From positions 1 through 37,605 of the IMG/VR virus record IMGVR_UViG_3300042319_001418: a DNA stretch of 37,605 nucleotides. One strand, written 5' to 3'. Source of the DNA: a virus. Position numbers and translations under genes: made by a program. Of the stretch, positions 1 to 37,605 are shown in pieces. Numbering within the stretch: position 1 is the stretch's first letter; every line of letters begins with the position of its first letter. Below the pieces are notes generated by a model that made no database searches, was not told the origin of the DNA, and was given only the letters and a program-made list of their open reading frames with translations.

Positions 1-19
1 AGTTGATAAGTACTGTTGC

Positions 20-394
20 CTAGAAGGCAAAGAACTGGGGATTTATTTCAATTGCCACAGGCGACACTGGCTTGTAGCCCTGATGAGCAATCACTTTGTT
101 GCTGTCTACAGGTTTGCGACCAGGTCCCAGACTCCAGGTGATGTGATACACACTGCCATCAGGCCTGCTGGTGCTGCCATCAATCATGAGCACCAGTGCC
201 TGAACACCCATGAGGTCATCCACAGTGCCCACAACTTGAGCTTGTGTGGCTGTGGGCAGGGGATATTTGTCATCCACGCCAAACTTCAGTGTGCAGTGGT
301 GTGCAATCACTCGTTCATAAACAGGAGGGAACAGTTCCAGCAGTTTGTCCCTAGTTTGTTCATCCAGGCTCCAGCCCACATATCCTTTAGTCAT
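20..394 (-). CDS. 2H-phosphoesterase-like protein
   Basis: This 124-residue protein carries two H-x-T motifs about 50 residues apart, His33-Cys34-Thr35 and His84-Ile85-Thr86, each in a beta-strand-like context. That pair is the signature of the 2H phosphoesterase superfamily (LigT/CPDase-like), whose members open 2',3'-cyclic phosphates or hydrolyse related RNA or nucleotide phosphodiesters. The length is short for LigT, which is near 175 residues, but fits small phage 2H proteins. The ATG at 394 follows GGAG, and the gene overlaps the upstream gene by 8 nt, so the two are probably translationally coupled. The substrate cannot be read from the sequence. Family assignment rests on the two motifs alone. 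Confidence 0.65.
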   Translation of the reverse strand: MTKGYVGWSLDEQTRDKLLELFPPVYERVIAHHCTLKFGVDDKYPLPTATQAQVVGTVDDLMGVQALVLMIDGSTSRPDGSVYHITWSLGPGRKPVDSNKVIAHQGYKPVSPVAIEINPQFFAF

Positions 395-1091
395 TTGCTA
401 CTCCATATTTTTTCAGCTCACGATGATTGAGCTGGCGCTTGGTGGCACAATACACAGGATCTCCCCACGCATGTGTTCGGGTGGTGAGGTTGTAGGTGCT
501 GTTCTCACCAGCACGGCTCACAGTGGCTTCCAGGATCATATCATAGGCGGTTCCGCCCTCAGTGATCTCATAAACCTTGCCAGTGATCTTGTCCACACGG
601 CTAACCTTGATTACGGGCGGAATAGGTTTCACTTCCACCACATACCAGATGCCTTCCTTTTTGCGCAGTTGTGTGCTGTCAGGCAAGGTGCGCTGGTGGG
701 CCAGTCGTGCAGCCTTTTGTTCCTGCTCATAGGTGCGCCACCTGTTTATCCAGGGTCTGTAGTGAGGGTTCACCTCCAGCCTGCCAGTTTCAGGATGCAC
801 ATAAAACCGTCTGCTGGTGTGCTCCAACAGCCTCACACCATAGCTGGTGATGTAAACTTCACCATCACGCATGAGAGTGTGGATTTCCACAAAATCATGG
901 AGATGATCTCTCACATGCTGTTGTACAGGATTGTCAGCCCGGAGATTTTCGCTGATTTCGCTGTAGACATCGTTCCAAAACTTGCCCACGCGGCTGTTGA
1001 GAAACCTCAACAGAGGTGCCAGATTTTCGTTTAGTTGCTTTTCCACATGTTGGGAGACATAAGGCTTTCTCATGCCCTCTTTGCTGAGCAT
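387..1091 (-). CDS. conserved phage/bacterial protein of unknown function
   Basis: I do not recognise a function. The 234-residue protein is soluble-looking. It has an N-terminal charged helical half rich in HVRDHLHDF-like segments, a central segment with R-x-F-Y-V-x-P, and a basic C-terminus containing KRQLNHRELKKYG. No signal peptide or membrane segment is visible. The arrangement of a W-N-D-V-Y segment followed by VRDH recalls a conserved hypothetical family seen in diverse bacteria, but this is recollection, not a search result. The start at 1091 lies 5 nt after the upstream stop; a second ATG six codons in, preceded by AAAGAGG, is an alternative start. Confidence 0.7.
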   Translation of the reverse strand: MLSKEGMRKPYVSQHVEKQLNENLAPLLRFLNSRVGKFWNDVYSEISENLRADNPVQQHVRDHLHDFVEIHTLMRDGEVYITSYGVRLLEHTSRRFYVHPETGRLEVNPHYRPWINRWRTYEQEQKAARLAHQRTLPDSTQLRKKEGIWYVVEVKPIPPVIKVSRVDKITGKVYEITEGGTAYDMILEATVSRAGENSTYNLTTRTHAWGDPVYCATKRQLNHRELKKYGVAND

Positions 1092-1095
1092 GTAG

Positions 1096-1344
1096 TCAGG
1101 ATCCTGGGCACGACCAGGGCGAGGGCAGCATATCTTTCAACTTTTCTAGTTTTCCCTCTATGTCTTCTACAAGATCCATAGCCATGTTTATTTGGATTTC
1201 CAATTTTTGGCCAGGATCCATTTTGGAAAACTTGGGTATAACAACATCTCGACCAGGCTTGTTGTTGCTGGCTTTGCTAGATGGTGCTTTGGAGCCTGGT
1301 TTTGTTGGATTGAGAATTGGAAGTGGTTTGGGACCTTTGGCCAT
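1096..1344 (-). CDS. small basic protein, unknown function
   Basis: This 82-residue protein has no recognised domain. Its first 40 residues are rich in Pro, Lys and Ser and look disordered. The second half (residues 45-72) is an amphipathic helix that may form a short coiled coil. It sits between the ADP-ribosyltransferase-like gene upstream and the 234-residue gene downstream, with 4 nt before the next start. No clear Shine-Dalgarno sequence precedes the ATG at 1344. It is accepted as a gene because it fills the gap in a close-packed minus-strand run. Confidence 0.5.
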   Translation of the reverse strand: MAKGPKPLPILNPTKPGSKAPSSKASNNKPGRDVVIPKFSKMDPGQKLEIQINMAMDLVEDIEGKLEKLKDMLPSPWSCPGS

Positions 1345-1399
1345 GAGACTACACCATGATTTATGCTATGTTGCAGTTATTTACCAAATAATCAGCTGG

Positions 1400-2290
1400 T
1401 TAGTCTAGTTCCCAGTATTCATGGGCCAATGAGCCATATTTTTCCCGGTTGAGTGCATAATACAAGCCATGTATATACACTTCCAGTTCATCCTCCATGG
1501 CCACAGCTAAATTTGTATTTGTGGGCTCATATTTGTCCACAAATGCCTCATGCGACATATAATCTCTTATATTGGGATTGACTAATTCATCAGGAATTAC
1601 TATAGCACTATTGCTGTCTTGTACCAATTGCAGTTGGCGTGCTATATGTGTGATCACTGTGATCCTCGCCATAGCTTCCAAAGATTGAACAATCTCTTTG
1701 CGGTTATTGGGCAGAGTATTGTATAGATCAGTTGTCTGAAATTGCTTGATCCATTCAGCCACTTTGGCTCTGTAAATATTTGTTTTGTTCTGATCTACGC
1801 CCACATCCTCAGGGAACACCAGGGTAACATCATGTTTATTAGTGTATGTGAATGAACTTTTGCCATAGATGGGGAATATCAGATAAATTTTGTTGCCAAA
1901 TTGTTCTGCTAGCCTATCATCTGTTGTGGCAAAGATGCTGTTGCTGCGCAGTGCAGTCATGCCACTTTTGCGTAACATGTCATCAAACAATTGTGCAGCT
2001 TCTTTGTTGCTGTCTTTGGGTTTCCTAGCCAACCAACTCCTGCCCAAAAAGGCATCTGGGCCCGTGCCGCCTCGCAACAGGAATTGGTTGGTTTCCTGCA
2101 CAACACGGATGTATTCAGCACAATCTTCGCTGATTTTCTGGAATAGGTTTTTAGTGCTGCCTGTGATTCTTATGGTTTGTTTGCTGCCAGGCTCTAGAGT
2201 ATCTGGTTTTAACTTGGCAAGTGATATGGGGTTATTTTTGGGTTTACCAACATTATCAACATCTTCACACAGCAAATCTCTGGCTTTCAT
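1400..2290 (-). CDS. ADP-ribosyltransferase-like protein A with capsid-targeting-like N-terminus
   Basis: This is a paralog of the genes at 10597-11595 and 11643-12638. Shared landmarks are an L-L/Y-R-G strand (Arg73 here), an R-K-P-K-D-S segment, L-R-S-N-S-I-F-A-T-T (about 114-123) followed by an I-F-P strand. Arg, then an F-x-T-T strand, then a late Glu is the layout of R-S-E class ADP-ribosyltransferases. At the late position this copy has Leu276 in HGLYYAL, where the paralogs have Glu in GEYWA, so the catalytic Glu seems lost. The start is set at 2290, not the upstream ATG at 2314: it has GGGAG 8 nt before it and aligns MKARDLLCE with the paralog N-termini. A CTAAATA motif at 2314-2321 may be its late promoter. 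The fold assignment is an inference. Confidence 0.65.
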   Translation of the reverse strand: MKARDLLCEDVDNVGKPKNNPISLAKLKPDTLEPGSKQTIRITGSTKNLFQKISEDCAEYIRVVQETNQFLLRGGTGPDAFLGRSWLARKPKDSNKEAAQLFDDMLRKSGMTALRSNSIFATTDDRLAEQFGNKIYLIFPIYGKSSFTYTNKHDVTLVFPEDVGVDQNKTNIYRAKVAEWIKQFQTTDLYNTLPNNRKEIVQSLEAMARITVITHIARQLQLVQDSNSAIVIPDELVNPNIRDYMSHEAFVDKYEPTNTNLAVAMEDELEVYIHGLYYALNREKYGSLAHEYWELD

Positions 2291-2316
2291 ATATGCAACT
2301 CCCGGGCTGCACATAT

Positions 2317-2562
2317 TTAGGTGTAGGTTAGTTGCCAGGCCATCTGTTGTGACTGATTGGGAAACTGTATGTGTATTATTTGTTGATCATACCTGATTTC
2401 AGCATGTGCTCCCCAGTGGGAATTCAAGAACTGATTGACATACTTCCAATTTGTATGTTCCAAATTGTTGATCATGTTGATCCAAGCATGGGTATAATGA
2501 GATTGACGGTCATGCAACTCATGGAAAGTAACAGTTATGTTGTAGGGCAAGTTGTCGGGCAC
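2317..2562 (-). CDS. small protein of unknown function
   Basis: The 81-residue product is not recognised. It is polar and aromatic, with several His, Trp and Tyr residues, and has no signal peptide or membrane segment. The GTG start overlaps the TAG stop of the upstream gene by one base (TAGTG), which argues for coupled translation within the chain of small genes from 3260 down to 1400. The late-promoter-like motif of the next gene lies at this gene's end. Confidence 0.55.
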   Translation of the reverse strand: MPDNLPYNITVTFHELHDRQSHYTHAWINMINNLEHTNWKYVNQFLNSHWGAHAEIRYDQQIIHIQFPNQSQQMAWQLTYT

Positions 2563-2789
2563 TAGTGATCCTCATAAATTCCGCACAGGCCCAGTTCTTG
2601 CAGTTTTTCCACAGTCATACCAGGCAGCGTGTATTTACAACTTACCCCACCTGGACCTTTCATATAAACATCAAATGGATCCACTTCTTGTGGTGGACCC
2701 ATCAGGAAGATTTTGCCTGGGTCCTTGTCATGATACTCCATGAGTAGTATCCATGCTGACTCTAGGGTACAATTGGTTCGCCATGTCAT
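2562..2789 (-). CDS. small protein of unknown function
   Basis: This 75-residue protein is unrecognised. It contains a P-P-Q-E-V-D-P segment and several Gly/Pro turns, and looks like a compact soluble protein. Its ATG overlaps the stop of the 38-residue gene just upstream (ATGA), and its own TAG overlaps the GTG of the next gene. These overlaps on both sides are the main support for it being real. Confidence 0.6.
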   Translation of the reverse strand: MTWRTNCTLESAWILLMEYHDKDPGKIFLMGPPQEVDPFDVYMKGPGGVSCKYTLPGMTVEKLQELGLCGIYEDH

Positions 2790-2902
2790 TTGTTATAGCC
2801 TGTAAACAACTGCATCCAATTGTTGATGTTTTTGTTCATGCTGTCCCACAAATAGCGGCTGTTGACTGTTACTGTTTGTTTGACAACAGTTATATTTGGC
2901 AT
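2786..2902 (-). CDS. 38-residue small protein, unknown function
   Basis: A very short reading frame starts with ATG at 2902, one base after the TAA stop of the 118-residue gene upstream. It ends in a TGA that overlaps the ATG of the next gene (ATGA). The product begins MPNITVVKQTVTVNSRY and ends NWMQLFTGYNK. Stop-start junctions on both sides fit the packing style seen elsewhere in the window (7501/7498, 8010/8007, 16955/16952, 24486/24483, 26084/26081). The function is unknown, and the call rests on packing and protein-like composition only. Confidence 0.5.
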   Translation of the reverse strand: MPNITVVKQTVTVNSRYLWDSMNKNINNWMQLFTGYNK

Positions 2903-2903
2903 G

Positions 2904-3260
2904 TTATTCATGCTGCCAGGCATCCTGAGATTGTGTTTGCAGCTTGTGAATGATCCAATCCAGGGTCATGATCTTGGTAAGCTGGCCCAGTCTGGGACCA
3001 TCCTCCTGATGCAGGATCATCTGGTAGAGCACTCTGAACCACCAACGCAGCTCTGAGAGAAAGTGCAGCTTGCCAGCCTCATAGAACACACTCTGAATCT
3101 CTTCTTCAGTGTTGTCATCACACATGTGATCCAGTTGAGATACCAACTGGTTGATACACTCACGCAAGAGCATGCTGCGAGCACGGATATCATCCAGCGG
3201 CATATCTTCAGGAACCAAGCCACGCACATACAAAAATGCAGCCAACGGATCACTTGTCAC
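2904..3260 (-). CDS. helical protein of unknown function
   Basis: The 118-residue product is predicted to be almost entirely alpha-helical, acidic in the middle and aromatic towards the end (a SELRWWFRVLYQ segment). No domain is recognised. The start is GTG, supported by AGGAA seven bases upstream. It is the first gene after the palindrome and TTGACA/TATAGT elements at 3275-3318 and probably heads the run of small genes below it. Confidence 0.65.
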   Translation of the reverse strand: MTSDPLAAFLYVRGLVPEDMPLDDIRARSMLLRECINQLVSQLDHMCDDNTEEEIQSVFYEAGKLHFLSELRWWFRVLYQMILHQEDGPRLGQLTKIMTLDWIIHKLQTQSQDAWQHE

Positions 3261-3274
3261 AACACAATTCCTAT

Positions 3275-3318
3275 ACTATATCACAAGTGAGCATATAGCT
3301 TATGCTCACTTGTGTCAA
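3275..3318 (-). promoter_or_regulatory. TTGACA and TATAGT boxes separated by a palindrome
   Basis: On the minus strand TTGACA (3313-3318) is followed 32 bp later by TATAGT (3275-3280). The interval is filled by a perfect inverted repeat with 14-bp arms (3282-3295 and 3301-3314) and a 5-nt loop. The hairpin lies just downstream of the membrane protein gene and could be its terminator, although no U-run follows. An alternative -10 (TATGCT) lies 17 bp from TTGACA, inside the palindrome. The same 32-bp arrangement recurs at 6492-6535. Confidence 0.55.
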
Positions 3319-3323
3319 GCTGT

Positions 3324-3767
3324 TTAGGGCTTGCCCGTTTGAGTAGAGGTGGTTTGCTTCTTGATCTCACGTGTTTCTTTTTCCATCCAGGCAGTGAGCA
3401 GCTCGATGCCAGGATCAACCACTGAGTTCACCCTGGGATGGTTGAGAACCTTCTCACCCATTTCGCTGGCAGTAATCAACAGCACTGTCTGACGGGTGGG
3501 TGTGATTGAGGCAATACTGCCTGCCAAAACAAACAACCCTGTGAATCCCCAAAACCAACGCCAAGCTTTGGTGCGCATGCTCCTGCGGAAGACCAGGTCA
3601 TCCCCCTTGAGCTTATCGCTAAATCTATCAGTTTCATCGTGCATTACCAGCCAAACAACCATACACACCACGGCCAGGATGCCAAACATCACAGCAAGAA
3701 ACGTGAGGAAATTGCCCACACTGCCTGTGACACCTGCCAGATAGATCAAAAAGCTGAGACTGTTCAT
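3324..3767 (-). CDS. small inner-membrane protein of phage type
   Basis: This 147-residue protein has two adjoining N-terminal membrane segments (about residues 5-24 and 26-42), a short charged loop, and a third hydrophobic segment (about 71-92). A soluble tail ends in a Lys/Thr-rich stretch. The tail contains a conserved-looking T-A-S-E-M-G-E motif followed by a helix with L-x-A-W-M. I recall similar three-helix proteins with an A-S-E-x-G-E motif in many large myoviruses, all of unknown function. The ATG at 3767 follows GGAAGA. A good TTGACT-N16-TATTAT promoter lies just upstream. Membrane topology is inferred from hydrophobicity by eye. Confidence 0.75.
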   Translation of the reverse strand: MNSLSFLIYLAGVTGSVGNFLTFLAVMFGILAVVCMVVWLVMHDETDRFSDKLKGDDLVFRRSMRTKAWRWFWGFTGLFVLAGSIASITPTRQTVLLITASEMGEKVLNHPRVNSVVDPGIELLTAWMEKETREIKKQTTSTQTGKP

Positions 3768-3808
3768 AACTATGTCTTCCTATATTGAGATAAACTGTTT
3801 ATGAGTGC

Positions 3809-3836
3809 ATAATAGCAAAATTCACTATTAAGTCAA
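3809..3836 (-). promoter_or_regulatory. sigma70-type early promoter
   Basis: TTGACT (3831-3836) and TATTAT (3809-3814) are separated by 16 bp, with TGC just before the -10 box (extended -10 type). It drives the membrane protein gene starting at 3767. An in-frame TGA lies within the -35 box, as also seen at the purN stop near 23905. Confidence 0.7.
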
Positions 3837-3901
3837 TAAGTGTGCAGTTCGCGGATCTGAACCATCCCAACTGCTCTAAACGCTTGAAAGGAGCATTCAG
3901 C

Positions 3902-4798
3902 ATGATATATTATATAATATATGAAACTACCAATCAAATCAATGGAAAAAAATATAGAGGCGCACATGTCTGTGAAGACCTAAATTATGGGTACCTAGGC
4001 AGTGGTACTAACCTCAAACAGGCTATGCGCAAATATGGCAAGCATCAATTCTCCAGAGAAATAATATACATGGCCTTTGATTATGATGCTATGTGGGCAG
4101 CAGAGGCTATATTTGTAGATCAAGACTGGATTAGTAGGCCAGACGTATACAATATAAGTTTGGGCGGAAGAGGATCCAGAGGATTTCAACGTCAGATAAC
4201 AGATGAACAGCGCCAACAAAGGTCTCTTGAAGCCAAAGCCAGATGGTTAAGACCAGATTATAGACAAAAGAATTGTGCATCACAAAGGAGGAAGGCACCT
4301 CCTTCTCCTGAGGCAAGGCTCATCTTGAGCCTTGCCGGCAAGGGTATTGCCAACAGCACAGAACATAATGAGAACATCTCAAAAGGGCTTAAACAATTGT
4401 TCACCAATCCGGATGCACGATTGAAGAGAAGTGAACAGTCAACCAAATGCAATGCAAGGCCGGAAGTAAGGCACAAAATTGCGCAAGCTTTGACGGGGAT
4501 AAAAAGAAGTGACGCAACAAGACAGAAGAGTAGATCAGCAGCTCAAAAGAGAGTTCAAAATCCCGAATACCTGGAGGCACAACGTATATCACAAACCAAG
4601 AGGTGGCAAGAATGTCCTGCCACCTGGTGGAACAATGGAATCAAAAACATCCGTAGTGTGGATAAACCAGGAGAGGAGTTTCAACCAGGTCGCATATCCT
4701 TTGGTACTTGGTGGACTAACGGTCAAAAAAGTGTCATGAGTATAGAATGTCCGGGAGATGGTTGGTCTCCCGGACGCAGGATAAACAAGGGTATTTGA
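3902..4798 (+). CDS. GIY-YIG homing endonuclease (free-standing)
   Basis: The N-terminus reads Y-Y-I-I-Y, ten residues, then K-K-Y-R-G-A-H and G-Y-L-G-S-G-T. This is a GIY-YIG nuclease core of the Y-I-Y/Y-R-G variety common in phage Seg-like enzymes. A long basic linker follows with NUMOD-like segments (KRSEQSTK and SDATRQKSR type). The protein ends with two copies of W-W-x-N-G-x-K ... C/K-P-G-x-G/E-x-x-P-G-R, a DNA-binding tail also present in the HNH enzyme at 13976. The start at 3902 has AAAGGAG eight bases upstream. Its last 65 bases overlap the 3' end of the AAA+ gene on the other strand. It should cleave a specific site in phages that lack it and spread by repair. Family assignment is firm; target site unknown. 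Confidence 0.85.
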   Translation: MIYYIIYETTNQINGKKYRGAHVCEDLNYGYLGSGTNLKQAMRKYGKHQFSREIIYMAFDYDAMWAAEAIFVDQDWISRPDVYNISLGGRGSRGFQRQITDEQRQQRSLEAKARWLRPDYRQKNCASQRRKAPPSPEARLILSLAGKGIANSTEHNENISKGLKQLFTNPDARLKRSEQSTKCNARPEVRHKIAQALTGIKRSDATRQKSRSAAQKRVQNPEYLEAQRISQTKRWQECPATWWNNGIKNIRSVDKPGEEFQPGRISFGTWWTNGQKSVMSIECPGDGWSPGRRINKGI

Positions 4799-6458
4799 TG
4801 TCTTCCAAAAACTGAGCACTCATGAGTAATACTTGTTCAAGGTGTTCAGTGGAGACTTCCACTCCCTGACTCTTGGCCAAGCTTCGAGCCAGTCTGATGG
4901 AATTCTTAATTTGCCGCCCATTAATCTCATGAACGCACAGTTTGTCCACATCAATATTTGTGGGCATACCAGATGCTGAGAGTAGGTTCTGCCATACCTG
5001 ACGTCGGTTAAGAGGTGTCAACTTGTCGTATTTGAGCGCAACACTGATTCTGCTATAAAATGCAGGATCAAATTCAGTAACCCGGTTTGTGGTGAGGAAC
5101 ATCACATCCTGATGGTATTCAGTCAACCTCAAAAATACACTGACGCAACTGTTGCGCATAATATCACCATGTCCGCGCTTCTCCAGGAAGATGTCAGCCT
5201 CGTCGATGAGGATCACAGCATTCCAGATCTGAGCCACATCCAGGATCTGACGCAGGCTCTTCTCCAGCTGAGCAGTGTCTGTGCCCAGCTCGCCTACTGC
5301 CACGCTGTAGAGCGGACGCTGGAGCAGTTCGCTCACACTTTCTGCTGTGAGGGTCTTGCCCACACCAGGATCACCATGCAACAGGAAGATGCAACCACCG
5401 CCCTTGCCGCTGATGATATCGCTGAACCCGCCACTGTTGTCTTCCACCAGGGCACGGATCATGGCCTTCTTCTCAGGATCCATCACCAGCTGATCATATG
5501 CCTCCGTGCGGAACTCAATGTCAGTTATGTCACTCACTGCAAAACGTCCCCACTGCTTGGCCATGAAGCTGAAGCCCTGAACGTAAGGGTCAGTCATCCA
5601 CAGCTGATCTGCAGGAATGGTGGCCATGGTGTTGTTTTCGCTGTTGCGTCGCATGCGGCCACCATCCTGGAACTGATCGTAGGTGGTGAGGTCCACCATG
5701 ATGCGGCCAGTGGCACGCATGGGCGTCCAATACGACCACTTCTTGACATCCATGTGACCAGTGAACTGCTTGTAGTGGCTGCCCACTGCCAGCTTTTCAT
5801 ACGCTGCACCACGCTGGGCAAGCTCTCGCTTCTGTGCCTCGGTGATCAGTGTGATGTTGAGGCTGTTGATGTCCTTGACGCCCTTGAAGGCATCCACCTG
5901 AGCACTGTCACGAGCAATGCCAAACTTGTTGCCAGTGCAGGTGATGTATTCGTATTCCACTTCCAGGTAGGTGCCAAAAAAGCTGGAGCGATAGGTGACA
6001 TCACAGATGCGAGCACCCTGCAGATGATTGCCATGGATCACAATCTCCTTGCCAGGAGACAGCAGCATGCGCAGGCCTGCAAAGTTCAGCACACCACGGG
6101 TCACCATGTTGTTCACCTGCTCCAAGTACTGCTGATTTTCAGCGCGCACCAGGTTCACCAGGTCTCGCAGACCAGGAGTGCGACTGTTGTGTTGCAGCTC
6201 ATGTTCCAGACTGGAGAGCTCATAGAACAGATCTGCAATGCTCACAACAGGTTCGCGATCATACAGGTTGGGGATCTCACGAGTGCAATCTCGAAGAGCA
6301 GTAATCAATCGGTCGTTCTTGAGTTCAACCATCTTTTCACCACCATCTTCTGTGGTTACCAGATTGTAGGCGCGTGTAGCAGCGGTTTTGGCAGACTTGG
6401 CGGTCTTGGCAGACTTGATTTCCATGGGAACAGTCTCTAGTGTTACAGTCTTGGTCAC
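4734..6458 (-). CDS. AAA+ ATPase resembling fungal DUF7025-AAA proteins
   Basis: The C-terminal half is a complete AAA+ module: Walker A GDPGVGKT (362-369), Walker B VILIDEAD (415-422), a T-T-N-R sensor 1 (456-459), F-Y-S-R-I finger region (about 468-471) and G-R-Q-I-K sensor 2 (514-518). The module's wording (LGTD, S-V-F-L-R-L-T-E-Y, F-D-P-A-F) matches, as I recall it, fungal AAA proteins that carry an N-terminal DUF7025. Residues 130-260 here also resemble DUF7025 (E-Y-E-Y-I ... G-N-K-F-G, A-Q-R-G-A-A-Y-E-K-L). A remodelling or unfolding role is likely; the substrate is unknown. The GTG start has AAGGA upstream. The last ~21 residues are encoded antisense to the homing endonuclease and probably do not belong to the ancestral protein. 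Confidence 0.85.
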   Translation of the reverse strand: MTKTVTLETVPMEIKSAKTAKSAKTAATRAYNLVTTEDGGEKMVELKNDRLITALRDCTREIPNLYDREPVVSIADLFYELSSLEHELQHNSRTPGLRDLVNLVRAENQQYLEQVNNMVTRGVLNFAGLRMLLSPGKEIVIHGNHLQGARICDVTYRSSFFGTYLEVEYEYITCTGNKFGIARDSAQVDAFKGVKDINSLNITLITEAQKRELAQRGAAYEKLAVGSHYKQFTGHMDVKKWSYWTPMRATGRIMVDLTTYDQFQDGGRMRRNSENNTMATIPADQLWMTDPYVQGFSFMAKQWGRFAVSDITDIEFRTEAYDQLVMDPEKKAMIRALVEDNSGGFSDIISGKGGGCIFLLHGDPGVGKTLTAESVSELLQRPLYSVAVGELGTDTAQLEKSLRQILDVAQIWNAVILIDEADIFLEKRGHGDIMRNSCVSVFLRLTEYHQDVMFLTTNRVTEFDPAFYSRISVALKYDKLTPLNRRQVWQNLLSASGMPTNIDVDKLCVHEINGRQIKNSIRLARSLAKSQGVEVSTEHLEQVLLMSAQFLEDIKYPCLSCVRETNHLPDILYS

Positions 6459-6491
6459 TTTGTAGGTCCTTGTTGGATTGCTAATATGTGT

Positions 6492-6535
6492 ATGATAACA
6501 CCCAGCCTGGGTGACACCCAGGCTGGGTGTGTCAA
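6492..6535 (-). promoter_or_regulatory. terminator palindrome between TTGACA and TATCAT boxes
   Basis: A perfect inverted repeat with 16-bp arms (6498-6513 and 6515-6530, one central base) follows the small gene ending at 6542 and should end its transcript. TTGACA (6530-6535) and TATCAT (6492-6497) flank it on the minus strand, 32 bp apart. The TATCAT box lies upstream of the AAA+ gene starting at 6458 and may be its -10. No U-run follows the hairpin. Confidence 0.6.
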
Positions 6536-6541
6536 CAGTTT

Positions 6542-6790
6542 TTACTTGCCAAACTGAGAGTTGAGCAGTGCAGTATCTTCAGGACGGCTGCAGACACCCA
6601 GGCTGGTGCTGCTACCATGGGCCTCAAAATGCACTTCACCGTCTGTGTTCACAGTGATGTTGACAAATCCAGCACCCAGCACATGGCCCAGATTGGCAGC
6701 CATTTGAGCATGACTGACCCAGGTAGGGAACATCACGCATGTGTCTGCAAGATCAGTCTCATAGACAATATATTTGATCATTCTGTTCAT
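6542..6790 (-). CDS. small conserved phage protein, unknown function
   Basis: This 82-residue protein has a beta-rich, hydrophobic N-terminal half with a V-M-F-P ... S-H segment, then A-G-F-V-N-I-T-V-N. I recall small phage proteins with a K-Y-I-V-x-E ... F-P-x-x-x-x-H layout, but no function is known to me. The ATG at 6790 follows AAGGA by nine bases. A TTGACA-N16-TAGTAT promoter and a terminator-type palindrome bracket it, so it is probably transcribed alone. Confidence 0.65.
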   Translation of the reverse strand: MNRMIKYIVYETDLADTCVMFPTWVSHAQMAANLGHVLGAGFVNITVNTDGEVHFEAHGSSTSLGVCSRPEDTALLNSQFGK

Positions 6791-6804
6791 CTCAGTGGTT
6801 CCTT

Positions 6805-6843
6805 ATTGTGTGCTAATACTAGCACACAATCCCACTATGTCAA
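6805..6843 (-). promoter_or_regulatory. early promoter overlapped by a palindrome
   Basis: TTGACA (6838-6843) and TAGTAT (6816-6821) are 16 bp apart, with TGC before the -10 box. A perfect 11-bp inverted repeat with a 4-nt loop (6805-6815 and 6820-6830) covers the -10 box. It can be the terminator of the gene ending at 6840, an operator, or both. Confidence 0.6.
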
Positions 6844-7256
6844 GTGGGACCCACAATATCGCCCTGTTGGGTGGGGAATCTGGTGACATTGAGACTGTCC
6901 AAATGCTCCTGATAGGCATCTCTACCACCTTCTTGCATCCAGGCTGAATAACTCCATTCATACATCTGATACTGATCAGGCAGCAAACTCATGCCCTGAT
7001 TATCTTCAAAGGTTTGACTGTATTCTGCAAGCCTGGGATCATCGGCACCTGAAAACCTCACATGAAAAAAGCCAGTATGGGCTTCACAGAAATGCACAGT
7101 TTGCACTTCCTGTACAATTAGATTGCGAGTTTGAAACCATTCCATTTGACGCATGAGGTTATCACTATCAAAATTCAGGTCTCTGATGAAATATTGCACA
7201 AAATATTGGTTTTTCTGAGCGTCACTCAGAATTTGTTCTGCATAGGGAAGACTCAC
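6840..7256 (-). CDS. protein of unknown function
   Basis: The open frame extends upstream to 7577, but the upstream part is a shadow of the proline-rich lipoprotein and dUTPase genes. The start is placed at the GTG at 7256 because AGGAG lies nine bases before it and it sits two bases after the lipoprotein stop. The resulting 138-residue protein begins with an amphipathic helix (S-L-P-Y-A-E-Q-I-L) and has an acidic, Tyr/Trp-rich C-terminal half (QYQMYEWSYSAW). I do not recognise it. It is the last gene of the clpS-dut-lipoprotein run. Confidence 0.6.
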   Translation of the reverse strand: MSLPYAEQILSDAQKNQYFVQYFIRDLNFDSDNLMRQMEWFQTRNLIVQEVQTVHFCEAHTGFFHVRFSGADDPRLAEYSQTFEDNQGMSLLPDQYQMYEWSYSAWMQEGGRDAYQEHLDSLNVTRFPTQQGDIVGPT

Positions 7257-7258
7257 AG

Positions 7259-7501
7259 TCAAAATCTCCTGTAGGGGTTGTTGTAATATCCTGGATTGTA
7301 TCTGGGATACATAGGAATAGGTCTGGGTGGAGGCACATACACTCTGGGAGGTGGCACAACATACACTGGTGGAGGCACATACACTCTGGGAGGTGGCACA
7401 ACATACACTGGTGGAGGCACATACACTCTGGGCACAGGTGCCACATAGCCCACGCATGCTGACATCATCAGCAATGACAACAGTGCAACCGCACGCATCA
7501 T
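7259..7501 (-). CDS. proline-rich small lipoprotein
   Basis: The N-terminus is a short lipoprotein signal peptide, ending in the lipobox M-S-A-C with the modified Cys at residue 16. The mature part consists of a 14-residue unit (R-V-Y-V-P-P-P-V-Y-V-V-P-P-P) repeated about 2.5 times, then a Tyr/Asn/Arg-rich end. The repeat is visible in the DNA as a 42-bp direct repeat. An outer-membrane or periplasmic location is predicted; a role in cell-surface change or lysis is only a guess. The start overlaps the dUTPase stop (ATGATG) and the stop is two bases before the next start. Confidence 0.7.
   Translation of the reverse strand: MMRAVALLSLLMMSACVGYVAPVPRVYVPPPVYVVPPPRVYVPPPVYVVPPPRVYVPPPRPIPMYPRYNPGYYNNPYRRF
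7325..7436. repeat. 42-bp tandem repeat inside the lipoprotein gene
   Basis: A unit of 42 bp beginning ggtggaggcacatacact occurs about 2.5 times in tandem with almost no differences. It encodes the 14-residue Pro/Val/Tyr unit of the lipoprotein. Near-identity at the DNA level suggests recent expansion by slippage or recombination. Confidence 0.85.
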
Positions 7502-8010
7502 GAGGTGATGCCAGTGCTGCCAAATCCCCCTGTTCGGCTGGTACGTGCTTCTGGCTTGGTGGCAGTTTCTTCCACAATCATCTGTTGCACAGGCACCAGT
7601 TCACACTGAGCAATTCTGTCACCATGTTTGATTTCAAAACTCATTTCTGTATTGTTTACCAAGGCAACAAATGTTTCATGGTAATAGTCGCTGTCAATCA
7701 CACCTTGACAATTGATGAGGTTGATGCCCGTTTTCACACTTAATCCGCTTCTGGGATGAATTCTCAGACTATATCCCTCTGGAATCTCAAAAATCAAGCC
7801 AGTGGGCACCAGCATTCTATGACCACCCCACAGTTCGATTTTTTGATTGCTCACTCTGCTGCTGGCGTTTTCATTATATTGATTAAAGATCTTGACCCAT
7901 TCATTATCAGTCAAACATGCACTGATATCCCAACAGGCTGCCTGTTCAGTTGCTCTTGTGGGCAGAACAGCATGTGGTTGGGTCTTGTAGATCTTGAGAG
8001 TGGGTGTCAT
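7498..8010 (-). CDS. dut: dUTP diphosphatase
   Basis: All five motifs of trimeric dUTPases are present in order: motif I with Asp28, motif II P-R-S-G-L (86-90), motif III G-V-I-D-S-D-Y (103-109), motif IV G-D-R-I-A-Q (130-135) and the C-terminal motif V R-T-G-G-F-G-S-T-G (159-167). The enzyme converts dUTP to dUMP plus pyrophosphate, keeping uracil out of phage DNA and feeding dTMP synthesis. At 170 residues it is slightly long because of about 20 extra residues between motifs I and II. The ATG overlaps the clpS stop (ATGA) and its stop overlaps the lipoprotein start. Confidence 0.95.
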   Translation of the reverse strand: MTPTLKIYKTQPHAVLPTRATEQAACWDISACLTDNEWVKIFNQYNENASSRVSNQKIELWGGHRMLVPTGLIFEIPEGYSLRIHPRSGLSVKTGINLINCQGVIDSDYYHETFVALVNNTEMSFEIKHGDRIAQCELVPVQQMIVEETATKPEARTSRTGGFGSTGITS

Positions 8011-8327
8011 GATTGTTCTCCCTGGGGTTCAATTTCCACACGCAGGGGATGACCATTGGCCCTGGCTGTGGCCACAGTTTCATCACGCTTGGCAGCAGCC
8101 ACTTCATACGTGTAGGTGGCCACTGGTGCTCTGCCCTTTTGGTGAATCAAATGTGTGATTTCTGTTGCTTGATCCAGATCTTTGTTGAAAAATTGCATGA
8201 GGATCAGCACAACAAACTCAAAATAGGTTTTGTTGTCGTTGTAAAAAATAACATCAAACATGCTGGGAGGCTGCACCTTGGTGGTGGTTTTCTCTACAGT
8301 TTGTGTTGTTGATTGACTATTACTCAC
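8007..8327 (-). CDS. clpS: ClpS adaptor (N-degron recognition)
   Basis: After a 20-residue flexible Ser/Thr-rich tail comes P-P-S-M-F-D-V-I-F-Y-N-D-N-K-T. It matches the ClpS P-P-x-M-Y-x-V-x-L-x-N-D-D-x-T region, including the Asn-Asp that hold the N-terminal residue of the substrate. The helix with L-I-H-Q-K-G keeps the conserved His of the binding pocket, and H-P-L ends the fold. ClpS delivers proteins bearing bulky N-terminal residues to ClpA (or ClpC), and can block other ClpA substrates. The GTG start has AGGAG eight bases upstream and a TTGACA-N17-TATCAT promoter above it. The window holds a clpX but no clpA, so it would have to act on the host's ClpAP. Confidence 0.9.
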   Translation of the reverse strand: MSNSQSTTQTVEKTTTKVQPPSMFDVIFYNDNKTYFEFVVLILMQFFNKDLDQATEITHLIHQKGRAPVATYTYEVAAAKRDETVATARANGHPLRVEIEPQGEQS

Positions 8328-8348
8328 GGGTTGTCTCCTGCTAGGCTA

Positions 8349-8377
8349 ATGATAATCGTGTGAGCTGATTATGTCAA
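8349..8377 (-). promoter_or_regulatory. sigma70-type early promoter of clpS-dut run
   Basis: TTGACA (8372-8377) and TATCAT (8349-8354) are 17 bp apart on the minus strand. The predicted start of transcription lies about 15 bp before the clpS GTG with its Shine-Dalgarno sequence. It should serve clpS, dut, the lipoprotein and the 138-residue gene. Confidence 0.75.
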
Positions 8378-8893
8378 ATGTGGTTGTATGGCTTGCCAGA
8401 TTGTGTCCACAGCTGGCTCACCACCCACAATGCTGCTGTAGGGAATATCATAGATGTCCAGCAAATTTCTCACCAGGGTGTCAAATTCTCTAGCCTCGTG
8501 TTCATCCTGATTTCTGCCCACTGGATTGTAGGCAAAGTTCCTGGTCAACAGAAAATTTATGTTGTGGTATCTGTTGAAAACTTCCATGACCAGGTTGCTG
8601 AAATTGTCTCCCAGCGTGTTGGGTTTCACATAAACCAGGCCCAGGGGGATGGGACTGTCAGTGATCACCCAATCAAGATTGTGTTCCACCAACCTGGCTA
8701 TGCGCCTCTGCTGTTTGGCAAACACATAGATCTGATCTTCCAAGATGTTGTATCGTCGTTCCCAGGTGAGGTCCTTGGCATATTCCTGAATTAACTCACA
8801 CTCAATACCCACTGATTTCATGTGATAAAACAGCCCAGCCGCATTGGTACTCTTGCCAGTTCCGGGACCTCCAAAAATATTCAATACTTTCAT
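8369..8893 (-). CDS. P-loop kinase/ATPase of the AAA_28 (NadR-like) type
   Basis: Walker A GGPGTGKS lies at residues 8-15 of a 174-residue protein. I-T-D-S-P follows in the position of Walker B, and an L-L-T-R-N-F-x-Y-N-P-x-G-R lid-like segment lies further on. This is the layout of AAA_28 domain proteins, related to the kinase part of NadR, which are common in large phages. A role in nucleoside, nicotinamide riboside or other small-molecule phosphorylation is possible but not shown. The start at 8893 is chosen because AGGGA precedes it and MKVLNIFGG is the natural N-terminus; the upstream GTG has no such signal. Confidence 0.8.
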   Translation of the reverse strand: MKVLNIFGGPGTGKSTNAAGLFYHMKSVGIECELIQEYAKDLTWERRYNILEDQIYVFAKQQRRIARLVEHNLDWVITDSPIPLGLVYVKPNTLGDNFSNLVMEVFNRYHNINFLLTRNFAYNPVGRNQDEHEAREFDTLVRNLLDIYDIPYSSIVGGEPAVDTIWQAIQPHLT

Positions 8894-8957
8894 TTGTTGT
8901 TTCCCTGTTTGTATCACAACTGTAAACTGAATGTCACAGTCAAGTCAAAGAAAAGGA

Positions 8958-8975
8958 GGAGGATTTGCATCCTCC
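8958..8975 (-). terminator. intrinsic terminator of hsp20
   Basis: On the minus strand a 7-bp GC-rich stem closes a GCAA tetraloop and is followed by TCCTTTTCTTT. It lies 18 nt after the hsp20 stop. The same GAT-GCAA-ATC tip occurs in the hairpin at 12680-12705. Confidence 0.8.
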
Positions 8976-8992
8976 CCTTGCATGGCTCAGGA

Positions 8993-9463
8993 TCAGCCTT
9001 GTATGGCTGGTGAGGCAAGTGCATTGCCAATGGCAATTTTGCGTGGCTTGAGAGCTTCGGGAATTTCCTTGCGGAAATTGATGGTCAAGACCCCGTTGTT
9101 GAGATCACTGTCAGTCACATACACATATTGATCCAGGTAGAAGATTCTGGTGAAGTTTCTGCCTGCGATGCCCTTGTGCAGGAAGGTCCTGGCATCATCC
9201 TTTTGTACTCTGCCTGTGACAGTGAGCACACCATCATGTTCTGTGATGTCCAAATCTTCAGCACTGTATCCTGCCACAGCCATGCTGAGGCGGAATTCAG
9301 TGTCGCTGATCTTTTCTAGATCATATGGGGGAAAGCCCTGATTGCTGTTGTGGCGGATGTGATCCAGAACACGGAAAGTGGGTTCATATCCCACTGCGAA
9401 CCTGTTGAGGTCACGCATGAGTTCATCCAGATACTTGTCGAGTGAAAGTGTCGCTGTACGCAT
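8993..9463 (-). CDS. hsp20: small heat shock protein Hsp20/IbpA family
   Basis: The 156-residue protein has an N-terminal arm with F-P-P-Y-D-L, the usual entry into the alpha-crystallin domain. It then has a V-A-G-Y-S-A-E-D-L-D-I-T segment, V-T-G-R-V and the closing G-V-L-T-I-N-F motif, and ends in P-R-K-I, close to the I-x-I anchoring motif. It is an ATP-independent holdase that keeps unfolded proteins soluble for DnaK; T4-like cyanophages carry similar genes. The start at 9463 has AAGGAGA six bases upstream; the in-frame codons above it are leader. The leader can fold so that the Shine-Dalgarno sequence is paired (see the regulatory entry). Confidence 0.9.
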   Translation of the reverse strand: MRTATLSLDKYLDELMRDLNRFAVGYEPTFRVLDHIRHNSNQGFPPYDLEKISDTEFRLSMAVAGYSAEDLDITEHDGVLTVTGRVQKDDARTFLHKGIAGRNFTRIFYLDQYVYVTDSDLNNGVLTINFRKEIPEALKPRKIAIGNALASPAIQG

Positions 9464-9537
9464 GTTGATTCTCCTTGATAAAGCGAGATTTATATGTGAG
9501 CCCTCATTAGGCACTCACTGTGAACACTATGTTCACA
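9464..9537 (-). promoter_or_regulatory. candidate ROSE-like RNA thermometer in the hsp20 leader
   Basis: The predicted 73-nt leader can form three successive hairpins: arms 9531-9537/9519-9525; a GTGA-GCC/GGC-TCAC stem near 9495-9517; and a start-proximal hairpin at 9470-9488. In the last one UCUCGCUU pairs with AAGGAGA, fully covering the Shine-Dalgarno sequence and leaving one bulged G. The UCGCU core fits the U-Y-G-C-U anti-SD motif with bulged G that defines ROSE thermometers of small heat shock genes. The dnaK leader carries the same element. Folding was done by eye. Confidence 0.6.
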
Positions 9538-9542
9538 TGAAT

Positions 9543-9571
9543 TATTTACATAATCTAGTCTACAAAGTCAA
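9543..9571 (-). promoter_or_regulatory. sigma70-type promoter of hsp20
   Basis: TTGACT (9566-9571) and TAAATA (9543-9548) are 17 bp apart on the minus strand. The -10 region also reads TGTAAATA, one mismatch from the T4-type late octamer, so the same site could serve both early and late transcription. The -35 box overlaps the end of the upstream gene. Confidence 0.6.
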
Positions 9572-9894
9572 TCTAGGCTGAGTAAATTTCCCCAAACCAT
9601 TTCAAAAATGCTGGAATCCTGATCAAACATGCGAATTTCCCATTTGTGGAATTTTTGATTGTGGATACTGTTGCTTTTGAGTTGCCTATTTGCCCAGGCA
9701 ACACTGTTGTTGCCATAACCACCTGCAATTATTTGATCAGTTATCTTGATGAATATAAAGTTGTGTGTGCAGTGATTGCTCAACCATCCCCCCATGGTTT
9801 CCTGTTGTTTGGCTGTGAGCGGTTCTGTGAATTCATAGGTGACGTCAAAAACTCCCTGAGGATCGGTCTTATACAACGGAGGCCAAGTATTCAT
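9568..9894 (-). CDS. protein of unknown function
   Basis: With the start at 9894 the product is 108 residues. It has a mixed alpha/beta look, with a T-E-P-L-T-A-K-Q-Q helix, N-F-I-F-I-K-I strand and a C-terminal W-E-I-R-M-F strand. No family is recognised. No strong Shine-Dalgarno sequence precedes the ATG; a TTG six codons upstream is possible. The gene is divergent from the P-loop kinase at 9943, and the 48 bp between them hold the kinase's late promoter. Confidence 0.55.
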   Translation of the reverse strand: MNTWPPLYKTDPQGVFDVTYEFTEPLTAKQQETMGGWLSNHCTHNFIFIKITDQIIAGGYGNNSVAWANRQLKSNSIHNQKFHKWEIRMFDQDSSIFEMVWGNLLSLD

Positions 9895-9929
9895 GCCAAT
9901 AATTATGCACAAAAGATTGTTAGGTCAAC

Positions 9930-9937
9930 TATAAATA
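9930..9937 (+). promoter_or_regulatory. T4-type late promoter, leaderless arrangement
   Basis: An exact TATAAATA octamer lies 5 nt before the ATG at 9943. In T4 late promoters transcription starts about 5-6 nt after this octamer, so the mRNA would begin at or next to the start codon. No Shine-Dalgarno sequence is present. Confidence 0.7.
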
Positions 9938-9942
9938 AACAC

Positions 9943-10593
9943 ATGAGATACGATGTTTTGCAATCCCCAGTTATTCAAGAAGGTGTTCACGATGTGGGCA
10001 TTTTCAAGGCAGTGTTCATGGCTGGCAGCCCCGGCAGTGGCAAGAGTACTGTGAGAAGAATCCTATTTGGAGGCCTGGGCTTCAAAACTGTGGATGCTGA
10101 TGAAATCCGTGCTGCCTGGATCAAGCTGGGCAGAGAAGGTGACTATCAGAAATATGGTGAGATTGTTCGCAAACAACGCCAGAGTTACATGGATCAAAGA
10201 CTGGGCTTAATTTGGGACACCACTGCCTGGTGGTTGTCCAGCATCAAGGAAACCACTCATCAGCTACAGGACATGGGTTATGATGTGGGCATGGTGCATG
10301 TGTGGACACCCTTGGATGTGGCCATGAACAGAGTAGCCAGCAGAGCTCATCTCACTGGGCGCGAAGTTCCCGAAGAGGAAATAACCAAACGCTATCAGGC
10401 TCTCAAAGATAACACCAAACACTATGTGGAAATGTTTGGTGATCATTATTGGTTTGTGGATAACAGTGGTGAACAACCCAAGCTGGACAGAATACAAAGA
10501 AGTGTGCTGCGTTGGATTAAATCTCCGCCCAGCTCTCCCATTGCACAACAATGGATGGCTAGTCAAAAACTTGTTGGTCAACCACCCAAATAA
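9943..10593 (+). CDS. P-loop kinase, zeta-toxin/AAA_33-like
   Basis: This is one of the few plus-strand genes. The 216-residue product has Walker A GSPGSGKS (28-35) preceded by F-K-A-V-F-M-A. It has a V-D-A-D-E-I acidic motif after the first helix, a D-T-T strand end and a V-x-V-W-T-P-L-D-V-A-M-N-R-V-x-x-R lid-like segment. Phage proteins of the F-K-A-x-F-x-A-G-x-P-G-S-G-K-S type are common in T4-like phages; their substrates are not established. The ATG at 9943 is chosen because the late octamer would start transcription there; a longer frame to the left runs through the divergent gene and is not credible. It converges with the gene ending at 10597. Confidence 0.75.
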   Translation: MRYDVLQSPVIQEGVHDVGIFKAVFMAGSPGSGKSTVRRILFGGLGFKTVDADEIRAAWIKLGREGDYQKYGEIVRKQRQSYMDQRLGLIWDTTAWWLSSIKETTHQLQDMGYDVGMVHVWTPLDVAMNRVASRAHLTGREVPEEEITKRYQALKDNTKHYVEMFGDHYWFVDNSGEQPKLDRIQRSVLRWIKSPPSSPIAQQWMASQKLVGQPPK

Positions 10594-10596
10594 TCA

Positions 10597-11595
10597 CTAC
10601 CAAGGGTTTGGATCGTTGCCTTCCAGGTAGCGATCAATAATATATTGTTTCCATTGATCCAATCTCAGGGCCCAATATTCGCCATTGATGAGAATTTCTC
10701 TGCCATCTATCATGGCATTTTCCAGATCGTCTGATCTGGGTTCCAGGTGGTTCATGATAGCCTCATCTGAGAGCAAATCCTCTTTGGTTTTGTTGAACTC
10801 ATCTGGTAATTTTAGAGGATTGCCATCGTTGAAATTGTTCTGGATTTCCCAAAACACATCATCATCATAATTGTACCCACTGATTTCCTTGCCCAGGGGA
10901 GTATCTCGCCATTCCGGCACATTATCCATCAACCAATTTCTCAATGAGATCATGAAATTGTCCTGCCAGCCAGCACCCACAAGTGAATCATAACTGCTGA
11001 GTATCAAATCCCCGACATTTGTGGTGAGCACATGAACTCCATTCTTGGGAAAAATACAATATATGTGGCTACCATAATTACTGGCAAAATCACGACTGGT
11101 GGTGGTGAAAATGCTGTTGCTTCTCAGTGCTTGGAAGCCATGGTTTCTCAGAGCTTGATCCAGTCTGTTGCTGATCTCTGTTCTGCTGTCCTTGGGTGCT
11201 CTGTCTTCTCTGCTGCGACCTTCAAAAACACTCACATCTGTTCTCAACCCTCTGTACAACATTTTGCCAGTGACTTTCATCACAGGCAGGAAGTCACTGC
11301 ACTCTCTGTCCAGAATGGCAAACATTCTGGTCATACCGTTGTCAGGACGCAGTTGCATGCGTTGCAAATAGGACACCTTGAGATCAATGCGTTTCTTGAG
11401 TTTTTCCAGACTGTCCTGTAATTGTTGATCTTTCTGGAACATGCTGCTCAAACTTTCGCTGGATGCCAAACTGTCCAGCAGTTGATCAATTTTATTCTGG
11501 ATGTCTTGTGCTCTGCGTAGAGATAGATCATCTCTGATTTTTTTCTCGCCAGGCTGCAGGAGAGAGGAGTTTTCCAAAAGATCCCATAATTTCAT
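10597..11595 (-). CDS. ADP-ribosyltransferase-like protein B with capsid-targeting-like N-terminus
   Basis: This is the most complete of three paralogs (332 residues). The N-terminus M-K-L-W-D-L-L-E ends in an L-x-E tripeptide, like the peptide removed from T4 internal proteins by the prohead protease. A helical region (20-110) follows. The catalytic-looking part has L-Y-R-G (Arg115), R-A-P-K-D-S, L-R-S-N-S-I-F-T-T-T-S (158-167), an I-F-P strand and I-N-G-E-Y-W-A-L (Glu306). Arg, STT/STS-like strand and Glu are the R-S-E triad of arginine-type ADP-ribosyltransferases. T4 Alt, an injected ADP-ribosyltransferase, is the obvious analogue. An AATAAATA motif lies at 11621-11628. The enzymatic role is inferred from motifs. 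Confidence 0.7.
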   Translation of the reverse strand: MKLWDLLENSSLLQPGEKKIRDDLSLRRAQDIQNKIDQLLDSLASSESLSSMFQKDQQLQDSLEKLKKRIDLKVSYLQRMQLRPDNGMTRMFAILDRECSDFLPVMKVTGKMLYRGLRTDVSVFEGRSREDRAPKDSRTEISNRLDQALRNHGFQALRSNSIFTTTSRDFASNYGSHIYCIFPKNGVHVLTTNVGDLILSSYDSLVGAGWQDNFMISLRNWLMDNVPEWRDTPLGKEISGYNYDDDVFWEIQNNFNDGNPLKLPDEFNKTKEDLLSDEAIMNHLEPRSDDLENAMIDGREILINGEYWALRLDQWKQYIIDRYLEGNDPNPW

Positions 11596-11620
11596 TTTAA
11601 ATTGCACCGCATGTTTGAAT

Positions 11621-11628
11621 TATTTATT
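11621..11628 (-). promoter_or_regulatory. late-promoter-like octamer
   Basis: AATAAATA on the minus strand, one mismatch from TATAAATA, lies 25 nt upstream of the ATG at 11595. It sits in the gap between paralogs B and C and would allow late expression of B. Confidence 0.5.
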
Positions 11629-11642
11629 TGGATTGAGTTCAT

Positions 11643-12638
11643 TCAATCTTGGTTATAGATAAATGATTGTTCCAAAAACGTATTCCAAAGATCATACCTG
11701 AATGCCCAATATTCACCTCTGATGCGACACGTTTTGGAGGAAACAGTAAATTGATGGGCACTCAGTTGCTGTGGGTCAAAGGTGTTTATTATGGCCTGAT
11801 CATTAATAAAATCAGTCAGGCTCTTGTCGAATTGTGGAGGGATCTTCCAACGATTACCTCTATAGGAGAATTCCATTTTCAATTGGTGAAAAATTTCTAG
11901 ATAATTCTGTGCTTTGACAGCATTTCCTAGATCGTTATATCCTGATTCAGGGGTGTGGGATTTGACCCAAATTTTCAAGTCAAGAACGAATTCATCCAAT
12001 TCTGACCGATCTGCAAAATTTCCCATAGTCAAGGGGAGATTGTTGTATTGGAGTATTTGGAATCCATTTTTGGGAAAAATCACATAAGTGATGCCCCCAG
12101 CCCTCCTTGGATCCCACTGGTCTGTGGTGACCCACATGCTGTTGGTGAGGAAAGCAGTGTAACCTGAATTCTTGAGAGCTTGATCAAATGTTTGTGTGAT
12201 TTCTGGAAAGTTAATTTTATCTGGTACAAGGTATTCCGCTTCTGGCTGCGCATGTGCGTCAAACACTGAATCTTGTTGTTGGATACTGGTATACAGTAGA
12301 CGGTGGTTTTCCTTGATCAAATTGATCCACTCACTGCATTCCTGTTGCAGTATGGGTATGATTTTCTTTTGGCCCTGAGTGGGCTTATCACCCATTTTAT
12401 GCAGGTAGGAAATTTTCAAATTGATTCGATTGATTAGTTTTTCCAACGCTGTTTGAAGTGCAGTGTCTTGTTGAAATCTGTCCTTGAGAATTACACTATC
12501 GTTAAATGCCTTGTTCAATTTACGTATTTTATCCAGTATTGCAGTCAAATCTCTAGTGGTGATGTCAGTTCTGGTGCGTTTTGCACCAGGTGGCATTGGT
12601 TGATCGAACGATTGTTCAAATAGATCTAGTAATTTCAT
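11643..12638 (-). CDS. ADP-ribosyltransferase-like protein C with capsid-targeting-like N-terminus
   Basis: This 331-residue paralog lies directly upstream of B, as a tandem duplicate. The N-terminus M-K-L-L-D-L-F-E again ends in L-x-E. It keeps the P-G-A-K/P-G-E-K segment after the leader, the N-S-M-W-V-T-T strand, I-F-P-K-N-G and R-G-E-Y-W-A-F. The Arg of the L-Y-R-G strand is replaced by Thr117 (L-L-Y-T-S), so the NAD-binding Arg expected in the family is missing. The start at 12638 aligns with the paralogs; ATGs at 12647 and 12653 are alternatives. A TCTAAATA motif lies at 12667-12674. Confidence 0.65.
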   Translation of the reverse strand: MKLLDLFEQSFDQPMPPGAKRTRTDITTRDLTAILDKIRKLNKAFNDSVILKDRFQQDTALQTALEKLINRINLKISYLHKMGDKPTQGQKKIIPILQQECSEWINLIKENHRLLYTSIQQQDSVFDAHAQPEAEYLVPDKINFPEITQTFDQALKNSGYTAFLTNSMWVTTDQWDPRRAGGITYVIFPKNGFQILQYNNLPLTMGNFADRSELDEFVLDLKIWVKSHTPESGYNDLGNAVKAQNYLEIFHQLKMEFSYRGNRWKIPPQFDKSLTDFINDQAIINTFDPQQLSAHQFTVSSKTCRIRGEYWAFRYDLWNTFLEQSFIYNQD

Positions 12639-12666
12639 TGGCATCAATTCCAATAACTGTTTGGTG

Positions 12667-12674
12667 TATTTAGA
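12667..12674 (-). promoter_or_regulatory. late-promoter-like octamer
   Basis: TCTAAATA on the minus strand, one mismatch from TATAAATA, lies 28 nt upstream of the ATG of paralog C and just after the hairpin at 12680-12705. Confidence 0.45.
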
Positions 12675-12679
12675 TGGCG

Positions 12680-12705
12680 AAAGCGATGATTTGCATCATC
12701 GCTTT
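12680..12705 (-). terminator. hairpin with GCAA tetraloop
   Basis: A perfect 11-bp stem (12680-12690 with 12695-12705) closes a GCAA loop on the minus strand. It is downstream of the bS21 gene and upstream of paralog C and probably ends the bS21 transcript. No U-run follows. The 86 bp between it and the bS21 stop also contain GGATCCCT/AGGGATCC and GGGAGGGAT/ATCCCTC inverted repeats that could form alternative stems. Confidence 0.6.
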
Positions 12706-12791
12706 TGACACCAACATTGAGGGAGGGATCATGGGCTTAATTTGGGCCACCTCCTTATCATGTTATCTGGATCCCTCTCCCAATTTTCAGC

Positions 12792-13022
12792 TTATGCCCA
12801 GGGATCCAATATGGCTTTTTTTCGCAACCAACGAATTCTGGCTTCAGCTTTTTTGCGGCGGCGCTTGGTGGTGGGCTTTTCATAAAACCTACGCTTGCGC
12901 AACTCTTTGGTAATACCTTCCTGATTCATTAGCCTCTTGAGGCGGCTCAATGCACCTTCCAGGTTACCATTCATAACTCTAACAAAAAGTCCCTTTTTGT
13001 TAAAAGTATATTGATCGTCCAT
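12792..13022 (-). CDS. rpsU: ribosomal protein bS21
   Basis: The 76-residue product matches bS21: V-R-V near the start, then a helix with L-E-G-A-L-S-R-L-K-R-L, E-L-R-K-R-R-F-Y-E-K-P-T-T-K-R-R-R-K-K-A-E-A and a basic helical tail. In bacteria bS21 sits next to the anti-Shine-Dalgarno end of 16S rRNA and helps select mRNAs. Large phages are known to carry bS21 genes, probably to replace the host copy and favour phage mRNAs. It has its own TTGACG-N17-TACACT promoter and AGAAGG before the ATG. Confidence 0.95.
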   Translation of the reverse strand: MDDQYTFNKKGLFVRVMNGNLEGALSRLKRLMNQEGITKELRKRRFYEKPTTKRRRKKAEARIRWLRKKAILDPWA

Positions 13023-13050
13023 GTTGTATTACCTTCTACTGAACAAACAT

Positions 13051-13079
13051 AGTGTAGAGGATTAGGATGATTACGTCAA
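13051..13079 (-). promoter_or_regulatory. sigma70-type promoter of bS21
   Basis: TTGACG (13074-13079) and TACACT (13051-13056) are 17 bp apart on the minus strand, just upstream of the bS21 gene and downstream of the 240-residue gene. Confidence 0.6.
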
Positions 13080-13084
13080 AATTA

Positions 13085-13807
13085 TTAGCTGATTTTGTTT
13101 TCCAACATGCCCATGTAGGCATCATAATTGTGCCCTGGCCAGGTGTGAAATCCATTCTTGGGAGTGGTTCTAAACTGATCCCAGAATCCACTGCCCATGA
13201 TGTGAGCATTGAACATTTCCATGACATTTTGTTCAGTGTCATTGAGGTGATTCATGCTATGATTGATTTCCTTCACCATTTCAATGCCTGGTTCTCCACC
13301 ATATGTGGCATTGGCTGGCAGTCTCTGCCTGCGTGGCTTCTTGCCGCGATAGAGACTTTCTATGTCGCCGCCTTTGAATATGTCAGTTTTGTACCAGTTG
13401 GGCTTGCCACCAGCATCCTGCACATATTCAATCACCACTGTGTCAATCATGCCAGCCCATTTGGGTTGATTGAGTATGGATTTCATGTTGCCCCACACAT
13501 CCTGATCAAAACCATTTATGTAGAGCACATTGCCTTGCCCGTGACCCACACCTGTGCGCCACTTGGCACCCTTGTCCCAGACAATTCTCAGGATGCCTTG
13601 CTTGTAGGCTTCCCAGAGTGCTCTCACAGGTTTGTTTTGAATATAGTCAGGCAATCCCAACTGATGCTGATGCTTCACCAGCCAGTCTCTGTGATTGCGT
13701 TCGGGTGTGATATCCACCAGCTTGTGGTTGATATAAAAATAGGCGTCGCCCAGTTCTGCTGGGCGAGCGCCTGATTGTTTAGCTTCTAGTAATTCCAAGA
13801 TCTTCAT
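13085..13807 (-). CDS. unknown protein with capsid-targeting-like N-terminus
   Basis: The 240-residue product begins M-K-I-L-E-L-L-E-A, matching the N-termini of the three ADP-ribosyltransferase-like proteins and again ending in L-x-E before Ala. The rest is not recognised. It has an early H-R-D-W-L-V-K-H helix, a V-L-Y-I-N-G-F-D strand-turn, a basic RGKKPRRQR stretch (about 157-165) and an N-H-S-M-N-H-L helix. The shared leader suggests a late protein packed in the capsid and cut by the prohead protease. An AATAAATA octamer ends exactly 5 nt before the ATG, and no Shine-Dalgarno sequence is present, so a leaderless late mRNA is predicted. Confidence 0.65.
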   Translation of the reverse strand: MKILELLEAKQSGARPAELGDAYFYINHKLVDITPERNHRDWLVKHQHQLGLPDYIQNKPVRALWEAYKQGILRIVWDKGAKWRTGVGHGQGNVLYINGFDQDVWGNMKSILNQPKWAGMIDTVVIEYVQDAGGKPNWYKTDIFKGGDIESLYRGKKPRRQRLPANATYGGEPGIEMVKEINHSMNHLNDTEQNVMEMFNAHIMGSGFWDQFRTTPKNGFHTWPGHNYDAYMGMLENKIS

Positions 13808-13829
13808 AGAGTTATTTATTGGCTCTATG
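13805..13829 (-). promoter_or_regulatory. late octamer in the loop of a hairpin that pairs the start codon
   Basis: CATAGAG (minus strand, 13823-13829) can pair with CTCTATG (13805-13811), which contains the start codon; AATAAATA (13813-13820) lies in the loop. A transcript entering from upstream would hide the ATG in the stem, while one started at the octamer would lack the 5' arm. The hairpin may also have been the original terminator of creA, whose leftover stop is at 13840. Confidence 0.5.
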
Positions 13830-13839
13830 AGGGAAATTC

Positions 13840-13920
13840 CTACTTGCTGTTCACTGCGATGGCTGTGACACTGTTGAAGGGGCTGCCATCAAGCAGCTTG
13901 GTGCTCCACACAAGGTAGAC
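13840..13920 (-). pseudogene. leftover original 3' end of creA
   Basis: Read on the minus strand, this 81-bp stretch encodes 26 residues from V-Y-L-V-W-S-T-K-L-L-D-G to N-S-K and ends in TAG. It matches the C-terminus of the intact creA gene at 14667 in 20 of 26 residues, yet 15 of those 20 shared residues use different codons. It has no start and lies beyond the HNH endonuclease, so it is the displaced end of the gene. Confidence 0.85.
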
Positions 13921-13924
13921 CTGG

Positions 13925-13932
13925 TATAAATA
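13925..13932 (+). promoter_or_regulatory. T4-type late promoter of the HNH endonuclease
   Basis: An exact TATAAATA octamer lies 43 nt upstream of the endonuclease ATG, immediately next to the creA leftover. The AAGGAG Shine-Dalgarno sequence is at 13961-13966. Confidence 0.75.
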
Positions 13933-13975
13933 GTTTATTACATGTGTAATAGACAAGACAAAGGAGAGGAGACAT

Positions 13976-14704
13976 ATGTTCCTGCAGAACAAATATACTA
14001 AATGGTATTTCAATATTGTGAATAATGCTCAAGGTCGCAATAGATCAGATCTTGCATTGCCCATGGAACGACATCACATTATACCAGATTGTATGCATCT
14101 GAATAGAAGACGCCACGGACCACCAGGGACTGTTCGGGGAAATCCAAATAACCCCAACAATTTAGTTTATCTAACCATTAAAGAACACTTCTTATGCCAC
14201 TGGCTATTGACTAAAATGGTTGATTCACAATATCTCAGACCGATGCATTATGCACTCCATAGGATGACATTTTGTCGTAGATCTAATACCAGGCTCATTG
14301 CAGGCTGGCAGGTCTGTAAAGCTAGAACGGCGATTCTTGCAGCAACAGTTGGACGCTCTCTATCAGAGGAAACAAAAAAGAAGATTAGCGCCTCCAAGAT
14401 TGGTAAACGCAAAGGTCTTAAGCAATCACCAGATCATGTTCAAAAAAGAGCTAACTCTCTTAAAGGAAAGGCTAAATCAGCAGAACATAAATCGAATATA
14501 TCTCAATCGAAAATGGGCAAGACATCATATATTCGAACAGATGAGACCAAGGAAAAAAATAGGAAATCCAGGATTGGAGCGGCAAAAGATTACAAATGGT
14601 GGAATGACGGAACTAAATCTACCTTATGTCCCGTTTGTCCAGGAGATGGGTGGAGTCAAGGACGATTTAAGGCGATTTCAAAGGAACTGCGGTTACCGAA
14701 TTAA
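13976..14704 (+). CDS. HNH homing endonuclease (free-standing)
   Basis: The first 90 residues form an HNH core: E-R-H-H-I-I-P (about 32-38), N-P-N-N-L-V-Y-L and K-E-H-F-L-C-H-W-L-L. Three NUMOD3-like modules follow (S-E-E-T-K-K-K-I-S, S-P-D-H-V-Q-K-R and S-A-E-H-K-S-N-I-S). The tail W-W-N-D-G-T-K ... C-P-G-D-G-W-S-Q-G-R is shared with the GIY-YIG enzyme at 3902. It should cut a site near the 3' end of creA in phages lacking it. Its last 38 bases overlap the recoded creA end on the other strand, tying the two together. The start has a strong AAGGAG and an upstream late promoter. Confidence 0.9.
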   Translation: MFLQNKYTKWYFNIVNNAQGRNRSDLALPMERHHIIPDCMHLNRRRHGPPGTVRGNPNNPNNLVYLTIKEHFLCHWLLTKMVDSQYLRPMHYALHRMTFCRRSNTRLIAGWQVCKARTAILAATVGRSLSEETKKKISASKIGKRKGLKQSPDHVQKRANSLKGKAKSAEHKSNISQSKMGKTSYIRTDETKEKNRKSRIGAAKDYKWWNDGTKSTLCPVCPGDGWSQGRFKAISKELRLPN

Positions 14705-15131
14705 ATGGACTCCCATCTATCAGCTTGGTAGACCAGACCAAATACACTAACGATTTGCGGTCAGGGTCCCAAAACCTGCTCACTCTCATGGTTTTGAACA
14801 AGAAGCTGGTTTTCTCTGTGAAGATCACTTCACCCTTGCGGCTGCGATCAATTTCACCTTTGATCTTGATCTCACCAGTTGCACGGCAGGCAATACTGAA
14901 GCGGCTGGGATCTTCAGCAATGCCCAGTGCACCTGTGATGCCACCAGTTTCTGCACGGCTGATATAACAACTGACTCCATCCACCTTGGGATCGTCAAAC
15001 CGTTCCACAACCACCCTATCACCACTGCCCAGTATGCGCCAGGTGGTGGTTACTTCACCCACTTGCGTTTGGGCCAAGGCTGTGGTTGCAGCACACGCCA
15101 GAGCTGCAATAGCCAAAAACATGTTTTTCAT
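14667..15131 (-). CDS. creA: CreA family periplasmic protein with recoded 3' end
   Basis: The 154-residue product has a signal peptide (M-K-N-M-F ... A-L-A, cleavage near residue 20). The mature part matches CreA: V-V-V-E-R-F-D-D-P, C-Y-I-S-R-A-x-T-G-G-I, L-G-I-A-E-D, T-S-F-L-F-K ... V-x-R-F-x-D and Y-L-V-W-S-x-K. CreA is a small periplasmic protein of proteobacteria with no firmly known role and is unusual in a phage. The last 26 or so codons differ in codon choice from the leftover original end at 13840-13920, as if replaced with the HNH gene. It lies 13 nt downstream of infC, with only a weak Shine-Dalgarno sequence. Confidence 0.9.
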   Translation of the reverse strand: MKNMFLAIAALACAATTALAQTQVGEVTTTWRILGSGDRVVVERFDDPKVDGVSCYISRAETGGITGALGIAEDPSRFSIACRATGEIKIKGEIDRSRKGEVIFTEKTSFLFKTMRVSRFWDPDRKSLVYLVWSTKLIDGSPFNSVTAVPLKSP

Positions 15132-15144
15132 GTGAGATGCTTTC

Positions 15145-15720
15145 TTACTTGACCACAGGCATCAGCAGCGCCTGGATGCTGTTGCCCTGCATGTTGGGCT
15201 CACGTTCCAGCTTGTGTTCACCCACAGCAGCCAGGAAGCGATTCATCACTTCCACACCCAGTTCACGATAGGCCATTTCTCTACCGCGAAACTTGATTAC
15301 AACCTTGACCTTGCAACTGTCATCCAGGAAGCTGCGTGCATTGCGAGCCTTGATCTCAATATCATGCTCGTCAGTGACAGGTCGCAGTTGCACTTCCTTG
15401 ATGTGAATTTCATTCTCTCGGTTCTTGCGAGCACGTTCCTTGGCTGCCTTCTTCTGCTCATACAGATACTTGTTGAGGTCCACAATCTTGGCAATCATGG
15501 GCTGCGCCTCAGTGTTGATTGCCACAAGATCCATGCCTTCCAGCCTGGCTCTGTTGAGCGCGTCATGTGTTGCCACAACACCCAAGTTGCTGCCATCCTG
15601 TAGGATCAGGCGCACCTGAGGTGAGCGAATGCGTTCGTTAGCCAGAGTCTGTTCTAGTGCCATGGTAGATGGTTGGTCCTTTTTGTTTCGAATATGATTA
15701 CTATATGGTATTTTCGCCAT
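15145..15720 (-). CDS. infC: translation initiation factor IF-3
   Basis: The 191-residue product has both IF-3 domains. The N-domain runs from A-N-E-R-I-R-S-P-Q-V-R-L-I through V-D-L-N-K-Y-L-Y-E. A basic linker follows (Q-K-K-A-A-K-E-R-A-R-K), then the C-domain with K-E-V-Q-L-R-P-V-T-D-E-H-D and K-V-V-I-K-F-R-G-R-E-M. IF-3 binds the 30S subunit, blocks early 50S joining and checks the start codon and initiator tRNA. The ATG at 15720 overlaps the clpX stop (TGATG). An ATG 19 codons in with AAGGA upstream is an alternative that would match bacterial IF-3 length better. With bS21, this gives the phage two factors acting on the 30S platform during initiation. Confidence 0.93.
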   Translation of the reverse strand: MAKIPYSNHIRNKKDQPSTMALEQTLANERIRSPQVRLILQDGSNLGVVATHDALNRARLEGMDLVAINTEAQPMIAKIVDLNKYLYEQKKAAKERARKNRENEIHIKEVQLRPVTDEHDIEIKARNARSFLDDSCKVKVVIKFRGREMAYRELGVEVMNRFLAAVGEHKLEREPNMQGNSIQALLMPVVK

Positions 15721-16955
15721 CAGTCAACCACTTTTTCTGGATCTTTTTGTTCAATCACAGTGCTTTTGTTTACAATCAATTTTTTCACTTGTTCCTGTTT
15801 GAGTTGGGGGATTAGATATTGGCTGTTGATGAGAATGCGCTCAATCACCCTACGCAGTCCTCGCGCACCAGTTCTGGTGCGGGTAACCTGACTGGCAATC
15901 TGATCCAGAGCCTCGTCTTCAAAAACCAGTTCAATGTTTTCCAGTTGAAACAGCTTTTGAAATTGCTTGGTAATGGCATTCTTGGGTTCCACCAAGATCC
16001 TTTTGAGAGTGGACTGATTGAGATCTTCAAAGGGCAGGATAACTGGGATACGACCAATCAATTCTGGAATCATGCCATAGGCAATCAGGTCTTCTGTTTC
16101 CACCTGCTGCACCAGTTGAAAACTCTTTTGTGCATCAGGAATCTTGAGATCACTGTTGAAGCCCATGCTGGTGGATTGATCTTCCAAACGGGCTTCAATC
16201 ACCTTGTTGAGTCCTTCAAAGGCACCACCCAGAATAAACAGGATGTTACGAGTGTTCATGCTGACAAATTCACCATTGGGATTTTTTCTGCCACCAGCAG
16301 GCTGAAATTTAACGTCACTGCCTTCAATAATCTTGAGTAATGCCTGTTGCACTCCTTCACCGCTGACATCTCGGGTGGTGCTGACATTCTCGCCACTCTT
16401 GCGACCAATCTTGTCAATTTCATCCACAAAGATGATGCCCTTTTGAGCTTTTTCCAGATCATTTTCTGCTGCCTGAAACAGTCTGGTGAGACATTCTTCT
16501 GGATCCAGGCCCACATAACCAGTTTGGCTCAAACTGGTGGCGTCCACCACAGCAAAAGGCACATTGAGGATCTGGGCCAGAGTATTCACCATGTGAGACT
16601 TGCCCACACCACTGCTGCCAATCATGAGAATGTTGCTTTTGTCTATGGTTACACCATCCACCACTGGATGAGCCAGTCTCTTGAGATGGTTGTAGATGGC
16701 CACACCCAGGGTTTTTTTGGCCAGTGTTTGCCCAATCACGTGTTCATTTAGGTAATCTACAATCACTGGTGGGGTTAGATTAATGTCTGACTGTGTGTGA
16801 TCAGCAGCCTCTTCTGGAGGATGAATCACCTGACCACACAGATCAATGCACTCATTACAAATGAATGCACCATTGCCACTCACAAGAGTTTTCACTTGTG
16901 TTTGGTTTTTGTTACAAAAACTACAGGAGTGAATCATCTTGATGTTGGCTGTCAT
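15720..16955 (-). CDS. clpX: ClpX unfoldase
   Basis: The 411-residue protein is full length. It has the C4 zinc domain (Cys11, Cys14, Cys33, Cys36), Walker A G-S-S-G-V-G-K-S (113-120), pore loop G-Y-V-G (146-149), Walker B I-I-F-V-D-E-I-D (174-181) and G-A-R-G-L-R sensor 2. Differences from the E. coli protein are G-S-S-G-V-G-K-S for G-P-T-G-S-G-K-T, R-K-N (223-225) for the R-K-H pore loop, and M-G-F (264-266) for the I-G-F loop that docks on ClpP. The last keeps the hydrophobic-Gly-Phe pattern, so docking on host ClpP remains plausible. The pore change could alter substrate choice. Its ATG overlaps the upstream stop, and it overlaps infC downstream. Confidence 0.95.
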
Positions 16956-17407
16956 GATTGTTCTCCAACTACATGTTGTTTGACCAACTGTAGCAGCATG
17001 TGTTCAAAAATCATGCTGCTTTGATTATACAAGGGAATCTGGGCAAATTCTGCCAGGCTGTTGATGGTTTCATCACTGCCCACATGAACATATCTCAAAC
17101 AGTGTGTGATGCTGCTGACAAGAGCAATATTGAATGCGTCTTGTGCATGAGCAATCACTGCATTCATATGAAAGTGATTGATCCAGATCCAATCCACCTG
17201 TTCCTTGGTATAGGGCGGTGGTTCCACCACCATGTAAAATGCCCAGTCTGTGGTAGGATATAGATCCTGTACCAGAGAGATGTAGTCCTGAGCCTGTGAT
17301 TCACTGTGGGCCAACAGCATAACTTTCACTGTGTTGGCAGGAGGTAACCACACACTGGGATATGTAACCAGGTGACCATATGTCATCTGACTCTTGTCAA
17401 AACTCAT
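16952..17407 (-). CDS. protein of unknown function
   Basis: The 151-residue product has no recognised domain. It has an N-terminal beta-like part (V-T-Y-P-S-V-W-L-P-P, V-K-V-M-L-L-A-H-S), a D-W-I-W-I-N-H-F-H-M-N segment and a helical C-terminal third. It looks soluble. It heads the operon with clpX, infC and creA: its stop overlaps the clpX start (ATGA), and a TTGACA-N16-TAAACT promoter lies upstream. A role linked to ClpX or translation is possible from position only. Confidence 0.65.
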   Translation of the reverse strand: MSFDKSQMTYGHLVTYPSVWLPPANTVKVMLLAHSESQAQDYISLVQDLYPTTDWAFYMVVEPPPYTKEQVDWIWINHFHMNAVIAHAQDAFNIALVSSITHCLRYVHVGSDETINSLAEFAQIPLYNQSSMIFEHMLLQLVKQHVVGEQS

Positions 17408-17438
17408 TGTATCGCTAACCCCTCGTTGTTTGTACTAG

Positions 17439-17466
17439 AGTTTACTTGTTCAATGAGTTCTGTCAA
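17439..17466 (-). promoter_or_regulatory. sigma70-type promoter of the clpX-infC-creA operon
   Basis: TTGACA (17461-17466) and TAAACT (17439-17444) are 16 bp apart on the minus strand, upstream of the ATG at 17407. Confidence 0.6.
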
Positions 17467-17469
17467 AGC

Positions 17470-18615
17470 TTATTTCAACAACAGTGGAGTGACAGTGATG
17501 TTGGGTTCCACATTGGCCACAACCGCATCCAATTTTTCAGCCAGAACGGGCAAAATCTGGGTGGGGTTGACTCTTACACACTTGTCACCAAAATTTGTGA
17601 TTGTGGGATCAAAGATTTCCTGATTGCCACTATAATCTTCTGTCAATGCTCTGGCAATCAATCTCTTGATGCAGTCTGCACCCAACAAATAGTCTCCGGG
17701 ACTGGTTTCATCTTCTGTGCTGAGGTAGTTGGCGCGATCATAGGCTACTGTGAAACTCAGTGTATCCAGGGGACTTGTACCATCAATTGTACCATCTTTG
17801 TCAAACGTGCCCAGATACACAGGACTGATCAGCTCTCCCAGCTTGTTGACGATGCCATCCCATCTCATGTTGGCACGTTCTTTGTCAATGCTTTCAGCAT
17901 AGGTGAGAGGTGTGCCACCATGATTGCCAGTGAGAAATCCAATGTCAGAGATCAAACCAGTGTCACCATTCTGCAATACCCAGGGTTGTCCCACAGCACT
18001 GCACAGTTGCAGAGTTTGATTGGGCACAGTGCCATCCCCCACTACATATGCAACAACCTGATGTGCCCAGGTGAGGCTGTTGATGTCTGCTGCACAGCTA
18101 GCAGCAGTTGTACTGCTCCAAGTGACTTCGACTCCGTTGATGAGAATGTCCTCTGCAGCAACTGGTGCTGTAAATCCAGTGCCAGTTTCACAAGGCCAAT
18201 CTCTGTAAACACTTTCAGTCAATCCCAGCTCGGCCAAACCACCTGATCCTTCTTTCAACCAAATGTTACTGCCTTCATAACCCACCCAATTGCGCAGTGT
18301 GATGCAGGTGCTGATCACTGTGTTGTCAGCATACACACCAGTCTGTGGTGTCAGTGCATTGATGTCACTAATGGCATCAGCAAGAGCAGCGCCACTGAAT
18401 GCCACCAACACATCATTTATGTAAAGTGTTTTGAATAGTGTGAGGACAGGAGTGTCCACAGTTCCTGTGATCAAAACTGTTCTGTTGTATTTCTCAGCAG
18501 TGGTGTTGTCAATTGCGCCAGCATCTGTGGCATCTGTTGCCGCTGTCCAGTTTGCTGGTGCAGTCATGTCAATTTCCACTCTGTAATAACGTGGAGTAAG
18601 GGTTGCTGTTACCAT
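17470..18615 (-). CDS. probable structural (virion) protein
   Basis: The 381-residue product is rich in Thr, Ala, Asn and Asp, beta-strand-like, with few Lys, typical of capsid or tail accessory proteins. Two segments, Y-I-N-D-V-L-V-A-F-S-G ... D-I-N-A-L (about 67-90) and L-I-N-G-V-E-V-T-W-S-S ... D-I-N-S-L (about 160-182), repeat an I-N-G/D-V-x-V ... D-I-N pattern. The pattern recalls the flagellin/hook IN motif, in this case perhaps a shared phage beta domain. The ATG at 18615 has AAGGAAAGAG just before it. A GCTAAATA motif lies about 30 nt upstream. The role is inferred from composition. Confidence 0.55.
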   Translation of the reverse strand: MVTATLTPRYYRVEIDMTAPANWTAATDATDAGAIDNTTAEKYNRTVLITGTVDTPVLTLFKTLYINDVLVAFSGAALADAISDINALTPQTGVYADNTVISTCITLRNWVGYEGSNIWLKEGSGGLAELGLTESVYRDWPCETGTGFTAPVAAEDILINGVEVTWSSTTAASCAADINSLTWAHQVVAYVVGDGTVPNQTLQLCSAVGQPWVLQNGDTGLISDIGFLTGNHGGTPLTYAESIDKERANMRWDGIVNKLGELISPVYLGTFDKDGTIDGTSPLDTLSFTVAYDRANYLSTEDETSPGDYLLGADCIKRLIARALTEDYSGNQEIFDPTITNFGDKCVRVNPTQILPVLAEKLDAVVANVEPNITVTPLLLK

Positions 18616-18687
18616 CTCTTTCCTTGAGCCTGTTGGGATATGTTTGTTGAATATTTAGCTCATGGAAAGAGATTTTTGCTAGATCAT

Positions 18688-19134
18688 CTATTCACACACA
18701 AAAGTCTGCAGATCAGTGGTGTAAATCACCCTGGGAATAGAAAAATCCAGGATACACTTCTGGCATCCCTTGCAGGGACGACTCATGCCCAGAACCCAGC
18801 TCTTGCTGGTTTCACTGGGCCTCTTGATGCGCAACACATAAAGAGTGCTCTTGGCAAGGTCCTGAGGCACACGCCTCTTGAGAAAGTTGTAGATGGCATG
18901 GGTTTCTGCATGCCAAAACAGGCTGTCATTGTTTTTCCCAAATTTATGCTGAAAAGGATGGGATCTCAGACTGTTGTTGCCAAAACTGATAATGTTTCCT
19001 CGAATGGCCACAGCAGCAGCCAGCCTGGCATTGGCTACAGGTGTGACATCTTCTGCCATTGTGTGCAGAATATTCATGATCTTAATGTCTCGATCAGTTA
19101 CCGGCGCTACCGGCGCGATCGCTGCGGGATCCAT
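18688..19134 (-). CDS. phage cytidine/deoxycytidylate deaminase-like protein
   Basis: The zinc-binding deaminase signature is complete: W-H-A-E (H-A-E, about residues 75-77) and P-C-K-G-C-Q-K-C (P-C-x-x-C). The R-S-H-P-F-Q-x-K-F-G-K-N segment before H-A-E is, as I recall it, characteristic of a phage deaminase family distinct from T4 dCMP deaminase. It probably deaminates dCMP or a related base or nucleotide. The ATG at 19134 has GGAG ten bases upstream, and a TTGACA-N16-TATCAT promoter is in place. The gene once followed the queD-like gene directly; the endonuclease insertion now separates them. Confidence 0.85.
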   Translation of the reverse strand: MDPAAIAPVAPVTDRDIKIMNILHTMAEDVTPVANARLAAAVAIRGNIISFGNNSLRSHPFQHKFGKNNDSLFWHAETHAIYNFLKRRVPQDLAKSTLYVLRIKRPSETSKSWVLGMSRPCKGCQKCILDFSIPRVIYTTDLQTFVCE

Positions 19135-19168
19135 GTGGATTTTGTCTCCGAAATGCTTTTATACAAGC

Positions 19169-19216
19169 ATGATACTGGTGATTTGTGTGATGTCAACAGG
19201 ATTTATCCTGTTGACA
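19169..19216 (-). promoter_or_regulatory. terminator hairpin fused to a promoter
   Basis: A perfect 12-bp inverted repeat (19191-19202 with 19205-19216) contains TTGACA (19191-19196) in its downstream arm. TATCAT (19169-19174) follows after 16 bp. The hairpin lies 33 nt after the leftover queD stop and was probably that gene's terminator; the promoter serves the deaminase. Confidence 0.65.
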
Positions 19217-19248
19217 CTGTCAACTAACACATGTTCGCAGCTGAGAGT

Positions 19249-19350
19249 TTATTCCCAGCCTTCGAATAAATTTTCATCCCATTCGCGATGCCCTTCACGG
19301 AAAGCCATGTTTGATTGAGTTTCCCTCACTTCCACTCTGAAGGCTAAATA
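19249..19350 (-). pseudogene. leftover original 3' end of the queD-like gene
   Basis: Read on the minus strand this encodes Y-L-A-F-R-V-E-V-R-E-T-Q-S-N-M-A-F-R-E-G-H-R-E ... G-W-E and ends in TAA. It aligns with the C-terminus of the intact gene ending at 20149 (V-Q-V-R-E-T-D-A-N-M-A-M-R-V-G-H-R-E): 16 of 24 residues match, and 10 of those 16 use different codons. It has no usable start and lies beyond the GIY-YIG endonuclease. Confidence 0.85.
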
Positions 19351-19410
19351 AGGTGTCCTTCGCGGTTCTCCCAAACCCAAGGACTCTATTAGTAAGAAGG
19401 AACCAACAGC

Positions 19411-20112
19411 ATGAATATTTACGCAGATAATCTGCCTTACACCTACTTCCTTATGTGGAAGTCTAGCAAATTAAAATATTATGGTTGCCAATATGGCAAG
19501 AAGGCTAACCCACAGAATATTCTATCAGGAACCTACCGAACCTCTTCAAAATATGTCAAACAGTATTGGAATGATTTTGGCGCTCCAGATATAATCGTTA
19601 TTCACAGAACGTTTCAATCATCTAAAGAATGTAGAGAGTTTGAACAATTATATCTAAAAAGAGTAAGAGCACCCTATAAAGAAGATTGGCTCAACAAGAC
19701 AGATAACAAAGCTATAGTAACAGAAAACTATAACCCAGAATCTTGGCAGAAAAGCCATGCTAGTCGAGCAAGACATAGACAAGAAGATCCTGAATTCAAT
19801 AAACTTATGAACGATAGGTTCGTTAAAATGATGCATAGTGAGAGTGCGACCGCCAAGCGTAAGGAAACATTTATCAAAACACAGCACTCTAAAGGAGCCA
19901 ACAATCCTAGATATGGAGTTACAGTAGGCGAAGATACACGTAAGAAGATGTCTATCAAGCGAAAGTCTCAATATGAATTCAATGTTTTAAGATCAAAAGA
20001 TCTCAATAAGACTAATAAAGTCTGTGAACATTGTGGTAAATCAGGACTCAATGCAGGGAACTATAAAAGATGGCATGGATCTAAATGCCCTAAAAAACCA
20101 ACATGTGTCTGA
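19411..20112 (+). CDS. GIY-YIG homing endonuclease (free-standing)
   Basis: The N-terminal domain has Y-T-Y-F-L-M-W followed by K-Y-Y-G-C-Q-Y-G, a GIY-YIG variant. It then has W-N-D-F-G-A-P-D-I and the catalytic-type E-F-E-Q-L-Y-L helix. The middle has a NUMOD-like segment (G-E-D-T-R-K-K-M-S). The C-terminus ends in a zinc-finger-like C-E-H-C ... H-G-S-K-C (about 208-228). The ATG has AAGGA upstream. It lies between the intact 3' end of the queD-like gene and the leftover original 3' end, and shares a bidirectional terminator with it. The target is presumably the 3' part of queD. Confidence 0.8.
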   Translation: MNIYADNLPYTYFLMWKSSKLKYYGCQYGKKANPQNILSGTYRTSSKYVKQYWNDFGAPDIIVIHRTFQSSKECREFEQLYLKRVRAPYKEDWLNKTDNKAIVTENYNPESWQKSHASRARHRQEDPEFNKLMNDRFVKMMHSESATAKRKETFIKTQHSKGANNPRYGVTVGEDTRKKMSIKRKSQYEFNVLRSKDLNKTNKVCEHCGKSGLNAGNYKRWHGSKCPKKPTCV

Positions 20113-20147
20113 TTGTTTAGGGGGTAGTAATACTACCCCCTAAACAA
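20113..20147. terminator. bidirectional terminator between endonuclease and queD-like gene
   Basis: A perfect inverted repeat with 17-bp arms (20113-20129 and 20131-20147) and one central base lies between the two convergent stops. The top strand is flanked by TTGTTTAGGGGG and CCCCCTAAACAAA. It replaces the original terminator, now left at 19191-19216. Confidence 0.75.
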
Positions 20148-20148
20148 A

Positions 20149-20631
20149 TTATGAGAATAAATCCTCGTTATCCTCTCTATGGCCTACTCTCATAGCCATA
20201 TTTGCATCAGTCTCGCGAACTTGAACCATGCTGCACCAAATTCTTTCGGCTTCTGCTGCACCATATTGAGGCAAGAACACTCCATTTATATATTTGTATA
20301 GGAAATCAGCAATCCCCTCACAACCAGTGCGCTCAACTTCTGTAATTTTGGCTAGCCCTAATTCTCCTAGCTTTTTCATGTCTTCGTAGTGAGGATCATC
20401 AAAAGCCAATAAGAGAGTATGATCGAACCATTCCTCGAGTTTGTCCTTCAAAGGGCGAAGTCCACCAAAATCCATGCACCAGTTACGTGCATCCAATGTA
20501 TCGCATTCAAATTCCAAATGAAAGCTGAGGGAATAACCATGTATAAAACGACAGAGGCTATCTGCCCGCCATTGACGATACGCTACTGGTCCAATTTGTC
20601 TATAAGTTTTTGTGCTAATCCATTTCGCCAT
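20149..20631 (-). CDS. queD: 6-carboxy-tetrahydropterin synthase (QueD)-like protein
   Basis: The 160-residue product resembles phage members of the 6-pyruvoyl-tetrahydropterin synthase family. It has Y-R-Q-W-R-A-D-S-L-C-R-F-I-H-G-Y-S-L-S-F-H, then a C-x-x-L-D strand, M-D-F-G-G-L, F-D-H-T-L-L-L ... D-D-P, E-V-E ... C-E-G-I-A-D-F-L-Y and V-x-V-R-E-T-x-x-N. QueD makes a precursor of preQ0, used for queuosine and, in some phages, for 7-deazaguanine DNA bases. The family normally has His just before the catalytic Cys and a second His in H-G-H; here they are Leu and Tyr, so metal binding may be altered. The start at 20631 has AGGGG upstream. The last ~25 codons appear to have been replaced together with the neighbouring endonuclease. 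Confidence 0.8.
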   Translation of the reverse strand: MAKWISTKTYRQIGPVAYRQWRADSLCRFIHGYSLSFHLEFECDTLDARNWCMDFGGLRPLKDKLEEWFDHTLLLAFDDPHYEDMKKLGELGLAKITEVERTGCEGIADFLYKYINGVFLPQYGAAEAERIWCSMVQVRETDANMAMRVGHREDNEDLFS

Positions 20632-20723
20632 CTCTTGTCCCCTGTTGTATGAGCGAGTTTGATGACTGTGCAGAATTTTTAGAGTGGGTTGATTACAGTC
20701 ATAGTCCACTGGCAATATTTACA

Positions 20724-20753
20724 ACTATACCCATCAATCATCCTGTTAGTCAA
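20724..20753 (-). promoter_or_regulatory. sigma70-type promoter of the queD-like gene
   Basis: TTGACT (20748-20753) overlaps the stop of the upstream gene and is followed after 18 bp by TATAGT (20724-20729). The leader to the ATG at 20631 is about 85 nt. Confidence 0.5.
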
Positions 20754-20979
20754 GGCTTTCCTGCAATTTCCAATAAACAATAGCATCCAACAATTGCTCA
20801 ATATCCCCCACATAATCCCATTCCATCAAGGATATCTTGCCCCAATTAGCATCCTGAGCTTGCCAATTAAGATTAGGCGTGTTCCAATGAATGATTTCTC
20901 TCAACTCTAGGAAATAATCATTGTGAGACAGTTGACGACTATCATAGGTAACCCCATACCTGAATACCTTGCCAAACAT
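20746..20979 (-). CDS. small protein of unknown function
   Basis: The 77-residue product is acidic and aromatic (five Trp), with an L-E-L-R-E-I-I-H-W helix and a C-terminal D-I-E-Q-L-L-D-A-I-V-Y-W-K-L helix. No family is recognised. It is preceded at 36 nt by another small minus-strand gene. Its stop codon overlaps the -35 box of the queD promoter. Confidence 0.55.
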   Translation of the reverse strand: MFGKVFRYGVTYDSRQLSHNDYFLELREIIHWNTPNLNWQAQDANWGKISLMEWDYVGDIEQLLDAIVYWKLQESLD

Positions 20980-21014
20980 TTGTGTTTTTTCTCTGGATCA
21001 GTGCTGATACGTTC

Positions 21015-21182
21015 TCAGGTGTAGGTGATATCCCAGCCAGGAACCTTGTAAACCAGGGTGTTGTACCTGGGGCTGCCCCACATCCAATCTTGGTTCACTC
21101 TATGTTTGCTTTTTGTAATCAGGCTGCACATGACCCTAACATCATCCAGGTTCAACATTTCCGCTCTCCATTTGACATTCAT
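21015..21182 (-). CDS. small protein of unknown function
   Basis: A 55-residue frame starts at the ATG at 21182 (an alternative ATG lies at 21197). The product begins M-N-V-K-W-R-A-E-M-L-N and ends with a Trp/Tyr-rich stretch (Q-D-W-M-W-G-S-P ... P-G-W-D-I-T-Y-T). Composition is protein-like but no Shine-Dalgarno sequence is seen, and the plus-strand gene at 21232 begins just 50 nt away in the opposite direction. It is a tentative gene. Confidence 0.4.
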   Translation of the reverse strand: MNVKWRAEMLNLDDVRVMCSLITKSKHRVNQDWMWGSPRYNTLVYKVPGWDITYT

Positions 21183-21194
21183 GTTGCGGTGCAG

Positions 21195-21202
21195 CATAAA
21201 TA
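21195..21202 (+). promoter_or_regulatory. late-promoter-like octamer
   Basis: CATAAATA, one mismatch from TATAAATA, lies 29 nt upstream of the ATG at 21232, which has a perfect AAGGAGG Shine-Dalgarno sequence. Confidence 0.6.
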
Positions 21203-21231
21203 CTCACACACATTCAACAAGGAGGTACTCA

Positions 21232-21408
21232 ATGAATCAACAGTTTTATCAAAACATGACTGATTATGTTACAGCAATCAACCGTGTCAACATGGAGGCT
21301 GCTGCACAAACAGTCAAGGCCACACAGGAATTTGCACTGGAGGCTTGGAAACTGCATCCACTACATGATGTTTTTGAATCCAACACCAGCAAAAAGACAT
21401 CCAAGTGA
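21232..21408 (+). CDS. 58-residue helical protein, probably highly expressed
   Basis: The product is a single long amphipathic helix region (Y-V-T-A-I-N-R-V-N-M-E-A-A-A-Q-T-V-K-A-T-Q-E-F-A) with a short polar tail. The helix resembles phasin-type segments, but the protein is too short for a firm call. Expression signals are unusually strong for this window: a late-type octamer, AAGGAGG seven to eight bases before the ATG, and a textbook intrinsic terminator right after the stop. It is a plus-strand, single-gene unit in a minus-strand region. A small virion-associated or regulatory protein made in bulk is the likeliest reading. Confidence 0.75.
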   Translation: MNQQFYQNMTDYVTAINRVNMEAAAQTVKATQEFALEAWKLHPLHDVFESNTSKKTSK

Positions 21409-21411
21409 CCC

Positions 21412-21453
21412 CAATCAGGGTGTATGAAATAATCATACACCCTGATTGTTTTT
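21412..21453 (+). terminator. intrinsic terminator
   Basis: A perfect 16-bp stem (21412-21427 with 21433-21448), a 5-nt AATAA loop and TTTTT. It ends the 58-residue gene. It is the strongest Rho-independent terminator in the window. Confidence 0.92.
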
Positions 21454-21474
21454 GTGCATGTGAGCATTTAGCCT

Positions 21475-21514
21475 TCACGCGGAATCCGCGCCAGCTTGTT
21501 GCGCGGTAGTTCAC
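21475..21514 (+). repeat. possible solitary IS200/IS605-type right end
   Basis: A GGAAT leader, a CCGCGC/GCGCGG stem with a 9-nt loop and the terminal TAGTTCAC (21507-21514) copy the layout of the right end of the tnpB element at 29989 (GGAAG, stem, TAGTTCAC). No tnpA or tnpB lies next to it. It may be a decayed element or an orphan omega-RNA-like scaffold. Confidence 0.4.
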
Positions 21515-21539
21515 TATAATACGCACATGACTTTCCATA

Positions 21540-21944
21540 TTAGCTGGTTCTTTCTACCAGTGGATACACAACCAGATGGGGCTTGTTCTTTTTGCGAGCA
21601 TAATCATAGGTGTACCACGTTCCACCATGTTTTTGAGGAGACATTTGAAATGGCACAACCAACAGGAAATCAGTTTCGTCCACAATGTTCCTGTTCCTGG
21701 CAAAATATTTCAAGGGTTCTCTGGTCTGGTCACTATCAAACCAACCTCTCAGTTCATCTTTCACAGGAGGATGACATACAATCTCAATGCCCAGACTGAG
21801 GGCCAGTGCTGCCACCTCTACATCCACACCCCTACAATCACCATGGTGTAGCTCTGTTATGCCTGGTGTGGTCAAAAAATCCCACACCAGTTGAGTTTGA
21901 TGGTCAGTCATGCCACTGCGCGCCCCTGTGACTCCCACCTTCAT
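21540..21944 (-). CDS. SLOG-family nucleotide-binding protein
   Basis: The 134-residue protein begins K-V-G-V-T-G-A-R-S-G-M and has H-H-G-D-C-R-G-V-D, a strand with E-I-V-C-H-P-P, R-E-P-L-K-Y-F-A-R-N-R-N-I-V-D-E-T-D and G-G-T-W-Y-T ... A-R-K-K-N-K-P. That is the Rossmann-like core of the SMF/DprA-LOG (SLOG) superfamily, including the G-G-T phosphate loop and R-N pair. These proteins bind nucleotides or their derivatives, and some are tied to NAD/ADP-ribose signalling; the exact ligand here is unknown. Its start overlaps the stop of the upstream gene (ATGG/TAC region at 21941-21944), so the two are probably coupled. Confidence 0.8.
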   Translation of the reverse strand: MKVGVTGARSGMTDHQTQLVWDFLTTPGITELHHGDCRGVDVEVAALALSLGIEIVCHPPVKDELRGWFDSDQTREPLKYFARNRNIVDETDFLLVVPFQMSPQKHGGTWYTYDYARKKNKPHLVVYPLVERTS

Positions 21945-22297
21945 GGTATGGTCTTTTCAGCTAGTTGTTGTTCTCGCCACTCCTTAGCTTCTTGATCAGC
22001 GTCCTCATCAGAGAACCATCTGTTGACATCATAGTTCCAATGCCGGCAATCGTAGAGCTGCATCATGAACATATAGCCCAACACGTTGATTTCCAGTCGG
22101 GGGCCTTGATGATCACTACCCCACCATCTGAGATCCAATGCCACCTCAAAAATATCACTAGACTCAAATTTGCTGATCTGAAGCTCAAAGCTTTTGTTCT
22201 TACTCACCTGGCGGTCAATAAAGGCATAATCCTTGTTCTCAAAATCTTCATTGGGTTTGAACCAGGGGTTGGAAAGTTGTAAACGGAAATTGATCAT
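21941..22297 (-). CDS. protein of unknown function
   Basis: The 118-residue product starts M-I-N-F-R-L-Q-L-S-N-P-W-F and appears beta-rich up to residue 90 (S-F-E-L-Q-I, F-E-V-A-L-D-L-R-W-W, L-E-I-N-V-L-G-Y), ending in a charged helix. I recall phage proteins beginning in the same way, without known function. It overlaps the SLOG gene downstream by 4 nt and the upstream gene by one base, so it belongs to a coupled run of three. Confidence 0.6.
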   Translation of the reverse strand: MINFRLQLSNPWFKPNEDFENKDYAFIDRQVSKNKSFELQISKFESSDIFEVALDLRWWGSDHQGPRLEINVLGYMFMMQLYDCRHWNYDVNRWFSDEDADQEAKEWREQQLAEKTIP

Positions 22298-22557
22298 CAG
22301 GCATTTTCTTTCAGGTGGGTTCTATATTTGACCCCAAACAACACTGTGTCCTTGAGGGGTGGCATTCGGGCCTGGCCTCGCTGTTCTCTGTGAGAATCCA
22401 ACCACCCTGAGTTGGTAGGCATAGGTGGCCAACTTCCGGTATTCTGGGCAACTCTTGCCAATCTCAGGGTGTTGTTGAGATGACTGGCAGCATATGTTTT
22501 GCCCTTGAAGGGTCCTTCAAGAGCATAGTCATAATCCCAACTAGGTTGACTACCCAT
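22297..22557 (-). CDS. small basic protein of unknown function
   Basis: The 86-residue product is Gly/Pro/Arg-rich in the middle and has W-D-Y-D-Y-A-L-E-G-P-F-K-G at the start. No family is recognised. The stop overlaps the next start. A G/T-rich stretch precedes the ATG at 22557 without a clear Shine-Dalgarno sequence. Confidence 0.55.
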   Translation of the reverse strand: MGSQPSWDYDYALEGPFKGKTYAASHLNNTLRLARVAQNTGSWPPMPTNSGWLDSHREQRGQARMPPLKDTVLFGVKYRTHLKENA

Positions 22558-22601
22558 GCTGTGTCACCACCACCCCTGTCTGTGAATGTTACAATTTCTA
22601 G

Positions 22602-22622
22602 GGAAATCTCTTAGAGATTTCC
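22602..22622 (-). terminator. hairpin downstream of the kinase fragment
   Basis: A 9-bp stem with a 3-nt loop (GGAAATCTC/GAGATTTCC) lies 41 nt after the fragment's stop. On the plus strand it is followed by TTT, on the minus strand by CTAG. The rest of the 22558-22662 gap shows nothing clear. Confidence 0.55.
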
Positions 22623-22662
22623 TTTAACGATTCTAAACAATGTCTTATTCCCTGTTGGCTTG

Positions 22663-22863
22663 TCAATGCCATTCAATACTATGTGCCTCACTATAACTGA
22701 GCACTTCCCATTTGTCAAGCATGGCTACCATCACACTCTGGGGTACAGGTGTTGATCTCTTGGCGTTGCGAGCAATACATTCCTGCCAGGGTGTGCCCAA
22801 CACACAGATGGTGACGTGTGCGTCATAATACCTGCATAGTTGTATGATCTTTTGACGTGCCAA
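22663..22863 (-). pseudogene. C-terminal fragment of a P-loop polynucleotide-kinase-like protein
   Basis: About 66 residues match the end of phage AAA_33/PNK-type kinases: R-Q-K-I-I-Q-L-C-R-Y-Y-D-A-H-V-T-I-C-V-L, the lid R-N-A-K-R-S-T-P-V-P and M-L-D-K-W-E ... E-A-H-S-I-E-W. The Walker A half is missing. The only start is a TTG without a Shine-Dalgarno sequence, and the frame runs back without interruption to the stop of the gene upstream. It reads as the remains of a deletion that fused the 3' part of a kinase gene behind the next gene. Confidence 0.7.
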
Positions 22864-22875
22864 TCTAGCTACAGA

Positions 22876-23622
22876 TCAGCCAGGCTGGTAGAGGTCACCA
22901 AAAATCTTGGCAAGTGCCTCATGATCCCCATACGTGCTGAATTGCCCCAAGCGGACGCTGCCCTTGTAGTCCCAGATGCCGCACAGCTTGCCATCAACCT
23001 CAAAGCCCCAGCTATACTTGACCTTATCAGGATCATCCTGGATATTGCTCTTGAATCCCAGGATACGGGTGATTTCGGCAGCCTTGATGTCATTCAGTGT
23101 ACCAGTGCGGTGGCTGCCAGCCTTGTTCACAGGCTTGATCACTAGCGCAAGTGACTTGCCATGGAGATCCACACCCAGCAGTTCATGCACCAGCTGCCAC
23201 TTGCCAGCATCATCACCCCAGGTGGCCTGCACCATCCAGCGACCATAATGCCAGATATAATAGTATTCTACACCACATTGAATGGACAGGAAGTCTTCAA
23301 CACTCTGGCTGTGTATGGCGTCCATGTCATCTTCACCACGGTCTCGACCATAAGCCAGGCACATGTGTCCATATGTGCGTTCGTAGGCCGTATAGCTCCC
23401 TGGGGAATCCAGTTTGTCAAAAGGATAAGGATGACGCTCACCAATTTCAGCGCCAATGCTGGAGAGATTGCCCAATGTAATCATTGTACGGATCTTGGCC
23501 TCATCCTGGTAATTCTCCAGCAAGATACGGCCATTATATTCCGGACTGCCGTCCATGTGCACATAAATGCTGTCCACGCTGTCATCAGCGTTGCGAATAC
23601 CAATGCGGCTGCGAGTTCCCAT
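22876..23622 (-). CDS. conserved protein of the M-x-T-R-S-R-I family, unknown function
   Basis: The first ~120 residues have M-G-T-R-S-R-I-G-I, S-I-Y-V-H-M-D-G-S-P-E-Y-N-G, L-G-N-L-S-S-I-G and Y-G-R-D-R-G-E. I recall the same features in a widesp​read family of phage and bacterial proteins of unknown function. The C-terminal part (residues 150-248) is an extra domain with K-P-V-N-K-A-G-S and W-G-F-E-V-D-G-K-L-C-G-I-W-D-Y. No catalytic motif is obvious. One copy of the duplicated 40-bp promoter drives it. Confidence 0.7.
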   Translation of the reverse strand: MGTRSRIGIRNADDSVDSIYVHMDGSPEYNGRILLENYQDEAKIRTMITLGNLSSIGAEIGERHPYPFDKLDSPGSYTAYERTYGHMCLAYGRDRGEDDMDAIHSQSVEDFLSIQCGVEYYYIWHYGRWMVQATWGDDAGKWQLVHELLGVDLHGKSLALVIKPVNKAGSHRTGTLNDIKAAEITRILGFKSNIQDDPDKVKYSWGFEVDGKLCGIWDYKGSVRLGQFSTYGDHEALAKIFGDLYQPG

Positions 23623-23647
23623 TTAATCTGTCCTCTTGTTCATATGC

Positions 23648-23687
23648 TCATGATAGCATAAGATCCCAGTTTGTCAACCAGTTTTTT
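23648..23687 (-). promoter_or_regulatory. duplicated 40-bp promoter, copy 1
   Basis: TTGACA (23672-23677), 16 bp, then TATCAT (23650-23655), with TGC before the -10 box. The 40-bp block differs from the copy at 23879-23918 at only two positions. It follows the 54-residue gene directly and drives the gene starting at 23622. Confidence 0.8.
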
Positions 23688-23851
23688 CAATCCATTTTGC
23701 CCCAGGTAACCTTGGACACTCCAAAAAGGATCATCTCTACACACATGCTCTTGTAGATGGCTTGGGCCACTGCTTTGGTGACACATTCACGGCGCACGGT
23801 TCCACCACCGTCCAGGAACTCAATCTGGTAAAAATATTCACCCTTGGTCAC
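23687..23851 (-). CDS. 54-residue small protein, unknown function
   Basis: A GTG start at 23851 with GGAG nine bases upstream opens a frame coding M-T-K-G-E-Y-F-Y-Q-I-E-F-L-D-G-G-G-T-V-R and ending V-T-W-G-K-M-D. The product reads as two beta-strands, a helix (V-T-K-A-V-A-Q-A-I-Y-K) and a final strand. It lies exactly between the two copies of the 40-bp promoter, so it has its own promoter and is transcribed separately from purN. The function is unknown, but signals and composition support a real gene. Confidence 0.7.
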   Translation of the reverse strand: MTKGEYFYQIEFLDGGGTVRRECVTKAVAQAIYKSMCVEMILFGVSKVTWGKMD

Positions 23852-23878
23852 AGCATGCTTCTCCGCTGTTATGTTGAG

Positions 23879-23918
23879 TCATAATAGCATTAGATCCCAG
23901 TTTGTCAACCAGTTTTTT
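23879..23918 (-). promoter_or_regulatory. duplicated 40-bp promoter, copy 2
   Basis: TTGACA (23903-23908), 16 bp, then TATTAT (23881-23886). The block includes the last codons of purN: the purN TGA (23905-23907) is part of the -35 box. It drives the 54-residue gene. Confidence 0.8.
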
Positions 23919-24486
23919 TACAAAGTTTGCGCACTGTGTCCACCAACAGTGGATGTTCTTGCTCCAAAACTCTTGCTGCAAGGGTGTTGGGTGTATCATG
24001 TTCCCAAATGGGAACTCTTGCCTGTGCTAGGATCTCACCAGCATCCAGCTCTGCTGTGACCCAGTGTATGGTGCATCCATGTTCCTGATCGCCTGCCGCC
24101 AGTGCTCTCTCATGTGTGTGCAATCCAGGATACAGGGGCAACAAGCTAGGGTGTATGTTGATGATCCTGTTTTGCCACTGATTTACAAAATCTGCTGTGA
24201 GGATTCTCATGTATCCTGCCAGCACCACAAATTCCACCTGGTGCATGAGCAATGCCTTGTGAATGTGCTGTTCCTGTATATGTCTACGGCCCTTGTAGTT
24301 CTTGTCATCAAAAACCAACACTGGAATGTTGAGATTCTCAGCTATTTTCAAACCAGCAGCATCTGCACAGTTGCTGATCACCACAACTGTTTGGGTGGGA
24401 TAGCTACTATCCTGTTCAGCTTGTAGCAGTGCTTGCATGTTGCTGCCTCTGCCACTGATAAAAATTGCTGTGCGTGTTTTGTTCAT
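23905..24486 (-). CDS. purN: phosphoribosylglycinamide formyltransferase
   Basis: The 193-residue protein has the phosphate-binding G-R-G-S-N (12-16), the catalytic Asn110, His112 and Asp148 (I-N-I-H-P-S-L-L-P and E-L-D-A-G-E-I), and the G-x-H-x-H-E-R-A-L segment. It transfers a formyl group from 10-formyl-tetrahydrofolate to GAR in purine synthesis. Length and motifs are normal. Its ATG overlaps the pyrG stop (ATGA), making it the last gene of the purM-pyrG-purN operon. Cyanophages carry purM and purN too, usually without pyrG between them. Confidence 0.95.
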   Translation of the reverse strand: MNKTRTAIFISGRGSNMQALLQAEQDSSYPTQTVVVISNCADAAGLKIAENLNIPVLVFDDKNYKGRRHIQEQHIHKALLMHQVEFVVLAGYMRILTADFVNQWQNRIINIHPSLLPLYPGLHTHERALAAGDQEHGCTIHWVTAELDAGEILAQARVPIWEHDTPNTLAARVLEQEHPLLVDTVRKLCKKTG

Positions 24487-26084
24487 GGTTGGTTCTCAGG
24501 GTTCATGCAGGCAGCCAGGAAACTCACAAACACAGGATGTGGTTGCCAGCATCTGCTTTTGTATTCAGGATGGAACTGCACACCCACAAACCAGGGATGT
24601 TGTTGATGTTCAATCACCTCTGGCAATTGTTCTTGTGTGCTTACAGCAGAGATTTCACATTTTTGTTTTTCCAACATGCTGCGGATTCTGGGAGTGACTA
24701 TCACCTCATATCTGTGCCTGTGTCTCTCTTGTATCTCATTGCCATGATATATTTTGCTGATGAGACTGTTGTCTATCAGTTGCGCTGTTCTGTTGCCCAG
24801 CCTCATGGTTGCGCCCATGCTGTCACCAGCGTTGGGCAAAATGTCCACCACAGCTGGTTCGCATGCACCAAATTCAGTGCTGCCTGCACTCATGCAACCT
24901 GCACTGCGAATCACATCTATCACAGCCAATTGCATGCCCAAACAGATGCCCAGGAAAGGCACCTGGTGTTCTCTGGCATATCTGATGGCCTGTAATTTGC
25001 CTGGTATGCCTCTGGCACCAAATCCACCAGGCACCAGCACACCATCACATTCATTCAATTGCTGCTGTAGAGGATCAGCATCCTGGTCACTGTTGATCCA
25101 TGCAATCTCCAACTGTTGATGATTTTTCAGCGCAGCATGGTGTAATGCTTGTGTTAGGCTTTTGTAACTGTCCGGCAAGCTGACATATTTGCCCACAATG
25201 CCTATCTTGACTTTGCACTGAGTTTGCTGACATCTCAACCAATCTTGTTGTATGTTGTACCAGCGATTGAGGTTGGGTGGCAAATAATCAATGCCAAAAT
25301 GCCTGAGCACAGCCTCATCCATGCCCTCCACATGATATCTCAAGGGCACGGTGTTGATGTTCTCAACATTGGGGGCAGTGATGATCATGTGTGAGGGCAC
25401 ATTACAAAACAAGCTGATCTTGTTTTTGATGCTGATGTCCAGATCCCGTTCTGTTCTGCACACCAGCATGTGTGGACTGATGCCCAGCCCCAACAATTCC
25501 CTCACACTGTGTTGAGTGGGCTTGGTTTTGAGCTCCTGAGCTGCATCAATCCAGGGCAACAGGGTCACATGCACAAACATTATCTCTCGTGCACCGCGCT
25601 CCATGTACAACTGCCTCATGGCTTCCAAAAAGGGCAGGCTTTCAATGTCGCCCACTGTGCCACCTGTTTCCACAATCACAAAATCTTCATCTTGTGTGTT
25701 GTGCTGAATACGATGTTTGATCTCATCTGTTATGTGCGGAATCACCTGCACTGTGGCACCCAGGTAGTCACCTGCACGTTCTTGGGCAATCACAGTCTGA
25801 TAAATGCTGCCTGCTGTGATGGCATCATCCTGGGTGGCATTTACACCTGTGAATCTCTCATAGTGGCCTAGATCCAGGTCAGTTTCTGCACCATCTTCGG
25901 TGACAAACACTTCTCCATGTTGTAGAGGGCTCATGGTGCCAGGATCCACGTTGAGATAGGGATCCATCTTTCTGATTCTCACCTGATAACCATGTGCCTG
26001 CAACAGTGCGCCCATGCTGGCTGCCACAATGCCTTTGCCCAGGCTGCTCACCACTCCACCTGTGATAAAAATAAATCTGGTCAT
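24483..26084 (-). CDS. pyrG: CTP synthase
   Basis: The 533-residue enzyme is complete. The amidoligase domain begins F-I-T-G-G-V-V-S-S-L-G-K-G and has E-T-G-G-T-V-G-D-I-E-S. The class I glutaminase domain has the Cys381 nucleophile (L-G-I-C-L-G-M-Q) and the His505-Pro-Glu507 pair. It converts UTP to CTP with glutamine and ATP, feeding both RNA and dCTP pools. Start and stop overlap purM and purN by 4 nt each. Loops near 205-212 and 390-410 look somewhat diverged, but no key residue is missing. Confidence 0.96.
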   Translation of the reverse strand: MTRFIFITGGVVSSLGKGIVAASMGALLQAHGYQVRIRKMDPYLNVDPGTMSPLQHGEVFVTEDGAETDLDLGHYERFTGVNATQDDAITAGSIYQTVIAQERAGDYLGATVQVIPHITDEIKHRIQHNTQDEDFVIVETGGTVGDIESLPFLEAMRQLYMERGAREIMFVHVTLLPWIDAAQELKTKPTQHSVRELLGLGISPHMLVCRTERDLDISIKNKISLFCNVPSHMIITAPNVENINTVPLRYHVEGMDEAVLRHFGIDYLPPNLNRWYNIQQDWLRCQQTQCKVKIGIVGKYVSLPDSYKSLTQALHHAALKNHQQLEIAWINSDQDADPLQQQLNECDGVLVPGGFGARGIPGKLQAIRYAREHQVPFLGICLGMQLAVIDVIRSAGCMSAGSTEFGACEPAVVDILPNAGDSMGATMRLGNRTAQLIDNSLISKIYHGNEIQERHRHRYEVIVTPRIRSMLEKQKCEISAVSTQEQLPEVIEHQQHPWFVGVQFHPEYKSRCWQPHPVFVSFLAACMNPENQP

Positions 26085-27070
26085 TTTGTCACCACCTCTC
26101 CCAGGTGTATCACAGTTTCGCCCTGGGCAATCAGCTGATCTTTCACAGAAGCCACATCTAGGGGATCCACCACCAGCACCAGCCCCACGCCACAGTTGAA
26201 CACCTCATATAATTCATCAGTGCTGATGTTGCCCTGCCGTTGAATCCAATAAAAAGGTGCTGGAATTTTCACAGCCATGCGTGCATCCAGATGGTCAGGT
26301 ATGATTCGCATCACATTGTTGTATATGCCGCCTCCTGTGATGTGAGCCACACCCTTGATGAGATCCTGTTTGACAAGTGGAACCACACTCCTGGTGTAGA
26401 TTCTCGTGGGCTTCATGAGAGCATCTGCCAGAGTCTCATGAGGTGCCCAGGGACACCAGGTATTGAGATCCATGTTCTGCACAATCTTTCTAATCAAACT
26501 GTAGCCATTGCTGTGAAATCCACTGCTGGGCAATCCCAGCAGTAGATCACCTTCCTGTATGTTCCTGGGCAGCAACTGATGCCTTTCCACAAATCCCACA
26601 GCAAATCCTGCCATGTCACAGTCGTTGGGCAAATAAACACCTGGCATTTCTGCACATTCACCACCCACCAAGCTGCATCCTGCCATCTCACAAGCCCTGG
26701 CAATGCTGGAAATCACCTGAGTGGCCACAGTGACATCCAGATGGCTGGTGGCATAATAATCCAAAAAGAACTGAGGTTCTGCGCCTTGTGCTAGGAGATC
26801 GTTCACACACATGGCCACAAGATCTTCTCCAATGTGCTGCCATTTGTGTGTTTGTGCTGCCAACAGCAATTTGGTGCCCACACCATCTGTGCTGCTGACA
26901 ATCAGTGGATCCTGATATCCTGACGCACGGGGATCAAACACAGCACCAAATCCCCCCACACCAGCTATCACGCCTTTGGTGTGAGTCTTTTGTGCAATGG
27001 GTCTGATGTTTTGTACAACTGATTCTCCAGCACCAATGTCCACTCCAGCTTGTTGATATTTTTTGCTCAT
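26081..27070 (-). CDS. purM: phosphoribosylformylglycinamidine cyclo-ligase (AIR synthase)
   Basis: The 329-residue product has the N-terminal Y-x-x-A-G-V-D-I-x-A-G motif, V-G-G-F-G-A, S-T-D-G-V-G-T-K, the N-D-L-L-A-Q-G-A-E-P helix, G-G-E-C-A-E-M-P-G-V-Y, S-S-G-F-H-S-N-G-Y-S-L-I-R and H-I-T-G-G-G-I-Y-N-N. All are hallmarks of PurM. It closes the imidazole ring of AIR using ATP. It is first in the purM-pyrG-purN operon; a TATAAT box lies about 30 nt upstream of the ATG with a weak -35. It is divergent from the metallopeptidase gene at 27134. Confidence 0.96.
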   Translation of the reverse strand: MSKKYQQAGVDIGAGESVVQNIRPIAQKTHTKGVIAGVGGFGAVFDPRASGYQDPLIVSSTDGVGTKLLLAAQTHKWQHIGEDLVAMCVNDLLAQGAEPQFFLDYYATSHLDVTVATQVISSIARACEMAGCSLVGGECAEMPGVYLPNDCDMAGFAVGFVERHQLLPRNIQEGDLLLGLPSSGFHSNGYSLIRKIVQNMDLNTWCPWAPHETLADALMKPTRIYTRSVVPLVKQDLIKGVAHITGGGIYNNVMRIIPDHLDARMAVKIPAPFYWIQRQGNISTDELYEVFNCGVGLVLVVDPLDVASVKDQLIAQGETVIHLGEVVTK

Positions 27071-27120
27071 GGCTGTCTCTCATATTGATTGTTGATTATA
27101 GCCAAAACTTCCTGGTAAGT

Positions 27121-27128
27121 CTTAAATA
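27121..27128 (+). promoter_or_regulatory. late-promoter-like octamer, leaderless arrangement
   Basis: CTTAAATA, two mismatches from TATAAATA, ends exactly 5 nt before the ATG at 27134. No Shine-Dalgarno sequence is present. Spacing is identical to that at 9930 and 13813. Confidence 0.5.
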
Positions 27129-27133
27129 CTCAC

Positions 27134-27481
27134 ATGAATCCCTATGAGAAAATTTGCCGAGATTTTATTGTGTGGTGCAGACCCAGACTCAGTCTCACAG
27201 GCGCCATACGTGTGCGATTGGTGAACCGTGACATCCAAAATGGCAGCCAGAAAACATTTGGATATTTTGATCCCAGAACGCAACAGATTGTGGTGTGCAT
27301 CAAAGATCGTCATCCAACTGATTGTCTGAGAACATTGGCACATGAAATGGTACACATGGCACAAGGTAATATTCGAGAACTCACAGCAGATGATGGTGCA
27401 ACAGGCAGTGACATTGAGAATCAAGCCAATGCCTTGGCTGGTATTTTGCTGAGATTGTGGAATCAGGAACCACAGCAATAA
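27134..27481 (+). CDS. small zinc metallopeptidase-like protein
   Basis: The 115-residue product contains L-A-H-E-M-V-H (His70, Glu71, His74), the HExxH zinc site. A downstream D-I-E-N-Q-A-N-A-L-A-G places Glu95 as probable third ligand (gluzincin pattern). Short proteins of this kind are frequent in T4-like phages; their substrates are unknown. No signal peptide is seen, so it should act in the cytoplasm or virion. It is a plus-strand gene with a leaderless-type start. Confidence 0.8.
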   Translation: MNPYEKICRDFIVWCRPRLSLTGAIRVRLVNRDIQNGSQKTFGYFDPRTQQIVVCIKDRHPTDCLRTLAHEMVHMAQGNIRELTADDGATGSDIENQANALAGILLRLWNQEPQQ

Positions 27482-27489
27482 TCTCCTTG

Positions 27490-27955
27490 GGCTATGGAGG
27501 AAGGACCATATCTTCCCACACAAGGTGAGAAGATATAACGTGTCTTGGTATGACGGTATCAGGACACAAGGCCATACACAGCAAATATTTGCCACAGGCG
27601 GTTGCCCGGTACCTGTGATCTTGACTCAAGAATAGTATGATATCTGAAAGTATTACTTTCGCAGCGGCAAAACCCAAGAGCGCCTTGTTGCTAATGGGTT
27701 CCTGATCGTTGGCCACGGCCAGCCAGAGCGATCCATTTGAGAGAATGCCTCACATTCCCAAGATAATTTCAACAATCCATTCCCTGCTGTGATTGTGTAT
27801 TCCGGGCTCGCACTGGAAGATTTCATGCTCATGAGGGCAGCGGTGCTTCCCGGTCCAACCTGGCAACGGAGGTCGATTTGAATGCGTTCCTGACGGTGCC
27901 ACCGTCCCTTCCGCCAGTGGAGTTCTTTACCACCCTGTCTGCTGGTTGCCTGTTG
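27490..27955 (-). ncRNA. candidate large structured RNA
   Basis: This 570-bp gap between convergent genes has no convincing reading frame. A TTGACA (27984-27989)-N17-TAAGCT (27961-27966) promoter would start a minus-strand RNA near 27955. In order it can form: a GACGGT/ACCGTC hairpin; a CCGGG-GCAC/GUGC-CCCGG two-part helix; ACAAUC/GAUUGU; GGGAAUG/CAUUCUC; GAUCG/CGAUC enclosing UGGC/GCCA; AACCCA/UGGGUU; GAAAGU/ACUUUC; a CACAGG/CCUGUG stem enclosing CGG-GCAA-CCG; GUGUC/GACAC; and AUAUCUUC/GAAGAUAU. Overlapping frames in the gap do not look like real proteins. It matches no RNA class I can identify. Confidence 0.4.
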
Positions 27956-28054
27956 CTGAGAGCTTACACACAACTCACAGAGATGTCAAACTTGGGCTAG
28001 TGGTCCTGATCTTTTGACAACCGAGCCAGAATATCAGCAGGTGTAAGAGCTAAT

Positions 28055-28927
28055 TTAGCCATTGTTGGTGTCCTTGACTTGTGTCTTTTCAGGTGTCACC
28101 AGCTGAGTAAGGTTGTTGATGTCCAGGAGGACCACATGGTCTTCACCAAAATAGTTCATGATAAACCAGGTGGCGGTTTCCTGACCCCTGAAAGCCAATG
28201 CAATACTGTCGCTCTTGCTGGTGCGCACCAGTTCACTGCGCTTGAGCTTCATACCTGCAACTGCCTCGTCCACAGGCTTGACACTCACCGTGGGCGTATC
28301 CGTCCAGTCATCAACATTCTTGGGATTGATCTGCACAGCAACCACATAGGCAAAATCCTTGAGCTTGCCAGCCTTGTCCAGCTTTTTGTAGACATCACGA
28401 ACAGCACTGCCATGAGCATCTGTTAGCTTGCGCAGCCGCACACTTTGATCCACATAGGCATGAGGATCAAAGTCAACCTTGTTCATGATCTTGTTCTTTT
28501 TGTCTAGGACTTCCACAACTTCCCATTCCTGGGGAACCTGGCTTATGGGTTTGTTGTTGGTAAGCCATTCAGGGACATTGGCATAGCCTGGGTGCATGAT
28601 TTCCCAAATGTCCACTTCTCGCTTGAGATCGAGATATTCTGGTGTCTGCTCAGGATCCACCCGCTTGCCACCCCGCCACTCTGGCATCTTGTAGAGATTG
28701 CGCAGCTGAGAGTTCTTATCAAAGATATGATCAGGTGGCATAAAAATACCCACCAGATACAACAGATGCATCTTGAGCTTGGCCAGGTCCTTGAATGCCT
28801 TGCCAAATCCCTTGTTGGTGTGAATTAAGATTGCGGGAGTGGTGGCATAGTTGGGCCCATACCCATAGTCAATTTCCTTGTAAAAAGCGCCAGTGTTCTT
28901 GTCGCGAATATGGAATGTGGATGTCAT
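28055..28927 (-). CDS. protein of unknown function
   Basis: The 290-residue protein is soluble-looking. The N-terminal third has an I-D-Y-G-Y-G-P-N-Y motif and K-L-K-M-H-L-L-Y-L-V-G. The middle is charged (W-R-G-G-K-R-V-D-P-E, E-W-E-V-V-E-V-L-D-K-K). The C-terminal third has V-R-T-S-K-S-D-S-I-A-L-A-F and a final D-H-V-V-L-L-D-I strand. No family is recognised. AAGGAA precedes the ATG at 28927, and it overlaps the upstream gene by 4 nt. Confidence 0.65.
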   Translation of the reverse strand: MTSTFHIRDKNTGAFYKEIDYGYGPNYATTPAILIHTNKGFGKAFKDLAKLKMHLLYLVGIFMPPDHIFDKNSQLRNLYKMPEWRGGKRVDPEQTPEYLDLKREVDIWEIMHPGYANVPEWLTNNKPISQVPQEWEVVEVLDKKNKIMNKVDFDPHAYVDQSVRLRKLTDAHGSAVRDVYKKLDKAGKLKDFAYVVAVQINPKNVDDWTDTPTVSVKPVDEAVAGMKLKRSELVRTSKSDSIALAFRGQETATWFIMNYFGEDHVVLLDINNLTQLVTPEKTQVKDTNNG

Positions 28928-29208
28928 GCGTTTGTTCCTTGTAGGAGAGCTGAGCTTATTGCATCAAAAACTTGTTGTTCACTTGTGAAACAGGATACCA
29001 GTGGGGGATTGTGCAAGTGAACATGTATCAGTTGACTGCTGAATCTGCGAATTATACCATGGCCCACAAATCTACCATTGCCTGGCTGCCTGTTGTTCCA
29101 CCTGGTTTTCTTGCTGAATGGCCAGGGCTGATAGATCAACTCACAATCCAGCAAGTGTGAGACCTGTTGGTAGAACAGTTGCTCGGGGTTGTGGTATGGG
29201 TGGTTCAT
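28924..29208 (-). CDS. small protein of unknown function
   Basis: The 94-residue product has a Pro/Trp-rich middle and a recognisable L-I-H-V-H-L-H-N-P-P stretch near residue 65. A decayed copy of this gene, with I-H-V-H-L-H-N-P, lies at about 32530-32755 behind the other repeat-protein gene, so this is the surviving member of a duplicated block. It overlaps the 290-residue gene by 4 nt. No function can be named. Confidence 0.6.
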   Translation of the reverse strand: MNHPYHNPEQLFYQQVSHLLDCELIYQPWPFSKKTRWNNRQPGNGRFVGHGIIRRFSSQLIHVHLHNPPLVSCFTSEQQVFDAISSALLQGTNA

Positions 29209-29211
29209 GAT

Positions 29212-29436
29212 CTAGTCCAAGGGTTCCCAGGTGGTGTCACCATCCCTGGTGTTGATACTCTTGACCCGAATCCAACACATGAGGCTGCTTTCATGCAGGA
29301 TGGAGCCCTGTGGGCCACTGGGAAGATCAGGTAGGTAGCAAAAATAATTGCCAAATCCCACATGGTTGTGTACCAGAACAATACAGCCCTTGTACAATCC
29401 ATCCATGACTGTGGCCATGGTATCAGGTAGGATCAT
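29212..29436 (-). CDS. small protein of unknown function
   Basis: The start is placed at the ATG at 29436 because AAGGAA lies ten bases before it; the upstream part of the open frame contains the promoter. The 74-residue product begins M-I-L-P-D-T-M-A-T-V-M-D-G and has a hydrophobic C-I-V-L-V-H-N-H strand and a C-terminal D-T-T-W-E-P-L-D. Its tail resembles the leftover tail at about 32755-32860, again pointing to block duplication. The function is unknown. Confidence 0.55.
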   Translation of the reverse strand: MILPDTMATVMDGLYKGCIVLVHNHVGFGNYFCYLPDLPSGPQGSILHESSLMCWIRVKSINTRDGDTTWEPLD

Positions 29437-29465
29437 AAACACAAATTCCTTGTTTCCATATGCAC

Positions 29466-29493
29466 ACAATAGCGTGTGATTGCACAATGTCAA
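29466..29493 (-). promoter_or_regulatory. sigma70-type promoter
   Basis: TTGACA (29488-29493), 16 bp, then TATTGT (29466-29471), preceded by CGC. It lies between the repeat-protein gene and the gene starting at 29436. Confidence 0.65.
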
Positions 29494-29502
29494 CTTGTAT
29501 AT

Positions 29503-29931
29503 TCAACCCCACGCAAGTAGGAATTGAGCGGCTACATCGTCATCCCAGGGACAGGCCACACCCAGTGATCTCATCCAGGATTTAATTTCATCGGTCATGT
29601 TCTTGCCATGCAGCCACCACTCCTGCGATCCATCTGCATGTATCACAGCAGGCCCATCCAATCGATGTAGTTGGCCATCAACATGCCACTCCTGCGATCC
29701 ATCTGCATATATCACAGCAGGCCCATCCAATCGATGTAGTTGGCCATCAACATACCACTCCTGCAATCCATCTGCATATATCACAGCAGGCCCATCCAAT
29801 CGATGTAGTTGGCCATCAACATGCCATCTTTGCGTGCCATCTGCATCTATATGCCGACCGACCTGCGGCGTGATCCCCTTGCTAGGGATACAGTGATTTG
29901 TTGAACAAATTGTTAACCCTGATAGGAACAT
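29503..29931 (-). CDS. 23-residue-repeat protein (W-x-V-D-G-x-L-H-R-L-D-G-P), short version
   Basis: The 142-residue product has a 30-residue lead, then three copies of a 23-residue unit containing A-D-G-x-Q-x-W-x-V-D-G-Q-L-H-R-L-D-G-P-A-V-I. A fourth partial copy runs into a C-terminal cap (G-K-N-M-T-D-E-I-K-S-W-M ... Q-F-L-L-A-W-G). The unit resembles MORN-like W-Y-x-N-G-x-x-H-R-x-D-G-P-A repeats known from phages and giant viruses; function unknown. The start at 29931 follows AGGAG; a TTGACT-N16-TATTAT promoter is upstream. It is a paralog of the gene at 32871. Confidence 0.8.
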   Translation of the reverse strand: MFLSGLTICSTNHCIPSKGITPQVGRHIDADGTQRWHVDGQLHRLDGPAVIYADGLQEWYVDGQLHRLDGPAVIYADGSQEWHVDGQLHRLDGPAVIHADGSQEWWLHGKNMTDEIKSWMRSLGVACPWDDDVAAQFLLAWG

Positions 29932-29957
29932 AGCATGATTCTCCTGAATTATTGAGA

Positions 29958-29985
29958 ATAATAACTGGTCTCTCAATAAAGTCAA
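29958..29985 (-). promoter_or_regulatory. sigma70-type promoter of the short repeat-protein gene
   Basis: TTGACT (29980-29985), 16 bp, then TATTAT (29958-29963). The right end of the IS element at 29989 lies directly beside the -35 box. Confidence 0.65.
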
Positions 29986-29988
29986 CCG

Positions 29989-31285
29989 GTGAACTACTGT
30001 TGGTCTAAAGACCAACAGCTTCCTGCTTCATTTGTGACTGAGATACATGGCCCTAATTGTCCATCATATCCCAAGTCACATCCACGGGCGCTTGAGGCAG
30101 TTCCTGCCTTGCATGATCTATGTTCCATTGTTGTAGTCCCCAGTTCTTGATATTCATGGCCGCATTGATATCTCTGTGCTGCGTAACGCCACAAGATTCA
30201 CAATGATATTCTCTTTGCTTCAAATCCAGTGATGATTTCTTGGTACCACATGAGCTGCATGTTTTGCTACTGGGTAGCCACTGATTGATTTTGGTGAAGT
30301 GATGGCCTGATAGCTCACACTTGTAGGCAATCGAGTTGGCCAGCATTGCCCATCCGGCATCTGCTATACACTTGGCGGCATATTTGCTCTTCTTCCTCAT
30401 CTCATCAATTTTCAGTGTTTCAACTGACACCAGGTCATGCGATTTGGCTATTCTCGCACTGATCTGGTGTATATGGTTTAATCTTTGGCAACGAACCAGA
30501 TCATGAGTTCGTGCCAGTTTTAATTTTGCTTTGGTTCTGTTCTTGCTTGACTTGGCTTTTCTGCTCAACTTGCGTTGTTGATGTTTGATGTGTTTGCGCT
30601 TTTTGGCAAGTGGCCTTGGGTTCTCAATCAGTGCCCCTGTGCTGAGTGCAGTGTATTGTGAGTTGACATCCACTCCCACTGGGTTCTGCACTTGATCTAC
30701 CAATGGCAGTTCTGCCACATCAACCACAAAACTTGCATACCAACCACGTGGTGTTTGGGTAATAGTTACGCATTGATATTTCGCAGGTAATTCCCTGTGC
30801 AACACAATTCGAACAATACCTATCTTGGGTAATCTCAAATACCTGTTGTTGTCCACTAGATTGGTGTGTTGTTGATATCTAAATGATATGGGAGTAGTAT
30901 ATTTGCTCTTGAACTTGGGGAATCCAGCACTGGTTTTCTTCATATTTTTCCAATGCAGTATCCAAGTCCTTGATGCTGCTCTGCAACACCTGACTGTAGG
31001 TGTCTTTCAACCAAATGTGTTGTTTTTTCAGATCAGTCAGCTGTTTGCACATGTCAAACTGCCACACAAATGTTTTGTCTTGGTTGTATTGATCTATGTT
31101 TACCTTGAGAAAGTGGTTGTATAGGAATCGAACTGCACCACCCACAGACGTCATCTGTTGTTCTTGTTGCAGGGTAGGATAAATCCTGTAGCGATATCTC
31201 TGCTTCATTTGTGCGATTATGTATGCCACTCGCTATCCATCTGTTGGCTTAAAAGCCAACAGACTTCCGCTCGAAAGTTAAAGCA
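29989..31285 (-). mobile_element. IS200/IS605-type element with tnpB only
   Basis: The tnpB gene is bracketed by two matching hairpins in the same orientation: 29997-30018 (CTGTTGGTC/GACCAACAG) and 31241-31262 (CTGTTGGCT/AGCCAACAG), each with a T/A-rich 4-nt loop and a nearby CTTCC. The right end carries TAGTTCAC just outside its hairpin (29989-29996 on the other strand), common at this family's right ends. A 14-bp repeat covering the tnpB start (31200-31213) recurs beside the right hairpin (30022-30035). No tnpA is present, so movement would need a TnpA from elsewhere. The left border is approximate. Confidence 0.75.
30053..31208 (-). pseudogene. tnpB: tnpB, RNA-guided nuclease gene split by a frameshift
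   Basis: The N-terminal part (from the ATG at 31208, M-K-Q-R-Y-R-Y-R-I-Y-P-T) and the C-terminal part lie in different frames and join at an A5 run at 30945-30949. Removing one A restores A-L-E-N-M-K-K-T-S-A-G-F-P-K-F-K, the normal TnpB text. The RuvC acidic residues are intact: Asp in V-G-V-D-V-N, Glu in V-S-V-E-T-L-K, Asp in H-R-D-I-N-A-A. So are the two C-x-x-C pairs of the zinc finger. TnpB is guided by an RNA from the element's right end. A recent one-base insertion or a sequencing error is likely. Confidence 0.88.
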
Positions 31286-31318
31286 TGAATGCCTTATCCA
31301 CCCATCACAAGGATATGC

Positions 31319-32491
31319 TTATAGGGTAAACAGGCGTTGCCACCATTTTTTTTCAATCTTTGGTGCCGCTTGCAAACTGCTGGGATTGGTGACATTTGTA
31401 TAACAATTATCGTCAGCTATCTTGATGTTGTATCCACCTGGCTGCACCAACACACCCCAGGTGAGATGGTTGTCACCTGGACCAAAAAATTGATTGGCAC
31501 TGATGATCATACTGTTGCCACTGGCTATTTCTATACCTACGGTTTGATCACCGTGCCGTTGATCTTCCTTGCTGAACGTGCACCCAATGACCTTGTTGTA
31601 GGCATTGAATTCACCTTCATATCGTATGCCTGTCCAATTGGGATAATTGGCACCGTCAAACCAACTGTTGGCATACAACAGGCAGTTAGCTACAACTCCC
31701 TGTTGTATATTCACACTGTGAATACACATGATACTTGCATTTATATGGCTGTCTGTGACAGTCAATTGTGGTTCTGACCCTTGATCTGCTCTGTGAACAA
31801 TACCCTTTTGCACGCCCACGATATCAGTGTTGTGTACATAAACACCTTCAGTGCAACCTTCTGCTAGGATACCAGTTTTGCTTTCCAGGATCAGGCAGTC
31901 GCTGATCACAAAACTGGTACACTGCGCTTGCAAATGGATGGCTGATTGTGTTTGTTGGTCTGCTGGTGCATCACGTTCACCATAAAAGTGCATGTTGCGT
32001 ATGCGGCCATTGCGTGCGTTGGTGCAACTGATACCTTTGCTCCAGTATCCCAGTGGTCCACTAAACAAATCCTGGGTGATGCGCACATCATGAACATTCA
32101 CAGTGTTTTCTATGTTTTGATCAGTGGCATATTTAAAATCAAGAGCTGTGCCAGCATTGAGCTGTGTGGTCACCAGTCCAATATCGCGAACTTCAAAATT
32201 GGGCAGGTGATTGGCTTGTAGACTGGTGCTGGTGAATGCAATCCCCAGTTGGCTGCCTTTCATGAACCTCAACACGCTGGTGTAACGTCCATCTCCATGA
32301 ATGGAGAAATGTTGTTGTTGATCACATGCGGCTGTAATTTGTGAGTGTATGGCATAAGTTCCAGCTGGCACATACAATACTCCTCCGCCAGCAGCGATGA
32401 TCTGATTTATAGCTTTTTGAAATATTGCACTGTTGTCTGTTTGGCCGTCCGTGACAGCGCCTTGGGTTAGTATGTTGATTGATAAGGTCAC
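31319..32491 (-). CDS. right-handed beta-helix protein (tailspike/pectate-lyase-like)
   Basis: The 390-residue product opens with V-T-D-G-Q-T-D-N-S-A-I-F-Q-K-A-I-N and G-G-G-V-L-Y-V-P-A-G-T-Y, the classic start of a pectate-lyase-3-type beta-helix. Rungs such as R-I-R-N-M-H-F-Y-G, V-Y-V-H-N-T-D-I-V-G-V and N-K-V-I-G-C-T-F follow. Such proteins are usually phage spikes or depolymerases that bind or cut surface sugars. It lacks an obvious virion-anchoring N-terminal domain and ends in a basic K-K-W-W-Q-R-L-F tail. The GTG start has AGGAAA upstream, and GATAAATA (32519-32526) could be its late promoter. Confidence 0.8.
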   Translation of the reverse strand: MTLSINILTQGAVTDGQTDNSAIFQKAINQIIAAGGGVLYVPAGTYAIHSQITAACDQQQHFSIHGDGRYTSVLRFMKGSQLGIAFTSTSLQANHLPNFEVRDIGLVTTQLNAGTALDFKYATDQNIENTVNVHDVRITQDLFSGPLGYWSKGISCTNARNGRIRNMHFYGERDAPADQQTQSAIHLQAQCTSFVISDCLILESKTGILAEGCTEGVYVHNTDIVGVQKGIVHRADQGSEPQLTVTDSHINASIMCIHSVNIQQGVVANCLLYANSWFDGANYPNWTGIRYEGEFNAYNKVIGCTFSKEDQRHGDQTVGIEIASGNSMIISANQFFGPGDNHLTWGVLVQPGGYNIKIADDNCYTNVTNPSSLQAAPKIEKKWWQRLFTL

Positions 32492-32518
32492 CGTGATTTT
32501 CCTGCATGAGTTTGCAAT

Positions 32519-32526
32519 TATTTATC
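32519..32526 (-). promoter_or_regulatory. late-promoter-like octamer of the beta-helix gene
   Basis: GATAAATA on the minus strand, one mismatch from TATAAATA, 27 nt upstream of the GTG start at 32491. Late expression would suit a virion protein. Confidence 0.55.
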
Positions 32527-32529
32527 GCA

Positions 32530-32865
32530 TGCAGGATTATCAATGATGGATCACTCAGTGAGTGGCGTGAAAACCGCAACCAGAATGTGGAAACCCTGTT
32601 GTCCACGTGTGTAGCAGCATATCACTATGGGATTGTGCAAGTGAACATGAATCATTAGACTGCGGTATCTGCTGGCCCACCTGAGGTCCCTGCTAAATGA
32701 ACAGGGTTGGTGGAACTCTTGCTGGGATTGATTTAAGGATGGTTCATGATCTAATCCAAGGGCTTGAAATGTTTTTGTTTTCTCGGATGGTGACATTGGT
32801 TGGCTACTGGTAATGGATAACCCACTTCTGCTTGCCATGTGGTTCAACTTCTGTTGCACTCATTG
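32530..32865 (-). pseudogene. decayed copies of the genes at 29212 and 28924
   Basis: This 340-bp stretch after the long repeat-protein gene has no intact gene. Its DNA matches the block at 28960-29230: both contain gggattgtgcaagtgaacatg and ggttcatgatct followed by (a/g)tccaaggg. In translation I-H-V-H-L-H-N-P survives, as does an A-L-G-L-D tail matching the end of the 29212 gene. Stops interrupt the rest. The order repeat protein, 29212-like, 28924-like is the same as in the intact block. Confidence 0.7.
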
Positions 32866-32870
32866 CTACT

Positions 32871-33671
32871 CTAACCCCAGGTCAGTTGAAATTGAGTCTG
32901 GATTGCTGAGTCCCAGGGCCATGTACCATCAATTTTCTGCATCCATGCAACGATTTGATTGGTCATGTTCTTGCCATCAACATACCACTCCTGCGATCTA
33001 TCTGCATGTATCACAGCAGGCCCATCCAATCGATGTAGTTGGCCATCAACATACCACTCCTGCGATCTATCTGCATGTATCACAGCAGGCCCATCCAATC
33101 GATGTAGTTGGCCATCAACATGCCATCTTTGCGATCCATTTGCATATATCGCAGCAGGCCCATCCAATCGATGTGGTTTGCCATCAACATGCCATCTTTG
33201 CGATCCATCTGCATCTATCACAGCAGGCCCATCCAATCGATGTAGTTGGCCATCAACATACCATCTTTGCGATCCATTTGCATATATCGCAGCAGGCCCA
33301 TCCAATCGATGTGGTTTGCCATCAACATGCCATCTTTGCGATCCATCTGCATATATCACAGCAGGCCCATCCAATCGATGTAGTTGGCCATCAACATACC
33401 ATCTTTGCATGCCATCTGCATCTATCGCAGCAGGCCCATCCAATCGATGTAGTTTGCCATCAACATGCCACTCCTGCGATCCATCTGCATGTATCACAGC
33501 AGGCCCATCCAATCGATGTAGTTTGCCATCAACATGCCATCTTTGCGATCCATCTGCATCTATCACAGCAGGCCCATCCAATCGATGTAGTTTGCCATCA
33601 ACATGCCATCTTTGCGATCCATCTGCATCTATCACAGCGGTAACATGTGGTTTGTTTGTGTCTACAATCAT
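32871..33671 (-). CDS. 23-residue-repeat protein (W-x-V-D-G-x-L-H-R-L-D-G-P), long version
   Basis: The 266-residue product is almost entirely repeats: nine full copies and one partial copy of a 23-residue unit (A-D-G-S-Q-R-W-H-V-D-G-K-L-H-R-L-D-G-P). It then has the same C-terminal cap as the short paralog (G-K-N-M-T-N-Q-I-V-A-W-M ... Q-F-Q-L-T-W-G). Units vary at only a few positions (H/Y after W, K/Q after G, A/V before I). A solenoid of two-strand units, as in MORN proteins, is likely; a binding role is inferred. The start at 33671 has AGGGA upstream; TTGACA-N16-TATTCT lies above it. Confidence 0.82.
   Translation of the reverse strand: MIVDTNKPHVTAVIDADGSQRWHVDGKLHRLDGPAVIDADGSQRWHVDGKLHRLDGPAVIHADGSQEWHVDGKLHRLDGPAAIDADGMQRWYVDGQLHRLDGPAVIYADGSQRWHVDGKPHRLDGPAAIYANGSQRWYVDGQLHRLDGPAVIDADGSQRWHVDGKPHRLDGPAAIYANGSQRWHVDGQLHRLDGPAVIHADRSQEWYVDGQLHRLDGPAVIHADRSQEWYVDGKNMTNQIVAWMQKIDGTWPWDSAIQTQFQLTWG
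32975..33640. repeat. 69-bp tandem repeat array
   Basis: Nine or more tandem 69-bp units, each containing ggcccatccaatcgatgtag, encode the 23-residue protein repeats. The units are nearly identical in DNA, so unequal recombination could change their number. The same unit occurs three times at about 29640-29830. Confidence 0.9.
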
Positions 33672-33708
33672 TATCGATTCCCTAGAGTCTATTACCTGAC
33701 TGCACACA

Positions 33709-33736
33709 AGAATATAATTTATCGCGATAATGTCAA
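33709..33736 (-). promoter_or_regulatory. sigma70-type promoter of the long repeat-protein gene
   Basis: TTGACA (33731-33736), 16 bp, then TATTCT (33709-33714). The -35 box lies directly behind the dnaK terminator. Confidence 0.7.
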
Positions 33737-33762
33737 CAAAAAAGGTGGCTTGCGCCACCTTT
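33737..33762 (-). terminator. intrinsic terminator of dnaK
   Basis: A 9-bp stem (33754-33762 with 33741-33749) closes a GCAA tetraloop on the minus strand and is followed by TTT and G. Together with the stem's own T's this gives a U6 run. TTGACA of the next promoter follows immediately. Confidence 0.88.
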
Positions 33763-33766
33763 CTGT

Positions 33767-35599
33767 TTAGCTTGCGGCAGAGGGTTGGTCCACCGTGGGT
33801 TCCTGCTTATACAACAGTTCACCCAGTTTCATGGTGGTATTGACATATTCTGTGGTGGCTTCACGGATCACAGCAGCATCATCTGAGTCTTTCATGGCTT
33901 GTTTGAGCTCGAGAGCAGCTGATTCAATTTCCACACGCAGATTGTCAGGCACCGTATCTGCATTTTCTCTCAGAGTTTTTTCTGTGTTGGCGATCATGGC
34001 ATCTGCTGTGTTGCGCACTTCTGCCAGTTCCTTGCGCTTGCGGTCCTGTTCAGCGTTCTCTTCTGCTGCTCTAACCATTTGTGCAATCTCTTCATCTGTT
34101 AGCCCACCGTTGGACTTGATGCTGATCTGTTGAGCCTTGCCAGTGGCCATGTCCTTGGCACTCACAGTCACAATACCATTGCTGTCGATATCAAAAGCCA
34201 CCTGAATTTGTGGCAAACCCCGTGGTGCTGGGGCAATGCCTGACAGTTCAAACTGACCCAGACTCTTGTTGTCAGCAGCCATGGGGCGCTCACCCTGATA
34301 CACCTTGATGGTCACCGCCGGCTGGTTGTCTTCCGCTGTGCTGAAGATTTGCTCTTTTCTGGTGGGGATGGTGGTATTCTTCTCAATAAGTTTTGCGAGT
34401 ACTCCTCCCAGAGTTTCGATACCGAGGCTGAGTGGCGTAACATCAAGGAGTAGCACGTCTTTGACGTCCCCTTGAAGTACACCTGCTTGTACTGCTGCAC
34501 CAATGGCAACTGCTTCATCCGGGTTGATGCTTTTGTTGGGTTCACGACCAAAAAATTCCTTGACTGCTTTTTGTACCATTGGGATTCTGGTGGTGCCTCC
34601 CACAAGGATCACATCCTGAATATCGCTGGGATTCAATCCAGCATCCTTGAGTGCCACCTTGCAGGGTGCAATCAATCGTGACACAAGATTTTCTGTCATG
34701 CGTTCAAATTGACTGCGAGTGAGTTTCACCAACAGATGCTTGGGGCCAGTGGCGTCTGCTGTGATGTAGGGTAGGTTGATGTCAGTTTCCACACTGCTGC
34801 TGAGTTCAATCTTGGCCTTTTCAGCAGCTTCTTTCACTCGCTGCATGGCCATTTTGTCTTGTGTGAGATCAATGGCCTGATCCTTGCGGAATTCTGCCAC
34901 CACATGATCAATAATCCTGTTGTCAAAATCTGCACCACCCAAGTGGGTGTCACCATTGGTGCTGAGAACTTCCACCACCTGATCACCAATGTCCAGAACA
35001 CTCACATCATGTGTGCCACTGCCAGAATCAAAAACAACAAACTTGCCTGTTTGATTTTTGTCCAAAGAGAAGGCTAGGGCAGCAGCAGTGGGTTCGTTGA
35101 TGATGCGCAAAACTTCCAGGCCAGCAATGGCACCGGCATCCTTGGTGGCCTGACGTTGACTGTCGCTGAAATATGCAGGGACAGTAATTATGGCTTGTGT
35201 GACCTTCTTGCCCAGATAACTTTCAGCAGTTTCCTTCATCTTGCTGAGAATTTTGGCACTCAGCTCTTGAGGACTCATCCTCTCGCCGTTGATTTCCACC
35301 CAGGCATCACCATTTTGGGCTGCAACAATCTCATAGGGCAGATTTTTTGCATCTGCCTGCACAAGGGCGTCATCAAATCTGCGCCCAATCAGTCTCTTGA
35401 CTTCAAACACAGTTTTGGTGGGATTTGTCACAGCCTGTCTTTTGGCTGACTGCCCCACAAGTGTTTCCTTGTCTGTGAATGCAATCACGCTGGGTGTTGT
35501 TCTGGCACCTTCAGCGTTTTCAATTACTCTGGGCTGGCCATTTTCCATGACAGCCACGCATGAATTACCTGTTCCCAGGTCAATTCCTATACATACCAT
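33767..35599 (-). CDS. dnaK: DnaK (Hsp70) chaperone
   Basis: The 610-residue protein is full length: ATPase domain from [34 protein letters not shown], linker [15 protein letters not shown], then the substrate domain and helical lid. It lacks the E-E-V-D-like tail. Oddities are G-T-G-N-S for G-T-T-N-S and D-S-G-S-G-T-H-D for D-L-G-G-G-T-F-D in the phosphate loops; the Asp and Thr used in catalysis remain. No dnaJ or grpE is seen here, so host partners would be needed. The start at 35599 has AAGGAG upstream, inside a ROSE-like hairpin shared with hsp20. Confidence 0.95.
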
Positions 35600-35624
35600 A
35601 TTGCTTCTCCTTGTTAAGCGAGAT
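35600..35624 (-). promoter_or_regulatory. candidate ROSE-like RNA thermometer in the dnaK leader
   Basis: UCUCGCUU (35616-35623) can pair with AAGGAGA (35606-35612) across a 3-nt AAC loop, burying the Shine-Dalgarno sequence in a 7-bp stem with one bulged G. The stem sequence is identical to the one before hsp20. The UCGCU core fits the ROSE U-Y-G-C-U motif. Confidence 0.55.
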
Positions 35625-35662
35625 GAATCATCAGTTACTCTATAGTCAACCAATGTTCAAAA

Positions 35663-36106
35663 CTATTTATCTAGACTATTATTAGAGACAGGGCTGGGAT
35701 TGTCAACTTGTGGCAAGATTAGAGAACTGAGACTTTGTAGGTTCTGCAATTCTGTGTTCATCATGTCAAAATATTCTGGCGCAATTTCTGTGCCCACAAA
35801 TCGTCTGCCCAACTGCAAGGCCTGAATGCCTGTTGTGCCAGATCCAGCAAATGGATCCAGAACTAGATCACCAGGATTGCTCCAGGATATGATATGATCA
35901 TGGGCCATGGCAGTGGGCATCTTGGCTGGGTGAGCTATGGCATGACAGGGTTTTTCTTGACCTGCTGTTTTCATCCGCCAGATATTACCACGCATGCCAA
36001 ATTCTTCATATGTTTTACGTGTGCCACGTTCCACCATTGTGCCATCTTTTTGTCTCACTGTGTTTTTGCCAAATGTGCTCAACCTGGCATGGTCAGGTGT
36101 GTTCAT
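35663..36106 (-). CDS. truncated beta-class DNA methyltransferase (C-terminal half)
   Basis: The 147-residue product contains G-N-I-W-R-M, H-P-A-K-M-P, W-S-N-P-G-D-L-V-L-D-P-F-A-G-S-G-T-T (motif I, AdoMet binding) and F-V-G-T-E-I. These form the C-terminal half of beta-class N4-cytosine/N6-adenine methyltransferases. The N-terminal half with the catalytic D/N/S-P-P-Y/W motif is missing; another gene ends just upstream. The start at 36106 overlaps that gene's stop (ATGA). An ATG four codons earlier is possible. As it stands it can hardly methylate alone, so it is a decaying gene or needs a partner. Confidence 0.7.
   Translation of the reverse strand: MNTPDHARLSTFGKNTVRQKDGTMVERGTRKTYEEFGMRGNIWRMKTAGQEKPCHAIAHPAKMPTAMAHDHIISWSNPGDLVLDPFAGSGTTGIQALQLGRRFVGTEIAPEYFDMMNTELQNLQSLSSLILPQVDNPSPVSNNSLDK
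35664..35671 (-). promoter_or_regulatory. late-promoter-like octamer of dnaK
   Basis: GATAAATA on the minus strand, one mismatch from TATAAATA, about 65 nt upstream of the ATG. It coincides with the start site expected from the TTGACA-type promoter just above, so dnaK may be transcribed in both phases. Confidence 0.5.
35679..35706 (-). promoter_or_regulatory. sigma70-type promoter of dnaK
   Basis: TTGACA (35701-35706), 16 bp, then TAATAA (35679-35684). It lies inside the 3' end of the methyltransferase fragment and gives a leader of about 73 nt, the same as predicted for hsp20. Confidence 0.6.
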
Positions 36107-36444
36107 GCTGTAAGCCATTCCATTTGTTCAAACAACACAACAGATTCATTACCATCATGCTCTTCAATACGGAATCTTTGGCCAGGATCCAACCAAAAAA
36201 TAGTCAAATCTATTGCACCGTTTGTATATACATCATCTAGCCCCAACATGGCTAATCTAAACACGATTTTTTCCTTCATTTGTTCTTTTGTGATCAAGCC
36301 TTGTTCAAATTGATGAACTGGTTCAACCAGAACAGGATGCATCATTAAAATTTCCGCATGATGATCATCATTCCAGGTGCTCCAGCCTGCTCCATATCTA
36401 GGACTGTATAACACTGCAATTTTGCCCTCATGTTCATAACGCAT
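36103..36444 (-). CDS. conserved protein of unknown function
   Basis: The 113-residue product begins M-R-Y-E-H-E-G-K-I-A-V-L-Y-S-P-R-Y-G-A-G and ends with R-F-R-I-E-E-H-D-G-N-E-S-V-V. I recall this pair of motifs (L-Y-S-P-x-Y-G-A-G-W-S-T-W and F-x-I-x-E-Y/H-D-G-x-E) from small conserved phage and bacterial proteins without known function. AAGGA lies upstream of the ATG at 36444, at a longish distance. It overlaps the methyltransferase fragment by 4 nt. Confidence 0.65.
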   Translation of the reverse strand: MRYEHEGKIAVLYSPRYGAGWSTWNDDHHAEILMMHPVLVEPVHQFEQGLITKEQMKEKIVFRLAMLGLDDVYTNGAIDLTIFWLDPGQRFRIEEHDGNESVVLFEQMEWLTA

Positions 36445-36571
36445 TTGAGAATCTTTCCTTGAGAATGTGCTGGGAGTTTTCCTGGAAGGTCTACAGTGAT
36501 TCATGTCCAGCTGAGACGGGAATAAACGGCATGATCATGCTTTTGGAATGGGGCCAATTGTATTCTCTTGT

Positions 36572-36832
36572 TTATGTCCATGCCAGTTTGAAAGCTATGG
36601 TATCATCTGCATTTGTGAACCTAATCTTATTGCTAATGGTCCATATCCAACATGTTTTGTATTCCCCCACATTGTGGTTTAACCATTGTGCCATGCTCCT
36701 CCACTCAGCAGTGCCAAAGCTAATACTGTGTTCCACACAATACACGAACTTGACTAGTGAGACCTGGTGCTGGTATTCCTCTGCATGCGCACCTTGCTGT
36801 ACCACATACCTATCAGGTAGTTGTGTAGACAT
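36572..36832 (-). CDS. small protein of unknown function
   Basis: The 86-residue product has the look of a compact alpha/beta protein: F-V-Y-C-V-E-H-S-I-S-F-G, a W-R-S-M-A-Q-W-L-N helix and C-W-I-W-T-I-S-N-K-I-R-F-T-N-A-D-D-T-I-A-F-K-L-A-W. The final F-T-N-A-D-D-T-I-A-F-K-L-x-W motif is common at the end of small T4-like phage proteins, in my recollection. The function is unknown. The ATG at 36832 lies 9 nt after the stop of the vWA gene. Confidence 0.65.
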   Translation of the reverse strand: MSTQLPDRYVVQQGAHAEEYQHQVSLVKFVYCVEHSISFGTAEWRSMAQWLNHNVGEYKTCWIWTISNKIRFTNADDTIAFKLAWT

Positions 36833-36841
36833 GTGGCAATA

Positions 36842-37605
36842 TCAGCTTGTCAAGGCTTGTTCCACAGCCTGATACCGGGGATTGTTGATGGTTTCCATCA
36901 TCACATCCCAGGGGGTCACCTGCTTGCTGGCCAGCACACTGCGAACAATTGCTGGACTGAATCCACTCACAAGAGCTGATCCAGTTGCATGTTGGGTCAC
37001 AGGGAAGTTGTTGTCTCCGCCATAACCGCCTGCACGATGGGCAACGTTCCACCACACCACAATTGGTAGTTCATATCCATGACGGTTGAACAGCTCACGT
37101 GCCATGTCCCAGGCATTTGCACCACTGCGCTCAGTAAAGGGATCAAATCCCATGTCACTGATCACCAGCAGATACTTGGGCATTTGCTCCTGAGGCACAC
37201 TGCCCATGACAGCTACTCGGAGAATTTCCTTGAAGGCACTTTCCAGGCTGGTGCTGCCACCCCACTCACAATTCTTGATCTGATTCAGCTTTTTCAAGAG
37301 GTTGCCCTTGAGGTGATGAATGCGACTATTGGAGTGGAAGTTGAGGAACATGTCCTGAAATGCACCCTTCTGCTTGTCAGCCAGGTATAGACCCAAGCTG
37401 ATGGCCACATCCATGCAAGTGAGCTTGCTTTTGCCGTCACCCACACGGCTGCTCATGCTGCCGCTGGTGTCCACCACAGGCAGGATAAAACCAGCATCTC
37501 CCAGGAAGTTGGGTAGTGCCTCCCACTGTGCCAGGGCGGCAATTTCATCACCACTGTGGATGCTCTTGAGAACATCATAGGGGAACAGGGTTCCAGAGTT
37601 GATCT
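36842..37605 (-). CDS. vWA-domain protein, 5' end outside the window
   Basis: The frame is open to the right edge, so the N-terminus is missing. The visible 253 residues begin I-N-S-G-T-L-F-P-Y-D-V, then A-Q-W-E-A-L-P-N-F-L and I-L-P-V-V-D-T-S-G-S-M with the D-x-S-x-S metal site (MIDAS). G-G-S-T-S-L (MIDAS Thr/Ser) and L-V-I-S-D-M-G-F-D follow. The layout resembles DUF2828-type vWA proteins, which I recall from bacteria, plants and large phages. vWA domains of this kind usually work with AAA+ ATPases or in protein complexes. The metal site is intact. The role here is unknown. Confidence 0.8.
   Translation of the reverse strand, partial: INSGTLFPYDVLKSIHSGDEIAALAQWEALPNFLGDAGFILPVVDTSGSMSSRVGDGKSKLTCMDVAISLGLYLADKQKGAFQDMFLNFHSNSRIHHLKGNLLKKLNQIKNCEWGGSTSLESAFKEILRVAVMGSVPQEQMPKYLLVISDMGFDPFTERSGANAWDMARELFNRHGYELPIVVWWNVAHRAGGYGGDNNFPVTQHATGSALVSGFSPAIVRSVLASKQVTPWDVMMETINNPRYQAVEQALTS

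Follow-up and report, generated by a model that had tools for sequence, protein, structure and literature searches.

An HNH homing endonuclease gene between a foreign and a native version of the creA 3′ end in a phage genome

In the phage sequence analysed here (IMG/VR record IMGVR_UViG_3300042319_001418; 37,605 nucleotides, the whole of which we call the window), an HNH homing endonuclease gene lies between two versions of the 3′ end of creA. As in the mobile open reading frames (ORFs) of fungal mitochondria, the end that is attached to the gene is foreign, by its codon usage, and the end that is stranded beyond the endonuclease is native. The reading that we prefer, and to which we assign a probability of roughly 0.8, is that the endonuclease gene was inserted into the creA frame together with a foreign 26-codon end, leaving CreA full length and the native end stranded. 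Similar layouts recur in other phages and viral contigs, and the creA case and that of phage ICP1 are both real and well supported. Such a layout has apparently gone unreported in phages so far, its known counterpart being the fungal mobile ORFs.

The original prediction, made from the letters of the sequence, was of an intact creA, a startless second creA end and an endonuclease between the two, and matches to Pfam and PHROG 655 together with translation confirm all three (Table 1). The remnant, which begins at creA codon 128, reads VYLVWSTKLLDGSPFNSVTAIAVNSK and the attached end VYLVWSTKLIDGSPFNSVTAVPLKSP, each followed by a stop. The two are equal in length (26 codons and a stop) and align without gaps; a recount gave the predicted 20 identical residues among 26, with 15 of these 20 in different codons, and the longest exact word common to both ends is nine bases. 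In a same-strand protein comparison of the flanks of the endonuclease, the two ends match at 46.6 bits, and the match is therefore beyond chance when set against reversed-peptide decoys, none of which reached 28 bits over a first set of 105 endonuclease ORFs (two reached 30.0 bits in a second set of 85). Independent codon choice would on average place 12.0 of the 20 shared residues in different codons (P = 0.10 for the observed 15), so the codons look saturated rather than ‘anti-matched’; ordinary divergence explains the differences, and there is no sign that recoding was selected.

Table 1. Positions of the features discussed (in the window, except where another source is named).
Feature	Position	Strand	Basis or remark
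creA, intact (154 aa), hybrid of native body and foreign end	14667–15131	−	Pfam PF05981 (CreA), E = 1.2e-53; codon profile
Foreign (recoded) creA end, 26 codons and stop	14667–14747	−	Codon score; could extend to 14753 (codon 126 on a zero-based count)
Native creA 3′ end left behind, startless, 26 codons and stop	13840–13920	−	Translation; phage-typical codon score
Left edge of inserted unit, and leader	13921–13975	+	Sequence
HNH homing endonuclease gene, 242 aa	13976–14704	+	PHROG 655 (homing endonuclease), E = 5.9e-27 over residues 2–216
Second case: SEG-like homing endonuclease	19411–20112	+	28% identical to annotated SEG-like homing endonuclease of Stenotrophomonas phage Ps15
Second case: intact queD	20149–20715	−	PHROG 2389 (QueD-like), E = 1.6e-37; Pfam PTPS
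Second case: startless queD end, VEVRETQSNMAFREGHREWDENLFEGWE and stop	19249–19335	−	35.8 bits to queD end
Contrast: third homing endonuclease	3896–4798	+	PHROG 314, E = 9.3e-39
Contrast: AAA ATPase gene, last 65 bases antisense to endonuclease 3896–4798	4734–6458	−	Pfam AAA
L253, mirror layout: N-terminal remnant	2389–2535 (L253)		
L253, mirror layout: HNH gene	2540–3187 (L253)		
L253, mirror layout: complete gene	3175–3489 (L253)		
gp53 endonuclease and complete RNase H gene between two pieces of a different RNase H	20425–22453 (ICP1, NC_015157; L284)		

The 3′ part of the endonuclease ORF is antisense to the creA end, with an overlap of 38 bases. Its leader contains TATAAATA at 13925–13932, which we take to be a T4-type late promoter motif, and a purine-rich AAAGGAGAGGAG ahead of the start codon. 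The former occurs twice in the window (0.29 expected; as many in 6 of 100 shuffles), and a sigma-70 scan gave no site at the leader and two in the region as a whole, with 3.1 expected. The creA frame runs to its stop without an insert, no splicing element of the group I intron or intein kind surrounds the endonuclease, and an Rfam search of 13000–20800 returned no intron family at E ≤ 1.

The residues H33, H34, N62, H71 and H75 are present in the HNH protein and invariant in an alignment of 10 sequences (the protein and nine relatives). Similarity and conserved HNH residues together place it as a predicted member of the phage HNH homing endonucleases (PHROG 655). Pfam gave no family at E ≤ 0.001, and a comparison with solved structures gave eight weak matches (best E = 0.1), with no endonuclease among them. 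By eye, ‘PGDGWSxGR’ is common to the C-terminal modules of this protein and of the third endonuclease of the window, and ‘NYxRWHGxxC’ to the SEG-like protein and an HNH protein in L010. C-terminal modules thus appear to be common to different endonuclease families, which suggests domain swapping.

Codon usage identifies the foreign end. Scored with a codon model of 28 phage genes of the window (picked by eye from the ORF list, creA excluded), the attached end stands at −0.449, the remnant at +0.044 and the creA body at +0.021; none of 536 background windows of 26 codons is as low as the attached end. With leave-one-out models and all overlapping windows, the attached end scores −0.408, and 6 of 6,790 windows are as low, five at the start of the gene 18688–19134 and one at the end of the AAA gene, antisense to another endonuclease. 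The serine codon TCG, chosen after looking, makes up 4 of 419 serine codons in the 28 phage genes and three of five in creA codons 126–153 (P = 8.6e-6); it is absent from the eight in creA codons 0–125 and from the four in the remnant. Codon usage within creA breaks best at codon 125, and several cuts between 118 and 126 do nearly as well, so the foreign stretch starts within a few codons of the point at which the remnant begins. Against a background of automatic gene calls, in which wrong-frame or shadow ORFs are present and some 11.7 kb of the phage are counted twice, the result is weaker, with the attached end in the lowest 2.8% (38 of 1,366 windows). The antisense overlap does not explain the low score, because creA codons 126–140, which lie outside it, have a low score too (−0.342; 38 of 2,642 windows at or below it). 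As body and remnant fit the codon usage of the phage and the attached end does not, the endonuclease lies inside the original frame of creA, accompanied by a foreign 26-codon end.

To survey the occurrence of such layouts, we matched the sequence to the left of each endonuclease ORF (the same sets of 105 and 85) against that to its right, as translations of the same strand. Target-end duplications are present at 4 of these 190 ORFs, from which redundancy was not removed: at creA, at queD in the same window, and at the loci L077 and L253. With ICP1, four layouts other than creA are thus found in phages or viral contigs, and the part of the original prediction that knew of no equivalent in phages does not stand. 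In a control scan, the two ends of each of 152 ORFs were searched for a same-strand copy within 1.6 kb; the ORFs came from the window and three contigs, with some 11.7 kb counted twice. The scan gave three matches of at least 35 bits, all with an endonuclease between the copies, and three more at 30.0–30.8 bits, between neighbouring genes without an endonuclease; L253 is absent from its matches. Several flank matches were rejected, that in L184 as tRNA genes and those in L061, L042, L026 and L189, judged from the aligned pieces, as tandem endonucleases or repeats within an endonuclease. Seven further endonuclease neighbourhoods from named phages (L255–L261) gave one match, of 26.9 bits, in L258; it is not among the four duplications, nor are flank matches in L072 and L102.

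At queD, the stops of the gene and of the SEG-like endonuclease are 36 bases apart, and the endonuclease matches PHROG 655 over residues 140–229 only (E = 4.6e-5). Codon scores are low in the queD body too (13 of 149 windows as low), and neither at queD nor at L077 do codon usage and relatives settle which end is foreign. A SEG-like endonuclease 59% identical to that of the window adjoins queD in L098 (2501–3698), where no queD remnant was seen. The L077 target is a gene of unknown function that is common to Synechococcus phages, and its endonuclease belongs to PHROG 314/NUMOD3. In five cyanophage relatives of this target (5 phages out of 271 matching records), the attached end is the nearer in all five, so these cyanophages do not show that the remnant is native; none has an endonuclease annotated directly beside the gene, and S-SCSM2R has one annotated about 1.3 kb upstream. 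In the mirror layout of L253, the remnant fits the codon usage of the contig; the remainder of the gene on the right has a lower score still than the duplicated part at its beginning, and the foreign stretch may therefore extend beyond that part.

The third endonuclease of the window provides a contrast. Among the 28 gene ends, that of the AAA gene scores lowest in codon usage (−0.412), and the tail of the gene differs from those of three Rhizobium phage homologues; around the endonuclease itself, no flank duplicate, AAA remnant or rescue was found.

An end-duplication scan of 215 ORFs in T4 (positions 1–50,000) and two stretches of ICP1, with, by our own count, six annotated homing or HNH-type endonucleases in the T4 stretch and six in the two ICP1 stretches together, gave one layout with an endonuclease in ICP1 and none in the T4 stretch. 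Two T4 pairs at 30.8 bits (motB with its upstream region; dexA.1 with dexA.2) have no endonuclease between their members. In ICP1, a cultured phage, one RNase H gene is present as an N-terminal and a C-terminal piece, and the interval between them holds gp53 (domains CapR and T5orf172), a small ORF and a complete gene for another RNase H; the candidate rescue is here an entire gene, located 5′ of the endonuclease. In Vibrio phage vB_CoeS_P1, a single uninterrupted rnh immediately precedes the primase/helicase and DNA polymerase genes, and the 5.1-kb stretch compared has no annotated endonuclease; the two ICP1 pieces match the product of this rnh at 39 of 45 (87%) and 42 of 54 (78%) residues, and the complete ICP1 RNase H at 66 of 147 (45%). 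The two pieces together lack about 50 residues of the interrupted gene. The two phages are not close overall (helicase, 213 of 553 residues), and all 82 phage records that match the 3.2-kb ICP1 stretch contain at least 80% of it. ICP1 is an independent case that allows comparison with a phage whose gene is uninterrupted, and by similarity to vB_CoeS_P1 its two stranded pieces are native and its complete RNase H gene foreign.

For creA, the preferred explanation would run as follows. The endonuclease gene would have entered the reading frame about 26 codons ahead of the stop, already joined to a foreign version of the last 26 codons; these would have been fused in frame to the native body, so that full-length CreA is still encoded, and the native 26 codons would have stayed beyond the endonuclease as a startless remnant. 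The enzyme presumably cuts creA near the junction, and the break would be repaired from a donor in which the endonuclease is linked to a diverged creA end, inserting the unit. Because the two ends have diverged, the new one would be expected to resist cutting, and it could not easily recombine the endonuclease away. We infer that the creA unit is mobile. Gene replacement would in this way do for the creA unit what splicing does for an intron or intein, allowing a gene to be invaded without being destroyed. That the endonuclease came with a foreign creA 3′ end and left the native end behind, as had been predicted, is supported by codon usage and by the ICP1 case. Points against the explanation are the small share of surveyed endonuclease ORFs with the layout (4 of 190), the absence of a visible rescue at the third endonuclease of the window and the weaker codon result with automatic gene calls.

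A narrower version of the same event, which overlaps this explanation, has prospects somewhat short of even. Under it, repair was a one-sided accident, the foreign end is the product of plain co-conversion, and no rescue module moves. The endonuclease would be a normal intergenic gene in the donor, next to the donor's creA, in the manner of T4 SegF or SegG; one side of the break would have recombined in conserved creA codons and the other would have been joined without homology, stranding the tail of the recipient. Co-conversion of flanks is on record for free-standing phage endonucleases in the available part of a T4 review (PMC2988022). The loss of residues from the interrupted ICP1 gene is what resection might cause, the arrangement in L098 is the one expected of an intergenic donor, and the low scores of the queD body point in the same direction. 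Yet the two creA ends share their starting codon position and are equally long, so that apparently two codons were lost at most, and similar layouts occur at unrelated genes.

Insertion with a foreign end also fares better than a tandem duplication of creA in which an old second copy was truncated and the endonuclease landed between the copies later, which we consider improbable. The phage does have neighbouring genes with weakly similar ends (10597–11607 and 11643–12653), but in codon usage the creA body resembles the remnant and not the attached end, the break falling near codon 125, and every one of the three stronger end duplications of the 152-ORF control holds an endonuclease between its copies. 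That the attached end is native and the remnant foreign is highly improbable: an isoleucine follows STKL in the attached end and in 9 of the 14 relatives displayed (the remnant has leucine), and mean residue identity to 51 CreA relatives is 0.58 for the attached end versus 0.53 for the remnant, but the codon tests contradict this direction. By nucleotide identity, the same relatives (1 phage and 50 bacterial loci) are too distant to separate the ends, with the remnant nearer in 23, the attached end nearer in 24 and 4 undecided.

Among known systems, T4 mobA moves together with a protective change in its target, gene 60, this change being a 50-nt segment that is bypassed by the ribosome and not a replaced coding end; the creA unit is similar in having a linked change in the target and different in the kind of change. 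Nearer in layout are the mobile ORFs of fungal mitochondria. According to the accessible part of the source, these endonuclease genes interrupt a gene and supply it with a diverged foreign 3′ end in place of its own, which persists beyond the endonuclease (PMC3630166). The precedent that had been named, Allomyces atp6, has this same arrangement there, as have Glomus atp6, atp9, cox2 and nad3; the Glomus ORFs encode three LAGLIDADG enzymes and one GIY-YIG enzyme and follow the inserted end, in phase in two of the four genes. The creA and queD endonucleases likewise lie between two versions of one gene end. Unlike those of Glomus, they are of the HNH and SEG-like kinds and convergent with the gene, at creA even overlapping the gene end in antisense, and 5′-end and whole-gene layouts also occur, in other phages.

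The free-standing seg and mob endonucleases of T4-type phages are, in the portion of the review at hand, intronless genes beside their targets that co-convert the flanks, and the split genes that it treats are Aeh1 nrdA, T4 gene 60 and phage 25 gene 43; unlike at creA, these accounts, as far as available, include no case in which a gene end was replaced and its native version stayed behind (PMC2988022). Barth et al. 2023 count gp53 among the ICP1 HNH and T5orf172 endonucleases and, in the part of the text available, make no mention of two rnh pieces around it (PMC10448857). The engineered home-and-rescue drive HomeR, a synthetic split Cas9 drive in Drosophila, places its cassette, by the part of its description available, within the 3′ coding portion of a gene and supplies that gene's 3′ end in re-coded form (PMC7968924), a likeness to the creA unit in plan only. 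Our literature search on phage endonucleases, fungi and gene drives, which covered few subscription journals, returned no phage report of the layout by title or abstract.

A more general proposal, for and against which we find the case evenly balanced, is that double-stranded DNA phages carry intronless, self-rescuing homing cassettes, each an endonuclease gene linked to a diverged version, partial (3′ or 5′ end) or complete, of the gene that it interrupts. The HNH, SEG-like and T5orf172 families would have reached this state independently; the cassettes would be nature's equivalent of the home-and-rescue gene drive and would add a third mode of life within genes to those of introns and inteins. 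If so, endonuclease genes could colonize the interiors of protein genes without self-splicing by supplying a replacement for the severed part, stray duplicate gene ends in phages would be explained, hybrid genes of mixed ancestry would be made, and rescue-type gene drives would have a natural, testable model.

Sister contigs contain the whole creA locus in two cases and up to 14647 in a third, and all are identical to the window, so they provide no version of the phage lacking the endonuclease gene for comparison. The third contig (3300034272_001747) stops within the endonuclease gene, 20 bases from the creA stop, and this assembly break could stem from a variant without the insert. In other phages with creA, no endonuclease ORF was seen by eye within 3 kb in L004, which has a GIY-YIG match under the family cut-off about 4 kb away, and none is annotated within 2 kb in Vibrio phage 2.275.O and Rhizobium phage RHph_I1_18. 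A strict pattern of the creA end says little, because it occurs once in 11 of 52 creA loci and is absent from the other 41.

Elsewhere in the window, the first codons of the gene 18688–19134 (minus strand; positions 19040–19134) are as atypical in codon usage as the foreign creA end. Host-like genes lie at 15145–16955 and 23905–35653, among them those for IF-3 and a ClpX-like protein by Pfam and, judged by eye only, purN-, pyrG-, purM- and dnaK-like ORFs.
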